Assembly (NCBI RefSeq): GCF_900112265.1
Contig: NZ_FOLO01000001.1
Location: 83,963-147,962 of the forward strand
Direction: 5' to 3'
From: Pseudoalteromonas denitrificans DSM 6059
GTDB lineage: Bacteria > Pseudomonadota > Gammaproteobacteria > Enterobacterales > Alteromonadaceae
DNA: 64,000 bases
In this document: positions 1 to 64,000 of the stretch, in pieces
How the letters are laid out: each line of letters starts with the position of its first letter
Position numbering within the stretch: position 1 is the stretch's first letter
Made by a program: the position numbers and the translations under genes
Notes under the pieces: generated by a model
Told to the model about the DNA's origin: nothing
The model's input: the letters and a program-made list of their open reading frames with translations, nothing else
Database searches by the model: none

Positions 1-1403
1 TTTTGGTTGTTGGTGATGTCATGCTGGATAGATATTGGCATGGAGATACTGGACGTATATCACCTGAAGCGCCTGTACCTGTGGTTAAAGTTAATAAACT
101 TGAAGACAAAGCTGGTGGTGCAGCCAATGTGGCCAAAAATATTGCACATTTAGATGGTCAGGTTAGCTTACTGGGTATTATTGGTGATGATGAATATGGT
201 CGCACATTACAAAGTTTATTAATTGATGAGAAAATTGAATCACAATTAGTTGTGCAAAGAGATCACCCTACAATCGCTAAAATGCGGATTATTAGTCGTC
301 ATCAACAAGTTGTTAGACTTGATTTAGAAGATAACTTCACACAAAACCATAGCCAGTTATTATTAGATAAATTAGAAAAGATCATTAAAGAATACGACTT
401 TGTTGTATTTTCAGATTATAACAAAGGCTCTTTGAGTTTAATCAAAAAAATGATATCTGTTTCGAAATCAGCGAGTAAAACAGTTTTAGTTGATCCCAAA
501 TCTAAAGATTTAAGTCAATACGCTGGAGCTGACTTTATTACACCAAACTTAACAGAATATTCTGCTGCAGGTGGCCAAGTTGGTTCAGAAGCAATCATCG
601 CTGATTCTGCCCGCGAGATTATTAAATCTGCAAAAATTGGCGCTATGTTATTAACACGCTCAGAACAGGGAATGTCACTTATTAGCGCAGATGAAAAACA
701 TGATTTTTCAGCTCAAGTACTTGAAGTATCAGATGTTACAGGTGCTGGAGATACCGTTATTGCGACCCTATCTGTTATGCTGGCTGCAGGTATGCCTGCT
801 AAAGATGCAGTTGAAGTAGCTAATTTAGCTGCGGGCATTGTGGTGGGTAAGTTAGGTGCTGCAACTGTTTCTCCAGAAGAGCTTGGGCGTAAGCTAAGCC
901 AATATTTAGTTGAAACAGGGGAGCATTATCAAGCACCTTTTGAAGATGTTCTACAGCACATTGAATTTGCTCGTCAAAGTGGCGAAAAAATTGTATTTAC
1001 AAATGGTTGTTTTGATATTTTACACGCAGGACATGTACGCTATTTAGCGCAAGCTAAGGCAAAAGGCGATCGTTTAGTCGTTGGTTTAAACAATGATGAA
1101 TCAATTGCACGATTAAAAGGTCCTGAACGTCCAATTAACCCTTTAGAAGAGCGTGCTATGGTGATCTCAGCTTTAGCTTCGGTTGACTGGGTCATCCCTT
1201 TTGGGAAGTTAGAAAATAATGATACGCCGGCTAAGTTAATTGAACAGGTTAAGCCTGACATTTTAATTAAAGGTGGTGACTATACTGTGGATCAAATTGC
1301 TGGGGCTGACTTTGTATTAGCTAATGGTGGAAAAGTAGAGGTACTTGAGTTTTTAAATGGTTGTTCTACTTCGAATGTAATTAAAAAAATTCAGCAGTTT
1401 TAA
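1..1403 (+). CDS. hldE: Bifunctional heptose 7-phosphate kinase / heptose 1-phosphate adenylyltransferase (5' truncated)
   Basis: Makes ADP-heptose for the LPS inner core: it phosphorylates D-glycero-beta-D-manno-heptose 7-phosphate at C1, then adenylylates the 1-phosphate after GmhB acts. The first two-thirds is a PfkB/ribokinase-type kinase with the conserved opening [11 protein letters not shown] and the GAGDT motif. The C-terminal third is a nucleotidyltransferase with [12 protein letters not shown] (HxGH class). About 466 residues are visible. The usual protein has a dozen or so more at the N-terminus, so the true start lies before base 1 and the TTG at 3 should not be taken as the start. 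A gmhB gene follows at 3363, completing two steps of one pathway. Identification is very secure; only the start is missing. Confidence 0.96.
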
Positions 1404-1417
1404 ATATTATTCATCGT

Positions 1418-1447
1418 AAAAAGCATGTTTTAAAACATGCTTTTTTT
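1418..1447. terminator. Bidirectional terminator between hldE and kdkA
   Basis: An A-tract, a GCATG/CATGC stem and a T-tract form a near-perfect palindrome about 15 bases after the hldE stop. The hairpin overlaps the last codons of the convergent kdkA gene, whose stop is at 1430-1432, so one structure can serve both strands. Confidence 0.8.
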
Positions 1448-2152
1448 ATATTCACTTTTTAAAAAGCTCCAGTTTTCTGTTTGCCAATAAAATTCTTTAT
1501 TTCTCTTTTTTTCTTTTTCAAAAGAACGTTCTAATCTATTAATATTAGCTTGTTGCCAATTAGATTGCGGTGTACGTAATTCGCCTCGATCAAAGTCAAT
1601 TAAAAAAACCTCACCTTCATCATTAAATAAAATATTATTTATATTGAGATCTGCATGATAAACACCTTGTTGATGAAAGGTGCTAATGCAAAGTGCAACT
1701 TGCGTTATCTCATTTGATGTTAATTCTCTATGCTTCAAAATATCTAGTAAACTTGCTGCACCTTGAATAGCTTGGGTAATAATATCGCCACGATATATTA
1801 AGCCTATTTTATGAATATAAGCTCCAACAGGTACAGGTACATTTAAACCTTGTTGATGAAGTTGAGTCAATAGTTCAAATTCTTGAAACACTCTTGTTTT
1901 TTTAAAACCTAAATATAGATATTGGTCTTGTAGAAGTTTTCCGATTAAACCGCCACGCCAATAATGTCGCAAAACAGCTTTTAAATTATCTTGTTCAAAA
2001 AACCAGACACTGGCTCTCCCCTTTTTTTGTGCATAGATTTTATTTTGATTTTTCCAGTACTGGGCTTGAAACCAGTCGCTTGATAAATGAGTTGGGCTAA
2101 GTTGCCAGCTTAATAAGTAATGGTTTTTGTTTTTTTGTACTTTGGTATTCAT
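1430..2152 (-). CDS. kdkA: 3-deoxy-D-manno-octulosonic acid (Kdo) kinase
   Basis: Phosphorylates the Kdo residue of lipid A-Kdo at O-4 on the cytoplasmic face of the inner membrane. The 240-aa protein has the eukaryotic-type kinase fold of the RfaP/KdkA group: a catalytic loop HADLNINNILF and the metal-binding IDFDRGE. The early RHYWRGG region is typical of KdkA. A single Kdo phosphate is the pattern in bacteria with one Kdo in the inner core, so hldE, the GT9 gene and gmhB beside it fit one LPS core locus. It is transcribed alone, divergent from the GT9 gene at 2290 and convergent with hldE. Related core kinases (WaaP) share the motifs, but length and context favour KdkA. Confidence 0.88.
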   Translation of the reverse strand: MNTKVQKNKNHYLLSWQLSPTHLSSDWFQAQYWKNQNKIYAQKKGRASVWFFEQDNLKAVLRHYWRGGLIGKLLQDQYLYLGFKKTRVFQEFELLTQLHQQGLNVPVPVGAYIHKIGLIYRGDIITQAIQGAASLLDILKHRELTSNEITQVALCISTFHQQGVYHADLNINNILFNDEGEVFLIDFDRGELRTPQSNWQQANINRLERSFEKEKKRNKEFYWQTENWSFLKSEYKKSMF

Positions 2153-2289
2153 TTAAAAGGATATCAAATGACAAGATGTTAGCTAGTTTACAGTTGTTCT
2201 ACTTATATGTGAAACTTGGTTTGTTAGTATAAGTCATTTAAACTCACTGCTTTCGTATTTGCGCTGTATTTATTATTTAAAGGTGAATT

Positions 2290-3363
2290 GTGGTTCATAG
2301 TGATCAGTATCAAGATATTTGCATTCTTAGGTTATCTGCTATCGGTGATGTATGTCATGCTGTATCGGCAGTACAAGCAATTCAGAGACATAATTCAAAA
2401 GCGCGTATTACTTGGGTATTAGGAAAAGTTGAAGCTATGCTTTTAGCTGATTTACCGGATGTTAAGTTTGTTATTTTTGATAAAAAGCAGGGTAAAGCAG
2501 CTTATAATAAGCTTAAAGAAGAATTTAAAGGCAAAAAATTTGACGTCTTATTGCATATGCAAGTGGCGTTGAGAGCAAATATAGCAGCTGCATATATTCC
2601 TGCAAAAATTAAAATGGGTTTTGATTGGTCTCGCTGTAAAGAAGGTCATGCAATCTTTACTAATAAACGAATTTCTTCGCAGTCTGAACCTCATGTATTG
2701 GAAGGGTTTCAGGGATTTGCTAAGGCAATAGGGGTTCCTCACTATAAACCTAGCTGGCAAATGCCCTATACTGAAAATGACTTAGTATTTGCGAATACAC
2801 AATTAGACAGCTTTGGTATTAAAGATAAAAAAGTATTTGTTATTTCAGCTGCAGCGAGTAAAAAAGAACGAAACTGGTTACCAGAACGATATGCAGCTTT
2901 GGCCAAGCATGCCCATGAAAAAGGTTTTAAAGTAGTATTAACAGGTGGACCGGTTGATATGGAACGTGAGCTGGCTTGTGATATCCAACGTTTTTGCGAT
3001 TTTAAGTTATTAAATCTAGTGGGTAAAACTAACTTAAAGCAATTACTATGTATATTAAAGTGTGCTGATTTAGTGCTAGCTCCTGATACTGGACCTGCGC
3101 ATATGGCAGTCACAATGAATACACCCGTTATTGGTTTATATGCCCACTCAAACCCTAAACGTACCGGTCCTTACTTATACCAGGAGTATGCTGTTGAGGT
3201 GTACCATAAAAACTTGAAAGCGCAGTTTGGTAAAACAGCTCAACAGTTACCTTGGGGTAAACGTTGTAAAGGTAAAAATTTGATGTCACAAATTCAAACT
3301 CATGATGTTGTAAATATGTTTGACCGTATTGTGATTGAAAAAAATATTTTGGAGTCTAAATAA
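2290..3363 (+). CDS. GT9-family heptosyltransferase of the LPS core
   Basis: A glycosyltransferase family 9 protein (357 aa) that should transfer ADP-heptose onto the LPS core in the cytoplasm. It shows the family's N-terminal ILRLSAIGDVCHAVSAV pattern, the VISAAASKKERNWLPERYA block, and the C-terminal nucleotide-sugar site with APDTGPAHMA followed by NTPVIGLYAHSNPKRTGPY. The start is GTG at 2290, preceded by AAAGGTG. Its TAA overlaps the ATG of gmhB by one base (TAATG), so the two are translationally coupled. Which heptose it adds (WaaC-, WaaF- or WaaQ-like) cannot be settled from sequence alone, so no symbol is given. Confidence 0.87.
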   Translation: MVHSDQYQDICILRLSAIGDVCHAVSAVQAIQRHNSKARITWVLGKVEAMLLADLPDVKFVIFDKKQGKAAYNKLKEEFKGKKFDVLLHMQVALRANIAAAYIPAKIKMGFDWSRCKEGHAIFTNKRISSQSEPHVLEGFQGFAKAIGVPHYKPSWQMPYTENDLVFANTQLDSFGIKDKKVFVISAAASKKERNWLPERYAALAKHAHEKGFKVVLTGGPVDMERELACDIQRFCDFKLLNLVGKTNLKQLLCILKCADLVLAPDTGPAHMAVTMNTPVIGLYAHSNPKRTGPYLYQEYAVEVYHKNLKAQFGKTAQQLPWGKRCKGKNLMSQIQTHDVVNMFDRIVIEKNILESK

Positions 3364-3896
3364 TGAATAAAGCAGTATTTTTAGACCGAGATGGTGTTAT
3401 TAATTATGATCATGCTTATGTTTCAAAAATTGATGATTTTGAATTTATTGATGGTGTATTTGAAGCGTGTCAGAAATTTGTAGCACAAGGTTATTTGATT
3501 ATAATTGTAACGAATCAGTCTGGTATAGGTCGAGGGTATTATTCAGAACAAGATTTTGTGATTTTAACTGATTGGATGAAAGCTGAATTTATTAAGCATA
3601 AGGTGCTTATTTCTGGTGTTTATTTTTGTCCGCACCATCCTAAAAATGCTTTGCCTGAATATCTTCAAGAGTGCAATTGCAGAAAGCCAATGCCTGGGAT
3701 GCTCAATCAGGCAATTAGTGATTTTAATATTGATGTGAAAAAGAGTATTATGATTGGCGATAAAGTATCCGATCTTCAAGCGGCACAAGCTGCGAACATT
3801 AAAACAAAAATTTTAGTGAAATCAGGAAAGCCTATTACAAATGAAGGTGAATCAATCGCAGATGAAGTATGGGAAACATTATCTAAACAAATATAA
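3363..3896 (+). CDS. gmhB: D-glycero-beta-D-manno-heptose-1,7-bisphosphate 7-phosphatase
   Basis: A HAD-superfamily phosphatase (177 aa) that removes the C7 phosphate from heptose 1,7-bisphosphate between the two HldE reactions. Visible features are the catalytic DxD (D8 and D10 in FLDRDGVIN), the TNQSG motif II, the zinc cluster C89/H91/C104/C106 (CPHH and CNCRKP), and GDKVSDLQAA for motif IV. The length matches the family. It starts on the ATG that overlaps the stop of the GT9 gene. Closely related histidinol phosphatases share the zinc loop; the heptose-gene neighbourhood decides the call. Confidence 0.92.
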   Translation: MNKAVFLDRDGVINYDHAYVSKIDDFEFIDGVFEACQKFVAQGYLIIIVTNQSGIGRGYYSEQDFVILTDWMKAEFIKHKVLISGVYFCPHHPKNALPEYLQECNCRKPMPGMLNQAISDFNIDVKKSIMIGDKVSDLQAAQAANIKTKILVKSGKPITNEGESIADEVWETLSKQI

Positions 3897-4053
3897 ATAA
3901 TTTTTATGTAGTACATTGCACTTACTCATGTCAATAGAGAGTGCATTTAAGAGGCTAAACTTTTAAACTAGGCCAAATTTATTAATCATATACAGTTAAT
4001 TTGCATAAAGAATGCAATTTAGTGAGTTGTCCGTTCAAATTTTGGAGAAACAG

Positions 4054-5253
4054 ATGAGAGCATCTGCATTTTATGATCAGTTAAAAGAACAAATCGAACA
4101 AGTTAAACTTGATGGTTTGTATAAAAATGAGCGTATTATTACTTCTCAACAACAAGCAGAGATCACTGTAAATTCTGGTGAACAGGTTATTAACTTTTGT
4201 GCAAATAACTATTTAGGTTTAGCAAATCATCCTGATTTAATTCAAGCAGCGCAACAAGGTTTAGATCAGCATGGCTTTGGTGTTGCCTCTGTACGTTTCA
4301 TTTGTGGCACTCAAGATATTCATAAGCAATTAGAAGCAAAAATTAGTACTTTCTTAAAAACGGAAGATACTATCTTATATTCTTCATGTTTTGATGCAAA
4401 CGCAGGCTTATTTGAAACTTTATTAGGTCCTGATGATGCGATCATTTCTGATTCGTTAAATCATGCTTCTATTATTGATGGTGTACGTTTATGTAAAGCT
4501 AAACGTTTCCGTTATGCTAATAATGATATGGTTGCACTGGAAGAGCAATTAATTGCAGCAGATGCCGCAGGTGTAAAAACTAAGTTAATTGCAACTGATG
4601 GCGTGTTTTCAATGGATGGTGTGATCTGTAATTTAGCTGCTGTGTGTGATTTGGCTGATAAATACGATGCTTTAGTGATGGTTGATGATTCTCATGCTGT
4701 AGGCTTTGTTGGTGAAAATGGCTGTGGCACCGCTGAATACTGTGGTGTGATGGACCGTGTTGATATTGTTACAGGTACTCTAGGAAAAGCACTGGGTGGT
4801 GCATCTGGTGGTTATACTGCAGCTAAAGCTGAAATTGTAGAATGGCTACGTCAGCGTTCTCGTCCTTATTTATTTTCAAATTCTTTGGCTCCTTCAATTG
4901 TAAATGCTTCAATTAAAGTACTTGATATGTTGGCTGACGGCGCTGAACTTCGTGCGACTTTATGGGATAACGTTGCTTATTTTCGTGAAAAAATGGAAGC
5001 GGCAGGTTTTACATGTGGTGGCAAAGATCATGCAATTATTCCTGTTATGTTGGGTGATGCAAAATTAGCATCAAACATGGCGGATAAATTATTAGCAGAG
5101 GGGATTTATGTAACAGGTTTTTCATTCCCTGTAGTACCAAAAGGTCAAGCGCGTATTCGCACTCAAATATCAGCAGCACATACAAAAGAGCAATTAGATA
5201 AAGCCATTTCAGCCTTTACTCGTATCGGTAAAGAAATGGGAGTTATTGCTTAA
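4054..5253 (+). CDS. kbl: Glycine C-acetyltransferase (2-amino-3-ketobutyrate CoA ligase)
   Basis: A PLP-dependent alpha-oxoamine synthase that cleaves 2-amino-3-oxobutyrate with CoA to glycine and acetyl-CoA, the second step of threonine degradation. Conserved features include [35 protein letters not shown], the [11 protein letters not shown] aspartate/histidine pair and the PLP-lysine loop [15 protein letters not shown]. An in-frame ATG exists at 4012. I chose 4054 because GGAG lies 6 bases upstream (4044-4047) and the resulting 399 aa begins where the family normally begins; the upstream ATG would add 14 unconserved residues. The stop overlaps the tdh start by one base (TAATG). Confidence 0.95.
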
Positions 5254-6278
5254 TGAAAGCGCTTTCTAAATTAAAGGCAGAACCCGGCATTTGGATGACA
5301 GATGTCCCTAAGCCTGAAGTTGGTCATAATGATTTATTAATTAAAATCCGTAAAACTGCTATTTGTGGTACCGATGTTCATATTTACAAATGGGATGAGT
5401 GGTCGAAAAATACGATTCCTGTGCCTATGGTTGTAGGTCATGAATATGTGGGCGAAGTTGTTGATATGGGGCAAGAGGTTCGCGGTTTTACAATTGGAGA
5501 TCGCGTATCAGGTGAAGGCCATATTACGTGTGGTCACTGTCGTAACTGTCGTGCTGGTCGAGTGCATTTATGCCGTAATACAACTGGTGTTGGTGTAAAC
5601 CGTGAAGGGGCATTTGCTGAATACTTAGTGATCCCGGCTTTTAATGCGTTTAAAATTCCGCATAATATTTCAGATGAATTAGCATCGATTTTTGACCCTT
5701 TTGGTAATGCTGTTCATACCGCGTTATCGTTTGATTTAGTAGGTGAAGATGTTCTGATCACTGGAGCTGGTCCGATAGGTATAATGGCGGCTGCAGTTGC
5801 TAAACACGTTGGTGCACGTCATGTTGTGATCACGGATGTTAATGAATATCGCTTAGGTCTAGCCCGAAAAATGGGTGCAACCAAGGCTGTAAATGTTGCA
5901 AAAGAAAAGCTTGAAGATGTAATGAATGAACTTGATATGACAGAAGGCTTTGATGTTGGTCTTGAAATGTCAGGTGTACCTTCAGCATTTAATTCTATGC
6001 TTAATAATATGAACCATGGCGGTAAGATTGCTATGCTCGGCATTCCACCATCGGATATGGCGGTAGATTGGAATCAAGTGATTTTCAAAGGTTTAGTGAT
6101 CAAAGGTATTTATGGTCGTGAAATGTTTGAGACTTGGTACAAAATGGCCAGCCTTATTCAGTCAGGCTTAGACTTAAATCCAATCTTAACTCATGAGTAT
6201 CATATCAATGACTTCCAAGAGGGTTTTGATAAAATGATCTCAGGTCAGTCGGGCAAAGTAATACTTAATTGGGATTAG
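5253..6278 (+). CDS. tdh: L-threonine 3-dehydrogenase
   Basis: A zinc-dependent medium-chain dehydrogenase (341 aa) that oxidises L-threonine to 2-amino-3-oxobutyrate with NAD+, feeding Kbl. The sequence shows the catalytic zinc ligands ([14 protein letters not shown] and GHEYVG), the structural zinc cysteine cluster [15 protein letters not shown], and a Rossmann segment [15 protein letters not shown]. The length equals the family norm. It overlaps kbl by one base and is followed by a strong terminator, so kbl-tdh is a closed two-gene operon. Confidence 0.97.
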
Positions 6279-6296
6279 TTTTCAAACTCAAAGTAT

Positions 6297-6328
6297 AAAA
6301 AAAGCGTGAATTTATTCACGTTTTTTTT
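6297..6328 (+). terminator. Rho-independent terminator after tdh
   Basis: An A-rich lead, stem CGTGAA (6305-6310) / TTCACG (6315-6320) with loop TTTA, then eight T. It lies 20 bases past the tdh stop and ends the kbl-tdh operon. Confidence 0.85.
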
Positions 6329-6378
6329 ATTAAATTAGCTATTTCTTGCAGATAAAACTCGCGTAAAAAAGGCAAATA

Positions 6379-6699
6379 ATGACATTCAAAACAATTAATG
6401 TTTCACAATTAAAAGAGCGTTTAACTGAAGATAATTTAGTCATTGCAGATATTCGAGATGCAAATTCTTTTAATCAAGCGCATATTCCTAATTCAATCAA
6501 TATTTCTAATGATAATATTGCACAATTTATGATGGAACGTGATTTTGAGCAACCAATTATAGTTGTTTGCTATCATGGTATCAGTTCTCAAGGTGCTGCT
6601 AATTATTTAATAGCACAAGACTTTGAGGACGTTTATAGCTTAGTTGGTGGATTCACTGACTGGGCGTTACAGTGTCCAGATAAAATCGTTAATTCGTAG
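6379..6699 (+). CDS. glpE: Thiosulfate sulfurtransferase, single-domain rhodanese
   Basis: A 106-aa single rhodanese domain that moves sulfane sulfur from thiosulfate to cyanide or thiols in the cytoplasm. The active-site loop is VVCYHGISS with the catalytic cysteine at residue 64, the six-residue loop typical of GlpE. The conserved ADIRDANSFNQAHIPNS precedes it. It sits 26 bases upstream of glpG, the standard pairing in gammaproteobacteria, although no glycerol genes are beside it here. Confidence 0.92.
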   Translation: MTFKTINVSQLKERLTEDNLVIADIRDANSFNQAHIPNSINISNDNIAQFMMERDFEQPIIVVCYHGISSQGAANYLIAQDFEDVYSLVGGFTDWALQCPDKIVNS

Positions 6700-6725
6700 T
6701 CACTAACTACTTCAGGTAAAATACT

Positions 6726-7520
6726 ATGGTTTTATTAGCGCAACTGGACAATATTCGTGCAGCTCAAGGTTTTATTGATTATTTAAAAACTCAAAATATT
6801 AATGCCAAGTTAGTACAAGGTGAGCAAAAAGCCGCTGCCATTTTAATTAATGAAACTGATCAGCCTCAAGCGCAAGCTTTGTGGTTAGAGTTTGAAAAGG
6901 AACCTAATCAAGATAAGTATTTGGCCGCTTCATGGGACACTGGCACCCATAATGCACCTTTTCTATATTCTGGTTCATCTCTTAATTTAAAACAGAGATT
7001 TTCTCAGTTGAGTTGGTTAAATCAAGGCGTAACATTACTTTCTATTGTCATTTATATTGTATTTATGTTTGGTGGTTTTAATACTTTATTTAGTATTTTG
7101 CAGTTTAAACCTAATAACCCTATTAGCTGGATCACACCTGCGATTATTCATTTTTCTGCGATTCATATTATTTTTAATTTAATGTGGTGGATGCAGTTAG
7201 GTCATCAAATAGAGAAAAGTTTAGGCAAACTCACTTTATTAGTTATATTTTTACTCAGTGCTATAGTCAGTAACTGGGCTCAGTATTTGTTAGTAGGCCC
7301 GAACTTTGGTGGCTTATCTGGTGTTGTTTATGCGTTACTTGGTTTTAGCTGGATTTATGCTTGGTTAAAACCTGATGCTGGTATTGTAATTACTAAAGCA
7401 ATCGTCGGGTTTATGTTGGTTTGGATGTTATTAGGTTTTGCTGATGTATTATTTGTAGGTATGGCAAACTGGGCGCATTTATTTGGTTTATTAACTGGAA
7501 TGGCTTTCGCTTTTTTGAAA

Positions 7521-7538
<18 letters not shown>
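6726..7538 (+). CDS. glpG: Rhomboid intramembrane serine protease
   Basis: A polytopic inner-membrane serine protease (270 aa) that cleaves transmembrane segments of substrates. A cytoplasmic N-terminal domain of about 95 residues is followed by six membrane segments. The catalytic dyad is visible as S198 in GGLSGVVYALLG and H251 in ANWAHLFGLLTG, and the oxyanion residues H147 and N151 lie in the second segment. The last codons are made from a heptanucleotide tandem repeat (7521-7583), so the C-terminal KVKSKK and the stop fall inside it and could shift with repeat number. It is a general rhomboid, not a rhombosortase. Confidence 0.93.
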
Positions 7539-7583
<45 letters not shown>

Positions 7584-7606
7584 TGCGGCATAGGCCGCGT
7601 TTTTAT
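7584..7606. terminator. Terminator hairpin between glpG and the FliL-like gene
   Basis: GCGGC (7585-7589), loop ATAG, GCCGC (7594-7598), then GTTTTTA. The A-rich repeat on the left gives a T-tract on the minus strand, so it can work for glpG and for the convergent gene ending at 7607. Confidence 0.75.
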
Positions 7607-8002
7607 TTAGTTATAAAGATATTTAGTAAAGAGTACATCGCGAATAATTTCTTGTCCTGTTTCTATTTTTAATAGCTTTTTAATTGCTTGAGCACATTTT
7701 TTTCTGATCTCTTCTCTACCCACTAAAGATTTTACTTTGTCCTCAGGTTCTTTACTAAGGATCTCCACTATGGCATCTCTTAATAATGGTACGTGATGTT
7801 CGACTACTTCTAGGTTATTCATATCGAGGATCATTAATTCTACAGTAACACGTACAAAGCCTAATTTTTTCTTAGATGAACCAATATAATTAGTTGTAAT
7901 ATCAGGCTCAAAGCCAAAATAACCTAAATTTGAAGCGCCGAAGCTAGTAAAACTGGTAAATTGAACTGTGATAAAACAAAAAAATAAAGCGATACGACGC
8001 AT
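7607..8002 (-). CDS. FliL-like secreted/anchored protein outside a flagellar operon
   Basis: A 131-aa protein with an N-terminal hydrophobic segment or signal peptide (residues 1-22, ending FTSFGAS) and a FliL-type domain: FGFEPDITTNYIG, then GFVRVTVELMILD, then a helical C-terminus with VPLLRDAIVEILS and the LLKIETGQE...DVLFTKYL end. FliL proper associates with flagellar stator units at the inner membrane. No other flagellar genes lie here, and the protein seems to have a cleavable leader rather than the usual anchor, so its role may differ. It is convergent with glpG and divergent from ubiC. Confidence 0.7.
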   Translation of the reverse strand: MRRIALFFCFITVQFTSFTSFGASNLGYFGFEPDITTNYIGSSKKKLGFVRVTVELMILDMNNLEVVEHHVPLLRDAIVEILSKEPEDKVKSLVGREEIRKKCAQAIKKLLKIETGQEIIRDVLFTKYLYN

Positions 8003-8113
8003 GCGAACTCTCTTAAATGAATTTAATTATTATTATATCGTTTGTTACAAAATCGTAATTTTAATAAATTATAACAAACTCTGAAAAATAATCTCATTGC
8101 TTTCCCTATTTTA

Positions 8114-8746
8114 TTGATATCAAAAACTATCAAAATATTTTATGATCAGATTTCTTATGTTTATGGTTGTTTTGTAGTGCTCGATTATCCCCTATCACTT
8201 GATAATAATTGGTTTGACATTGTTCTTGATGAATTGACTGAAATTGAATCTAATTGGTTATTTGAAACAAGTTCTCTTACGGCAAGGTTAAAGTTAAATA
8301 GTCGATATTTTGAAGTAAAAGTTCTGAGTGAAATAATACAAGATTTAACGATGAGTCAGGCTAATATTCTAAAAACTGATATACAAACTGCATTATTTCG
8401 AGAAGTTGTTTTATATTGTGATGGAAAACCTCAAGTCTATGCTCAAAGCTGGATCCCACTGCGAACACAACAAAAGCAAAATAATGAGTTAATGTCATTA
8501 GGCACAAAACCTTTAGGTGAACAAATATTTAAAGACCCATCTATTAAGCGAAATACAATTGAAATAGCTAAATTTGATAGCGCTCATCCTATTGCAAATG
8601 TGGTGAACATGCTTGGTTTGGCACCGCTTAATTGTTGGGGACGGCGCAGTGTATTGACTTTAGCACAGCAAAAGCTGTTAGTGTGTGAGATTTTTTTACC
8701 AGGCTCATTTATTGAAACCAAAGCTTCAGAGCTTAACCTAGATTAA
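8114..8746 (+). CDS. ubiC: Chorismate lyase
   Basis: Converts chorismate to 4-hydroxybenzoate plus pyruvate, the first step of ubiquinone synthesis. Recognised by the SLTARL start of the core, LFREVVLYCDGKPQVYAQSWIP, LGTKPLGEQIF and the C-terminal WGRRSVLTLAQQKLLVCEIFLPG. It sits 13 bases upstream of ubiA. The start is unsettled: the frame opens at a TTG at 8114 without a clear ribosome site, giving 210 aa, longer than the usual 165-190. A GTG at 8177 would give 189 aa. The function call does not depend on this. Confidence 0.86.
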   Translation: MISKTIKIFYDQISYVYGCFVVLDYPLSLDNNWFDIVLDELTEIESNWLFETSSLTARLKLNSRYFEVKVLSEIIQDLTMSQANILKTDIQTALFREVVLYCDGKPQVYAQSWIPLRTQQKQNNELMSLGTKPLGEQIFKDPSIKRNTIEIAKFDSAHPIANVVNMLGLAPLNCWGRRSVLTLAQQKLLVCEIFLPGSFIETKASELNLD

Positions 8747-8759
8747 AAATAAATTTATC

Positions 8760-9626
8760 ATGATGAAATGGCATTTAAAATGGTCTAATTATATATACTA
8801 CAAACAGTTAATGAGAACTGATAAACCTATTGGCTCTTTATTGTTATTATGGCCTACATACTGGGCTCTATGGTTGGCAAGTGAGGGCATGCCTAATTGG
8901 CTGCATTTAGTTGTTTTTAGTATTGGTGTATTTGTCATGCGCAGCGCTGGGTGTGTGATCAATGACTATGCTGATCGTAAAGTTGATGGTCATGTAGAGC
9001 GTACAAAAATGCGGCCACTAGCTTCTGGTAAAGTGACTTCTGCAGAGGCAATTCAGCTATTTATTCTGTTAATAGTAAGTGCTTTTTTAGTGGTTTTATT
9101 ATTAAGTTGGCAAACAGTGCTTTTGTCTTTTGGTGGCTTGGTATTGGCTTTTTGTTATCCTTTCATGAAAAGATATACTCACTTACCTCAAGTGGTATTA
9201 GGTGCCGCATTTAGCTGGGCGATACCTATGGCATATATGGCTGTTTTGGGACATATTCCTAGTGAGGCATGGATTTTATATATCGCGAATTTATGTTGGA
9301 CTATGGCATATGACACTATGTATGGCATGGTTGATAGAGATGATGATGTCAAAATAGGGATCAAGTCGACCGCCATTTTATTTGGGCAATTTGATAAGTT
9401 TATTGTCGGTTTATTACAGTTAACGACTTTAGTTTTACTTGGATTTATTGCATTTGAACAAAAATTATCAAATTTATTTTATATTTCATTAATTTGTTCT
9501 GCGAGTTTATTTATTTATCAACAATATTTAATTAAAGATAGAGTTCCTGCTTTATGTTTTAAGGCTTTTTTGAATAATCACAATGTCGGGCTTTTCATTT
9601 TCATTGGCATTGCAATTGCGTTATAG
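8760..9626 (+). CDS. ubiA: 4-hydroxybenzoate polyprenyltransferase
   Basis: An integral membrane prenyltransferase (288 aa, about eight or nine membrane segments) that attaches the polyprenyl tail to 4-hydroxybenzoate. Both aspartate-rich metal/diphosphate motifs are present: CVINDYADRKVDGHVERTK and YDTMYGMVDRDDD. The N-terminal MRTDKPIGSLLLLWPTYWAL is typical. It follows ubiC directly and its TAG lies against the AGGA that serves oxyR, so ubiC, ubiA and oxyR could be cotranscribed. Confidence 0.95.
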   Translation: MMKWHLKWSNYIYYKQLMRTDKPIGSLLLLWPTYWALWLASEGMPNWLHLVVFSIGVFVMRSAGCVINDYADRKVDGHVERTKMRPLASGKVTSAEAIQLFILLIVSAFLVVLLLSWQTVLLSFGGLVLAFCYPFMKRYTHLPQVVLGAAFSWAIPMAYMAVLGHIPSEAWILYIANLCWTMAYDTMYGMVDRDDDVKIGIKSTAILFGQFDKFIVGLLQLTTLVLLGFIAFEQKLSNLFYISLICSASLFIYQQYLIKDRVPALCFKAFLNNHNVGLFIFIGIAIAL

Positions 9627-9638
9627 GAAATTACAAAA

Positions 9639-10544
9639 TTGAACAATCTACCAAGTATTAAGCAACTACAGTATCTTTTAGCTGTTCATCAAGAGCAACA
9701 TTTTGGTAGAGCTGCACAAGCATGTTTCATTGGCCAGTCTACCTTAAGCAGCGCCATTCAAAACTTGGAAGAAAACTTAGGATGTCAGTTAATTGAACGA
9801 GAAAATCGCAGTCTCATGTTTACACCTATTGGTGAAGAAGTTGTAGAACGCGCTAAAAAAATTATTGATGATTCTATCAGTGTTAAAGAATTGACTAAGA
9901 GCTTCTTAACACCTTTATCTGGTAAATTAACTTTAGGTTTAATTCCGACGATAGCGAGTTTTATTGCTGCTGATTTATATCATTTTTGCCAAGTCGAATT
10001 TCCTAATTTAGAGCTTGTATTGATTGAAGATACTAGTGATAACCTACTTGATAAATTAGAAAAAGGTTTGGTTGATTTAACTATTTTGGCTTTGCCTTAT
10101 GATACAAATAAATTTCATATTAAAGTTTTAGCGCAGGATAAATTTAATTTAGTAATGCATCAAGATTTTGATGCATCTATGGAGGTCATTGATTTTAATC
10201 TTCTCCCTAAATCAAGTGTCTTTTTATTGGCCAGAGAGCACTGTATGACAGAACATGCACTTAGTGCGTGTCATTTAAGCCAAAGCCAATGTATTAATCC
10301 ATTTGAAGCAACTAATGTGCATACATTGTTGAGCATGGTTGAGAATAAACTAGGTGTTACATTTTTACCTCAAATGGCGCTTAACGCTGGAATTTTAGCT
10401 CACAAAGACATGCGATTTATGCCTGCACAAGATGATGCCTATCGAGAAATTGGTTTATTATGGCGAAAAACAACAGGAAGGATCCGAGACTTTAGATTAT
10501 TTAGTGAAAAAATAACGCCTTTTATTAAAGATAAATGTAGCTAA
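9639..10544 (+). CDS. oxyR: Peroxide-sensing LysR-type regulator
   Basis: A LysR-family activator (301 aa) with an N-terminal winged helix (IKQLQYLLAVHQEQHFGRAA) and a periplasmic-binding-like sensor domain. Two cysteines nine residues apart, C202 (REHCM) and C211 (SACH), match the redox pair of OxyR that forms the peroxide-induced disulfide. The downstream VHTLLSMVENKLGVTFLPQMAL is also OxyR-like. The TTG start at 9639 is supported by AGGA about ten bases upstream. The symbol rests on the cysteine pair; the target genes are not in this window. Confidence 0.88.
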   Translation: MNNLPSIKQLQYLLAVHQEQHFGRAAQACFIGQSTLSSAIQNLEENLGCQLIERENRSLMFTPIGEEVVERAKKIIDDSISVKELTKSFLTPLSGKLTLGLIPTIASFIAADLYHFCQVEFPNLELVLIEDTSDNLLDKLEKGLVDLTILALPYDTNKFHIKVLAQDKFNLVMHQDFDASMEVIDFNLLPKSSVFLLAREHCMTEHALSACHLSQSQCINPFEATNVHTLLSMVENKLGVTFLPQMALNAGILAHKDMRFMPAQDDAYREIGLLWRKTTGRIRDFRLFSEKITPFIKDKCS

Positions 10545-10572
10545 TCTAGATTTTAATTGGTGATTTTATACA

Positions 10573-10590
10573 AGCCTGCATTGGCAGGCT
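10573..10590. terminator. Hairpin between oxyR and the HDOD gene
   Basis: AGCCTGC / GCAGGCT with loop ATTG, a perfect 7-bp stem between convergent genes. The T-tracts on either side are weak, so termination is likely but inefficient. Confidence 0.45.
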
Positions 10591-10599
10591 CTCGTAAAG

Positions 10600-11472
10600 T
10601 TACATATGGTAAATGTTATCGATACCAGCCTCAAATAGAACTTCGCCTAAGTCTAATAAATTAAAATCTTCAAGGTTTAAAACATCGAGAATTTGAGTGG
10701 AAAATCTTTCCCATTCATTGTCTGGGTTTACGCCTGTTAGAATCTCAGTTGCGTTTGTCATATGCTCAGCTAATTTTAAAATTGCAAACATTTGTTTTTC
10801 AGATGCTTCACCAGTTGCAAGCATAATGTTTGGGCTGTGATGATATGCAATAACATTACTTATTTCAGTATTTAAGCCCCAAGATTGGGCAATTAAAAAA
10901 CCCAGTACTTCATGTGATGTTTCAAATTTCTCTTCTTCAAACTCACCGATAATAGCGCTTTCTATATATGCTTGACGTAATAACTTAGGGTATTCAGAAC
11001 TTTGAGAAAAAATGAGTGCCATGCCTGCATTATGAAATAGCCCTGCTGTATAACAATCGTCAGAAAAGTCTTTTCCTAAGTCAAAGTGTTGCGAAAGAAT
11101 TAAACTGGCATTGCCAATTTTCATGGAGCTATTCCATAATTTTTCGGTAAATATCTCTTCATTTCCAGCACTTAAAGTGAACCTTAATACAATGCTGTTT
11201 ACTAATTTTATAAGCCTATTTAGCCCCAAAAACATGCATGCATGTTCTATAGTTGATATTTTCCTAGGTAAACTAAATAGTGGTGAATTTACGACCTTTA
11301 AAGTAAACCCTGCAATACCAATATCTTGGTTTATATATTGAGAGATTGATTTTAAATCGGGCTCGGCTTTTTCTACTTCATTTTGTACCTGCTGTAACAT
11401 GTCAGGGCGAGGGGGGATAGTGAACCCTTCTAAAGCGTTATCTATTTTGCTCATGTTGAGTATTAATGGCAT
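10600..11472 (-). CDS. HDOD-domain signalling protein
   Basis: A 290-aa protein made almost wholly of one HDOD domain (residues about 15-220), a degenerate HD phosphohydrolase relative used in signalling and motility control. Seen are FTIPPRPDMLQQVQNEV, LKVVNSPLFSLPRKISTIEHA, AGLFHNAGMALI and a later EVLGFLIAQSWGL...AYHHSP. It is cytoplasmic, with no membrane segment. The start at 11472 is supported by AGGAG seven bases upstream; a later ATG (residue 7) is possible. It has no attached output domain and no adjacent partner, so the target is unknown. Confidence 0.85.
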   Translation of the reverse strand: MPLILNMSKIDNALEGFTIPPRPDMLQQVQNEVEKAEPDLKSISQYINQDIGIAGFTLKVVNSPLFSLPRKISTIEHACMFLGLNRLIKLVNSIVLRFTLSAGNEEIFTEKLWNSSMKIGNASLILSQHFDLGKDFSDDCYTAGLFHNAGMALIFSQSSEYPKLLRQAYIESAIIGEFEEEKFETSHEVLGFLIAQSWGLNTEISNVIAYHHSPNIMLATGEASEKQMFAILKLAEHMTNATEILTGVNPDNEWERFSTQILDVLNLEDFNLLDLGEVLFEAGIDNIYHM

Positions 11473-11550
11473 TCTAACTCCTATGTAACATGTTTCTATG
11501 ATTATTGTTTTAATAAAAGTTTAGTGCATCTAAATTTTTTTTGTTTTTTT

Positions 11551-11580
11551 CCAAACTTTTTTTATCATGTCTTCGACTAA
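11551..11580 (+). promoter_or_regulatory. Candidate ECF-type promoter of the sigma operon
   Basis: CCAAACTT (11551-11558) resembles the AAC-containing -35 element of ECF sigma promoters. About 14-16 bases later, TCGACTAA could be the -10. Autoregulation is common for such operons. This is a pattern match only. Confidence 0.3.
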
Positions 11581-11603
11581 TTAAAAAAGAAATTAGGATT
11601 ATC

Positions 11604-12146
11604 GTGTTTTTTCATTCAGAAAAAAAACTTATTAATAAAGCAAAGCAGGGCAATAAAAAAGCCTGGCTAAAATTGATTAAAGACTATGAGAAACCAATTT
11701 ATCATTATTGCTTACGCATGTTAGGTAATCCTGATGATGCTGTAGATTTGCTACAAGAAGCTTTTATTAGCATATATAAAAGCTTAGATAGCTTTCGTTT
11801 TGATAGCAGCTTTAAAACATGGGCGATTAAGATTGCACATTTTCGGTGTATTGAGTTTTATCGAAAACAAAAAATATGCCTGCAATTAGATGATTTACCT
11901 GAGACTATGAGCGGGTCTGTGTATGATTGCCCTGAATCATCATTGTTTACCCAAAAGGGCAATGAGCAAGTGATTATAGCTATGTCCCTATTACCTTGGG
12001 AGCAAAGAAATGTAGTTGAACTTAAGTTTTTTCAACATTATACCTTTGAAGAAATAGCAAAACAGTTGGATGTATCTACCAATACGGTTAAATCTCGATT
12101 ATATAGTGCGTTAAATAAATTAAAAATACAGTTGGAGGTGAGCTAA
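11604..12146 (+). CDS. ECF-family RNA polymerase sigma factor
   Basis: A group 4 sigma factor of 180 aa with region 2 (YHYCLRMLGNPDDAVDLLQEAFISIYKSLDSF, then FKTWAIKIAHFRCIEFYRKQK) and region 4 (LPWEQRNVVELKFFQHYTFEEIAKQL, then TVKSRLYSALNKLK). An open frame extends upstream to 11541, but I chose GTG 11604 because AGGA sits five bases upstream and the extra N-terminal residues fall over the likely promoter. Its TAA overlaps the next start by one base, coupling it to the putative anti-sigma gene. Confidence 0.88.
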   Translation: MFFHSEKKLINKAKQGNKKAWLKLIKDYEKPIYHYCLRMLGNPDDAVDLLQEAFISIYKSLDSFRFDSSFKTWAIKIAHFRCIEFYRKQKICLQLDDLPETMSGSVYDCPESSLFTQKGNEQVIIAMSLLPWEQRNVVELKFFQHYTFEEIAKQLDVSTNTVKSRLYSALNKLKIQLEVS

Positions 12147-12754
12147 TGTCTGACTTAAATAAAATATTTGAAACTTGGCTAAATACGGCTGAGTTATCTG
12201 AAGAAAATAAATCTTTATTATTGGCTGATCCTATTTTTAGAGAGTTGTATAACAATGCTACTCATTGGCAATCTCAAGATAAAGGTTATGAGCAAACTCA
12301 AGTACCACAATGGGATAAAGAAAGAACCTGGTTTGAAAAGTCGGATACCAAATCTTTGGTATTCAACTTGAACTGGTTAAATAGTGCAATGTTGGCTATG
12401 TCAGTATTACTGAGCACTTTAGTTGTAACTAATACACAATTTGAAGTATCAGAACAAGGTTTTTCAATTACTTTTAATCAAATAAGTAAACAAGAGCAAC
12501 AACTTGATGATTTAAAAGTAATGCTAAGTCAAATTCAGCAAGAAAATGGTTTGCAGGCATGGAAAATGGCACAGCAAGCAATAGATACTGGGCGAACTGA
12601 ACGCAGGGAAGATATTAATACTTTGATTACTTATTTAAAAGATCAAAGGCTTCAAGATCAAACTTTAATTAAATTACAACTGAATGATTTAGCAGAGCAA
12701 GTTGAACATCAAGGCTCAACTACCATCGCTCAAAATATAATACCGGAGCAATAA
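12146..12754 (+). CDS. Single-pass membrane protein, probable anti-sigma factor
   Basis: A 202-aa protein with about 75 cytoplasmic residues, one membrane segment near residues 77-97 (LNSAMLAMSVLLSTLVVTN), and a 100-residue periplasmic tail predicted to be helical and partly coiled-coil. This topology and the one-base overlap with the sigma gene are typical of anti-sigma factors. I see no zinc-binding HxxxCxxC motif and no clear RseA signature, so the assignment is by position and topology. It would hold the sigma factor inactive until a periplasmic signal arrives. Confidence 0.6.
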   Translation: MSDLNKIFETWLNTAELSEENKSLLLADPIFRELYNNATHWQSQDKGYEQTQVPQWDKERTWFEKSDTKSLVFNLNWLNSAMLAMSVLLSTLVVTNTQFEVSEQGFSITFNQISKQEQQLDDLKVMLSQIQQENGLQAWKMAQQAIDTGRTERREDINTLITYLKDQRLQDQTLIKLQLNDLAEQVEHQGSTTIAQNIIPEQ

Positions 12755-12755
12755 T

Positions 12756-13655
12756 ATGAAAAACCTTATTTTATCTAGCTTGGCTTTTGCAGTATTTAGT
12801 GTATCAGTTAATGCCAAAGAATCGTCGGTTGATTTAAGTAAAATTAAAAGAGAAATCAACATTATGAGCAATATATTAACAGCCTCATTTGCACAAGATA
12901 ACACACTAGGTTTACATCGAATTGAAGCACAATACTTTATTTCTCAAGGTATCACTTTCAAGCTAGAGGCTAAATCTTTAAATAATCGTGGTTTTAGCTG
13001 GTCTAATATTTTGCCATCCATACCACTACCACCTGAGGCTGTAGCTCCAATTGCTTTTAATTTTGACGAAACACACATAGAAGAAATTAAAGAGCGGGCT
13101 ATTTCAGTCTCTAGGGAGGCTTATAATACGGCTTTAGAAGCAATTCAGGAATCAAGTGATCATATTAGAGAGTTGGCTGAACAAGAAAGGGATATAGATC
13201 ATGAAATTCGTTCAAAAGAACGCGAAGTAAAAGATGTGAGTTTTGAGCGACGCCATGCTGAAAAAGAGAGTCTAAAAGAGCTTGAAGTAAGGAAAAAGGA
13301 GTTGAAAAACCAGGTTAAGGAATTAGAAAAGCAAAAAGTAGCGCTAAAAAAAGAAAGAAAAAAATTAAAATCAGATGTTCGTGAGAAGCAAAATAACAAT
13401 AAAAAAGCATATCAAAAACAAAAAAAGCAGACTTTAATGAGCATTAAAAACACTTTATCTATAAGTTTATGTGATTATGGTGCAGGGCTTAGAAATTTAC
13501 CAAGCAGTGAAAATGTAAATTTCATTCTAAAAAATGCAGGTGAAAATAAAAATGATATCATTTATATTTTCAGTAAAAAGGATATTAAGTCATGTGTTGT
13601 TGGTGATATAAATTCAGAACAGTTATTAGCTAAGGCAATTAGTTATCGTTTCTAA
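12756..13655 (+). CDS. Secreted coiled-coil protein of the ECF sigma operon
   Basis: A 299-aa protein with a cleavable signal peptide (residues 1-20, ending SVSVNA) and a long charged coiled coil (about 125-228) rich in Glu, Lys and Arg. Around it are a small N-terminal region with LHRIEAQYFISQGITFKLE and a C-terminal globular part with a pair of cysteines (SISLCDYGAG and IKSCVVG). Its start is two bases after the preceding stop, so it is the third member of the operon. It may be the periplasmic sensor or effector for the sigma/anti-sigma pair. I do not recognise the family. Confidence 0.75.
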   Translation: MKNLILSSLAFAVFSVSVNAKESSVDLSKIKREINIMSNILTASFAQDNTLGLHRIEAQYFISQGITFKLEAKSLNNRGFSWSNILPSIPLPPEAVAPIAFNFDETHIEEIKERAISVSREAYNTALEAIQESSDHIRELAEQERDIDHEIRSKEREVKDVSFERRHAEKESLKELEVRKKELKNQVKELEKQKVALKKERKKLKSDVREKQNNNKKAYQKQKKQTLMSIKNTLSISLCDYGAGLRNLPSSENVNFILKNAGENKNDIIYIFSKKDIKSCVVGDINSEQLLAKAISYRF

Positions 13656-13704
13656 TTAAAAAGAGTCAAACTGTTCTTGTTAATGTGTTATAAAGATTGA
13701 TACT

Positions 13705-13749
13705 AAAAAAAGAGCGATAATTAAGGTTTCAATTATCGCTCTTTTTTTA
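13705..13749. terminator. Strong bidirectional terminator
   Basis: A 12-bp perfect stem AGAGCGATAATT (13711-13722) / AATTATCGCTCT (13731-13742) with an 8-base loop, flanked by A- and T-tracts. It serves the sigma operon and the convergent small gene. Confidence 0.9.
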
Positions 13750-13956
13750 GCTTATAATACTGTTTTGTTCGATTTCAGAGTGGTTTTTTAAGTTGGGTAA
13801 AAAAAGTAAATATACTAAAACAACTAAATTAAAATAGGGAAGTAACCCTAATGCAGAAAAAGTAATGATTGGATACCCTTTCATTTTTGCATTTATATAG
13901 CAGTAATAAGTAATTAGCCCATTAGCTAACAATAATAAAACAACAAACAATGTCAT
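13747..13956 (-). CDS. Small two-segment membrane protein
   Basis: A 69-aa hydrophobic protein with two membrane segments (about residues 2-20 and 33-55: TLFVVLLLLANGLITYY and LLPYFNLVVLVYLLFLP). The frame is open up to 14043, but GAGGAG six bases before the ATG at 13956 fixes this shorter start. Family not recognised. It stands alone between two terminators or regulatory genes; a link to the neighbouring c-di-GMP protein is possible but unsupported. Confidence 0.65.
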   Translation of the reverse strand: MTLFVVLLLLANGLITYYCYINAKMKGYPIITFSALGLLPYFNLVVLVYLLFLPNLKNHSEIEQNSIIS

Positions 13957-14061
13957 ACCTGACTCCTCATTTTTTAAATCTAGACTACATCCTTTGCAAA
14001 TGATTATAGTCAAGGAGCATTTTTGATAAAGTGAAAATATCAAAAATTAAGGGAATAATTG

Positions 14062-16566
14062 TTAATTAGATGTTTTACAAAGCGTTATTTTTTTTAGTTG
14101 ATCAGGAATATTTTCGGCCTTGATTGGCTTGGAAATAAAGTAGCCTTGGGCGTAGTCTACGCCGATTTCTTTTAATTGATTGAACGTTGCTAAGTCTTCT
14201 ACAAACTCGGCAACACATGTCTTATTTAGAGAATGACTAATGTCTTTTATCGCTTTAACTAACGCTAAATCAATGGGATCATTAAGCATATCTTTTACAA
14301 AAGAACCATCTATTTTGACTTGGTCGGCAGGGAGTTGCTTTAAATAACTGAAAGTGCTGAAGCCAGTGCCAAAATCATCGATAGAAAAGCCACAACCTAG
14401 CTGTTTTAAATGTTCTATCATAGTTCTTGTGGCGGCTAAATTGCTTATGCTGGCTGACTCCGTAATTTCAAATACAATTCTTTGTGGATCAACTTTATGG
14501 TGTTTTAGTGTATTTTGAATTAAAGGTAATAAGCCTTCATCGGCAAAAGCATGTGCAGATAAATTAATGGCTATTTTGTTTAATGCTGAATGTTTAGCTG
14601 CATCTTTGATTGCGGTTTTTACAACACAGTGATCCAGTAAATTCATATCAGAAATAAGCTCTAGTGGTGGAATAAATTGACTCGGGTAGATGAGCTCTCC
14701 ATCTATTCTTAATCTAAGTAAGCTTTCAAAATATGCTACTTTTTTAAGTTTAAAGTCCCAAATAGGTTGGAAATGCAATTCTATTTGGTCTTGTTGTAAT
14801 GCTAATCGAATTTGACGAGTCCATGCTAAACCAGACATCATTTTTTCACTATCATCATCAGCATTGCTAAAGCAGTGAACTAGGTTTCGACCTCGTCTTT
14901 TTGCGACATATAGGGCTATATCTGATTGTTTAAGGCATTCATTAGCATCATTATTATCACTTGATATCATAGTTAAACCAACAGAACAGCTAATAGAGTA
15001 TATTTGTTCAACACTACGGAACTGATACTTTTCAAGTGTTTGGCATAAACTTTCGGCTATAGTATGGGCTTCTAATAATTCTATATCTTGTAAAATAACA
15101 GCAAATTCATCACCTCCAATGCGACATAAGATTTGCCCTTCGGTGATAGTATGTTGAAATAATTTAGCTGCTTTTTTGAGAACATTATCGCCCTGTTGAT
15201 GGCCCAAACTATCATTGATCACTTTAAAATGATCTAAATCGATATAGAGTAAAGCATGATGTTTGTTATTTTGGGTATCTTTGCAAATTTGATTTAATGA
15301 AAGATCAAAATAATGGCGGTTATGTAAGCCTGTTAATGTATCGTGCAGTGCTAAGTGCTGTAATTGAAATTCTGCTTGTTTTCTTTCATGGATATTATCT
15401 ATGCTGGCAGTGATGCTTGTATGAGTTTTATCACTTTTAATTGACTGCAAACGACATTCAACCCAGATAGGGTTTCCAAGTTTATGCTGAAGTTGTAACT
15501 GCAGCGTTCTTTGCTGAAAATGACCATTTAAAATAGCTGAAATAGCGTTTTCTAATAATAATTTAAATTCAGAAACACAAAATTTACTGAACTCTTTACT
15601 TAAGCTGCTTTTAAAATCAAAGCCTAATAACGTTTCCCAAGCAGGATTAATAAAACGTATTGTGCCTTTGGCGTCGAGTTCAAGCACAACTGTATTTAAA
15701 TGATGTAAAATTCTTTGGTGGGCTGAAAATAAATCTTTATATCTTTGTTGGCTCAAACTCAGTTGTTCAACTTTGCTTGCAAACTCAGCATAACTCACCA
15801 TAAAATCTTCGCGTCTAGCTGCTTGATCACATACTTTATTTAACAGTGGTTGACTGTAAGGTATTCGAATAAAGTCGCTGACTCCTGATAATAAAAGTTG
15901 TTCAGCAACGTTGGCATCATCTGTATCAATAATAGTTACAATCGCCTGACTGGCTTTTTGTTTTAATAATAAAGCGACCAACTCTTCAGTTGAAGGCGCA
16001 AAATTGCTGATTGAATTAATTAATACAATTGCAAAAGAATCTTGCTGAAACAAAGTAATGGCTTCTTTACTATTGGTAACATGAGTAACTATAAAAGTGT
16101 CTTTTAAATACAGCTTAATTTCATTGGCTTGTGTTTCACTTGGCTCAATTAATAACAAATTTAAGCGGCTACTTTTTTCTAAATGGCTAGATAAAACATT
16201 CGCTAATACTTGTGGAAGTTGTGGTATTTTCTGTTCTGTTATAACTGCATCAATACCGTAACTTCTTGCTGTTGTATCAGCTATTCTTTCAAAATGATTT
16301 GGGGTTGTTAATACGATTGGCGTATTTTTAGGCGTTCTCAATAAACCAGAACGTACCATACGTGAAAATCGCCAGCCGTCAATGTGGCCTATATTTAAGC
16401 CTGTAATGATAAGTTCAACAGATTGGTTTTTTAAAAGGTCTAAGGCAACTTCACTATTTTTTGCTTCTAAAATTTTAAATATATTAAGGTGAGCTAATGA
16501 ACGTTTTAATGCATTTCGTTGTTTCAAGCTTGTGTCTAAGATCAAAAGCTTAAGCTGAACAGCCAT
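14062..16566 (-). CDS. REC-like/PAS/GGDEF/EAL c-di-GMP signalling protein
   Basis: An 834-aa cytoplasmic protein. Residues 1-125 and about 130-255 look like two receiver domains, but the phospho-acceptor aspartate is replaced in both: G56 in ELIITGLNI, and an Asn in IVLINSIS. A PAS domain follows (about 280-400; LDAKGTIRFINPAWETLLGF), then GGDEF (CRIGGDEFAVIL intact) and EAL (about 585-830). The EAL signature reads ESLLRL, with FEITESA, IDDFGTGFSTFSYLKQLPADQVKID present. AEFVED replaces the usual AEGVE. The cyclase motif is intact; phosphodiesterase activity is likely but not certain. The receivers probably act in binding or dimerisation rather than phosphorelay. Confidence 0.9.
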   Translation of the reverse strand: MAVQLKLLILDTSLKQRNALKRSLAHLNIFKILEAKNSEVALDLLKNQSVELIITGLNIGHIDGWRFSRMVRSGLLRTPKNTPIVLTTPNHFERIADTTARSYGIDAVITEQKIPQLPQVLANVLSSHLEKSSRLNLLLIEPSETQANEIKLYLKDTFIVTHVTNSKEAITLFQQDSFAIVLINSISNFAPSTEELVALLLKQKASQAIVTIIDTDDANVAEQLLLSGVSDFIRIPYSQPLLNKVCDQAARREDFMVSYAEFASKVEQLSLSQQRYKDLFSAHQRILHHLNTVVLELDAKGTIRFINPAWETLLGFDFKSSLSKEFSKFCVSEFKLLLENAISAILNGHFQQRTLQLQLQHKLGNPIWVECRLQSIKSDKTHTSITASIDNIHERKQAEFQLQHLALHDTLTGLHNRHYFDLSLNQICKDTQNNKHHALLYIDLDHFKVINDSLGHQQGDNVLKKAAKLFQHTITEGQILCRIGGDEFAVILQDIELLEAHTIAESLCQTLEKYQFRSVEQIYSISCSVGLTMISSDNNDANECLKQSDIALYVAKRRGRNLVHCFSNADDDSEKMMSGLAWTRQIRLALQQDQIELHFQPIWDFKLKKVAYFESLLRLRIDGELIYPSQFIPPLELISDMNLLDHCVVKTAIKDAAKHSALNKIAINLSAHAFADEGLLPLIQNTLKHHKVDPQRIVFEITESASISNLAATRTMIEHLKQLGCGFSIDDFGTGFSTFSYLKQLPADQVKIDGSFVKDMLNDPIDLALVKAIKDISHSLNKTCVAEFVEDLATFNQLKEIGVDYAQGYFISKPIKAENIPDQLKKITLCKTSN

Positions 16567-16781
16567 AACTGGCCACCTCTAATTAGATTTAGTTATTTAG
16601 ATACTGGGCATAATGCTAATGGAACGAATATAAAAGTGCAATACATGCAAGGCTTGCTTTAACTTAAGACAATCAATAAAATTGGCGCGATTTTGGTCTG
16701 ATATATTAAAAAATGACTAAATTTTGAAGTTATTTTTGTAATGAAAAAGAATGAATTTTAATAGATAGGATGTATAACTAA

Positions 16782-17819
16782 ATGCGTGTAGCTGATTTTA
16801 GCTTTGAATTACCTGATGAACTGATCGCTAGATTTCCAAAAGAAAATCGTAGTAGTAGCCGTTTATTAAAATTAAATGGTAACAGTGGTGATATTTCACA
16901 CCATGTATTCAGTGATATGCTCGATTTTGTTAATGAAGATGATTTATTAGTTTTTAATAATACAAAAGTGATCCCTGCGAGAATGTTTGGTCAAAAAGCA
17001 TCTGGAGGTAAGGTTGAAGTTTTAGTTGAGCGAGTTTTGGATGAGCATCGTGTTTTAGCGCATATTCGTGCTAGTAAATCACCTAAACCTGGTAATGAAT
17101 TAATTTTAGAAGGCAGTGTTAAAGCAATTATGATCCAGCGTCAAGGATCTTTATTTGAGCTTGAATTTAGTGGCGAAGAAAATGTTTTAGAGATATTAAA
17201 TAAAATTGGGCATATGCCACTACCGCCATATATTGATCGTCCAGATACTGAAAAAGATAGAAAGCGTTATCAGACAGTATATGGAGAAAAACCTGGTGCG
17301 GTCGCTGCGCCTACAGCAGGTTTACATTTTGATGATGATCTTATGGCCAAATTAAAAGATAAAGGTGTTGAAATGGCCTTTGTCACGCTACATGTAGGTG
17401 CTGGTACCTTTCAGCCCGTAAAAGTTGAAACTATCGCTGAGCATGTGATGCATTCTGAATATATTGAAGTACCAGAGTCAGTAATTGAAGCTGTTAAAGC
17501 GACTAAAGCGAGAGGGGGTCGTGTTATTGCCGTAGGCACAACATCGGTTCGTTCACTAGAGTCAGCGGCGCAAAAATCGGATAATGAGCTGACCAGCTTT
17601 TATGGTGATACAGATATCTTCATTAATCCAGGTTATGAGTTTCAGGTGATTGATGCCATGATCACTAATTTTCATTTATCAGAGTCAACTTTAATTATGT
17701 TAGTCAGTGCATTTTCGGGTTTTGACAATATTAAACATGCATATCAGGTGGCAATTGCAGAAAAATATCGTTTTTTCTCATATGGTGATGCCATGTTTTT
17801 GGAGCCTAAAACACAATAA
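16782..17819 (+). CDS. queA: S-adenosylmethionine:tRNA ribosyltransferase-isomerase
   Basis: Transfers and isomerises the ribosyl moiety of SAM onto preQ1-tRNA to form epoxyqueuosine. The 345-aa length is standard. Typical stretches are [54 protein letters not shown] and [17 protein letters not shown]. It starts at ATG 16782 and opens the conserved block queA-tgt-yajC-secD-secF. Confidence 0.97.
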
Positions 17820-17834
17820 TTAATAGGTGATTTA

Positions 17835-17872
17835 AGGTGAGTTAATATCTGAATATAAGCTCACCTACTTTT
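17835..17872 (+). terminator. Weak hairpin between queA and tgt
   Basis: AGGTGAG (17835-17841) / CTCACCT (17860-17866) followed by ACTTTTAAG. The loop is long (18 bases) and the T-tract short, so it probably attenuates rather than ends transcription. Confidence 0.35.
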
Positions 17873-17924
17873 AAGTTTCCAACTCGTAGCTTCTAGCTTG
17901 CAGCACACCCCCTAAAACATGTAG

Positions 17925-19121
<1,197 letters not shown>

Positions 19122-19129
19122 TAAGAGTA

Positions 19130-19154
19130 ACAAGATGGCATATCGCTATCTTGT
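19130..19154 (+). terminator. Hairpin between tgt and yajC
   Basis: ACAAGATGGC / GCTATCTTGT with loop ATATC, including one G-T pair. A poor T-tract follows, so it may be a weak terminator or an RNA-processing hairpin. Confidence 0.35.
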
Positions 19155-19217
19155 AATTTCTGGGTTTAAACCCAATCTATACAATATTCAAAAAATAGTA
19201 ATACTAAAGAGGTTTTT

Positions 19218-19556
19218 ATGAGTTTTTTTATGTCGAATGCTTACGCTGCTGATGCTCCAGCGGCAGCGCCAGGTGGCGGTTACGAAATGTTAATTATGCT
19301 AGCCTTGTTTGGTTTGGTATTTTATTTTCTAATTTATCGCCCTCAATCTAAACGTGTCAATGAACATAAATCTTTAATGAGTTCATTAGGTAAAGGTGAT
19401 GAAGTGCTAACTCAAGGTGGTTTAGTGGGTAAAGTTTCTAAAATTGCCGATGATAAAGATTTTGTTGTGATTGCATTAAATGACCAAACGCAAGTAACAG
19501 TGCAAAAATCAGCAATTTCAGCGGTATTGCCTAAAGGTACTATGAAGTCTTTATAA
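19218..19556 (+). CDS. yajC: Sec translocon accessory protein YajC
   Basis: A 112-aa inner-membrane protein of the SecDF-YajC complex. An Ala-rich periplasmic N-terminus precedes one membrane segment (MLIMLALFGLVFYFLIY, about residues 27-43), followed by RPQSKRVNEHKSLMSSLGKGDEVLTQGGLVGKV. All of this is typical. It is 102 bases upstream of secD. Confidence 0.96.
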   Translation: MSFFMSNAYAADAPAAAPGGGYEMLIMLALFGLVFYFLIYRPQSKRVNEHKSLMSSLGKGDEVLTQGGLVGKVSKIADDKDFVVIALNDQTQVTVQKSAISAVLPKGTMKSL

Positions 19557-19658
19557 ATTGTTGTGTAATAAATAGTATTAACTCGGGTTTTTACGCGAGA
19601 ATGGCTGTGACAATGAAATGTGACAGCCGATTAATTAAAAATAAGAAGGATACAACAG

Positions 19659-21518
19659 GTGTTGAATAAGTACCCAGTGTGGAAGTACTTGATGGTATTG
19701 GTGATAGTTATAATAGGCTTATTATACTCATCTCCTAATTTGTATGGTCGAGATCCGGCAATACAGGTATCAGGTGCAAAAGGCGCAACGGCAGATTTAG
19801 CTATTTTAGATAAAGTAACTAAAGTAATGTCTGACAGTAATATCGAGTTAAAATCTTCAGAATTAGATAAAGATCAAATATTGATCCGCTTTAAAGATGT
19901 TGATTCACAGCTTAAAGCCCAAGATATTTTAAAAGATGCTTTGGGTGATGGTTATATCTCAGCCATCAGCATGGCCCCTGCAACTCCTGAATGGCTTAAA
20001 AGCTTAGGTGGTTCACCTATGAAGCTGGGTCTAGATTTAAGTGGTGGTGTTCATTTCACGATGGAAGTGGATATGACAACAGCACTAAACAAATCTATGG
20101 AGACTATGGTTCAAGATTTTAGAAGCGATCTACGTGGTGAAAAAATTCGCTACAAAACGATTCGTCGTGTTGCAGGGCAAGATAAAGTACAGGTTGTTAT
20201 GCGTACTGCTGAGCTAAAAGATACAGCAGAACGTTTCTTAAAAGATAGATATCGCAGTTATATATTCAGTAATGATCGCAGCAATGATTTAGCATTTGTT
20301 GTAGGTCTAAGTGATTTAAAAGTAAAAGAAATTCGTGATTATGCAATCAAGCAAAATGAAACAATTATTCGTAATCGTGTCAATCAGATTGGTGTTGCTG
20401 AGCCTAACGTGCAACGTCAGGGTGCTGAACGTATTATTGTGCAATTACCAGGTATTCAAGATACGGCACGTGCAAAAGAAATTTTAGGTGCAACCGCAAC
20501 ATTAGAGTTTCGTTTAGTTGATGCAAATTCAGATGTTCGTGATGCAGCAGCAGGTCGTGTGCCACCGGGTTCTGAGATCATTATGCATCGTCAGGGTTAT
20601 CCTGTATTGCTGAAAAAACGCATTATTTTAGGTGGAACGCATATTACCGGAGCACAATCAGGTTTAGATGAATATCAACGCCCACAAGTGAATATTCAGT
20701 TAGATAGCAAAGGCGGTTCTAAAATGTCGGCCTTTACAAAAACAGCGCAAGGTAAATCTATGGCGACTGTTTTTATTGAATATAAACCTTCAGGTAAAAA
20801 AGATAAAAATGGTAAAGCACTTCCTCCGATTAAAGTTGAAGAAGTGATCAATGTCGCAACAATTCAATCTCGTTTAGGTCGCTCGTTCCGCATAACGGGT
20901 ATTGATAATCCAGCTGAAGCGCATAATTTAAGTTTATTATTACGAGCGGGTGCGTTAGTTGCGCCAATTCAAATTGTTGAAGAACGCACTGTTGGTCCAA
21001 GCTTAGGTAAAGAAAATATTGAATCAGGCATGACAGCTGTTGTATTAGGTTTTGCCTTCGTTTTAGCATTTATGCTGATGTATTATAAAGCATTTGGTAT
21101 GGTGGCAAATTTAGCCCTAGGGGTAAATCTTGTTCTAATCTTTGCTGTAATGTCACTTATTCCTGGAGCTGCTTTAACACTGCCTGGTATAGCGGGTATT
21201 GTACTGACTGTTGGTATGGCTGTTGATGCAAATGTACTTATATTTGAACGTATACGTGAAGAGCTAGCTGAAGGGCGTAGTCCACAACAGGCTATTCATG
21301 AAGGTTATAATAGTGCCTTTAGTACGATTATGGATGCAAACATCACAACTTTGATTGCGGCTATAATTTTATTTGCAGTTGGTACTGGCCCTATAGCTGG
21401 TTTTGCCGTGACACTTGCAATTGGTATTTTAACGTCGATGTTTACTGCAATAGTAGGTACTCGTGCTGTTGTTAATATGGTTTGGGGTGGAAAACGCCTA
21501 GATTCACTGTCGATTTAA
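19659..21518 (+). CDS. secD: Protein translocase subunit SecD
   Basis: A 619-aa proton-driven partner of SecYEG that pulls preproteins through the membrane. An N-terminal membrane segment is followed by a large periplasmic P1 region (with [16 protein letters not shown] and [17 protein letters not shown]) and five more membrane segments with the RND-type signature [28 protein letters not shown]. The start is GTG 19659 with AAGAAGGA upstream. secF follows after 12 bases. Confidence 0.97.
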
Positions 21519-21530
21519 GAGAGAATACTT

Positions 21531-22475
21531 ATGCAATTATTAAATGTTAAAGGTACTATCGGCTTTATGGCCAAGCGAAAAATCGCTATGGTTTTTTCAT
21601 CGATTTTGATTTTAGCCTCTGTCGTAATGTTATTTGTTAATGGTTTAAATTTTGGTTTAGATTTTACTGGCGGTACTTCGGTTGAAGTGGGTTTTTCACA
21701 ATCTGCTGATCTTAAAAAAGTACGTACGGTATTAAACGACAATGGCTTTAAAGATGCATCAGTGCAATTATTTGGTTCAAGTACTGAAGTATTAATTCGT
21801 TTGGCGCCTCGTGGTGGTGATATTAAAGCCGAAGAGATTGGCAATCAGCTAATGGATGCAATGAAGTTAGTTGACGACAAAGCACAGATGCGCCGAATTG
21901 AGTTTGTAGGGCCAAGTGTAGGTGAAGATTTAAAAGAGCAAGGTGGTTTAGCTATGCTTACCGCGCTTATTTGTATCTTAATATATGTGGCTATGCGTTT
22001 TGAATGGCGATTTGCCATAGGTGCAGTTGCTGCACTTGCCCATGATGTTACTTTAACAATAGGCTTGTTTGCATTGTTAGGACTTGATTTTGACCTAACA
22101 GTTTTAGCGGCAATCTTAGCCGTGATAGGTTATTCATTGAATGATACGATTGTTGTGTCGGATCGTATTCGTGAAAACTTCCGTAAGGTAAGAATTGACG
22201 ATACCTTAGAAATTATTAACATTTCATTAACGCAAACATTAAATCGTACTTTAGTCACTTCAATAACAACTTTATTAGTACTAATCGCCTTATTTATTTG
22301 GGGTGGTCAAATCATTCATGGTTTTGCTACTGCATTATTATTTGGTGTGTTTGTTGGTACTTACTCCTCAGTATATGTTGCTAGTGCAGTAGCGGTTGCT
22401 CTAGGAGTCAGTAAAGAAGATTTAATACCTGTTGAAGTAGAAAAAGAGGGTGCTGAATTTGAAGAAATGCCTTAA
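21531..22475 (+). CDS. secF: Protein translocase subunit SecF
   Basis: A 314-aa six-segment membrane protein that partners SecD. Seen are the N-terminal KRKIAMVFSSIL segment, the periplasmic LNFGLDFTGGTSVEVGF, and the conserved AVIGYSLNDTIVVSDRIRENF in the fourth membrane region. The C-terminus is an acidic cytoplasmic tail. It ends the operon at a terminator. Confidence 0.97.
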   Translation: MQLLNVKGTIGFMAKRKIAMVFSSILILASVVMLFVNGLNFGLDFTGGTSVEVGFSQSADLKKVRTVLNDNGFKDASVQLFGSSTEVLIRLAPRGGDIKAEEIGNQLMDAMKLVDDKAQMRRIEFVGPSVGEDLKEQGGLAMLTALICILIYVAMRFEWRFAIGAVAALAHDVTLTIGLFALLGLDFDLTVLAAILAVIGYSLNDTIVVSDRIRENFRKVRIDDTLEIINISLTQTLNRTLVTSITTLLVLIALFIWGGQIIHGFATALLFGVFVGTYSSVYVASAVAVALGVSKEDLIPVEVEKEGAEFEEMP

Positions 22476-22514
22476 GTATTTTTAAACAATATATAAACTT
22501 ACTTTTGAGATAAG

Positions 22515-22537
22515 AAACCCCGTTAGGGGTTTTTTTA
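22515..22537 (+). terminator. Rho-independent terminator after secF
   Basis: AAACCCC (22515-22521), loop GTTA, GGGGTTT (22526-22532), then a T-run. It closes the queA-secF block. Confidence 0.9.
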
Positions 22538-22651
22538 TGTATATTACTTTTTAAAATCCTTCTATCAGGCATTGTTCAGAGCAAAGACGTAGCCCAGACT
22601 TGTTCTGACAGTGACCAATTTTAATATAGTGTTTGTCAGGTTAAATTTGAG

Positions 22652-22667
22652 CTAGTACAGAATAGGT
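22652..22667 (+). repeat. Left 16-bp target-site duplication of the IS
   Basis: CTAGTACAGAATAGGT occurs here and again at 24422-24437, directly flanking the element. The neighbouring bases on the outer side differ, so the identical stretch is exactly 16 bp. Confidence 0.85.
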
Positions 22668-22670
22668 TGT

Positions 22671-22745
22671 TAACACCAAGCGACTTTGTCGTACCTTAAT
22701 TACCAAGCGATTCTGTCGCAAATAACTACCAAGGGAAATTGACGG
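22671..22745 (+). repeat. Three subterminal 22-bp motifs at the left IS end
   Basis: Copies at 22671-22691, 22697-22718 and 22723-22745 follow the consensus TAATTACCAAGCGACTTTG with diverging 3' parts. Starts are spaced 26 bp, about two and a half helical turns. Two inverted copies occupy the right end. Confidence 0.75.
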
Positions 22746-22812
22746 ATCTATTTTATCAGTGTTTCTTAATTGTTCTTTTTTGAATATTTGAGGAACACAG
22801 AGGTTGATTATT

Positions 22813-24325
22813 ATGGACTCCAAAGCCCAACTCACTGTTGATATTATTGCTAAAGTTGCTGAGCGCAAGATTACTATTGTTAATGCGGCCAAACTCCTCA
22901 ATAAATCTAGAAGAACCATAGAGCGTTACCTTCAGCAATATCAGAAGGTCGGTATTCAATTTGTTGTTCATCGAAACACTGGCAAAGCTCCTGTGAATAA
23001 AACATCTGATTCTCTCAAACGTCAAGTCCAAGCATTAATCAAAGAGAAATACTTTGATGTGAACCTACAGCATTTAGTTGAGTTGCTTGAGGTGAATGAG
23101 AATATTTTTGTTAAGCGAGAAACATTAAGATCTTGGGCGCATGATATTCATCATGTAAAACGTGCTAAACGCAGACGAGCTAAAGCTCGTAAAAGACGTG
23201 AACGAATGGAATCACCTGGCTTGCTACTGCAAATGGACGGCAGCCCCCATCGTTGGTTTGGGGATCAAAAATCATGTTTGATTGCGATTATTGATGATGC
23301 CACTAGTGAAATTCATGCAGAGTTCTTTAAGTCAGAAACTACCGTTGGTTGTTTAAAAGTCATGCGTGATTACATGATAAGAAAGGTTTGTTTAAGGCGC
23401 TTTATGTGGATAGGACTGGCATCTTTGGAGGGCCTAAACGTTGTCACTTCTCACAAATGCAACGGGCTTGTGATGAGTTAGGAATCGAAATCATCTTCGC
23501 CAATTCGCCCAAGGTAAAGGTCGTATCGAGCGTTCATTCGATACCTTCCAAGACAGGCTAGTACCTGAACTAAGACTTAACAACATCAAGGATATGATAA
23601 GCGCAAATCGTTATTTGCAAGACGTATTTATTCCTCAATTCTGGCAACAGAAAATAGAAGTCAATGCTAAGAACACTGACTCTGAATTCACATCGGTTCC
23701 TGCCCATCTCAATCTCGATGATGTCTGTGTATTGAAGGAGTATCGAAAGATCAGAAATGATCACACGTTCAGCTATGGCAACAAGTTCTACCTGATAGAA
23801 TCCCCACTGAAGCACTCTATTGCTAAGCAAAAAATAGAAATTAGAAAGACGAGTAATAATGGTTTTATAGCTTACTTTGGGGGCCGAAATTTGGCGGTAT
23901 CAGAAGTCATTGAACCGACTAAACTTTCAATGGAAGACTTGGAAATACAAAAGAAAATGGACGTATTAGCGCTAGCAGACAAGCTTGGTAACGTCAGTGA
24001 AGCCTCACGCATCAGTGGCATATCGCGAGACACCATTTATCGTCATAGACGCTTAATTAAAGAGGGCGGCAAGGAAGCACTGAAACGCCAAGTTACTCAA
24101 GACCTTCGACATAAAAACAGAACAGATGAAGAGCTAGAAAAGTTGGTAATCGACTTCTCGTTACAAAATCCGCATCTCGGCTAAGTCCAAGTGTCTTCGC
24201 AACTTAAAGTGAATTACGGCGCAGAGATAAGTGCTAATGGTGTTAGGTATGTATGGTTGAGAGAAAATATGAATACCAGTGCGTTGAGGGTTCAACGTTC
24301 ACAGTCATTGCTAAAAATAGCCTAA
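22813..24325 (+). pseudogene. DDE transposase pseudogene (two frameshifts, one nonsense)
   Basis: Reading through the lesions gives one protein of about 505 aa: an N-terminal helix-turn-helix (IIAKVAERKITIVNAAKLLNK), a basic linker, an rve-type catalytic core (LLLQMDGSPHRWFG, LIAIIDDATSEIHAEFF, and GKGRIERSFDTFQ for the glutamate) and a C-terminal second HTH. At about 23381-23385 one A is missing from a run of A after ATGATAAG. At about 23507-23512 one C is missing from CGCCCAAGG, so the E-containing motif is in another frame. At 24182-24184 TAA replaces a likely CAA in HLG-Q-VQVS. Restoring all three leads to a natural stop at 24323-24325. The start ATG 22813 follows AGAGG. Confidence 0.85.
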
Positions 24326-24421
24326 CAATGACTGTTCTATTGCTGATTTAACACTACCCTGATATGGTACTACGACAAAGTCGCTCGGTAATTAGTCCGA
24401 CAGTTTCCCTTGGTAATGATA

Positions 24422-24437
24422 CTAGTACAGAATAGGT
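24422..24437 (+). repeat. Right 16-bp target-site duplication of the IS
   Basis: Identical to 22652-22667. It ends three bases before the stop codon complement of the PPC-domain gene, so the insertion just missed that gene. Confidence 0.85.
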
Positions 24438-24440
24438 CTA

Positions 24441-25727
24441 TTATTTTACCACTTTTACTAATTTTGAAGTTGTAAATTTTACTTTATAATTTTCAGCGCT
24501 TTGACAATTAAACATATCGCTACATACTGATAGATTAAAACTAAGGTTTCCAGAATGTAAAAAATCTTTTGATGTATCTTTAACGTAATTGCCGTAAATG
24601 CGTATTTTCCCTTCTATAGTGCCATTTCTGATACTGCTAAAATTCATGGTCTTCGCATAACTAGGTACTTCATATGTAACATCATCGGCAAACAGCTCTC
24701 CAATATTATTTTTTGACAGTAAGGTTTCACCATTATAAATTTCAAATACTTCACTATATGCTCCTCCTTCTCGAAAACCATCAAGAGAATATAAGCTTAA
24801 TTGGTTTATTGCTTGATTAAAATTACCATCAGGAACAACTATAGAAAACAAAACCTCTAAATAGTTTGTATCATTCAGTACAAACTTTGATTGAATTATT
24901 CGCTCATAACTTGCAGTTAATGAAACATCTTTAAAGTCAGAATATTTTTTTACTTGTATGTAATAAGTGCCGCCTGACTCTGTTGGCTTGCAACTTTCTT
25001 CATTAGCTGGGCCCATAGAAATACAATCGTAATCGTTTTCTTTTTTATCTTTTCCAAAGGTTATAAATAGGTCTGCATCTCCAGAGCCTCCAGATAATGC
25101 GAAGTTAATACCAGCTGCTCCAGTTGGTACTTCAAAAGTAAAAACCTTACCTTCAGTATTGTCTGTATTTAAGTTCGATTGCACTTTACCATTTCGTAAA
25201 GTTGTATTTATAGAATCTTTAACGGTTCTATTTATGACGTTCGTAACACCAAATTCAATGTAACTGCTGTCGGCATAACGACAGCTTTCAAAATTTTCAC
25301 CTTCACAAATATCAAGAGTATAAGAGAGGAAGTCATTAAATAAAACATCTTTTGATGGATCATCTCTATTTGTAACATAGACGCGTATTTTTCCATCGAT
25401 TGTTCCATTTCTAAATTGACTGAAATTTATTCCGCTAGTTGTCACGCCCGGAATATCTTGGGAGTGCCACGCCGGTCCACTGTATTCTTTACTGGATAGC
25501 AGAGTTTGACCATCATAAATTTCATATAATATTTCTGTATTACCTGCTACTCCTGCTGTTAATAAATTGAAGCGATTTACTGCCTGGTCAAAATTATTTT
25601 CTTGAGCCTTTACTGAAAAGTTTATTTCCCAGTAGTTTTTGTTACTTAACGTAATTTCGCCAGCATGAGTTATAAATGATATTATGCTGATAAATAATAT
25701 GTAACTTAGTCTAAAAATATATTTCAT
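24441..25727 (-). CDS. Secreted protein with PPC domain between two duplicated beta domains
   Basis: A 428-aa protein with a signal peptide (residues 1-22, ending FITHAG). Two homologous modules of about 125 residues, at about 23-150 and 285-410, share NNFDQAVNRFNLLTAG / GNFNQAINQLSLYSLDG, EIYDGQTLLSS / EIYNGETLLSK and FRNGTIDGKIRVY / IRNGTIEGKIRIY. Between them (about 185-280) is a bacterial pre-peptidase C-terminal (PPC) domain with INFALSGGSGDADLFITFG and SGGTYYIQVKKYSDFKDVSL. PPC domains usually trail secreted proteases; no catalytic domain is present here. Its probable role is extracellular binding. Gene end and IS end nearly touch, so its native terminator has been displaced by the IS. 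Confidence 0.75.
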   Translation of the reverse strand: MKYIFRLSYILFISIISFITHAGEITLSNKNYWEINFSVKAQENNFDQAVNRFNLLTAGVAGNTEILYEIYDGQTLLSSKEYSGPAWHSQDIPGVTTSGINFSQFRNGTIDGKIRVYVTNRDDPSKDVLFNDFLSYTLDICEGENFESCRYADSSYIEFGVTNVINRTVKDSINTTLRNGKVQSNLNTDNTEGKVFTFEVPTGAAGINFALSGGSGDADLFITFGKDKKENDYDCISMGPANEESCKPTESGGTYYIQVKKYSDFKDVSLTASYERIIQSKFVLNDTNYLEVLFSIVVPDGNFNQAINQLSLYSLDGFREGGAYSEVFEIYNGETLLSKNNIGELFADDVTYEVPSYAKTMNFSSIRNGTIEGKIRIYGNYVKDTSKDFLHSGNLSFNLSVCSDMFNCQSAENYKVKFTTSKLVKVVK

Positions 25728-25976
25728 TAAGAAATTCCTTTTTTGTATTTAAAATTGTTATTGCTAACTATTGCACTATCTGTTTCAAGTACCCGAAACC
25801 ACACTATTATACTAAGAATTATGTTTAAATAAAGAAACACATCATTTAAATTATAAGTATCTTTAAGTTTTCTTATTAAAATACAAAGGCATAGCATAAA
25901 GTTGCAATAGGTTGCCATAAAACTGTCATGTAAAGTTAATATAATGTCACTGAATTTAATACAGTAGGTACTTTTT

Positions 25977-26759
25977 ATGACTTCTAACGATGCTCTTTTT
26001 ACTAAAATTATTGAAAAGGAGTTGATCTCAACTTTATTTCAGCCTGTTTTTGATTTTAGTAAAACAAATGCATTAGGTTATGAAGCGTTAAGCCGAGGGC
26101 CTCAAGGAAGTGCTTTAGAGTCTCCTGAAGTATTATTTAAACTCGCTGGTCAGTTGAATAAAATATCAGAATTAGAATTACTGTGCCGAAAAAAGGCAAT
26201 AATAAATTTTGCGAATTTAAATTTAAGTGGCAAACTTTTGCTGAATGTCAGTCCTAATGTTTTATTGGACCCTAATCACCCTAGAGGTGAAACATTGCAT
26301 TTATTAGCGCAAAATGGTTTATCTGCTAATAGAGTGATAATAGAAGTAACAGAGCAGGAAAAAGTTGAAGATAATGATTTATTTAAACAAACGATTCAGC
26401 ATTATAGAGAGTTAGGTTTTGTAATTGCCATTGACGATTTAGGGGCTGGTTATTCAGGTTTAAAGCAATGGTCTGAATTACAACCTGATATTGTAAAAAT
26501 AGATAGGTATTTTATTGATCATTGCGATCAAAGTTTTGTTAAAAAAGCATTTTTAAAAATGATTTTGGAGTTGGCGAAAATTACTAATACTCAAGTCATT
26601 GCTGAAGGTATTGAGCGTGAAGAAGAGCTTTTGTTACTTAAGTCTTTAGGGATAAATTTAATGCAGGGCTTTTTATTGCAAAGACCAGTTAAAATACCAA
26701 ATAAAAATTCACTTTATTATCCGAGTATTTCAAAGTTTAAATTAGAACAAACCGCATAA
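25977..26759 (+). CDS. EAL-domain c-di-GMP phosphodiesterase
   Basis: A 260-aa cytoplasmic protein that is essentially one EAL domain, hydrolysing c-di-GMP to pGpG. The catalytic signature is intact: FQPVFDF, GYEALSRGP, LLLNVSPNVL, VIIEVTEQE, AIDDLGAGYSGLKQWSELQPDIVKID, VIAEGIE and LMQGFLLQRP. No sensor domain is attached. It stands between the IS-adjacent secreted protein and the giant repeat protein, a plausible neighbourhood for control of surface attachment, but there is no operon evidence. Confidence 0.9.
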   Translation: MTSNDALFTKIIEKELISTLFQPVFDFSKTNALGYEALSRGPQGSALESPEVLFKLAGQLNKISELELLCRKKAIINFANLNLSGKLLLNVSPNVLLDPNHPRGETLHLLAQNGLSANRVIIEVTEQEKVEDNDLFKQTIQHYRELGFVIAIDDLGAGYSGLKQWSELQPDIVKIDRYFIDHCDQSFVKKAFLKMILELAKITNTQVIAEGIEREEELLLLKSLGINLMQGFLLQRPVKIPNKNSLYYPSISKFKLEQTA

Positions 26760-26975
26760 TACTATTCATCATTTTACCCTTGTTATTTATAGCTACACTA
26801 ATAATTTATTTGGCACTAACTTTGCTTTAATCTAAGTCTATTGTTTTGTGATTGAAAGCAATAAAGTGTGATGGTACTTTAAACGTATGCCTCATACTTT
26901 AATTGGCTATAATTTTAAGATTTTGAACCTTAATTTTAAACATTCACTCAAAGTTAAACCTTACTTCAGTTATAA

Positions 26976-29900
26976 GTGAAAACTATGAAAATAATGACAT
27001 TTATCATTTTATTAGCCATGTTTATCTGTGGTGTTAGTTCTCAATCGGCCAATGCCGCACCAGTTATAAGCTCAGTGACACTTTCAAACTCAGTTCATAA
27101 GGTCGGAGATAATGTCACTATCTCTATATTTGCAGATCAAGCAGGCTTAACCTTGGTTTCAGGTTCAGTTAATGGTGTGAATTTAAGTGCTTTTACAGAT
27201 ACTGGAGGAGGAAATTATACCGCATCATATATTATTATTGACGGTGGTAACGATATCGCTACTGGGTCTGATATTCCGGTAAATTTGATTCTAGAAGATG
27301 CTAGTAATGTACAAAGTAACAATTATATAACGCCAATTAGTCAAACTGCTGATGCTATTTATGCCAATTTACCAGATATTAATCTAACAGTTTCAGCTAA
27401 TTCTTTAGTTGAAAATAGCGGTTCGGTAAATGTTATTGCAACACTTAGTGGTAGTTTAAATAACCAGTGGCCAGCAGCAATAACTGCAAATTTGACTTAT
27501 TCTGGTACTGCTACTGTTGATGTTGATTATACCAAATCAGATTCTATTTTGATCCCACAAAATAATACTTCTTCATTAACTAGCATAACAGGTAGAGTTG
27601 ACAATCTATATGATGCTGCTGTTGATGAATCTGTGACAATAACGCTTAATACTGTTTCAGTTGGAACAGTAGGGACCACAAATCAGCAAACTGTAACGAT
27701 AGTTGATGCGCAATCAGCTCCTGTTGTAACATTATCGGTTGCAACCAATTCAGTTTCTGAGGTTGGTGGAACTTCAAATATTACAGCAACACTCAGCAAT
27801 GAAAGTTTTCAAGATGTTGTGGTTAATTTAGCCTTTTCAGGTACGGCAGCTTCTGGTGCCGTAGATTATAATACACCTAGTAATTCTATTACGATTAGTG
27901 GAGGTTCTTTGTCTGCAAATGCAGCAACAGGAATTTCTACAGTCAATAATGAGTTAATTGAGGGCAATAAAACAATTATTATTGATATAGCCAGTGTTGT
28001 AGGGGGAAGTGAGAATGGAGTTCAACAACAAACGATTACAATTTTAGATGATGAAACAGCCAATGTTAGTTTAAGTTTAAGTGTGGCTTCAATTGCTGAG
28101 GCTGCAGGTTTTACTCAATTAACGGCAACAATTAATAAAGTGACTTTTCAAGATGTGGTTGTTTCTCTTGCATATTCAGGTACGGCAATAAGTGGAATTG
28201 ATTATGTTACACCAAATTTGACGATTACTATCACGCAAGGCCAGACTACAGGGTCAGCAACCATTACTGCTATTCAAGATACAGATGAAGAGGCAGATGA
28301 AAGCATCATAATTGATGTGACAAGTGTTACAGGCGGGGTTGAAAGCGGTATACAGCAGCAAACGATATCCATTTTAGATGATGATAATCAAACACAGGCA
28401 GATGTTGCATCTGTAAATGAAGATAACCAAGTTTTGATTGATGTACTCAGTAATGATGGGGGGGCTGGTAATGAATTAAATCCTGCAAGTGTAACAGTTG
28501 TGACTGCTACTACTCATGGTGTGACTTCAGTCAATACGGTAAATGGTATTGTTACTTATACGCCAGATGAAAATTATTTTGGTACAGATACTTTCACTTA
28601 TGTTGTAACTAATTTAAGAGGCACTATATCTAGTGAGACGGCTGTAGCTATTACAATCAATAGTGTTAATGACGCACCTATTGCAGTTAATGATACAACG
28701 AGTGTCGCAGAAGATAATACTGTTGTAATTTCTGTTCTTTCTAATGATACTGATGTTGATAATGCTACTGAAATAAAATCTTCTTCGTTAGCTATAACAA
28801 CCCAGCCTGAGCATGGGCAAGCAACAATCAGCAATGGCCAAATTAGCTATAAAGCAAATGCTGATTATAATGGCAGTGATTTTTTTGGATATACTGTAAG
28901 TGATGTGTTTGATGCAGTCTCTAATGTGGCGACTGTGAGTATTAATGTGTCTGGCAGTAATGATGCTCCAAGGACTACAGATGACACTGCAACAATAGCT
29001 GAAGATTCAGTCATTACAATAAAAGTACTTGAAAATGATCAAGATATAGATGGTACCTTAGATATAACAAGCATTGCCTTAGTTGCAACTCCTTTAAAGG
29101 GAGATGTGCAAGTTCAGCTTGATGGTAGTGTTATTTATACACCGAATAAAGATTTTTTTGGTTTAGACACTTTTACTTACACGGTTAAAGATAACGAAAA
29201 TGCTTTATCTTTAGCCACGCGAGTTAACATTAACGTGACTGCCGTCAATGATGCGCCAGTATCAGCGAATGATATTGTTGTATTGAAAGAAGATGTTGCG
29301 CATACAATAAATGCTATTGGTAATGATGTAGATGTTGATGGCGCAATAACATCGATTTTAATTATGCAAGCTCCTACACAAGGTAGCGTCATTGTCGATG
29401 AAGCCACTTTACTATTAACTTATACACCCAATGCTAACTTTTTTGGTACAGATACATTTACCTATCAAACGGCTGATTCCCTTGATGCTAAGTCAAATAC
29501 TGCCACCGTTTTATTAACCGTTGAAACAGTGAATGATAATCCTCTGAGTAATAACGATGAAGCACAAACAGATGAAGAAGTTGCAGTTTCAATTAATGTA
29601 TTGGAAAATGATCAAGATATTGATGGTGAATTAGTATCACAGTCGATTATTATTGTAACCCCGCCTAAATTTGGTACGACAGAGGTGCACCCTAGTGGAA
29701 AAATCACTTATACACCGCAGGTCGATTATGCTGGCGAAGACTTTTTTGTTTATCAGGTAAGTGATGATCAAGGTGGTGTTGCTTCAGCAACCGTTTTAAT
29801 TCAGGTTAACAATATTAATGATGCACCAGTCGCTTTAAATCAAGCGATTGAATCAAATGAAGATGATGCGTTGGTATTTGAATTAACAGGTACTGACGTT

Positions 29901-32900
29901 GATAAAGATAATTTAGTATATTCTTTAATTACATCACCTACTCAGGGAGTGCTAACTGGTGAAGCTCCAAACCTCATATATCAACCAAATGAAAATTATT
30001 TTGGTAATGATAGTTTTACTTTTAAAGTTAATGATGGGACCTTAGATTCGACTGAAGCCACAATATCTATCAACATACTTTCAGTGAATGACGCTCCTGC
30101 TGGAAATGAAAAAACAGTTTTAGCTGCTGAAGATCAAACAACAAATATTGTTTTGACAGGCAGTGATGTTGAAGGAGATGACATTACTTTTGCATTAGTG
30201 ACGAGTACTAAAAATGGCACGTTAACGGGTGATGTGCCTAATTTGGCTTATACACCGTTTGAGAATTACTTTGGCGAAGATAGTTTTTCTTTTGAAGTAA
30301 ATGATGGAAAATTAACTTCAACAATAGTTAATATGCATATTGATGTAAAAGCAGTTAATGATATTCCTGTAGGAGATAAGCAATCTCTTAATGTTCAAGA
30401 AGACACATCTATTTCATTTAAGTTAACTGGTAGTGATATCGATAGCTCTGTTTTAACTTTTAAAGTGATTAAAAATCCGCCTAATGGCATTGTTAGTGGT
30501 CAACCCCCTTATTTAGCTTATACCCCTGATGGTGATTATAACGGTAATGATAGTTTTACTTTTGAAGTGCAAGATGGTTCAGGAAAATCAAAACCTGTAG
30601 TAATTGATGTAACAGTAGAGCCTGTTAATGATGCCCCTTTGGCAATAAACGATACAGTCAGTCGAATAGACTGGCAAGCTGTTAATATTATGGTGCTTAA
30701 TAATGATAGTGATATTGATGGTGATAGCTTAAAAATAGTGGGTGCCAATACAAAAACTGGTTCAGTTACTTGGGTTGATAGCATTTTAACATATACACCT
30801 GCCGCAGGTTTTAATGGTTCTGCTGTTGTTGAGTATCAAATATCTGATGGTTTTGGTGGGTTAGACTCTGCGTTAGTTCTTATTGATATTAACGTGCCTA
30901 GTAGTGAGTTACCAAAAATAACTCCACCAAATGATATTGAAGCAGATGCTTCAGGCTTGTTTACACAGGTTGATATTGGTGTTGCCACAGCAGTAGATAA
31001 AGACGGTAATTCGCTACCTGTTACTTTAGTCGATAACAATACCTTTTTTAAACCAGGTGTGAGTACTGTATTTTGGCAAGCAATAGATGAAAATAATCAA
31101 ACTGTAGTTATAAGCCAAAAAATTAACATGGCTCCATTAATATCTTTATCTAAGGAACAAAAAGCAGTCGAAGGTTTTGCTGTAAAAGTTGACTTGATGC
31201 TTAATGGTTTAGCGCCGCGCTATCCTTTGTCTATCCCCTATAAAGTGAGTGGTACAGCTGAAACTTTTGTTGATCATGATTTAACTAATGGTACTTTAGT
31301 GATTGAGTCTGGCACGCATGGTGAAATTGCATTTAACGTATTTACAGATGAGTTAGCTGAAGAAGATGAAACCGTTATTATTGAGTTAGGAAGTGGTGTT
31401 AATCGCAGTGAGCAATACATTCATACTGTCACTATCAGTGAAAATACCATTTTACCTAAAGTAAGACTCATGGTTGAGCAAAACGCTCAACAAGGCTCAG
31501 TTGTTAATAAACAAACAGGAACTGTGCTTGTTAGTGCAAAAGTGGAACATCCAGATCATGATAAAAAATATCAATATAAGTGGACAAATACCGAGTTATT
31601 ATTAACTGACAATGATGACTCTGAACTTACCTTTAGTTTTGATCCTAGTACGTTAAACATTCAGAATTACCAAGTTAACTTAGAGCTTATAGACCTTGAC
31701 TCACAAAAAACGATAGTAACAAAACAAATTACGATACATTTAGATGAAACTGCTGCGACATTAACTTCTGCGGATACAGATTTAGATGGTATACCTGATA
31801 ATGTCGAAGGTCAGCTGGATAGAGATCAAGATGGTATTGTTGATTACTTAGATGCGATTAATGAATGTAATGTGCTACCTTCTAATATCGCTTCTGTAAC
31901 AAATTTTTTAATTGAAGGTCAAAGTGGGGGATGTTTACGTTTAGGAAATCGCGCTTTCAAAAATCAAATTACAGGTGCACTGATTGAAAATGGTGCAATA
32001 GATGATATTGGCGCTCAAAATACCGGTGGGGTCTATGATTTTATTGTTGAGGGGTTGTCACCTGATGGTCAAAGTTACAAAGTTGTATTTCCTCAACTAA
32101 AACCTATACCAGCTAATGCTTTATATCGTAAACAGGTTGAAAGTGGCGATTGGCAAGATTTTGTATTAACCAGTACTGATAAAGTGTTTTCTACAGCAGG
32201 AGAGTATGGTTATTGCCCTCCTCCAGGTGAAGGGTCGTGGCAGTTAGGTTTAATCTCTGGTTTTTGGTGTGTACAAGTTCAAATATCTGATGGCGGCCCT
32301 AATGATGCTGATCATAAAATAAATGGAACTATTGTTGATCCTAGTGGTGTCGCTGTCATTTTTGATGGAAATCATCAACCTATTGCTGAAGATGATAGCG
32401 CACAAACGCGTATTAATACTGAAATTACAATTGATGTGCTTTTAAATGATAGTGATAGAGATAATGATTTATTGATTATTAATCCTGCAAGTGCAGTATT
32501 GGGTAATGTATCAGTTATTGAAAATAAATTAAATTATAAACCAGCGATTGATTTTGTTGGAACAGAAGTTGTTGTTTATGCTGTCTCTGATGGTAAAGGC
32601 GGTACAGATTTTGCGGAAGTTACCATTGCAGTATCTGCTAATAAAACACCTATTGCTCAAGATGATGCAGCTGATACTTTTAAAGGTGAATCTGTAATCA
32701 TTATTGTTTTATCCAATGATACGGATCCTGATGGTGATAGTTTGAGCTTAGTATCTGCTTCTGCGTCAAATGGTAATGTCGCAATTAATAATGATGGTAG
32801 TTTGACTTACATTCCAAATAGTGAGTTTATTGGAGTTGATGAAATTAGTTATCGCATCAAAGATGTTTTTAATGCTCAAGCTAATGGCATAGTTAAAGTA

Positions 32901-33020
32901 ACGGTTTCTGAAAAAGAAGAGGTTACTCCAGAGTCTGAAAAAAGTGACAGTGGTGGTGCTTTATTTTGGTTATTGATGTTAATTACTTTAATTAAAAGTC
33001 GAAAAGCTTTTAAAATATAA
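26976..33020 (+). CDS. Giant secreted repeat protein (Calx-beta, cadherin-like tandem repeats, choice-of-anchor U, C-terminal sorting signal)
   Basis: A 2014-aa protein. A signal peptide (about 1-28, ending SANA) is followed by an N-terminal Ig-like region, three Calx-beta-like modules (about 135-470), about nine cadherin-like tandem-95 repeats (VNDAPxAxxD...VLxNDxDxDG) to residue about 1310, an HYR-like domain, a further Calx-beta (about 1385-1480), a thrombospondin-3-like calcium segment (DTDLDGIPDNVEGQLDRDQD), a choice-of-anchor-U-type domain (CPPPGEGSW, LISGFWCVQVQISDGGPNDAD), two more tandem-95 repeats, and the tail DSGGALFWLLMLITLIKSRK. That tail (Gly-Gly, hydrophobic helix, basic end) resembles GlyGly-CTERM sorting signals. 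It is probably a calcium-binding surface adhesin or matrix protein. The GTG at 26976 and ATG at 26985 are both possible starts. Confidence 0.88.
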   Translation: MKTMKIMTFIILLAMFICGVSSQSANAAPVISSVTLSNSVHKVGDNVTISIFADQAGLTLVSGSVNGVNLSAFTDTGGGNYTASYIIIDGGNDIATGSDIPVNLILEDASNVQSNNYITPISQTADAIYANLPDINLTVSANSLVENSGSVNVIATLSGSLNNQWPAAITANLTYSGTATVDVDYTKSDSILIPQNNTSSLTSITGRVDNLYDAAVDESVTITLNTVSVGTVGTTNQQTVTIVDAQSAPVVTLSVATNSVSEVGGTSNITATLSNESFQDVVVNLAFSGTAASGAVDYNTPSNSITISGGSLSANAATGISTVNNELIEGNKTIIIDIASVVGGSENGVQQQTITILDDETANVSLSLSVASIAEAAGFTQLTATINKVTFQDVVVSLAYSGTAISGIDYVTPNLTITITQGQTTGSATITAIQDTDEEADESIIIDVTSVTGGVESGIQQQTISILDDDNQTQADVASVNEDNQVLIDVLSNDGGAGNELNPASVTVVTATTHGVTSVNTVNGIVTYTPDENYFGTDTFTYVVTNLRGTISSETAVAITINSVNDAPIAVNDTTSVAEDNTVVISVLSNDTDVDNATEIKSSSLAITTQPEHGQATISNGQISYKANADYNGSDFFGYTVSDVFDAVSNVATVSINVSGSNDAPRTTDDTATIAEDSVITIKVLENDQDIDGTLDITSIALVATPLKGDVQVQLDGSVIYTPNKDFFGLDTFTYTVKDNENALSLATRVNINVTAVNDAPVSANDIVVLKEDVAHTINAIGNDVDVDGAITSILIMQAPTQGSVIVDEATLLLTYTPNANFFGTDTFTYQTADSLDAKSNTATVLLTVETVNDNPLSNNDEAQTDEEVAVSINVLENDQDIDGELVSQSIIIVTPPKFGTTEVHPSGKITYTPQVDYAGEDFFVYQVSDDQGGVASATVLIQVNNINDAPVALNQAIESNEDDALVFELTGTDVDKDNLVYSLITSPTQGVLTGEAPNLIYQPNENYFGNDSFTFKVNDGTLDSTEATISINILSVNDAPAGNEKTVLAAEDQTTNIVLTGSDVEGDDITFALVTSTKNGTLTGDVPNLAYTPFENYFGEDSFSFEVNDGKLTSTIVNMHIDVKAVNDIPVGDKQSLNVQEDTSISFKLTGSDIDSSVLTFKVIKNPPNGIVSGQPPYLAYTPDGDYNGNDSFTFEVQDGSGKSKPVVIDVTVEPVNDAPLAINDTVSRIDWQAVNIMVLNNDSDIDGDSLKIVGANTKTGSVTWVDSILTYTPAAGFNGSAVVEYQISDGFGGLDSALVLIDINVPSSELPKITPPNDIEADASGLFTQVDIGVATAVDKDGNSLPVTLVDNNTFFKPGVSTVFWQAIDENNQTVVISQKINMAPLISLSKEQKAVEGFAVKVDLMLNGLAPRYPLSIPYKVSGTAETFVDHDLTNGTLVIESGTHGEIAFNVFTDELAEEDETVIIELGSGVNRSEQYIHTVTISENTILPKVRLMVEQNAQQGSVVNKQTGTVLVSAKVEHPDHDKKYQYKWTNTELLLTDNDDSELTFSFDPSTLNIQNYQVNLELIDLDSQKTIVTKQITIHLDETAATLTSADTDLDGIPDNVEGQLDRDQDGIVDYLDAINECNVLPSNIASVTNFLIEGQSGGCLRLGNRAFKNQITGALIENGAIDDIGAQNTGGVYDFIVEGLSPDGQSYKVVFPQLKPIPANALYRKQVESGDWQDFVLTSTDKVFSTAGEYGYCPPPGEGSWQLGLISGFWCVQVQISDGGPNDADHKINGTIVDPSGVAVIFDGNHQPIAEDDSAQTRINTEITIDVLLNDSDRDNDLLIINPASAVLGNVSVIENKLNYKPAIDFVGTEVVVYAVSDGKGGTDFAEVTIAVSANKTPIAQDDAADTFKGESVIIIVLSNDTDPDGDSLSLVSASASNGNVAINNDGSLTYIPNSEFIGVDEISYRIKDVFNAQANGIVKVTVSEKEEVTPESEKSDSGGALFWLLMLITLIKSRKAFKI

Positions 33021-33027
33021 TAGAAAT

Positions 33028-33056
33028 AAAAAAGGAGCCATAGGCTCCTTTTTTAT
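33028..33056. terminator. Bidirectional terminator between the repeat protein and suhB
   Basis: AGGAGCC (33033-33039), loop ATA, GGCTCCT (33043-33049), with A- and T-tracts on both sides. It serves both convergent genes. Confidence 0.88.
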
Positions 33057-33073
33057 TATTGATAGTTTTTAAA

Positions 33074-33877
33074 TTAACGTAATAAAGTATCAGTTAAATG
33101 AGGGCGAAGCTCTTTAACTATGGCTTGTGATAGTTTAGGGAAACCACAAACTAAATTACCGCTTTCGTTAAAGTTATTGCCGCCGGCAAAATCCATTAAT
33201 AAACCACCGGCTTCTTTTACAATTAGTTGGCCTGCAATCGTTTCCCAAGGTTTTAAACCTATTGCATAAAAACCATCAACACGCCCTGCTGCAACATAGG
33301 CTAAATCTAGTGCAGTAGAGCCAGCTCTACGCATATCAGCAGTTTGAGTAAATAATGCTTGGAAGCTTTTAGTATAAGCTTCTAAATGATGTTTATGTTT
33401 ATTAGGAAAACTGGTTGCTAGAATAGTCCCCATTAGCTCATTTGCTTTAGATACACGTAAGCGTTTATTATTTAGCTGTGCGCCTTGACCACGAGAAGCT
33501 GTAAATAATTCACCTCTAATTGGATCATAAATAACAGCTTGATCTAAACGACCTTTAATTTTTAATGCGATAGAAACAGCGAAGTGTGGGATGCCTTTTA
33601 CAAAGTTGGCAGTGCCATCAATTGGATCAATAATCCATTGATAATCTGTATTTGAACCTTTATGCTCTCCTAATTCTTCACCAACAATACAATGATCAGG
33701 GTATGATTTTAAAATAGAATCACGGATCACTGCTTCAGCATCTTTATCTATGTTAGTTACAAGGTCATTGCTACCTTTTTGTTGAACTTCAATTTTGTTT
33801 GGCTCTTCGAAAGCACGAACAATAACTTTACCTGCATTACGCGCAGCACGGATCGCAATGTTTAACATAGGATGCAT
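33074..33877 (-). CDS. suhB: Inositol-1-monophosphatase family protein SuhB
   Basis: A magnesium-dependent phosphatase of the FIG superfamily (267 aa), also known in enterics as a partner of rRNA antitermination complexes. It begins MHPMLNIAIRAARNAGK, has the metal site GEELGEH...WIIDPIDGTANFVKG, and ends with LKPWETIAGQLIVKEAGG. The frame is open to 33907, but the ATG at 33877 has AAAGG upstream and gives exactly the E. coli length. It is divergent from trmJ, the usual arrangement. Confidence 0.94.
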   Translation of the reverse strand: MHPMLNIAIRAARNAGKVIVRAFEEPNKIEVQQKGSNDLVTNIDKDAEAVIRDSILKSYPDHCIVGEELGEHKGSNTDYQWIIDPIDGTANFVKGIPHFAVSIALKIKGRLDQAVIYDPIRGELFTASRGQGAQLNNKRLRVSKANELMGTILATSFPNKHKHHLEAYTKSFQALFTQTADMRRAGSTALDLAYVAAGRVDGFYAIGLKPWETIAGQLIVKEAGGLLMDFAGGNNFNESGNLVCGFPKLSQAIVKELRPHLTDTLLR

Positions 33878-34108
33878 AAGAATACCTTTGGTTATGTAAA
33901 AGAACAATTAATCACATAGTGATTTAGCCGCGCTATTTTAGCGACTTTTATTTTAAAGTAAATAGGGTTTTTTGAATTATTATATTGTTTAACAATTAAT
34001 CAATGTTTTATAGAGAGTTGAGATGCAAAAAATCTAATAGCTGACGATGAAATAGACTATATGTTAGAATTTACGTAATTTAATGAAATGTTCGGAATAA
34101 CTTAAATA

Positions 34109-34861
34109 ATGCTTTTAAATGAAGTGAGAGTCGTCTTAGTAAATACATCACATAATGGAAACGTAGGCTCTGCCGCACGAGCAATGAAAACTATGGGGTT
34201 ATCTAAATTATATTTAGTTGACCCTGTTAACGAAATTGACAGTCATGCGTCGGCTTTAGCTGCGGGTGCAACCGATGTATTAGGTAACGCAATTGTTGTT
34301 GATTCTTTAGCTGAAGCTATTGCAGACTGTTCATTAGTAATTGGGACCAGCGCACGTTCTCGTACTTTATCTTGGCCTATGGTTGAGCCTAGAGAGTGTG
34401 GTGAAAAAATGATTGCAGGTGCAAAGTCGGGCCCAGTAGCTTTAGTATTTGGTCGAGAAAATAGTGGCTTATCAAATGAAGAACTACAGCTTTGTAATTA
34501 CCACGTATGCATTCCTGCAAACCCGGAATATAGCTCTCTTAATTTAGCTATGGCGGTTCAAACTTTATGTTATGAAGTTCGTATGGCTTTTTTAGCTGAG
34601 CAGGAAAGAAGTGATGAAGCTAGTGAAAGTTCAAGTGAAGACGAATCGATTTATCCAAGTTCAAAGCAAATGGAATTATTTTATGACCATTTAGAAGATA
34701 CACTTAATGAAACTGGTTTTATTGTTAAGCAACATCCTGGGATAGTGATGACTAAGTTACGTCGTTTATTTAATCGTGCACGCCCTGAAGAAGTAGAACT
34801 GAACATTTTACGCGGTATTTTGTCTTCAATTGGTAAAACAATAAAAAATACTAAAGATTAA
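34109..34861 (+). CDS. trmJ: tRNA (cytidine/uridine-32-2'-O)-methyltransferase
   Basis: A SPOUT-class methyltransferase (250 aa) that methylates the ribose at position 32 of certain tRNAs. Signature parts are [46 protein letters not shown] and [20 protein letters not shown], which form the knot and SAM pocket. The C-terminal about 75 residues are the helical dimer extension. It lies just upstream of cysE and the isc operon, as in many gammaproteobacteria. Confidence 0.95.
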
Positions 34862-34911
34862 ATTTACAGCCATACTCATAAGCATGAATTCCAGTGAATA
34901 TGGGTATGGTG

Positions 34912-35736
34912 ATGTTCAAAAGAATAAAGGAAGATATCAATAGTGTATTTTCAAGAGATCCTGCCGCTCGCACTTTCATAGAGATATTGTTTAACTCCCC
35001 TGGTTTACACGCATTATGGTGGCATAGAGTCACCCATTACTTACATAAATTGCACTTTTTATTTTTAGCGCGTTTTTTATCTACAATTGCGCGATGGTTA
35101 ACTGGGGTTGAAATTCACCCTGGAGCCGAAATCGGTAAACGCTGTTTTATTGATCATGGTATGGGAGTTGTGATTGGCGAAACTGCAGTTATTGGCAATG
35201 ATGTTACTTTATATCATGGTGTAACATTAGGTGGTACCAGCTGGCAGTCAGGTAAGCGACATCCAACATTAGCTGATAATGTGGTAGTGGGTGCGGGAGC
35301 ACAAATTTTAGGCCCTATTGAGATTGGGAAGGGAGCAAAAATAGGTTCAAACTCTGTGGTTGTTAAAAATATTGCACCAAAAGCAACTGTTGTTGGTGTA
35401 CCTGGGCGTGTAATTAATCCTCAAGTAAAAGCTGAATCTAGAGAAACAGCGAATAAACGAAATGAAATTGCTAAAAAATATGGTTTTGATGCTTATGCTA
35501 TATCAGAAGACAATCCAGATCCTGTGGCTAATTCAATTGGAAAAATGTTAGATCATATGCACTTACTTGATAACAAGGTGCAAGAACTTAGCCATGCATT
35601 AACTTTATTGGGTTCAAATGTATCTGAGTCTCAATTGCCAAAAGTAAATATAGAGGTTGATGATTTTTGCCAAGCTGAGAAAAAAGCTAAGCAAGCACGT
35701 TCACAAGCACATCAAAAATTTGACCCTGAAATATAG
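34912..35736 (+). CDS. cysE: Serine O-acetyltransferase
   Basis: Acetylates L-serine from acetyl-CoA, the committed step of cysteine synthesis. The 274-aa protein has a short N-terminal helical part ([20 protein letters not shown]) and the left-handed beta-helix of hexapeptide repeats ([31 protein letters not shown] and [21 protein letters not shown]). The C-terminal extension of about 80 residues is helical. The frame opens at GTG 34894 and has several in-frame ATGs; I use ATG 34912, where homology of the short CysE type begins, though the ribosome site is weak. Its position before iscR fits cysteine supply for Fe-S assembly. Confidence 0.92.
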
Positions 35737-35753
35737 TAAATTAGAATCGGGAA

Positions 35754-35778
35754 GTACTTGACTAAATTACTCAGGTAT
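35754..35778 (+). promoter_or_regulatory. IscR type-1 box A
   Basis: Matches the 25-bp type-1 IscR consensus (ATASYYGACTRWWWYAGTCRRSTAT) at about 23 of 25 positions. The palindromic halves are TTGACT and ACTCAG. It is the outermost of three boxes upstream of iscR. Confidence 0.7.
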
Positions 35779-35791
35779 TTAAAATGCAAGA

Positions 35792-35816
35792 ATACCCGAC
35801 TTAATTACTCAGGTAT
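35792..35816 (+). promoter_or_regulatory. IscR type-1 box B
   Basis: A second 25-bp match (ATACCCGACT...ACTCAGGTAT) with about two mismatches, 38 bp downstream of box A. Confidence 0.7.
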
Positions 35817-35835
35817 TTACAGGTTTGACAATATA

Positions 35836-35867
35836 ATACTTGACTATGTTAGTCAGGTAATTAAAAT
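35836..35867 (+). promoter_or_regulatory. IscR type-1 box C overlapping the iscR promoter
   Basis: Box C (35836-35860: ATACTTGACT...TAGTCAGGTAA) has the best palindrome of the three. A -35 TTGACT (35840-35845) lies inside it and a -10 TAAAAT (35862-35867) follows after 16 bases. [2Fe-2S]-IscR bound here would block the promoter, the known autorepression. Confidence 0.75.
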
Positions 35868-35905
35868 TCGCCATTCAAAATGTACACTAACACTGGGGGG
35901 CTAGT

Positions 35906-36394
35906 ATGAAATTAACATCTAAGGGCAGATATGCAGTAACTGCAATGCTTGATGTTGCATTACATGCTCAAATTGGCCCTGTATCACTTGCTGATATTTC
36001 AGAACGTCAAGAGATCTCTCTTTCTTATCTTGAGCAACTTTTTGCTCGTCTTAGAAAACATGGCTTAGTTCGCTCTATTAGAGGTCCGGGCGGTGGGTAT
36101 TTATTAGGTAAAGAAGCGAAAGATATTTCAGTTGGTGATGTGATCATTGCTGTTAATGAATCTGTTGATGCCACTAAGTGTCAGGGAAAAGGGGACTGCC
36201 AAGGTGGCTCTAGATGTCTGACACATAACCTTTGGTTAGAATTAAGCAGCAGAATTAAAGAGTTTTTAGATAATATCACTTTAGCGGAACTTGTGACCCA
36301 AGGTGATGTAAAAGAAGTTTCAATGCGTCAAGATTCTCATTTGAGAGATGCCATTGCACAATTAGAAAATATTCAAATTAGCTATCAATTATAA
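35906..36394 (+). CDS. iscR: Fe-S cluster regulator IscR
   Basis: An Rrf2-family winged-helix repressor (162 aa) that senses Fe-S demand by binding a [2Fe-2S] cluster through C92, C98 and C104 with H107 ([17 protein letters not shown]). The DNA-binding helix region is [28 protein letters not shown]. It opens the isc operon behind three IscR boxes, with a GGGGGG ribosome site (35895-35900) six bases before the ATG. Confidence 0.97.
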
Positions 36395-36416
36395 GCAGGA
36401 CCGGAGCAGAAAAGAA

Positions 36417-37637
36417 ATGAAGTTACCAATTTATTTAGATTACGCAGCAACTACACCGGTAGATCCGAGTGTTGCAGAAAAAATGATTGAATGTCTGACT
36501 ATGGATGGCAATTTTGGTAACCCGGCATCTCGCTCTCATCGTTTTGGTTGGCAGGCTGAAGAGTCAGTTGATCAAGCACGTCATGATATCGCCGCATTAA
36601 TAAATGCTGATCCTCGTGAAATTGTTTTAACATCAGGTGCAACTGAGTCTAATAATTTAGCAATTAAAGGTGCTGCAAACTTTTACAGTAAAAGTAAAGG
36701 TAAGCATATCATCACTGTAAAAACAGAGCATAAAGCGGTACTAGATACCTGTCGTGAATTAGAACGTCAAGGTTTTGAAGTAACCTATATGGACGTAGAA
36801 GACAATGGTTTACTTGATTTGCAAAAGTTAGCTGATGCAATGCGCGACGATACAGTACTTGTAAGTGTAATGCATGTAAACAATGAGTTAGGTGTTATTC
36901 AAGATATTGCAACGATTGGTGAAATGTGTCGTGAACGTAAAATTATGTTCCATGTTGATGGCGCTCAAAGCGCAGGTAAAGTAACTATTGATTTGAAAGA
37001 ATTGAAAGTAGACTTTATGTCATTCTCAGCCCATAAAATTTATGGACCTAAAGGTATTGGTGCATTATATGTACGCCGTAAACCGCGTGCTCGCCTAGAA
37101 GCACAAATGCATGGTGGTGGTCATGAGCGTGGTATGCGTTCAGGTACTTTGGCAACACATCAAATTGTAGGTATGGGTGAAGCTTTCCGTATTGCAAAAG
37201 AAAAATTTGAAGATGATCATGCACGTATAACTAAACTGCGCAAACGTTTAATCGATGGCATGTTAAGTGAGCTTGAAGAAGTTTATTTTAATGGTACACC
37301 AGATCAATCAGTACCTGGCATAGTAAACATTAGCTTTAACTATGTTGAAGGCGAGTCATTATTAATGGCTGTTAAAGATATTGCAGTTTCTTCTGGTTCA
37401 GCATGTACATCTGCAAGTTTAGAACCTTCATATGTATTGCGTGCATTAGGCCGTAATGATGAATTAGCGCATAGCTCAATTCGTTTCAGTATCGGTCGTT
37501 TCACCACTGAAGAAGAAATAGATTACACGGTTAAATTATTAAACTCTTCAATTGGAAAATTACGTGATATGTCTCCTCTTTGGGAAATGTTCAAAGATGG
37601 CATAGACTTAGAATCAGTTGAGTGGGCAGCCCACTAA
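36417..37637 (+). CDS. iscS: Cysteine desulfurase IscS
   Basis: A PLP enzyme (406 aa) that takes sulfur from L-cysteine and hands it to IscU. It begins [17 protein letters not shown] and has the PLP-lysine segment [17 protein letters not shown]. The mobile loop [21 protein letters not shown] carries the persulfide cysteine. It lies 22 bases after iscR with GGAG upstream. Confidence 0.97.
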
Positions 37638-37740
37638 ACAAATAAAGTTATATTTGCGAGTTAATTAGCTCGCAGTCTCTTTCATAATGTAGCAATGAAG
37701 AAAGCGGCAATGAGATAATAAGGTATTGAGGTAATTAAGC

Positions 37741-38118
37741 ATGGCATATAGTGATAAAGTGTTGGATCACGTTGAAAATCCAAGAAATGTAGGCGCATTT
37801 GATAAAAATGATCCTACTGTAGCAACTGGCATGGTGGGCGCACCTGCTTGTGGCGATGTAATGAAATTGCAACTTAAAATTTCAGATGAAGGTATTATCG
37901 AAGATGCTAAATTCAAAACGTATGGTTGTGGTAGTGCAATCGCATCATCTTCACTCGTAACTGAATGGGTTAAAGGTAAAACTTTAGACCAAGCTGCTGA
38001 AATTAAAAATACAGATATTACAGCTGAGCTAGAATTACCTCCTGTAAAGATCCACTGCTCAATTTTAGCTGAAGATGCAATTAAAGCAGCAATCGAAGAT
38101 TATAAAAACAAGCACTAA
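37741..38118 (+). CDS. iscU: Fe-S cluster scaffold IscU
   Basis: The scaffold (125 aa) on which [2Fe-2S] clusters are built from IscS sulfur. The three ligand cysteines are in PACGDVMKLQ, TYGCGSAIASSS and KIHCSILAEDAI. The HscA-recognition LPPVK motif precedes the last cysteine. Confidence 0.97.
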   Translation: MAYSDKVLDHVENPRNVGAFDKNDPTVATGMVGAPACGDVMKLQLKISDEGIIEDAKFKTYGCGSAIASSSLVTEWVKGKTLDQAAEIKNTDITAELELPPVKIHCSILAEDAIKAAIEDYKNKH

Positions 38119-38160
38119 AATTTAAGCTCTAAAATTAAGTTATAAGGCGAGACAAAAAGT

Positions 38161-38484
38161 ATGGCTATTACAATGACAGACGCAGCAGCTGAACGTGTTA
38201 AATCATTTTTAGATAACCGTGGTAAAGGCATAGGTTTACGCGTTGGCATTAAAACGACTGGTTGTTCGGGCCTCGCCTATGTTTTAGAGTTTGTTGATGA
38301 ACTAACTGAAGGTGATGAAACCTTTGAGCATAATGGTGTAAACGTCATAGTTGATGCTAAAAGCTTAGTTTATATAGATGGCACTGAATTAGATTTTGTA
38401 AAAGAGGGCCTCAATGAAGGTTTTAAGTTTATAAATCCTAATCAAAGTGGCGAATGTGGTTGTGGTGAAAGTTTCACTGTTTAA
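38161..38484 (+). CDS. iscA: A-type Fe-S carrier IscA
   Basis: An A-type carrier (107 aa) that transfers clusters to apoproteins. The three cysteines are in [13 protein letters not shown] and [10 protein letters not shown]. It sits between iscU and hscB in the standard order. Confidence 0.96.
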
Positions 38485-38590
38485 TAAAAAGCTGGTTTGG
38501 TACTTTTTGTTATTAAGGCGCTATATTTAGCTGCCGGTGAAAGTTTGTTACTATTTGTTTTATCTCGCTTTTAAATTTAAAACACGTAGT

Positions 38591-38630
38591 AAAAAAAGCC
38601 TCATTTTTGAATTGAGGCTTTGTTGTTTTT
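38591..38630 (+). terminator. Intra-operon hairpin between iscA and hscB
   Basis: AAGCCTCA (38596-38603) / TGAGGCTT (38613-38620), loop of nine, with A7 before and TGTTGTTTTT after. It looks like an attenuating terminator that would lower hscBA-fdx expression relative to iscRSUA. The 171-bp gap it occupies is the largest in the operon. Confidence 0.55.
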
Positions 38631-38655
38631 ATTAGGTTTAAGTTGTAGGTTATTA

Positions 38656-39183
38656 ATGAAGTACTTTGCGCTATTTTCTTTACCAGTTGATTTTAATATT
38701 GATTTGGAATTATTAAATCAGGCCTATTTACAATTACAAAAAGCAGTACATCCTGATAAATATGCCCATAAAAGCAGCGCTGAGCAATTACTTGCAGTTC
38801 AAAAGTCAGCTCAAATAAATGATGCATTACATATTTTAAAGCACCCACTTAAACGTGCTGAATATATGTTATCTGAGCGCGGAATTGACATTAGAGCTGA
38901 ACAACAAACATTACAAGACCCTATGTTTTTAATGCAGCAAATGGAATTACGTGAAGAGCTAGAAGATATAAAAGAAGCAAATGATCCTGACGCCGCAATA
39001 TCTGCATTTGATAAACAAATAAAAAAAATTGATCTTGATTATCATACGCAGCTTAAAACGCTAATAGCGCAAACAGATATAGAACAGCTTCATCGTACGG
39101 CAGATGTGGTGCGTAAACTTAAATTCATTTATAAATTACGTGAAGAATTGGAAAGAGTTGAAGACTCTTTATTTGACGATTAA
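38656..39183 (+). CDS. hscB: J-domain co-chaperone HscB
   Basis: A 175-aa J-type co-chaperone that delivers IscU to HscA. The J domain (about 1-75) contains VHPDKYA (HPD motif), and the C-terminal three-helix domain binds IscU. An open frame reaches 38620, but MKYFALFSLPVDF at 38656 is the family start and has GTAGG upstream. Confidence 0.94.
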   Translation: MKYFALFSLPVDFNIDLELLNQAYLQLQKAVHPDKYAHKSSAEQLLAVQKSAQINDALHILKHPLKRAEYMLSERGIDIRAEQQTLQDPMFLMQQMELREELEDIKEANDPDAAISAFDKQIKKIDLDYHTQLKTLIAQTDIEQLHRTADVVRKLKFIYKLREELERVEDSLFDD

Positions 39184-39217
39184 TTAAACGTAACGACATT
39201 AAAGTGGCAGTATAATT

Positions 39218-41080
39218 ATGGCATTATTGCAAATTGCTGAGCCGGGGCAAAGCGCGGCACCTCACCAACATAAGTTAGCAATTGGTATTGATTTAGGCAC
39301 GACAAATTCACTTGTTGCAACCGTTCAAAGTGGTGAAGCAAAAACATTAGCAGATGAAAATAATCAAGTTATTTTACCTTCTGCAGTACACTATACTCAA
39401 GATGGCATTGAAGTAGGTGAAGGCGCATTTAAAAATGCAGCATTGGATGCTGAAAATACCCTTATTTCTGTTAAACGCTTTTTAGGTAAATCTAAAGCTG
39501 ATATTGAAGTTGAATATAAGCAATTACCGTATAAATTAAGCGATGAAGGCGGTGTTTTTAGTATTGAAACTTGTCAGGGTTTGATCAATCCAATTCAGGC
39601 TTCCAGCGAGATTTTAAAGCACTTAAAACTGCGCGCTGAAAACTCTTTTGGTGGCGATGAAATAACAGGTGCAGTCATAACTGTTCCTGCGCATTTTGAT
39701 GATGCTCAACGCCAAGGCACTAAAGATGCGGCTGAATTGGCTGGTTTAAATGTATTACGTTTATTAAATGAACCTACCGCTGCTGCTGTTGCTTATGGTT
39801 TAGACTCAGGTCAAGAAGGCATTATCGCCGTATATGATTTAGGGGGAGGGACTTTTGATATTTCAATTTTACGTTTATCTAAAGGTGTATTTGAAGTATT
39901 AGCAACAGGTGGTGATGCGAGTCTTGGTGGTGATGATTTTGATGCTTTATTAGTTGAGTATTTCAAGCAACAAACGAATCAAACACATCTAGAAGCTAAA
40001 ACATTGCGTCTATTTATTAGCAAGGCTAAAGCGTGTAAAGAAGCATTAAGTCAGTATAAAACCGTAAATGTAGGCTTAGAAGTAGATGGTTTACCTCAAA
40101 CGGTTACTGTTACGAAAGAATTTTTTAATGAACTTGCAACACCATTAATTAAAAAAACATTAAGAGCATGTCGTCGCGCCGTAAAAGATGCTGATATTTC
40201 AAATGAAGACGTGCTTGAAGTGGTCATGGTTGGCGGCTCTACTCGTATGCCAAGTGTACGTGAGCAAGTAGGGGCATTTTTTGAAAAACAGCCCCTAACG
40301 TCTATAGACCCAGATCAAGTTGTTGCAATTGGTGCTGCTATTCAGGCGGATATCTTAGTCGGTAATAAACCTGATTCAGATATGTTGTTATTAGATGTTT
40401 TACCTCTGTCTTTAGGTTTAGAGACTATGGGTGGGCTAGTCGAAAAAATAATTCCACGTAATACCACAATTCCAGTTGCTAGAGCGCAAGAATTTACCAC
40501 ATTCAAAGATGGCCAAACGGGCATGTCTTTATTGGTATTGCAAGGTGAACGAGAATTAGTAGATGATTGTCGTGCATTAGCTAAGTTTAGTTTAAAAGGC
40601 ATTCCTCCAATGGCGGCGGGTGCTGCACATATTTTGGTGACATTCAAAGTAGATGCCGATGGTCTGTTAAGTGTTACAGCAATGGAAAAATCAACGGGTG
40701 TTCAAGCCGATATTCAAGTAAAACCTTCATTTGGTTTATCTGACGATCAAGTTGCACAAATGCTCAAGGACTCAATGAGTTTTGCGAAAGAAGATATGCA
40801 AGCACGTATGCTGACAGAGCAACAGGTTGAAGCATTAAGAGTAATAGAAGCAATTAATGCTTCTATGGCTGAATCAAAAGGTTTATTAACTGAAATCGAA
40901 AGTGTTGCTTTAACAACTGAAATTGAAAAGCTTGCTCAATTACGCGAAACAGCAACAAAACCAGATGAACTAAAATTAGGAATTGAAGCACTTGATAAAG
41001 CAAGTTCTGATTTTGCATCTCGAAGAATGGATGTTTCAATTAAAAAAGCACTGACAGGTCAGTCAGTAGACAAAGTTTAG
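39218..41080 (+). CDS. hscA: Hsp70-family chaperone HscA
   Basis: A specialised Hsp70 (620 aa) that drives cluster release from IscU. The ATPase domain has [44 protein letters not shown] and [13 protein letters not shown]. The substrate domain begins near residue 390 ([20 protein letters not shown]). It is 34 bases after hscB. Confidence 0.96.
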
Positions 41081-41122
41081 TTTTGTTTTATTGTCATATA
41101 AATCGACGAGGTTTAATTTAAA

Positions 41123-41461
41123 ATGCCACAAATTGTATTTTTACCCCATGAAGAGCTATGCCCTGAAGGTGCAGCAATTGAAGCTAAAAGTGGTGAAACC
41201 ATATTAAATGTAGCGCTACAAAATGGTATATCTATTCCACATGCGTGTGAAAAGTCATGTGCTTGTACAACATGTCACTTAGTGATCAGGGAAGGTTTTG
41301 ACTCATTAGAAGAGAGTGACGAATTAGAAGACGATATGCTAGATAAGGCTTGGGGTTTAGAGCCTGAATCTCGTTTAGGTTGTCAGGCATTAATTGCTGA
41401 TGAAGACTTAATTGTTGAAATTCCAAAGTATAACTTGAATATTGTCAACGAAGATCATTAA
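41123..41461 (+). CDS. fdx: [2Fe-2S] ferredoxin of the isc system
   Basis: An adrenodoxin-type ferredoxin (112 aa) that supplies electrons for cluster assembly. The cluster cysteines are in HACEKSCACTTCHLVI and LGCQALI, with the DDMLDKAWGLEPESR block characteristic of isc ferredoxins. It is the last gene of the operon; no iscX follows. Confidence 0.96.
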   Translation: MPQIVFLPHEELCPEGAAIEAKSGETILNVALQNGISIPHACEKSCACTTCHLVIREGFDSLEESDELEDDMLDKAWGLEPESRLGCQALIADEDLIVEIPKYNLNIVNEDH

Positions 41462-41508
41462 CCGATCTGTATTGTGATTCAGATCATGATACGGTAGAAG
41501 ACATGTTT

Positions 41509-41546
41509 AAAAGCCAATAACAGCATTGTTATTGGCTTTTTATTAT
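41509..41546 (+). terminator. Strong terminator after fdx
   Basis: AAAAGCCAATAACA / TGTTATTGGCTTTT with loop GCAT and a T-tract, 48 bases past the fdx stop. The remaining 250 bases to 41798 hold no visible gene and should contain the kinase promoter. Confidence 0.92.
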
Positions 41547-41798
41547 AAAATGAAGAAGTATCTCTGTATTATTTTAAGCTTTTTTTATAATTTACTCGCA
41601 GTTCTAACTCGCTCAATAAACTATTTTTATACCACCCCGTTTATAAGATAAGGAGCCTTCATAACGGTTTAAGTTATGCTGTAATTATAAAGATTTTCTT
41701 TATATTAAAATGACTTATTCTCATGTTTTTTATATTTTTAACTATACTTACAAGTCATCTTACTACAGTTGAATTTTTCGTTTGAGGAAAAGGGATTT

Positions 41799-44700
41799 AT
41801 GCATAACTTGGATGAAAACCGCCATGGCGATAAAGGTCTTTTTAAAAAGCTAATAGTACAAGTCGATAAAATGAGTTTAACCTATAAGATATTATCTGGT
41901 TTTGCCATACCTGTTATCTTAATGATTATCGTCTCCAGTGTAGTTTACAACAGTACTACTGCACTCATAGAGACCTCTAACTGGGTTACACATACTCAGA
42001 AGGTGATAGCCAAAGGTCACTTACTGGAAAAATTGTTACTTGACATGGAAACTGGCGAAAGAGGTTTTTTAATCACAGGTAAAAATGAATTCTTAGAGCC
42101 ATTTATTAATTCAGAAAAACAGTGGGATACACAAATTAATAGTACTAAAACACTTGTTTCTGATAATTTTTCACAGGTTAAAAAAGTAGAGTCTATTGAT
42201 CTTAAGGCGAAACAATGGTTGAAATTAGCCGCAACGCCTGAAATGGCACTAAGACGAAAAGTAGTTTCAAATGCCATTAGTTTAGATCATTTACAGACTT
42301 TACTACAGAAAAAAACGGGGAAAAATATACAGGATGGTATTCTAAAAAAATTAGATGATCTAAATCACATTTTTTCAACTTCGCAAAATCAAATCGCCTC
42401 TAACTTACTTATTTCCATTTCTAAAGATATTGTAGATCAGGAAACTGGGGAGCGAGGTTTTTTGATCACTGGAGATGAAGACTTTTTGTCACCATATAAA
42501 GAAGGTCAATTAAACTATCAGGCACATATAAGTGAACTTAAATCCCTAATATTAAACTCGCCAAAAAAGTCCCAGGTAACGAACTTAATTAACAAAATAG
42601 AAATGTTAGCTAATCAGTGGGAAACAAAAGTTGCAACTCCTGAAATAGATATGCGCAGAACAATCAAAAATATTAAAAAAGCAGAAGCAGAACTTGAAAA
42701 TATCGCAGAGGTTGTGTCAATAGGAATCGGAAAGAAAATTTTAGATGAGTTACGTAAAAACTTTAATATACTCAAAGATTTGTATATACGTTCTAATAAT
42801 GAGAAAGCACAGCTATTGCTAACAATTCTCAGTAAGTCAATGGTCGACAGGGAGAGCGGACAGCGAGGTTATTTAATTACTGGAGAAGATAGGTTTCTAC
42901 AATCCTATGAAGAAGGTAAACAAATTTTTGAATTTAATCTGCAATTAATAAAAAAAATAGCAGCGAACGCTTATGATGAGAAAGTTGTTTATCAATTGGT
43001 TGAGGAAATTGAAGTTGAAACAGCAAAGTGGCATAAGCTGGCTGCAAGTGTAGAAATTGATGCTCGAAGAGAGATAAATCAAACAGGGCTTTCACCAATG
43101 GAATATTTGCAGAAGATGCAGTCAAGTGTTTTAAATAGTGAGTATCTTCTTTCCATAAAAACGACTTTAAGTATTATTGATGCGATGTTTACTAAAAATA
43201 CAGATATTTCAGGAAGGTTAATTTTATCAAACATGCATAATACCTTATATAAGCTTAAAACAACTTATTTACAATTTTCCTCAAATGGAGACCCAAGTTT
43301 ACTAATACAATTTAATAAGCAAAGAAGAAAATTAACTAAACAAATTATTTCACTTTCATTTCACAGTAAGGCTTCTATTAGCGCAAAAGATTCATCTACA
43401 CTAAAACAGCATATAGAAAACTTGTCATTAAACGCATCGACATGGTTTACGCAATCTATAGAGCCTAGGCTTCATTCTCGAAAAAATGCATTTACAAGTC
43501 GATCTTCGGCATTAAATCAAATACAACACGTTTTAAGAAAAGGCAGAGGAAAAAATATTCTTGATGATATTAGGCTACAGATTAACAATATGAATAAAAA
43601 AGCCATAGATGAAAAAAACTATCAGGTTTCTAATCTTATTTTACAAATTAGTAAGGCGATAGTAGATCAAGAAACTGGACAAAGAGGCTTTATTATCACA
43701 GGTCAAGAAGCTTTTCTGGAACCATATTATTTAGGTAATAAAAATTTATCATACTTGATCGCTGAACTTAAAAATAATGTTAACCAAGGTTTTAACAGTA
43801 AGGAAGTAATCGAAAAATTTAAAATTATTGAAGATGAAATAAAAAATTGGCGTCAGGTTGCTGCTGAACCAGAAATCAAACTTCGAAGATTGGTTAATCA
43901 AGGGGAAGAAAATTATATCAATCTTGTTCGTATAGCCAGTGAAAGTAAAGGTAAGAATATCCTAGAGAATATTCGGTATTTACAAAATGAGCTAAATAAA
44001 GACTTTTTAAAAGCAAAGCATATTACTGCTCAACGGCTTATTGTCTCTATTGCAAAAGACATTGCTGACATGGAAGCAGGGCAAAGAGGTTTTTTGATAA
44101 CAGGGCAAGAAGAGTTTCTTCAATCTTATCAAAGAGGATTAGAAAGTCTTAAGCAACATACTTTTGAAATTAAAAATATTATTAACGCAAGTTCTGATAT
44201 CTCAAAAATGCAAAGTGACATAGATTTATTAAGACAAAAAACAGTGCAATGGAAACTTGAGGCGGCTGAACCCGAAATCGCGTTGAGGAATACATTAAAT
44301 AAAGCAGGAGCATCAATGGAAGATGTTACACGTTTAATTGAAAATGGAACGGGTAAAAAGATTATTGATTCTTTGCGTGAAGAAATTGCTCAGTTTATTC
44401 AAGTTGAAAAAGACTTGATTTTAGTCCGAACTTTTGAATCTCAACAAGCTGCATCAGATACTTTATATCAAGCAATTTTTGGTACCCTTAGCGCTGCTAT
44501 AACTGCATTTTTTTCAGCTTTCATCTTATTAAAATCAATCCTTGGCTCTCTCACTAAGTTAAGTGATGCGACTAAGAAAGTAGCTACAGGCGACTACAAT
44601 GCGAGAATAAAAATATATGGTCAGGATCAAGTTGCTGAACTAACAAACTCTTTTAATAGTATGACAAGCCAATTGGAAGAATCCAGTAGGGATATGAAAA

Positions 44701-46838
44701 GTTCAAAAAAAGACCTACAAATGCAAGCTGAGTTACTAGAAGAAAAAAATACACAACTGCTTCACACTCAAGGTGAACTTGAAAAAAATGCTGTAAAACT
44801 TGAGCAAACGAGTCAGTATAAATCCAACTTTCTTGCAACTATGAGCCATGAAATACGCACGCCTATGAATGGAGTATTGGGTATGCTTGGTTTATTAAAA
44901 AATACCGACCTTACTAGCGACCAGTTAAAAAAAGTTCAAGTGGCAAAAAGTAGTGCTGATGCTTTACTCACCATTATTAATGAAATTCTCGACTTTTCTA
45001 AAATTGAATCAGGTAAGCTAGAACTGGAAATACTCGACTTCAACTTGCGCAGCATGTTGGGGGATTTCTCTGAATCTATGGCAATACAAGCGCAGGAAAA
45101 AGGTCTGGAGATAGTATTAGATGTCACTAACATAGAAGAATCTATGGTCATTGGAGATCCTGGTCGCTTGAGACAAATTCTAGTTAACTTAGTGGGAAAC
45201 GCAATTAAATTTACCCAAAATGGTGAGGTTGTTATTCATGCAAAAACCGAAAAAACAACCGATGATACTTTGTTATTTATTTGTAATATTGAAGATACGG
45301 GGATTGGTATTGAGCAGGAATATATAGGTAACTTATTTGAGGTATTTACTCAGGCTGATAGCTCAACCACACGGGAGTATGGTGGCACTGGGCTAGGACT
45401 TTCAATTAGTAAGAAGTTATGCGAATTAATGGATGGTCACATTAATGTAACAAGTATAAAGGGTCAAGGAAGCAAATTTGAAATATGTGTAAAACTAAAA
45501 AAAAGCCAGCGTTCTCAATTGGTAATACCTCAGGTAGATATTAGCCAATTACATTTATTAGTTGTTGATGATAATGCAACCAATAGGATGGTTTTACGTG
45601 GTCAGCTTGAATATTGGGGTGCAAAGGTAACCGAAGTTGACAGCGCTAAAAGTGCGTTGAATATGTGCCAACAACAAATTAGCTCTGGTGAGCCTTTGTA
45701 TGATGTCGCATATTTAGATATGCAAATGCCACAAATGAGCGGAGCACAGCTAGCTGAACAAATACGTAGTAATAAGGCGTTCGATTCTATGAAGATGGTT
45801 ATGATGACGTCAATTTCACATAGTGATGGACCTCAGTATTTTTCTGACTTAGGTTTTAGTGCCTTTTTTCCTAAACCAGTAACAACTTCAGATATATTTG
45901 ACTCATTAAATATTGTGGTTGAAGGGGGGGAAACTTTAAAACAAGCTGGCGCTATAATAACCCATAATTATATTAATTCTCTCAAACATGAAAATAACGA
46001 ACTTAGCCCAATAAGCGGCAGGTTTTTATTAGTGGAAGATAATATTATTAACCAGCAAGTTGCTTTAGGTATATTACAGGAATTTGGCTTTGAGGCAGAT
46101 ATTGCAGTCAACGGCATTGAGGCGTTACGATTGTTAAAAGAATCACTACCAGAGAGTCCTTATTCGTTAATTTTAATGGATTGTCAAATGCCTGAGATGG
46201 ATGGTTATGAAGCAAGTAACTTAATAAGGGAGGGTAATGCAGGCTCTTATTATAAATCTATACCAATTATCGCGATGACAGCAAATGCGATGCAAGGTGA
46301 TCGAGAAAAATGCATTCAAGTTGGTATGTCAGACTATCTGACTAAGCCAATTGAGCCTGATATGCTCCAACAAAAAATAGTTCATTGGTTGAAAGAAAGG
46401 CCTTCCAATGTTCTATCTATTAAACCACTGCAAGTTAAAAAAGAAGCAGAACAAGATAAGTATGTAACTGAGGAAAAACCCATTTGGGATAAAGCGTCGA
46501 TGTCTAAGAGGGTGATGAATAATGATAAGTTAGTTAATAAACTTATTGTTTGCTTCTTAAACGAAATGCCTGACAGAATACATGAAATTGAATCCCTTAA
46601 AGTACAAAGTGATAGTGATACCTTGGGGATTATTGCGCATACAATAAAAGGCGTTAGCGCTAATTTAAGTGCAATGCATTTGGCGGATAAAGCAGAAATA
46701 TTAGAGTTGGCGTGTAAGCAAAAAAACTGCATTAATTATTCACAGATGGTTGATGACTTAGTCACTTCATATACGCAATTAAAGCTAGTGCTTGAAAAAT
46801 TTCAACTAGAAGAAAAAACAGAGCATAGACATAACTGA
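41799..46838 (+). CDS. Hybrid sensor histidine kinase with five or six tandem CHASE3-like domains
   Basis: A 1679-aa inner-membrane hybrid kinase. TM1 (about 33-52) is followed by about 850 periplasmic residues. The CHASE3 hallmark D-x-E-[TS/A]-G-x-R-G-[FY]-L-I-T-G recurs near residues 81, 211, 347, 620 and 755, with a degenerate copy near 468 (DISGRLILSN). TM2 (about 890-910) leads to HAMP, a coiled coil, HisKA (phospho-histidine H1017 in MSHEIRTPMNG), HATPase_c (ETGxGI and GGTGLGLSISKKL), REC1 (D1307 in YLDMQMPQMSG), REC2 (D1461 in LMDCQMPEMDG) and Hpt (H1614 in IAHTIKGVSANL). All phosphorelay residues are present. A TTG frame opens at 41769; ATG 41799 has AAGGG six bases upstream. It has no adjacent response regulator. 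Confidence 0.92.
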   Translation: MHNLDENRHGDKGLFKKLIVQVDKMSLTYKILSGFAIPVILMIIVSSVVYNSTTALIETSNWVTHTQKVIAKGHLLEKLLLDMETGERGFLITGKNEFLEPFINSEKQWDTQINSTKTLVSDNFSQVKKVESIDLKAKQWLKLAATPEMALRRKVVSNAISLDHLQTLLQKKTGKNIQDGILKKLDDLNHIFSTSQNQIASNLLISISKDIVDQETGERGFLITGDEDFLSPYKEGQLNYQAHISELKSLILNSPKKSQVTNLINKIEMLANQWETKVATPEIDMRRTIKNIKKAEAELENIAEVVSIGIGKKILDELRKNFNILKDLYIRSNNEKAQLLLTILSKSMVDRESGQRGYLITGEDRFLQSYEEGKQIFEFNLQLIKKIAANAYDEKVVYQLVEEIEVETAKWHKLAASVEIDARREINQTGLSPMEYLQKMQSSVLNSEYLLSIKTTLSIIDAMFTKNTDISGRLILSNMHNTLYKLKTTYLQFSSNGDPSLLIQFNKQRRKLTKQIISLSFHSKASISAKDSSTLKQHIENLSLNASTWFTQSIEPRLHSRKNAFTSRSSALNQIQHVLRKGRGKNILDDIRLQINNMNKKAIDEKNYQVSNLILQISKAIVDQETGQRGFIITGQEAFLEPYYLGNKNLSYLIAELKNNVNQGFNSKEVIEKFKIIEDEIKNWRQVAAEPEIKLRRLVNQGEENYINLVRIASESKGKNILENIRYLQNELNKDFLKAKHITAQRLIVSIAKDIADMEAGQRGFLITGQEEFLQSYQRGLESLKQHTFEIKNIINASSDISKMQSDIDLLRQKTVQWKLEAAEPEIALRNTLNKAGASMEDVTRLIENGTGKKIIDSLREEIAQFIQVEKDLILVRTFESQQAASDTLYQAIFGTLSAAITAFFSAFILLKSILGSLTKLSDATKKVATGDYNARIKIYGQDQVAELTNSFNSMTSQLEESSRDMKSSKKDLQMQAELLEEKNTQLLHTQGELEKNAVKLEQTSQYKSNFLATMSHEIRTPMNGVLGMLGLLKNTDLTSDQLKKVQVAKSSADALLTIINEILDFSKIESGKLELEILDFNLRSMLGDFSESMAIQAQEKGLEIVLDVTNIEESMVIGDPGRLRQILVNLVGNAIKFTQNGEVVIHAKTEKTTDDTLLFICNIEDTGIGIEQEYIGNLFEVFTQADSSTTREYGGTGLGLSISKKLCELMDGHINVTSIKGQGSKFEICVKLKKSQRSQLVIPQVDISQLHLLVVDDNATNRMVLRGQLEYWGAKVTEVDSAKSALNMCQQQISSGEPLYDVAYLDMQMPQMSGAQLAEQIRSNKAFDSMKMVMMTSISHSDGPQYFSDLGFSAFFPKPVTTSDIFDSLNIVVEGGETLKQAGAIITHNYINSLKHENNELSPISGRFLLVEDNIINQQVALGILQEFGFEADIAVNGIEALRLLKESLPESPYSLILMDCQMPEMDGYEASNLIREGNAGSYYKSIPIIAMTANAMQGDREKCIQVGMSDYLTKPIEPDMLQQKIVHWLKERPSNVLSIKPLQVKKEAEQDKYVTEEKPIWDKASMSKRVMNNDKLVNKLIVCFLNEMPDRIHEIESLKVQSDSDTLGIIAHTIKGVSANLSAMHLADKAEILELACKQKNCINYSQMVDDLVTSYTQLKLVLEKFQLEEKTEHRHN

Positions 46839-47534
46839 GCTAATAATGGACTTGAACCTATTGAAGATATCATTCGTTAAGGAGTTATGATAATAAAGTA
46901 AGTTCAATTCGGTTTGATCCTTTGTAAGGTTTTTTGTGTATTTCAAAAGTTATATTTAGAGTGTCAGTTGTCTAGGTAAGTCATACTTATACCCAAACTA
47001 CTTCAAGGTGCAGAATCCAGCGTTTCACAGGGGCTTAATACTAAGGTGCAACTTTGCGAAATGGTGCATCTTTTTAAAAAGTTGGAACCTAGATAGTAAG
47101 TTTCTGTAAAATGGTTAAATCCTTGTTTTTTAGTGGTTTATTTGAGTTATTGACTTTGGCAAGGGAGTAACTATTATCGGCTATCAATGTCTTGCCTAAA
47201 TCGTTATTAAATCTAACTGTATCTTTAAGTCGCTCAGGTATAAATATAAAGTTATAAAACCAGTTCACCTTAAAGCTAAAAAGTTACGCTAAATCAAGTG
47301 AGATTTATTATTAATTTCGTTAAGTCAGAGAAGATCAAGATGTTCGGTGTGAAATTAACTCAAGGTAATATGTTGATAGGCTTTTTCAGTATAAATAAAT
47401 TGTCTTGAAAGCTGATACACGACTTTTTTACGGAATTATTTACTTTTTATAAGTTTATGTATTTTACTTTTATAAAAAGGATATCTTACGGTTAGCAAGC
47501 TATCCTTTGTAAAACCCATTAATAAGTTTAGTTT
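46839..47534. other. Gene-poor 696-bp stretch
   Basis: No convincing gene. A short open frame of 59 codons on the minus strand (GTG at 47268 to TAG at 47089; contains FIFIPERLKDTVRFNNDLGK) may be a relic or chance. At about 46989 a TATACCCAAACTACTTCAAGGTGCAG stretch looks like an interspersed intergenic repeat, but only one copy is in the window. A hairpin (AAAGGATA/TATCCTTT, 47476-47508, 17-base loop) with T-rich sequence on the minus strand could terminate the gene ending at 47535. Confidence 0.4.
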
Positions 47535-49718
47535 TCAAGATTTGATTAATCGTCTTGTTCTAGCGATAAATAGTAAGCCGATTAACCAAAATATATTCAA
47601 ACTACCACTTGCGTTCTTTTTAACGGGAATAACTGGTACAGGTGTTGGGCCTGGTGATGCTGTATGTGTAGTGAGTAAAGCCATCATTTGGGTTTCATTG
47701 TCTAAATAGGCAATAAAATCTACGATGTTATCGGCATTGACATCTGCAGGAATAATTAAACTTGATGCTGAAATAAGCACTACTCCATCCTGACTAAATT
47801 CAGTTTCACCTGAACTTTGATAAGTTGTAGCGATGCCTTGTGCATCAGTCACTTGCATATCAGTTTTACCATCTCCATCAGTATCTAAAATTTTAATCGT
47901 TAAAGCATTTTCATTATGAAATAAAGTTATTGTATCTTGGCTATTAGCATATAGTTTTCCAGTAATTTTAGCGCCTAGTTCAAATATTATTGTATTATTA
48001 CCACCAGCTAAATCAATGGGCCCATTAATTTTGGCACTTGAAGAAATCGTAATTGTATCGTCTCCTTCGGAGCCTTTTATTGCAGTGCTGCCATTACCTT
48101 CAGTTAGAATAGTCCCGTTAATTAATAAAGTAGAGGCGGAATCAATAAGAATAGCGGTACTATCTCGCCCATGCATTTCTAATAAAGCATCAGTTTCAAG
48201 GGTGAAATTGACAGTATCTAAAATGATGCTTGAAAGATCATGACCATAAGAGGCCAGTGAAGGCACATTATGAGTGACAGGGGTACAAGTTTGGGCACCC
48301 ATGGCATTGGTGGTACATTGATTAAAGTCATATCCTCCTGTTGTTTTACCTGATGGTGTTATTGCAAAATTTGGCATAGATATATTGAGCGATGTTGTTC
48401 TTACATTTGCACCTGTACATTGTAACCCACTCGCATCAACATCATCGGAACAAGTACCATCGGCAAAAAAGGCTAAAGAGATTTGTCGATCTAAATTCCA
48501 AAGGTAGTTTACGGCGCTTTCATCATTTATAACCGGAGTTTGAGTGACATCAATAACATAATAAACATCAAGTAAAGGACTGTGAAATATAGAGCTCGTA
48601 TACCCAAAAATGGAACCCGAATGCCCCACCATAACAGAGCCATTTAATGCAGACTCAAAGTCATAAATAGCCAAACCATAATTAGCGGGCAAGCCACCAA
48701 CAGAACCTGGCACAGTATCATGTAATCGTTGCGCTTGTATTTCAGGTGTTAATAGGCCATTTTTATTACTTGCAAGTTGTCGGATCCATTGAATTTGATC
48801 TGGTATATTTGAGATAATAGCGCCGGCAGAATTAGGCACGTCAGGGCTAACATGAGTGAAATAAGTTTCATAGGTATTATTAATGCTGGGTGTTAGAGAA
48901 GATGAGCCTGTAATTGGTCCGCCATCGACAACGGTCACATATCCATCAGCGAATGGTCGATTAAACTCTGTATTTGTCGGAAATATAGTGTCATTTAGTC
49001 CCATTGTCATCATGATGCGAGATGTAATGACTTCGCCAATGGTCAGTGTGCACTCAGGTTGATCCATACAAGATATTTTACGTGCGATTTCACCTAATAA
49101 TACAAAATTACTATTGGAGTAACTCATGCCACTGGTTCTGTCCATGTTATTGGTTTGAGCTATTAATTGTTTTGCAGTTGCAGATGTAAGCCCATGTTCT
49201 ATTGCCCACTGATCTAATACTGTACGATCAGCGACACCATCAAGTGCGGGAGCAACGAGGTAATCAGGAATACCACTGGTCATTTGTAATAAATGTTTAA
49301 TGGTAACTTGGTTGGCATTGGGAACGCCAAAATCTGGTAACCAAAATTCTAAGGTATCATTGAGGCTTATTTTGCCTTCTTGCACCATTTGTAAAATAAC
49401 CGTACCAGTGAATGTTTTGGTTTCACTGCCGATCCTAACTTGATCATTTACCAACATAGTTGAAGTTGGACATGTCATTCCTGATGTATTAAAAAGTGGG
49501 TCACAGTTGGCAACACCTTGCCAAAGTATTTCGCTGTTTGTTACAACGGCAGCTGCAACTGCAGGTATGGTTGAGGCATCTTGTTCTACCTCTAAGCTCA
49601 CTTGACTGATCACTGAAATATCAGGTTGTCCAGATGCAAAAACCGTGGATGAAAAAGCTAACCAGCTTAATGTAGAAATAGATTTTTTTAGTATAGATTT
49701 ACTTTTTTTTTGTCGCAT
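47535..49718 (-). CDS. Secreted serine hydrolase of the beta-lactamase/PBP fold with C-terminal sorting signal
   Basis: A 727-aa protein. A signal peptide (about 1-29) precedes a class C beta-lactamase / D-Ala-D-Ala carboxypeptidase-type domain (about 35-420) with the catalytic SETK (S98, K101), YSN (Y200, N202) and HSG (H366). Residues about 430-680 are a Ser/Thr/Asn-rich beta-strand region resembling autotransporter-like repeats (SEGDDTITISSSAKI, AGGNNTIIFELGAKI), plus a DTDGDGKTD calcium-like motif. The tail PVKKNASGSLNIFWLIGLLFIARTRR resembles GlyGly-CTERM signals. AAGGA precedes the ATG. Being divergent from the NRPS gene, it may share control with the cluster and act on peptides or esters outside the cell, but this is inference. 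Confidence 0.8.
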   Translation of the reverse strand: MRQKKSKSILKKSISTLSWLAFSSTVFASGQPDISVISQVSLEVEQDASTIPAVAAAVVTNSEILWQGVANCDPLFNTSGMTCPTSTMLVNDQVRIGSETKTFTGTVILQMVQEGKISLNDTLEFWLPDFGVPNANQVTIKHLLQMTSGIPDYLVAPALDGVADRTVLDQWAIEHGLTSATAKQLIAQTNNMDRTSGMSYSNSNFVLLGEIARKISCMDQPECTLTIGEVITSRIMMTMGLNDTIFPTNTEFNRPFADGYVTVVDGGPITGSSSLTPSINNTYETYFTHVSPDVPNSAGAIISNIPDQIQWIRQLASNKNGLLTPEIQAQRLHDTVPGSVGGLPANYGLAIYDFESALNGSVMVGHSGSIFGYTSSIFHSPLLDVYYVIDVTQTPVINDESAVNYLWNLDRQISLAFFADGTCSDDVDASGLQCTGANVRTTSLNISMPNFAITPSGKTTGGYDFNQCTTNAMGAQTCTPVTHNVPSLASYGHDLSSIILDTVNFTLETDALLEMHGRDSTAILIDSASTLLINGTILTEGNGSTAIKGSEGDDTITISSSAKINGPIDLAGGNNTIIFELGAKITGKLYANSQDTITLFHNENALTIKILDTDGDGKTDMQVTDAQGIATTYQSSGETEFSQDGVVLISASSLIIPADVNADNIVDFIAYLDNETQMMALLTTHTASPGPTPVPVIPVKKNASGSLNIFWLIGLLFIARTRRLIKS

Positions 49719-49966
49719 TATTAGTCCTTAATTGGCGGTTTTTTAAATAGCTAAAACAGATTAAATAAACAGCGATATATTTGTACCTAAAATCTAATGT
49801 TAAAGGTTGATTTTCCTAATCGTAGACCATATTTTTCAATATTCAAGTATAAAATCAAAGATTTATGAGATACCTAAAAAAGGTAAAAATATATTAAATT
49901 ATTTAATGACATGCTTATGAACTGTGTTATATTTCATCAACAATAATAAATACATGGAAGTAAATT
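49719..49966. promoter_or_regulatory. Divergent intergenic region between the hydrolase and the NRPS cluster
   Basis: 248 AT-rich bases between two divergently transcribed genes, so promoters for both must lie here. I could not assign clean -35/-10 boxes or an operator. Confidence 0.4.
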
Positions 49967-52900
49967 GTGGTGACAAATCAGCAAATCAGCTCTGAACTTC
50001 ATAAAAAAAATATTGAAAATATATTGCCGTTAACGTCACTACAAACGGGCATGTTGTACCATGATTTAGTTGAACGAGAACAAGGTAAAAGTGGCAAGTC
50101 TTATAACCAGCAATTAAGCTTTAGGATCAGCGGACCACTGAATAAAATTGCTTTTGAATTGAGCTGGCAACAGTTAATAAATAGGCATGCAGCGCTTCGA
50201 ACTGTGTATAAACATGATAAAGCAGCAGAGCCTATGCAAATAGTCTTACGCAAACGAAATTTTACTCTCCATTATATCGATTTAAGTGCTTTAAATAATA
50301 TTCAACAACAAGAACAATTACATATAAATATTAAACAAGATCGTGCCTTAGGGTTTGATATTGAAAACGAATTATTGTTACGTCTGACTCTAGTTAAAAT
50401 AAGTCCAAAAGAACATTGGGTATTATGGTCCTTTCACCACATCGTACTTGATGGTTGGTGTATTACCCCTTTGCAGCAAGAGCTATTTTCTTTTTATGAA
50501 CATAATCTAAAAAATACACAAACGCATCTTTCTCCTGCACCCGCTTATAGTGACTATGTTGAATGGATCCGACGCCAAGATTTACATTTAGGATTCTGGC
50601 ATCAGCAACTTAAAGGTTTCTATGATGTAACTTCGCCACCCTTAGCCATTTTTCAACAAGCTGTCAATCAGAACAAAGATGAACAACCGGGGTATAGTAT
50701 TGTTACTGCGCGAGTTCAAGGTAAAACCTATCAAAAAATGCAAGCTTTAGGTCAGAAAACAGGTGCAACATTAAGTACGCTTATTCATGCTATTTGGGGA
50801 ATTTATCTTGGTAAAGTTAATGACTGTAACGATGTTGTTTTTGGTAGTGTTCAGTCAACGAGACCTATGGCGCGTGGTCAATTTGATAACCTTATAGGCT
50901 TGTGTATAAATACGATTCCATGTCGAATTAAATTTAATCAGACGTCTAACTTTTATCAAATAGCCAAACAAACTCAAGACGATTTTTTAGGTTATATAGA
51001 ACATGGCACTACTGGACTTAGTGATATTAAAGAGCAATGCTCTACCTCTAAGTCATTATTTGATCATTACATTGCATTTGAAAACTACCCTGCCATTGAC
51101 CAAGATTCTGAGGGTAGGGAAGTGCTCTCTAAAGATTTATACGCAGATCAAATGACGGCTTTTATGCCAACGTCTTATCATTTTCATTTGTCGGTATTTC
51201 CTGCTAAAGATGAACTTGAAATTGCATTTAAATATAAAGCTCACTATGTTGAAGCTGAAAATATTGAGTCGATTGCACAAAGTTTTATCCAGTTAGCTGA
51301 ATGTCTGGTAACTCAACCTGAATGTGCAGTCAATAACATTCCATTATTAAACGACAGACAACAATACATAATAAAACAGCATTCGCAAGGGGCTAAAAAA
51401 ATAGTAAATAGTAATAATGTGATTGAGTTGTATCAGAAGAATATTAACAAGATTAAGCATCAACAGGCCTTGGTTGATACACACTTTAGCTTAACCCATG
51501 AGCAATTGGATAATGCTTCAAATAGACTTGCGCAATCAATTGTAAGCTCTGGTTATGATGGTCCCGTTGCTCTATTAGGGTATGCATCAGCACAAATGGT
51601 AATTGCCATGTTTGCCTGTTTAAGGTTAGGCATCGCTTATATTCCCCTTGATCCAAGTAATCCTATAAAACGTACTCAGGCTATTTTAACAGCTGCAAAA
51701 GCAAAATTAGTGATAAGTAATATCAGTGAAAAAACAAGCGTAGATCATGTGTTATTTAATCATGATGGTTGCAGAGCAATTTATATTGATATGAATGAAT
51801 TGCAATCTTTAAAAGAGCCTAACTCTGACACTTTTGTTAATAAAGCTCAAATAGACTCAGACGCATATATTATTTTTACCTCAGGCTCTACTGGTGAACC
51901 TAAAGGGGTACCAGTAAAACAAAAAGCTTTGCTTAATTATATTTTGTGGAGTCAAGATAAGTTTTCATTAGATGCCGCTGATAGCAGTATTTTGCTCACA
52001 TCATTTTGCTTTGATCTTGGCTATACAGCTCTGTTTGGTAGCTTAATATGGGGCGGTACTTTACATATTGCTAATGAACAGCAACGTAGAGATCCTAATT
52101 GGCTGAATCATTATTTAGTAAAAAATCCTATTAGCTTCATAAAAATAACACCTTCATACTTACATATGTTGATAAAAACAGTGGGGGCTCAGCAATTATT
52201 TAACAATAGTAAACTGAAAAGTTTGATCTTAGGTGGTGAAGAGCTTGACTATGCTGACCTTGAAGCTTTACATCGATATCAACCTTTGTTGAATATTTAT
52301 AATCATTATGGTCCAAGTGAAAATACCATAGGTTGTAGTGCACATTTTTTGACTGACACTGACTTTATTAGGCAACAGCAAGTGATAGGTGAACCTGCTT
52401 TTAATGTGCAAAATTATGTCTGTGGTTCTGATATGGCACTATTGCCTGCATATGTTGAAGGTGATTTATATCTGGGTGGAGAGCAGTTAATCAACTCGTA
52501 TCTAGATAAAAAAAACAATTCAGGTCGACTGGTAACTTGCTTTGAAATAGATAATAAAAAACTTTATAAAAGTGGTGATAGGGCATATAGAGATCATAAG
52601 GGGTTATTGGTTTTTTCTGGCAGAGAGGAACAAAGTTGTAAAATTGACGGTTATAGAGTTGATTTAAAATCAATTCAACGAATTTTGATTGAACATGATC
52701 AAATTAAAGATGCTTTGGTAACACATTTTAAAGACAAAGATAATCTGAGCAAAATTATTGCTCTTTTAATCCCAGAAGCAAGCTACACAATCACATTAGA
52801 ATCTTTAAGGGACTGGCTGAGCAATCAATTACCTTCATATATGTTACCGTCTGAACATATCATGGTATCGCGCTTTCCTATTACAGCTAATGGTAAATTA

Positions 52901-53989
52901 GATCAGAAAAAACTTACCGAATTCTGGCAGCATAGCTTCCAATCTTCAGTCGATAATTCAGCGAATAAACCGATTAATCATACAGAATTTGTATTGCTTA
53001 AAATATGGCAGAAAATTTTATTTCGTGATCATATTAGCATTAATGACGATTTTTTTGCGCTTGGAGGTCATTCAATTAAAGCCATTCTATGCCTTGGTGA
53101 AATGCGAAAGCAATTGTCGATTGAGTTACCCATTCAGAGTATTTTTAATAACCCTACAATAAGCAAGTTGGCCAAACTTATTAATCAGAAACGGTATGAT
53201 ATGAGTGCCGATAATCAGCAACATGTTTTATTACCTCTAGATATCAGGCACAAAAAAGCACAGCAAGTCGTTTATTGTTTGCCACCAGCAATCGGTACAC
53301 CAACAATTTATAAAGAACTTTTTATGGCGTTAAACTTACCACTCAATGCATATGGTTTTCAATGTGGTGGTTTTATGTCTGAAGATTCAAACGCGCTGTC
53401 ACTTGAGACGCTAGCCGATATAGCTGCCGAGCAAATTAGCGAACATTATCAAGGCATAAAACAACAAAGTAATGCACTGATTATGGCCTATTCTTTTGGT
53501 GGAATATTAGCTTTGGAAGTTGGCAAAAGATTAGAAACAAAAGGCATTAAATTACCTATGGTTTTGATTGACGCCAGCTTGAGTCAAAATCAAGATGTGA
53601 CTCAGTACTCACTTACAGCCCTTAAAGAAAACAGTTATTGGCGAGGCGTAATTGGTATTTTGGAAGAGAGTTGTAGTGAAGCGCAGTTTGATAAAATTAC
53701 ACAGGGTGCTGTTAATAATCAGCAGCGTATGTTGCGTTATTTAAATACTCACGAACAAGATTTGAAATTGATCAACTCTCCTTTGGTTTGCATTGAAGCT
53801 AATGCAAACCTAGCGTCTGCAAGCATGATTGATTTTGCTAATAAAACGTCTCAAAAAATCTTAGTTTTGAAAACGCCTGGTGATCATTTTAGTATTTTTC
53901 AGCCACCTAACATCGAGATTTTATTGGAAAATTTAAGAGATACATTAAAAGACTTTTTAGAGGAAGCAAGTTTGGAGGTGCTTTCATGA
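49967..53989 (+). CDS. Single-module NRPS: condensation-adenylation-PCP-thioesterase
   Basis: A 1340-aa synthetase. The condensation domain (about 15-450) has intact HHxxxDG (H157-G163, HHIVLDG). The adenylation domain (about 460-960) has F637TSGSTGEPKG, HYGPSENT, a YKSGDRAYRDHKG segment and PITANGKLDQKKL. Aligned to GrsA, the specificity residues read D683 L684 T687 K726 I754 G756 H780 I788 G789 K, i.e. DLTKIGHIGK, one change from the aspartate code DLTKVGHIGK. The PCP has LGGHSIK (S1036) and a type I thioesterase (about 1080-1330) has AYSFGG (S1176) and GDHFSIF. There is no epimerase or methyltransferase. The TE implies the last module of an assembly line although the gene comes first. The start GTG 49967 follows GGAAG. 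Confidence 0.92.
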   Translation: MVTNQQISSELHKKNIENILPLTSLQTGMLYHDLVEREQGKSGKSYNQQLSFRISGPLNKIAFELSWQQLINRHAALRTVYKHDKAAEPMQIVLRKRNFTLHYIDLSALNNIQQQEQLHINIKQDRALGFDIENELLLRLTLVKISPKEHWVLWSFHHIVLDGWCITPLQQELFSFYEHNLKNTQTHLSPAPAYSDYVEWIRRQDLHLGFWHQQLKGFYDVTSPPLAIFQQAVNQNKDEQPGYSIVTARVQGKTYQKMQALGQKTGATLSTLIHAIWGIYLGKVNDCNDVVFGSVQSTRPMARGQFDNLIGLCINTIPCRIKFNQTSNFYQIAKQTQDDFLGYIEHGTTGLSDIKEQCSTSKSLFDHYIAFENYPAIDQDSEGREVLSKDLYADQMTAFMPTSYHFHLSVFPAKDELEIAFKYKAHYVEAENIESIAQSFIQLAECLVTQPECAVNNIPLLNDRQQYIIKQHSQGAKKIVNSNNVIELYQKNINKIKHQQALVDTHFSLTHEQLDNASNRLAQSIVSSGYDGPVALLGYASAQMVIAMFACLRLGIAYIPLDPSNPIKRTQAILTAAKAKLVISNISEKTSVDHVLFNHDGCRAIYIDMNELQSLKEPNSDTFVNKAQIDSDAYIIFTSGSTGEPKGVPVKQKALLNYILWSQDKFSLDAADSSILLTSFCFDLGYTALFGSLIWGGTLHIANEQQRRDPNWLNHYLVKNPISFIKITPSYLHMLIKTVGAQQLFNNSKLKSLILGGEELDYADLEALHRYQPLLNIYNHYGPSENTIGCSAHFLTDTDFIRQQQVIGEPAFNVQNYVCGSDMALLPAYVEGDLYLGGEQLINSYLDKKNNSGRLVTCFEIDNKKLYKSGDRAYRDHKGLLVFSGREEQSCKIDGYRVDLKSIQRILIEHDQIKDALVTHFKDKDNLSKIIALLIPEASYTITLESLRDWLSNQLPSYMLPSEHIMVSRFPITANGKLDQKKLTEFWQHSFQSSVDNSANKPINHTEFVLLKIWQKILFRDHISINDDFFALGGHSIKAILCLGEMRKQLSIELPIQSIFNNPTISKLAKLINQKRYDMSADNQQHVLLPLDIRHKKAQQVVYCLPPAIGTPTIYKELFMALNLPLNAYGFQCGGFMSEDSNALSLETLADIAAEQISEHYQGIKQQSNALIMAYSFGGILALEVGKRLETKGIKLPMVLIDASLSQNQDVTQYSLTALKENSYWRGVIGILEESCSEAQFDKITQGAVNNQQRMLRYLNTHEQDLKLINSPLVCIEANANLASASMIDFANKTSQKILVLKTPGDHFSIFQPPNIEILLENLRDTLKDFLEEASLEVLS

Positions 53990-54222
53990 AAAAATAAGAA
54001 AGCTGTAATAAAAAATCGTCAGCAAACTGTTTTACTGTAATCAGGTAGTTTCGCTGTTCTTTATAAATTTATTGTTATTACCCAAGTTATCTCGAGATGA
54101 ACTTAATTGCGCTCTTTATATGATTTGGATGATAGGCCAAGTTGATTTATGTCTCCCTTAGTGGAAATAACTTTATTAATTTGGAATTACGCTCATTTTG
54201 ATGAAATTAAAAGGAACCGATC
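53990..54222 (+). other. Spacer between NRPS and accessory genes
   Basis: 233 bases with no gene and no clear terminator. It probably holds a secondary promoter for the downstream accessory genes. Confidence 0.3.
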
Positions 54223-54861
54223 ATGACTAAAGTAACAACAGATAGCGAAGCTACAAAAAAAGAAACACAAAAAAAAGCACCCACAAAAAAAGAGGCTGCT
54301 AAAAAGACCGCAGAACCAGTTAATGAGACACAAACTGAAGCGCAAACCCCGATTGCGATAGATAAGGCCATTCCTCAGGCAATTATTGAAAAGTATAGCA
54401 AATGGTCATTCGGAGCGGGTCTTATCCCTGTGCCAGCAATTGATTTGGTTGCACTTACAGCTATTCAATTAAAGATGGTTGCTGAAATAGCAGAAGCTTA
54501 CGGTGAATCATTTAGTGAAAACCGTGTTAAGTCGGTTGTAACAGCGTTACTAGGGGGTGCCATACCTCAAACATTAACAACTGGCGGGATCAGCTCAACA
54601 CTTAAGGCGATTCCAATATTTGGCTCTGTCGTTGGTATGGCAACTATGCCTTTAATATCAGCTGCTGCAACTTATGCCATAGGTGCGACTTTCATTAATC
54701 ACTTTGAAAGCGGCGGAACCTTACTTGATATCAACCTCTCAGATATGAAAGAAAGCGTTAAAGAAAACATTAAAAAGTATAAAAATAAGAATAAAAAACT
54801 AGTTGAAGAAGCTAAAAATGAAGTAACGGAAGAAGAAAAAGCGGCTACTGAAGACGCTTAA
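54223..54861 (+). CDS. DUF697-type membrane-associated protein
   Basis: A 212-aa protein with a Lys/Ala/Thr-rich N-terminal 45 residues, then a DUF697-like domain (about 50-170): SFGAGLIPVPAIDLVALTAIQLKMVAEIAEAYG, amphipathic and hydrophobic helices with several GG/GA pairs (LLGGAIPQTLTTGG, GSVVGMATMPLISAAATYAIG), and an acidic/Lys C-terminal coil. DUF697 domains accompany some GTPases and stress proteins; no GTPase is fused here. AAGGA precedes the ATG. Its place between the NRPS and the exporter suggests a membrane role in producing or tolerating the product; the function is not known. Confidence 0.7.
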   Translation: MTKVTTDSEATKKETQKKAPTKKEAAKKTAEPVNETQTEAQTPIAIDKAIPQAIIEKYSKWSFGAGLIPVPAIDLVALTAIQLKMVAEIAEAYGESFSENRVKSVVTALLGGAIPQTLTTGGISSTLKAIPIFGSVVGMATMPLISAAATYAIGATFINHFESGGTLLDINLSDMKESVKENIKKYKNKNKKLVEEAKNEVTEEEKAATEDA

Positions 54862-54883
54862 TATCCTGTTTAGGTATTAACTT

Positions 54884-54918
54884 AAACCGGTAGTACTTTT
54901 AATTTCTGCCGGTTTTCA
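54884..54918 (+). terminator. Terminator-like hairpin after the DUF697 gene
   Basis: AAACCGGTAG (54884-54893) / CTGCCGGTTT (54906-54915), 10-bp stem with one G-T pair and a 12-base loop, followed by a short T stretch. It may partly separate the next genes. Confidence 0.5.
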
Positions 54919-54945
54919 TTGTTATTTAATTAACAGGAACTTTTG

Positions 54946-55158
54946 ATGACGATAATAATTGTTTTTTTCTATATCGCGCTATGTTTTTATGCAGGTTTCG
55001 CTGGGAGAAATAGCACTATAGGGCCTATAGGATATTTTCTTTTAGCTTTTTTACTGAGTCCTGTTTTGGTGCTAATTTTTTTAGTTATTTGCCAAATAGG
55101 ATCAACTAAAAATTGCAGCCGTAACTTAGAGCAGAACAATCGTACCATTGACAATTAA
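54946..55158 (+). CDS. Small membrane protein of the lipopeptide cluster
   Basis: A 70-aa protein with two membrane segments (about 2-20, TIIIVFFYIALCFYAGFAG, and 28-50, GYFLLAFLLSPVLVLIFLV) and a polar Asn-rich tail. ATG 54946 has AGGA at a good distance. It is 27 bases before the exporter gene. The family is not recognised; a similar two-segment pattern occurs at 13747-13956. Confidence 0.65.
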   Translation: MTIIIVFFYIALCFYAGFAGRNSTIGPIGYFLLAFLLSPVLVLIFLVICQIGSTKNCSRNLEQNNRTIDN

Positions 55159-55185
55159 ACTACTATTTATTGAGTTACCCCGTAC

Positions 55186-56844
55186 ATGAATGTTTTTGAA
55201 CTTGTAAACCGGGAATTGAGAATCGATAAGAAGAAATTCTTTACGCTTGCTTGTATTTCCGGCTTAGCTAATGCCGCCGTATTAGCTGTTATTAATACTT
55301 CTGCTCAACATGTCTCTGATAAAGAAGACACTTTATATTATCTGGCTATTTTTGTAGTCATAGTGGCTATTTATGTGGTTGCACAAAAGCAGCTCATGTT
55401 TGCTGCAACGGCCCATGTTGAACAAGCTATCAACAATTTACGATTAAAATTGGTTGAAGATATTAGGCGAAGTGAGCTCAGTACAATAGAAAAAATAGGT
55501 AAAGAAGAAATCTATACTATTATCAGCAAAGAATTACAGACTATGTCACAGGCATCTACTTTATTTGTGATTGTTGGCCAGGCCAGTGTTCTGATATTCT
55601 TTACCATGATTTATATTGCTTGGCTATCTTTGGCTGCATTTATTCTCACAATCTTTTTTGTTTCCATTGGGGCTGGTTTGCATTTATTACGCTCTCGTGA
55701 AGTGAGGGGCTACCTTAAAAAATCTTTTGATAAAGAAAACCAGTTGGTTACGCGTTTGTCAGATTTACTCGATGGCTTCAAAGAAGTGAAGCTAAGTAGT
55801 AAAAGAGCCGATGATCTTGAGAAACAAATATTTAAACTATCAGATGAAGTTGCTGAAACTAAAATAAAAACGCAAAGCATTTATTCAAGTGACTTTGTAA
55901 TGTCACAATCAACATTTTTTGTATTGACGGGATCTATGGTTTTCTTTGTTCCTATTTTATCCTCTGTTTATCCTGATGTTGTTATGAAAGTGACTACTAC
56001 CTCGCTATTTTTAATTGGTCCTATTTCAAATATTGTCAGTGGGATTCCGATATTTGCTAATGCAAATGCAGCTATTCGTAATGTGATTGAATTGGAGGAA
56101 AAGCTTAAGTCTAATATTCCATGCCACCAAGAAGAAGCGGCAGATCAACTGCCGCAAAATTTTGCGACAATTACTTTAAGCAAATTGCATTTCACCCATG
56201 CCGACAACGGTAATGGAGGTGATAAATCATTTGCTGTAGGTCCAATTGATTTTACTATTAAGAAAGGGCAAACAATTTTTATTACTGGTGGAAATGGGAG
56301 CGGAAAAACAAGTTTTATCCGATTATTAACAGGTTTATATCCTGCTGATGGCGGCACAATTAATGTTGACCGCAGGCCAGTAAATAATAATAACCTGGAA
56401 AGTTACCGTAATTTGTTTTCTGCGGTCTTTTCTGACTTTCATTTGTTTCAGCATTTTTATGGTATGGGAGAAGTTGATTTTGAAGAAGCAAATTCTTGGC
56501 TGAATTACTTGGAAATGTCGCATAAAGTGAGCATTAAAAATCAAGGTTTTAGTACGACAAGGCTTTCGACTGGACAACGTAAGCGATTGGCTTTATTGGC
56601 TACAGCATTAGAAAGTAGGCCTATTTGTATTTTTGATGAGTGGGCTGCGGATCAAGACCCTGGTTTTAGAGACAAGTTTTATACCGAAATTTTACCCAGA
56701 TTGAAAGCGCGAGGCCAAACTATAATCGCTATTACTCATGATGATAAATACTTTCATCTTGCTGATACACATATGAAAATGGTAGATGGCATGTTATTAC
56801 CTTCAAACGGTATCAGTAAGGAGGTAATTACTCATGCAGGTTAA
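55186..56844 (+). CDS. Cyclic-peptide/siderophore-type ABC exporter (fused membrane and ATPase domains)
   Basis: A 552-aa half-transporter of the SyrD/PvdE class that exports NRPS products across the inner membrane. Six membrane segments occupy about 15-300. The ATPase follows, with Walker A GGNGSGKTS (about 367-375), signature LSTGQRKRL and Walker B ICIFDEWAADQDP; the family-typical DEWAADQDP is exact. The last codons overlap the SPFH gene by 11 bases, so the two are coupled. Its presence is direct support that the cluster makes an exported, probably cyclic, peptide. Confidence 0.92.
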   Translation: MNVFELVNRELRIDKKKFFTLACISGLANAAVLAVINTSAQHVSDKEDTLYYLAIFVVIVAIYVVAQKQLMFAATAHVEQAINNLRLKLVEDIRRSELSTIEKIGKEEIYTIISKELQTMSQASTLFVIVGQASVLIFFTMIYIAWLSLAAFILTIFFVSIGAGLHLLRSREVRGYLKKSFDKENQLVTRLSDLLDGFKEVKLSSKRADDLEKQIFKLSDEVAETKIKTQSIYSSDFVMSQSTFFVLTGSMVFFVPILSSVYPDVVMKVTTTSLFLIGPISNIVSGIPIFANANAAIRNVIELEEKLKSNIPCHQEEAADQLPQNFATITLSKLHFTHADNGNGGDKSFAVGPIDFTIKKGQTIFITGGNGSGKTSFIRLLTGLYPADGGTINVDRRPVNNNNLESYRNLFSAVFSDFHLFQHFYGMGEVDFEEANSWLNYLEMSHKVSIKNQGFSTTRLSTGQRKRLALLATALESRPICIFDEWAADQDPGFRDKFYTEILPRLKARGQTIIAITHDDKYFHLADTHMKMVDGMLLPSNGISKEVITHAG

Positions 56845-58003
56845 TCTTATGCCAGGGCTTGTGCCCTTAATTGTTTTAATTTTGGGTCTTATCATCAGTT
56901 TAATTTATTACTGGGTACGACGTTATCCTGAGCGTTATGCCATAACGCGTTTTTTACATAGAAATAAAGCGCAACTTTTATTGAGTACTTTGTGTTTTAT
57001 CTTACTTGGATTAGTGTTAATTCCTGTGATTTTTATTCCCGTACCATATGGTCATTCAGCTGTGATTTGGGCTAGGTTTCAAGGCGGTACCTTGATGAAT
57101 GTTCATCTTGATGAAGGGACTTTACTGGTCATGCCTTGGGACAGAGTATATATCTATTCCACGCAATATAAGGTGTTGGAACATGAATTTGAAGCGGCTA
57201 CGAAAAATGGGTTATCGATACGGATCAATACAGTTATCCGTTATCGCGTAAAGGAAAGTACCTTATCGCATTTACATGTCAATGTGGGTGAAGATTATGT
57301 TAATCGTTTGCTATTACCTGAAATTGGCTCTCGGGCACGTATAGAAATAGCCAAACATACTGCTGAGGAAGTGTATGCAACACAACGCCTAGATGTGCAA
57401 AATAAAATATCAAAATCCCTCCAAGGAGATGTAGGTTTATCCGGTCAGTCAACATGTATGAATAAGAACAAAAATGTCGATGTTAATTGTAAATCCTCTG
57501 ATTATATTGAGCTGCAAGAATTTTTGATTCGAGAGATAGTGCTACCTGAAGGGATCCATGAAGCAATCGTCAGAAAAATAGAAAAAACGTATCTCAGAGA
57601 TGAATATGAAACTCGAATAGAGATAGCGACTAAAGAAGCCGATCGTAAACTTGAAGAAGCTAGGGGGATCGCTGGATTTCAAGAAATTGTTAAAAAAGGT
57701 ATTTCGGAAACTTACCTACGTTGGCGAGGCATTGAAGCAACATTAGATTTAGCGAAATCAAATAATGCCAAAGTTGTGGTTATTGGTGGTGGTCGTGATG
57801 GATTGCCTATTATTCTAAATACTGAAAGCACTCACTCTGTGCAAAATGATAATTCTAATTTAGAAAAAGCACTTAATGACAAAACAAAAATACAAAACGC
57901 AGTTCAAGTCGTTAAAGGTGTAACGAGTAAAGTTAAAGGTGATGATCAGCAAGTCAAAAAAGATGTCAAAGCTGACGATGAAAGGGTGATCCAGTTTAAC
58001 TAG
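56834..58003 (+). CDS. SPFH/band-7 (prohibitin-like) membrane protein of the lipopeptide cluster
   Basis: A 389-aa protein with two N-terminal membrane segments (about 8-28 and 47-70), then an SPFH domain (about 70-270: IPVPYGHSAVIWARFQGG, IRINTVIRYRV, LLLPEIGSRARIEIAKHTAEEV). After it come a charged helix (RIEIATKEADRKLEEARGIAGFQE) and a Lys/Asp-rich tail. AAGGAGG eight bases upstream fixes ATG 56834, inside the exporter gene. SPFH proteins form membrane microdomain scaffolds. Strict coupling to an exporter is unusual and suggests a role in assembling the export machine or protecting the membrane from the lipopeptide. Confidence 0.88.
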   Translation: MQVNLMPGLVPLIVLILGLIISLIYYWVRRYPERYAITRFLHRNKAQLLLSTLCFILLGLVLIPVIFIPVPYGHSAVIWARFQGGTLMNVHLDEGTLLVMPWDRVYIYSTQYKVLEHEFEAATKNGLSIRINTVIRYRVKESTLSHLHVNVGEDYVNRLLLPEIGSRARIEIAKHTAEEVYATQRLDVQNKISKSLQGDVGLSGQSTCMNKNKNVDVNCKSSDYIELQEFLIREIVLPEGIHEAIVRKIEKTYLRDEYETRIEIATKEADRKLEEARGIAGFQEIVKKGISETYLRWRGIEATLDLAKSNNAKVVVIGGGRDGLPIILNTESTHSVQNDNSNLEKALNDKTKIQNAVQVVKGVTSKVKGDDQQVKKDVKADDERVIQFN

Positions 58004-58087
58004 CACTCTGCATGCAAAGTAACCTGTAAGTGAAATTAATAATATAGAAGATGTTGAATAACAATAAATAATAAAAAGGACGCTTAG

Positions 58088-61000
58088 ATGATGAAATATG
58101 CTGATATGACGGGTGCCAAAAATCTGATGGCTGCTTTGTCGAACCATCAAGATTCAAATAAGGATATTGAATTTATATTATCTGCCAAAGAGAGTCAGGT
58201 CACAGATTATCGTTTATTTTATTGTCATGTTTTAGCTGTCCACCAGCAATTATTGAATGCAGGCCTACAAGCAGGTGATGAACTTGTATTAGTTACCGAT
58301 GATGTTGCTTTTTTTACTGTCTTATTTTGGGCGGCACTGAGTGCTGGTATTACGCCTGTTCCTCTGGCCTTTCCTAATAGTGATTCAGCAGCTGAGAAAT
58401 TACAGTCTGTGTGGGGGCAATTAGCCTCGCCTTGGCTTACATCTGATAAACCATTAGATGATGTTTTGGCGCGTTATGTTCCTGATTTTAGTCGTACTAT
58501 TGCTAGTCGCATTATTCATAATATTGATTTGCACAAAACAGATCATAGTAATGAACTTGATATATATGATGCGGATCCTGATGATATTGCATTTATTCAA
58601 TTCAGCTCAGGTTCAACAGGTTCACCCAAAGGTGTGGTTGTAACTCATAAAATGTTACTGGCTGATTGTGCTGGAATTGTTGCAGCTAATAATATTGACA
58701 ATGCTGATAGATTTTTCAGTTGGCTGCCATTAAGTCATGACTTTGGCATCATCTATTATATGATTTTACCTGTCATTTATGGTCTGCCCTTTTGCTTGAT
58801 GTCGACTAAGCTATTTGCCAGACATCCAGTATTATGGCTGGATAAAATGAATCAAACTCGGGCTACGGCTACAGGCGCACCTAATTACGCTTTTGAACAT
58901 GTGATGAAGATGTTTAAACCTGAAGCTGGAAAAAATTGGGATCTGAGTTGTTTAAAGGTCGTCCTTAATGGTGCTGAGCCAATTGATTTAGCGATTTGCC
59001 AGCGATTTAATGCCTGCTTTGGTAAATATGGTTTATCACCCACAGCACTAACGCCTGCTTATGGTTTAGCTGAAGGCACTTTAGTGGTGACAACGATCCC
59101 TTTAGATGAAGAAGTCATAGGTTATAGTTTTGATCGCAATCAATTAAAAGTAGGTGATTTTGTTAAAGAAGACCCTCAAGGCAGTTACTTTGCAGATAAT
59201 GGGTTTCCGCTCAATTGTGTTGATGTCAGGATCAGTGATGATACGTGTCAAGAATTTGATAATAATCGAGTCGGTTCTATTCAAATTCGCGGTGAGAGTG
59301 TAACACATGGTTACTACCGTGATCCCGATCGCATTAAACAAAGCTTAACCAGTGATGGTTGGCTTGAAACGGGAGACTTAGGTTTTTTACGCAAGGGAAG
59401 ATTAATTGTTACTGGGCGCAGTAAAGATCTCATCATAGTCAACGGTGTTAATTATTACCCTCAAGATATCGAAAATATTTGTACGTTATTACCCTCCTTA
59501 GGTTTAAACAAAGTTGTTGCTTGTTCTGTTTCTTCACAAGGGAGTGAAAAATTTGCACTATTCTTATTATTTCGTCAATCATCAGCGCAATTTCTTCCAT
59601 TAATTAAGGATGTTGAAGAATTACTGATCCGTGAATTAGGAATTAAACCCGACTATTGTTTACCTATTAAAAAAATTCCTAAAACGACAAGCGGTAAGCT
59701 AAGACGTTTTGACTTGGTTCGTCAATTTAATGATGGCCAATTTAATAATGTGATAAAACAGCTTCATGAGGAAAAACAGCAGTCAGATTATCATCCCCTT
59801 AAACGCGCATTATTAAATGGTGATCAGTATGCAACACTTGATGCCTTATTAAATTTGGTATTACCTTTATCTCATCAGCAAGAATTGCCTATAGATATCC
59901 CGCTAATGGAACTCGGTTTTAAGTCTGTGCATATTACAGAGGTGATGTTTAGGATTAATGATGTAATGCAACGAGATTGGCCTATAAGCTTTTTATTTGA
60001 TTTTTCGACATTAAATGAAATGGCAGAAGGTTTAATTTTCTTAGTTGCAGAAGAGTTAAAGCAAGATCCAAAGCAAACTATCACAAATAGTAAAATGCAT
60101 GATGCAATACAAAAAAACATTGGCATTATTGGTATTGGTTGTCAATTTCCAGGTAATGCTGATGGGGTGGATGCATTTTGGCAGTTGTTAAATCAACAAA
60201 CTGAATTGGTTAATGAAGCACCACCTCAGCGTTGGCAAATTAATGCGAAAAACCTTAACTCTTATCCTGGGCTGAATAAAGGTTATTTCATTAATGATCC
60301 TTGGTTATTTGATCATCGCTTTTTTAATATTTCACCCCTTGAAGCACAAGCAATGGATCCTCAACAAAGACGGTTATTAGAGTGTAGTTGGCAAGCTTTT
60401 GAAGATGCAGGTATAGATCCTAAGCAATGGAAAAACAAAAAAGTGGGTGTTTTCTTAGGGCTTAGTAATATAGATTACGACAAAATTAATCCTCGAAGTC
60501 CAAACCCTGATGACCTTAATGGTTATGCTATAACGGGCAGTGCTGCAAGCATAGCTGCTGGACGCATTGCTTATTTTTATGGTTTTAATGGGCCGGTTAT
60601 GACCATAGATACCGCATGTTCATCGTCATTAGTTGCAGTTCATCATGCCATAGGGGCATTACAGAGAGGTGAGTGTGAATTGGCTTTAGTAGGTGGCACT
60701 AACTTAATGTTGGATGAGGCAACAACGGCTGCTTTAGTGAGTATGAAAGCGTTATCACCTACGGGCCAAAGTAAGGCCTTTTCTCAAGATGCAGATGGTT
60801 ATGGTCGAGGGGAAGGGTGTGCTGTTGTTGTATTAAAACGTTTGCAAGATGCGCAAAATAACAATGATAAAGTTTGGGCACTCATTAAGGGGAGCGCGAT
60901 TAATCATGATGGTGCCAGTAATGGATTAACTGCTCCAAGCAGTCAAGCACAGCAAGCTTTATTACATGACGCTTTAGAAAATGCAGACTGTAAGCCACAA

Positions 61001-64000
61001 GAAATAGATTTTATTGAAACCCATGGAACTGGCACTCCTCTGGGCGATCCAATTGAAGTGAACGCATTAAATAAAGTTTATCAAAAACGCGAAATACCTT
61101 TAATGTTAGGCTCAGTTAAATCGAATATTGGTCACCTTGAAGCCGCAGCTGGAATCGCTGGTTTAGTTAAATCTGCACTCGCATTACATTACAGGTTATT
61201 GCCTGCCAGTTTACATGCAAAAGAATTAAATAATCATATTGATTGGCAATCAATGGCGCTTAGAGTTGCGACAAGTCATCAAATGCTTAATGCTGATATA
61301 TGTCATGGTGGAGTGAGTGCTTTTGGTTTGAGCGGTACAAATAGTCATGTCATTTTAAGTTCTTATAAAAAACCGATTAAAGATGAAGATATTTTAAAAA
61401 CTGACTCTGTTGATAAACAATATTTAACACTCAGTGCTCAAGATCCTGAAGCATTTAATATGCTTGTTGATAACTGGCAACATGTGATCAATGAACAAAA
61501 TGAAACTCAGTTAATAAACCTTTGCATTGGAGCTTCAACTCAGCGTACTCATTTATGCTATCGCAAGCGATTGAAAGCTAATAATAAACTTGAATTACAG
61601 GCACAGCTGGAAAAAGCGAAAAATGCACGATTAAAAGCATGTAATACAGATAACCGTGTAGTTTTTGTTTTTCCTGGTCAGGGAAGTCAGTACCCCGAAA
61701 TGGCGGCTGAGTTGTATCAAAAAGAGACTTATTTTAGGCAAACCATAGAGCATATGGCTCACATACTTGATCCTGTATTACCCTATGGTTTGGTACAATT
61801 ATTAACATCAGATCAAGATGAAGCAGTACTCGGTAATACTGAAATTACCCAGCCATTATTAGTTGCTTTTGAAGTGGCTTTAGCTAAGTTATGGCAATAT
61901 TGGGGTGTAGAGCCTACCGCGTGTATTGGTCATTCTATTGGTGAATTAGCTGCTGCTGTTATAAGTGAAAGTTTAAGCGTTGAAGCAGGTCTATTACTTG
62001 CTGCAGAGCGAGGGCGAATACTTGCATCTTTACCTAAAGGTGGTGCTATGGCTGCTGTAATGAGTGACGTGGAAACCGTTCAGCTACATATAGATAAGTT
62101 CAGTGATGGTAAGGTTTTAGCGATTGCAGCCCATAATGATCCAAATAATGTCACTTTATCTGGTAGTGAAAGCCAGTTGTTATTATGTCTTGAAAAGCTG
62201 ACTGAATCAGGAATTAAAACTCGTCGTTTATCGGTATCACATGCTTTTCATAGCCCTTTTATGGCTGCGGCTGAAAGTGACTTTTCCATTGCTTTAAATA
62301 AAGTGCAATTTAAATCACCTAAATATCATATTTTATCGACTGTAACAGGTGAAAGACTTACTTCTGAACAATGGAAAAATCCTAACTATTGGATTGATCA
62401 ATTAACGCACCCAGTATTATTTCATGAGGCTGTGATGGCACTTAAGGCTGATAACCGTTATCAATGTATTGAAATATCTGCCAGACCAAGCTTGATCAGC
62501 TGTGGGCGACGTTGTCAGCCTGAGGCTAATTGGATAGGCAGCTTATCATTACAGGAGCCACTAAATACGCTTAATGACAGCATGAGTCTTTTATATGAAG
62601 CTGGTATTGATTTTAATTGGCAACATTATTACCCACAAAATGCTATTTCTCGTTTATCTTTACCAAACTATCCATTTCAACCTCATAGTCATAAGCCAAA
62701 AAATCTGAATATACAGATGCAAGAATCTAAAGTATCAGAGCCTCAAAATCATGTTCAAACAATGAAGCTTCACTCGGATAATAATCGGTTAGCCAATCAA
62801 GTGTATGATCTAATAAGCAGTATTAGTGGCTTACCTGTTGAGCGGCTTGATGGAGATGCAAATTGGTTTTCGTTGGGATTAGACTCTTTAGTTATAGTGC
62901 AAATTCAGCAGGCAATCGTTAAGCGTTTTGCGATTGATATTCCTTATACCATGTTGATGGCTGAACTGGATACTGTGAATAAGTTACTGGCAAGATTAAT
63001 ACAGGAGATACCTGAAGTTGTAGAGGAAGTTACTCCTGAGGTTGCTAATAACATAGCGAATGTGAATACCTCTAATGAAAATACTAACAATGAATTAAAT
63101 ACTTTGTTTGAACAGCAAATTCAGGCTATGTCAAGCCTGTTTGAAAAGCAATTGAGCATTTTGCCTAACTCACACGTGAGTATGAATACGTCAACTAATC
63201 GTGTAGACAAACAAGAAGTCAAATTAAGCAAAGCAATCGTTAAGCCAGGTAAAGAAATTAAAGGCTTATTTCAATCAATTAAAACAGAAAAAGGGGCTGA
63301 ACTCAATCTTGTGCAACAGCAGCATTTGACCTTATTAACACAGGAATATACACATCAAACAGCCGCATCAAAACAGTATGTGGCTAAACATCGCAAGCAT
63401 TATGCAAATAGTCGTAGCATTATAGGTTTTAAACCTGAAACGAAAGAGTTGGCTTATCCAATTCATGTGAATAAAGCTAAAGGGGTTCAGTTATGGGATC
63501 TTGATGGTAATCAATATATTGATATTACAATGGGTTTTGGTTCTATTTTATTTGGCCATAATCCTGATTTTATTCGTGATGCTATTGCTGCTGAGCTGGA
63601 TCGGGGAGCGGCAGTAGGGCCACAATCATTATTGCCTGCCAGAGTAGCACAAAAATTATGTGCTATGACGCGAACTGATAGAGCTGCTTTTTTTACGACA
63701 GGTACTGAAGCTATCATGGTCGCTGTCAGAATTGCCAGAACAGTCACTGTTCGCAAAAAAATAGTCATATTTCAAGGGGCCTTTCACGGTAGTTTTGACA
63801 GTGTACTCGCCTCTGGTTGGGTAGAAGCTGATGGACCCGTTACTGTACCGCTGACGGATGGTACAACTCAGGGCATGATTGACGATACGATTGTTTTGAA
63901 ATATGGCGAACCAGACTCTCTTGAAATTATTAAGCAATATGCAGATGAAATCGCAGCGGTATTAATTGAGCCGGTGCAAAGTAGAGATCCTGCATTGCAA
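58088..64000 (+). CDS. Hybrid PKS-NRPS loading synthase: FAAL-ACP-KS-AT-ACP-aminotransferase (3' end beyond window)
   Basis: At least 1971 codons open to the window end; AAGGA sits seven bases before ATG 58088. Domains in order: fatty acyl-AMP ligase (about 10-590; F172SSGSTGSPKG, SWLPLSHDFG); ACP1 (S613 in LGFKSVHI); ketosynthase (about 677-1100; C844 in DTACSSS, H979 in ETHGTGT, H1016 in NIGHLEAAAG); acyltransferase (about 1195-1490; S1283 in GHSIGE, HAFH at 1385-1388, the malonyl-CoA type); ACP2 (S1600 in LGLDSL); an unstructured linker; and a class III aminotransferase (about 1770 on: DITMGFGSILFGHNP, FTTGTEAIMVAVRIAR, GAFHGSF). No ketoreductase is present, so the beta-ketone remains for transamination. 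The order mirrors MycA/ItuA of mycosubtilin/iturin, except that the AT is built in. Adenylation/condensation modules are expected downstream. Confidence 0.93.
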   Translation, partial: MMKYADMTGAKNLMAALSNHQDSNKDIEFILSAKESQVTDYRLFYCHVLAVHQQLLNAGLQAGDELVLVTDDVAFFTVLFWAALSAGITPVPLAFPNSDSAAEKLQSVWGQLASPWLTSDKPLDDVLARYVPDFSRTIASRIIHNIDLHKTDHSNELDIYDADPDDIAFIQFSSGSTGSPKGVVVTHKMLLADCAGIVAANNIDNADRFFSWLPLSHDFGIIYYMILPVIYGLPFCLMSTKLFARHPVLWLDKMNQTRATATGAPNYAFEHVMKMFKPEAGKNWDLSCLKVVLNGAEPIDLAICQRFNACFGKYGLSPTALTPAYGLAEGTLVVTTIPLDEEVIGYSFDRNQLKVGDFVKEDPQGSYFADNGFPLNCVDVRISDDTCQEFDNNRVGSIQIRGESVTHGYYRDPDRIKQSLTSDGWLETGDLGFLRKGRLIVTGRSKDLIIVNGVNYYPQDIENICTLLPSLGLNKVVACSVSSQGSEKFALFLLFRQSSAQFLPLIKDVEELLIRELGIKPDYCLPIKKIPKTTSGKLRRFDLVRQFNDGQFNNVIKQLHEEKQQSDYHPLKRALLNGDQYATLDALLNLVLPLSHQQELPIDIPLMELGFKSVHITEVMFRINDVMQRDWPISFLFDFSTLNEMAEGLIFLVAEELKQDPKQTITNSKMHDAIQKNIGIIGIGCQFPGNADGVDAFWQLLNQQTELVNEAPPQRWQINAKNLNSYPGLNKGYFINDPWLFDHRFFNISPLEAQAMDPQQRRLLECSWQAFEDAGIDPKQWKNKKVGVFLGLSNIDYDKINPRSPNPDDLNGYAITGSAASIAAGRIAYFYGFNGPVMTIDTACSSSLVAVHHAIGALQRGECELALVGGTNLMLDEATTAALVSMKALSPTGQSKAFSQDADGYGRGEGCAVVVLKRLQDAQNNNDKVWALIKGSAINHDGASNGLTAPSSQAQQALLHDALENADCKPQEIDFIETHGTGTPLGDPIEVNALNKVYQKREIPLMLGSVKSNIGHLEAAAGIAGLVKSALALHYRLLPASLHAKELNNHIDWQSMALRVATSHQMLNADICHGGVSAFGLSGTNSHVILSSYKKPIKDEDILKTDSVDKQYLTLSAQDPEAFNMLVDNWQHVINEQNETQLINLCIGASTQRTHLCYRKRLKANNKLELQAQLEKAKNARLKACNTDNRVVFVFPGQGSQYPEMAAELYQKETYFRQTIEHMAHILDPVLPYGLVQLLTSDQDEAVLGNTEITQPLLVAFEVALAKLWQYWGVEPTACIGHSIGELAAAVISESLSVEAGLLLAAERGRILASLPKGGAMAAVMSDVETVQLHIDKFSDGKVLAIAAHNDPNNVTLSGSESQLLLCLEKLTESGIKTRRLSVSHAFHSPFMAAAESDFSIALNKVQFKSPKYHILSTVTGERLTSEQWKNPNYWIDQLTHPVLFHEAVMALKADNRYQCIEISARPSLISCGRRCQPEANWIGSLSLQEPLNTLNDSMSLLYEAGIDFNWQHYYPQNAISRLSLPNYPFQPHSHKPKNLNIQMQESKVSEPQNHVQTMKLHSDNNRLANQVYDLISSISGLPVERLDGDANWFSLGLDSLVIVQIQQAIVKRFAIDIPYTMLMAELDTVNKLLARLIQEIPEVVEEVTPEVANNIANVNTSNENTNNELNTLFEQQIQAMSSLFEKQLSILPNSHVSMNTSTNRVDKQEVKLSKAIVKPGKEIKGLFQSIKTEKGAELNLVQQQHLTLLTQEYTHQTAASKQYVAKHRKHYANSRSIIGFKPETKELAYPIHVNKAKGVQLWDLDGNQYIDITMGFGSILFGHNPDFIRDAIAAELDRGAAVGPQSLLPARVAQKLCAMTRTDRAAFFTTGTEAIMVAVRIARTVTVRKKIVIFQGAFHGSFDSVLASGWVEADGPVTVPLTDGTTQGMIDDTIVLKYGEPDSLEIIKQYADEIAAVLIEPVQSRDPALQ

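Follow-up and report, generated by a model that had tools for sequence, protein, structure and literature searches.

Layout of the locus

The window analysed here is a stretch of 64000 bases from Pseudoalteromonas denitrificans DSM 6059, corresponding to bases 83963-147962 of a 364,194-base contig in a genome of 6.09 Mb assembled in 130 contigs. Coordinates called extended continue the window numbering past 64000. Nine genes lie on one strand between 49967 and 83976, with intergenic gaps of -20 to 324 bases, and the synthetase frames are uninterrupted over this entire distance. These genes, together with the divergent hydrolase gene that precedes them, are as follows.

47535-49718, minus strand: S12 (beta-lactamase fold) serine hydrolase, 727 aa (Pfam Beta-lactamase, 121.7 bits)
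49967-53989, plus strand: terminal module C-A-PCP-TE with A code DLTKIGHIGK (Pfam; TE motif AYSFGG at 53486)
54223-54861, plus strand: DUF697 protein, first gene of the export cassette (Pfam DUF697, 45.1 bits)
55186-56844, plus strand: ABC exporter of the cyclic peptide type (TIGR01194, 367.4 bits)
56834-58003, plus strand: Band 7/SPFH membrane protein, third gene of the export cassette (Pfam Band_7, 73.5 bits)
58088-72448 (extended; in the window to 64000), plus strand: hybrid synthase, 4786 aa, FAAL-ACP-KS-AT-ACP-AMT-C1-PCP-C2-C3-A1-PCP-C4 (Pfam)
72429-74342 (extended; start probably 72450), plus strand: AsnB-type amidotransferase (TIGR01536)
74396-81829 (extended), plus strand: A2-PCP-C5-A3(MT)-PCP-E, 2477 aa
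81861-82823 (extended), plus strand: TauD oxygenase
82876-83976 (extended), plus strand: DUF481 protein

The initial annotation covered the interval 49967-64000. Its domains are sustained, including a C-A-PCP-TE protein at 49967-53989 for which Pfam gives the same order, while the DUF697 and Band-7 genes on either side of the transporter had gone unmentioned. Reading past 64000, as had been proposed at that stage, recovered the remaining modules of the synthase, whose gene ends at 72448. The cluster's terminal module (49967) sits upstream of the first synthase gene (58088), so collinearity across genes is an assumption in what follows.

The G+C content of the cluster genes (0.34-0.39) is close to that of the flanks (0.35), and the composition thus carries no sign of recent import. 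Promoter-like sites number 33, below a shuffle mean of 46.0, and terminator-like sites number 15, above a mean of 6.3. Upstream of the cluster are a SpoU methylase, a SATase-like protein and the Isc/Hsc iron-sulfur genes, followed by a hybrid histidine kinase (41769-46838) with six CHASE3 stretches, two receiver stretches and an Hpt domain. Lying immediately upstream, this kinase is a possible regulator of the cluster. Farther away, at 26976-33020, a 2014-aa protein with Ig- and cadherin-like repeats is probably a surface protein.

A probable beta-amino fatty-acyl start

The first part of the hybrid synthase resolves into the following domains.

58118-59752, plus strand: FAAL (AMP-binding, 173.6 bits; PRK09192 fatty acyl-AMP ligase, 346.8 bits, below the curated cut-off of 600)
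60104-61387, plus strand: KS, DTACSS at 60608 (Pfam and motif)
61643-62587, plus strand: AT, GHSIG at 61928 and HAFH at 62240 (Pfam and motif)
62768-63022, plus strand: ACP2, LGLDS at 62873 (Pfam and motif)
63338-64000, plus strand: N-terminal half of the AMT (Pfam Aminotran_3; PLP lysine codon at extended 64148)

Together with a short ACP between FAAL and KS (22.4 bits against a cut-off of 20.8), this is the order FAAL-ACP-KS-AT-ACP-AMT that had been read from the open reading frame. The AT is encoded in cis: it occupies residues 1192-1475, after KS and ahead of ACP2, and its HAFH motif is presumably that of a malonyl-specific enzyme. Loss of the AMT lysine downstream had been named as a finding that would overturn the reading; the lysine is intact at residue 2021, immediately past the window end, in a column invariant in all 11 aligned AMT domains. 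Carrier serine motifs (LGFKS, LGLDS, LGGNS and IGGHS) are present in the cluster. Pfam matched no KR in the synthase, and the beta-ketone should therefore reach the AMT.

From this arrangement, FAAL would load a fatty acid onto ACP1, KS and the cis malonyl-AT would extend the chain by two carbons on ACP2, and the AMT would transaminate the beta-ketone. The amino donor would probably be Gln, as described for the AMT of MycA in the part of that report available (PMC3870968). The chain would then be handed to the NRPS by C1-PCP, a pair with no A domain: the stretch of about 100 aa from C1 to the PCP has no AMP-binding match. With FAAL, one malonyl extension, no KR matched, AMT, peptide extension and TE all in place, the beta-amino fatty-acyl logic first proposed for this synthase start is well supported.

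The AT in cis had also been put forward as a distinguishing trait. This had to be abandoned as a novelty, since in 65 of 90 AMT sources the frame that holds the AMT also encodes an AT ahead of it (15 have one in another frame only, none was found in 9 and 1 was unscorable).

Peptide modules and predicted residues

Four A codes were read, in the order DFWNIGMVHK (A1), DVRHLALLAK (A2), DAATIAAVCK (A3) and DLTKIGHIGK (terminal module), with the last K assumed. The procedure was checked on iturin-type loci of Bacillus, where it returned DLTKIGEVGK and DALSVGEVVK, which we take to be Asn and Tyr. On the same footing we assume Thr for A1, a residue of the Phe/Tyr kind for A3 and Asp for the terminal A domain. 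The A2 code is of the D-x-R-H type, with R at code position 239 and H at 278. Among 221 A domains, such codes occur elsewhere in Microcystis (L089, DPRHSGVVGK), a Nitrospirae locus (DARHLALLIK), L054 (DARHLSLMVK) and G020 (DARHFSFMIK); the Microcystis code presumably stands for the Glu that is iso-linked in microcystin. Inserted in A3 is a methyltransferase domain; by sequence, the solved structures closest to it are arginine methyltransferases (CARM1, E 1e-12, about 120 residues aligned), and a search with it found no relative in 80 AMT loci and 10 further stretches.

In a tree of 218 C and E domains, C1 falls in a 13-row group (0.85) of C domains that follow an AMT, at least seven of the ten rows listed coming from Pseudoalteromonas AMT clusters. 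For C4 the group has 23 rows (0.96), and the ten listed are without exception from flavipulchrin-type clusters (see below). C5 belongs to a six-row group (0.88) with the C domains following the Microcystis L089 and Nitrospirae D-x-R-H A domains; some members of this group, from L067, a second Nitrospirae module and Thiomargarita, come after A domains with other codes, and with preceding codes so mixed, side-chain linkage can only be hypothesised from it. C6 (0.97) and E (0.89) fall with Nitrospirae rows, and the neighbours of the terminal module's C domain include several that come after an E domain. Serratia loci L102, L104 and L120 share a FAAL-KS-AT-AMT-C protein of about 2612 aa, the C domain of which goes weakly with C1 (0.63).

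On these readings Thr would be added first, by the module with A1. The second residue would be acidic and probably joined via its side-chain carboxyl, the third would be aromatic, methylated by the inserted methyltransferase and then epimerised, and the fourth would be Asp. Ring closure by the TE may come next, and the beta-amino group, which serves this purpose in flavipulchrins, is the probable site. As a point against these readings, no Asp/Glu racemase was found among the cluster genes scanned; three PF01177 proteins are encoded elsewhere in the genome, among which MurI was not separable.

Several features might indicate a decayed synthetase that makes no product. C3 has few motif matches (four of six patterns, without the second and fifth; C2 also matches four of six), the first His of the HH motif is substituted in C1 and E, the TE motif AYSFGG has A in place of the first G of GxSxG, and there is a C-PCP pair without an A domain. 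The substitutions in C1, E and TE do count against a working assembly line. Against decay, the frames are open from 49967 to 83976 and all nucleophile and carrier motifs sought were found. C3 keeps its HHxxxD, and the loose patterns that missed C3 also missed motifs in C1 and C4. The A-less pair is found in iturin-type loci of Bacillus too: AMT-C-PCP without A is present in 6 of 90 sources (Bacillus L058, L059, L063 and L068, Paenibacillus L088 and Thiomargarita L043). Decay is thus very improbable.

Flavipulchrin-type clusters in the genus

Initially, no comparable compound was thought to have been described from Alteromonadales. This was mistaken: flavipulchrins are macrolactams of Pseudoalteromonas whose 3-amino fatty acid is made via PKS, aminotransferase and NRPS, according to the parts of the report covered (PMC12819058). 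The residues given there for flavipulchrin A are Gly-Asp-OHAsn-Asn-Thr-Leu-Arg, with an E domain after Leu, and its configuration did not follow the domain types, so that predictions of this kind can fail (PMC12819058). In flavipulchrin A the C12 3-amino fatty acyl fragment has m/z 156.17, and a method of marker-free editing exists for P. flavipulchra (PMC12819058). What stands of the claimed novelty is the particular synthetase and its predicted product; as worded, the claim was too wide.

Searching 108 Pseudoalteromonas genomes with thresholds of E 1e-60 or better for AMT and E 1e-25 for Band 7, we found an AMT match in 43. In the 42 carriers other than P. denitrificans, the AMT lies in an open frame of 3325-3433 aa and is 45-48% identical to that of the window. 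Two of these clusters (G018 and G267) were read through, with codes DILQ.G.IWK, DLTKVGH.GK, DATKVGEVGK, DATKVGEVGK, DFWNIGMVHK, DAWFLGNVVK (then E) and DVESTGAISK. The first six we take as Gly-Asp-Asn-Asn-Thr-Leu. This order agrees with published flavipulchrin for six of seven residues, the seventh being published as Arg (PMC12819058, in the part covered), and an E domain follows Leu, on which basis both are called flavipulchrin-type. The 42 carriers are accordingly of the flavipulchrin type, two as read and 40 by their frame length, AMT similarity and Band-7 spacing, and the window's cluster is the odd one of the 43. The published account of the Pfl cluster of P. flavipulchra, in the part available, begins with a 'Cs' domain where our reading of G018 and G267 gives FAAL (PMC12819058). 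Alterins, considered for their mass as a product of this type, were rejected, since Dab and OH-Dab, but no beta-amino acid, are among their constituents in the portion of the source covered (PMC7764243). Pseudoalteropeptide A is mentioned in a review, likewise seen in part (PMC10458718).

A mosaic ancestry

Given these relatives in the genus, the window might simply hold a diverged flavipulchrin cluster, of the same class and ancestry with fewer modules. The accessory proteins speak for this, with identities to G018 and G267 of 56-57% for TauD, 53-55% for ABC, 50-52% for DUF697 and 42-46% for Band 7, as do the groupings of C1 (0.85) and C4 (0.96) with the Pseudoalteromonas AMT or flavipulchrin-type rows listed. 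The core speaks otherwise. A quick tree of 90 AMT domains gives the flavipulchrin-type clade a support of 100 and leaves the window's AMT outside it, in a group (support 91) shared with Thiomargarita L043, Methylococcaceae L044 and Nitrospirae L046; in that tree no set with a support of 95 or more includes the window's AMT, and its end branch is long (0.74). The residue codes differ from those of G018 and G267, the C/E tree puts C5, C6 and E near domains of the Nitrospirae locus, and the window's cluster has an AsnB where none was matched in those two clusters. Simple divergence from a flavipulchrin cluster is therefore improbable.

For the second NRPS gene and some of the accessory genes, no relative found was nearer than the Nitrospirae locus (L046/L139/L146, contig JADFYB010000003.1 of a MAG). 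Since its core, its second NRPS gene and its accessory genes each have nearest relatives of their own, the cluster is a mosaic: its AMT lies near Thiomargarita and Methylococcaceae, two of its modules near the Nitrospirae locus, and its tailoring and export genes near flavipulchrin-type clusters. A further PKS-AMT-NRPS locus (L090) comes from a MAG record labelled Bordetella parapertussis, a label that looks doubtful.

The putative export cassette and its linkage to the AMT

The transporter at 55186-56844 scores 367.4 bits with TIGR01194, above the cut-off of 286.2, in keeping with its first assignment as a SyrD/PvdE-type exporter; with PRK10522 it scores 352.5, below the cut-off of 604. Downstream of their last NRPS gene, the G018 and G267 clusters carry in succession TauD, an S12-type protein, DUF697, ABC and Band 7. 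The window holds the same gene set rearranged, with DUF697-ABC-Band 7 between the TE module and the FAAL gene.

At the thresholds used, Band 7 is found in 43 of the 108 Pseudoalteromonas genomes, the same 43 that carry the AMT, and in none of the 65 non-carriers (Fisher's test, 4e-31, with related genomes not being independent). Both genes are on one contig and strand, 31.4-33.4 kb apart, in all 42 other carriers. A stop interrupts the Band-7 match in three genomes (G371, G326 and G337), and in G341 an additional match lies on a different contig. Across the class, a Band 7 of this kind occurs in 4 of 369 genomes, that of the window included. In one of these, a gammaproteobacterium of another family (L153, G720), a single gene, for a 538-aa protein, separates Band 7 from a FAAL-KS-AT protein; G507 has a nearby protein with weak FAAL similarity, and G531 has no other match to the window domains within 20 kb. 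In another genus of the family, DUF697-ABC-Band 7 (34-39%) lies directly before a FAAL-PKS-NRPS cluster (G020:C17; L158, L033, L034 and L159), a long cluster in which an AMT, a D-x-R-H A domain and, as read by eye, a probable Asp/Glu racemase are present. In the 80 AMT loci a Band-7 match was found in L097 alone and no DUF697 or ABC match, which says little, as these loci reach at most 10 kb to either side and the cassette is 31 kb away in the flavipulchrin type. The parts of the flavipulchrin paper covered make no mention of an export cassette (PMC12819058), and in a literature search on SPFH or DUF697 proteins beside NRPS genes, 'spfh' and 'duf697' were absent among the papers listed.

Linkage and hydrophobic segments together suggest that the DUF697-ABC-Band-7 cassette may export the product and protect the cell, with Band 7 either assisting the exporter in the membrane or conferring immunity. 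The Band-7/AMT linkage is testable at once, and concerns a Band 7 without an assigned role.

Tailoring and accessory enzymes

The AsnB-type protein scores 458.4 bits with TIGR01536 (curated cut-off 267.1) and has the N-terminal Cys in MCGIAG at extended 72450. Such a score for an asparagine synthase would fit a role in general metabolism, supplying Asn or Glu and leaving the peptide untouched, as would a Thiomargarita relative (48%) that lies on a separate contig, away from its synthase. Two points argue for a role on the peptide. None of the four A codes, with the meanings we assume for them, reads Asn; and AsnB is found in 2 of 80 AMT loci with flanks of up to 10 kb (L044 and L046), which are two of the three loci whose AMTs are closest to that of the window. 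Amidation of an acidic residue by the AsnB-type enzyme is thus favoured over supply, not strongly, for want of an Asn-reading module, and the supply role keeps a probability only a little short of even. Our literature search gave no paper that names a pairing of AsnB with beta-amino lipopeptide clusters.

TauD is 56-57% identical to its flavipulchrin-type counterparts in G018 and G267, and from this similarity it is probably a beta-hydroxylase that would act on carrier-bound Asp or Asn. The role of the flavipulchrin enzyme is itself a proposal in the part of that report covered (PMC12819058). A beta-hydroxy-Asp also invites a quite different product, a linear or siderophore-like lipopeptide with PvdE-type export, for which TauD, the Asp-type A domain and the fair PRK10522 score can all be cited. 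Such a product is improbable: there is one Asp-type module only, a terminal TE is present, and no TonB receptor or other siderophore gene was found among the genes scanned.

The S12 hydrolase is probably secreted, judging by eye from its sequence. It is weakly similar to S12-type proteins within flavipulchrin-type clusters (24%, E 2e-10, and 23%, E 2e-7) and has 29% identity (E 5e-26) to that of the Nitrospirae locus. Divergent from the cluster, it is a possible accessory, maturation or self-protection enzyme.

Overall account

Taken together, we consider it likely, at roughly 75%, that the locus encodes a mosaic FAAL-PKS-NRPS hybrid for the synthesis and export of a small cyclic lipopeptide whose ring is closed on a beta-amino fatty acid. 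Ring closure via the beta-amino group is probable by analogy with the flavipulchrins. A more detailed picture, in which the ring has five units, the acidic residue is side-chain-linked with its alpha-carboxyl amidated by the AsnB-type enzyme, and the cassette is a three-part export or immunity device, is doubtful as a whole. If it were true, an iso-Asn or iso-Gln unit would be set by a dedicated amidotransferase, and a device of ABC, Band-7/SPFH and DUF697 proteins would be specific to beta-amino lipopeptides. Pseudoalteromonas would, on the main account, possess a second beta-amino lipopeptide line with a core that has other nearest relatives.

Comparison with known systems

The flavipulchrins, as far as the published parts covered go, share with the window's cluster the genus, a fatty acid extended by one malonyl, the aminotransferase, NRPS, TE and TauD. 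The flavipulchrin-type clusters G018 and G267 add the cis-AT FAAL/PKS/AMT start, the DUF697-ABC-Band-7 cassette and the S12-type protein. However, the published compounds have seven residues where the window has four A domains, and the Gly-Asp-Asn-Asn-Thr-Leu-Arg modules are absent here. The AMT of the flavipulchrin type belongs to another clade in the quick tree, and neither an AsnB nor an A-less C-PCP was matched in the G018 and G267 clusters.

The Nitrospirae locus has a KS-AT-ACP-AMT protein, AsnB, an S12-type protein, DUF481 (21%), DUF697 (37%) and an A(DARHLALLIK)-PCP-C-A-PCP-E protein. It differs in having five A domains rather than four, and no FAAL, TE, inserted methyltransferase, ABC or Band 7 was matched in the stretch read. 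From their first residues, by eye, we assume that it also encodes a probable Asp/Glu racemase and hydroxymalonyl-type supply genes. The microcystin-type iso-acid module (Microcystis L089, DPRHSGVVGK) resembles A2 in the D-x-R-H start of its code, and its next C domain groups with C5, whereas the other code positions differ and the window's cluster has AsnB and no racemase.

Puwainaphycins of Cylindrospermum are likewise cyclic beta-amino lipopeptides made with FAAL and a PKS that carries an aminotransferase. As given in the parts of the report covered, they differ in that FAAL and ACP are encoded in separate frames and in that a further PKS module and a monooxygenase domain introduce 2-hydroxy and 4-methyl groups (PMC4219810). 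The iturin and mycosubtilin synthases (ItuA, MycA) come closer, with the order FAAL-ACP-KS-ACP-AMT-C-PCP-C-A-PCP-C on one protein. The resemblance exceeds that seen in the initial annotation, since an A-less C-PCP follows the AMT in both. Unlike the window's synthase, the iturin type takes its malonyl transferase from a separate protein (FenF/ItuD) instead of an AT in cis, has no extra C domain where the window has the tandem C2-C3, and makes a heptapeptide that begins Asn-Tyr with seven A domains, as opposed to four of which the first is Thr (DFWNIGMVHK). The AMT logic is thus already known, and what is new in the window's cluster is the mosaic, the A2/AsnB pair and the linkage of the cassette.
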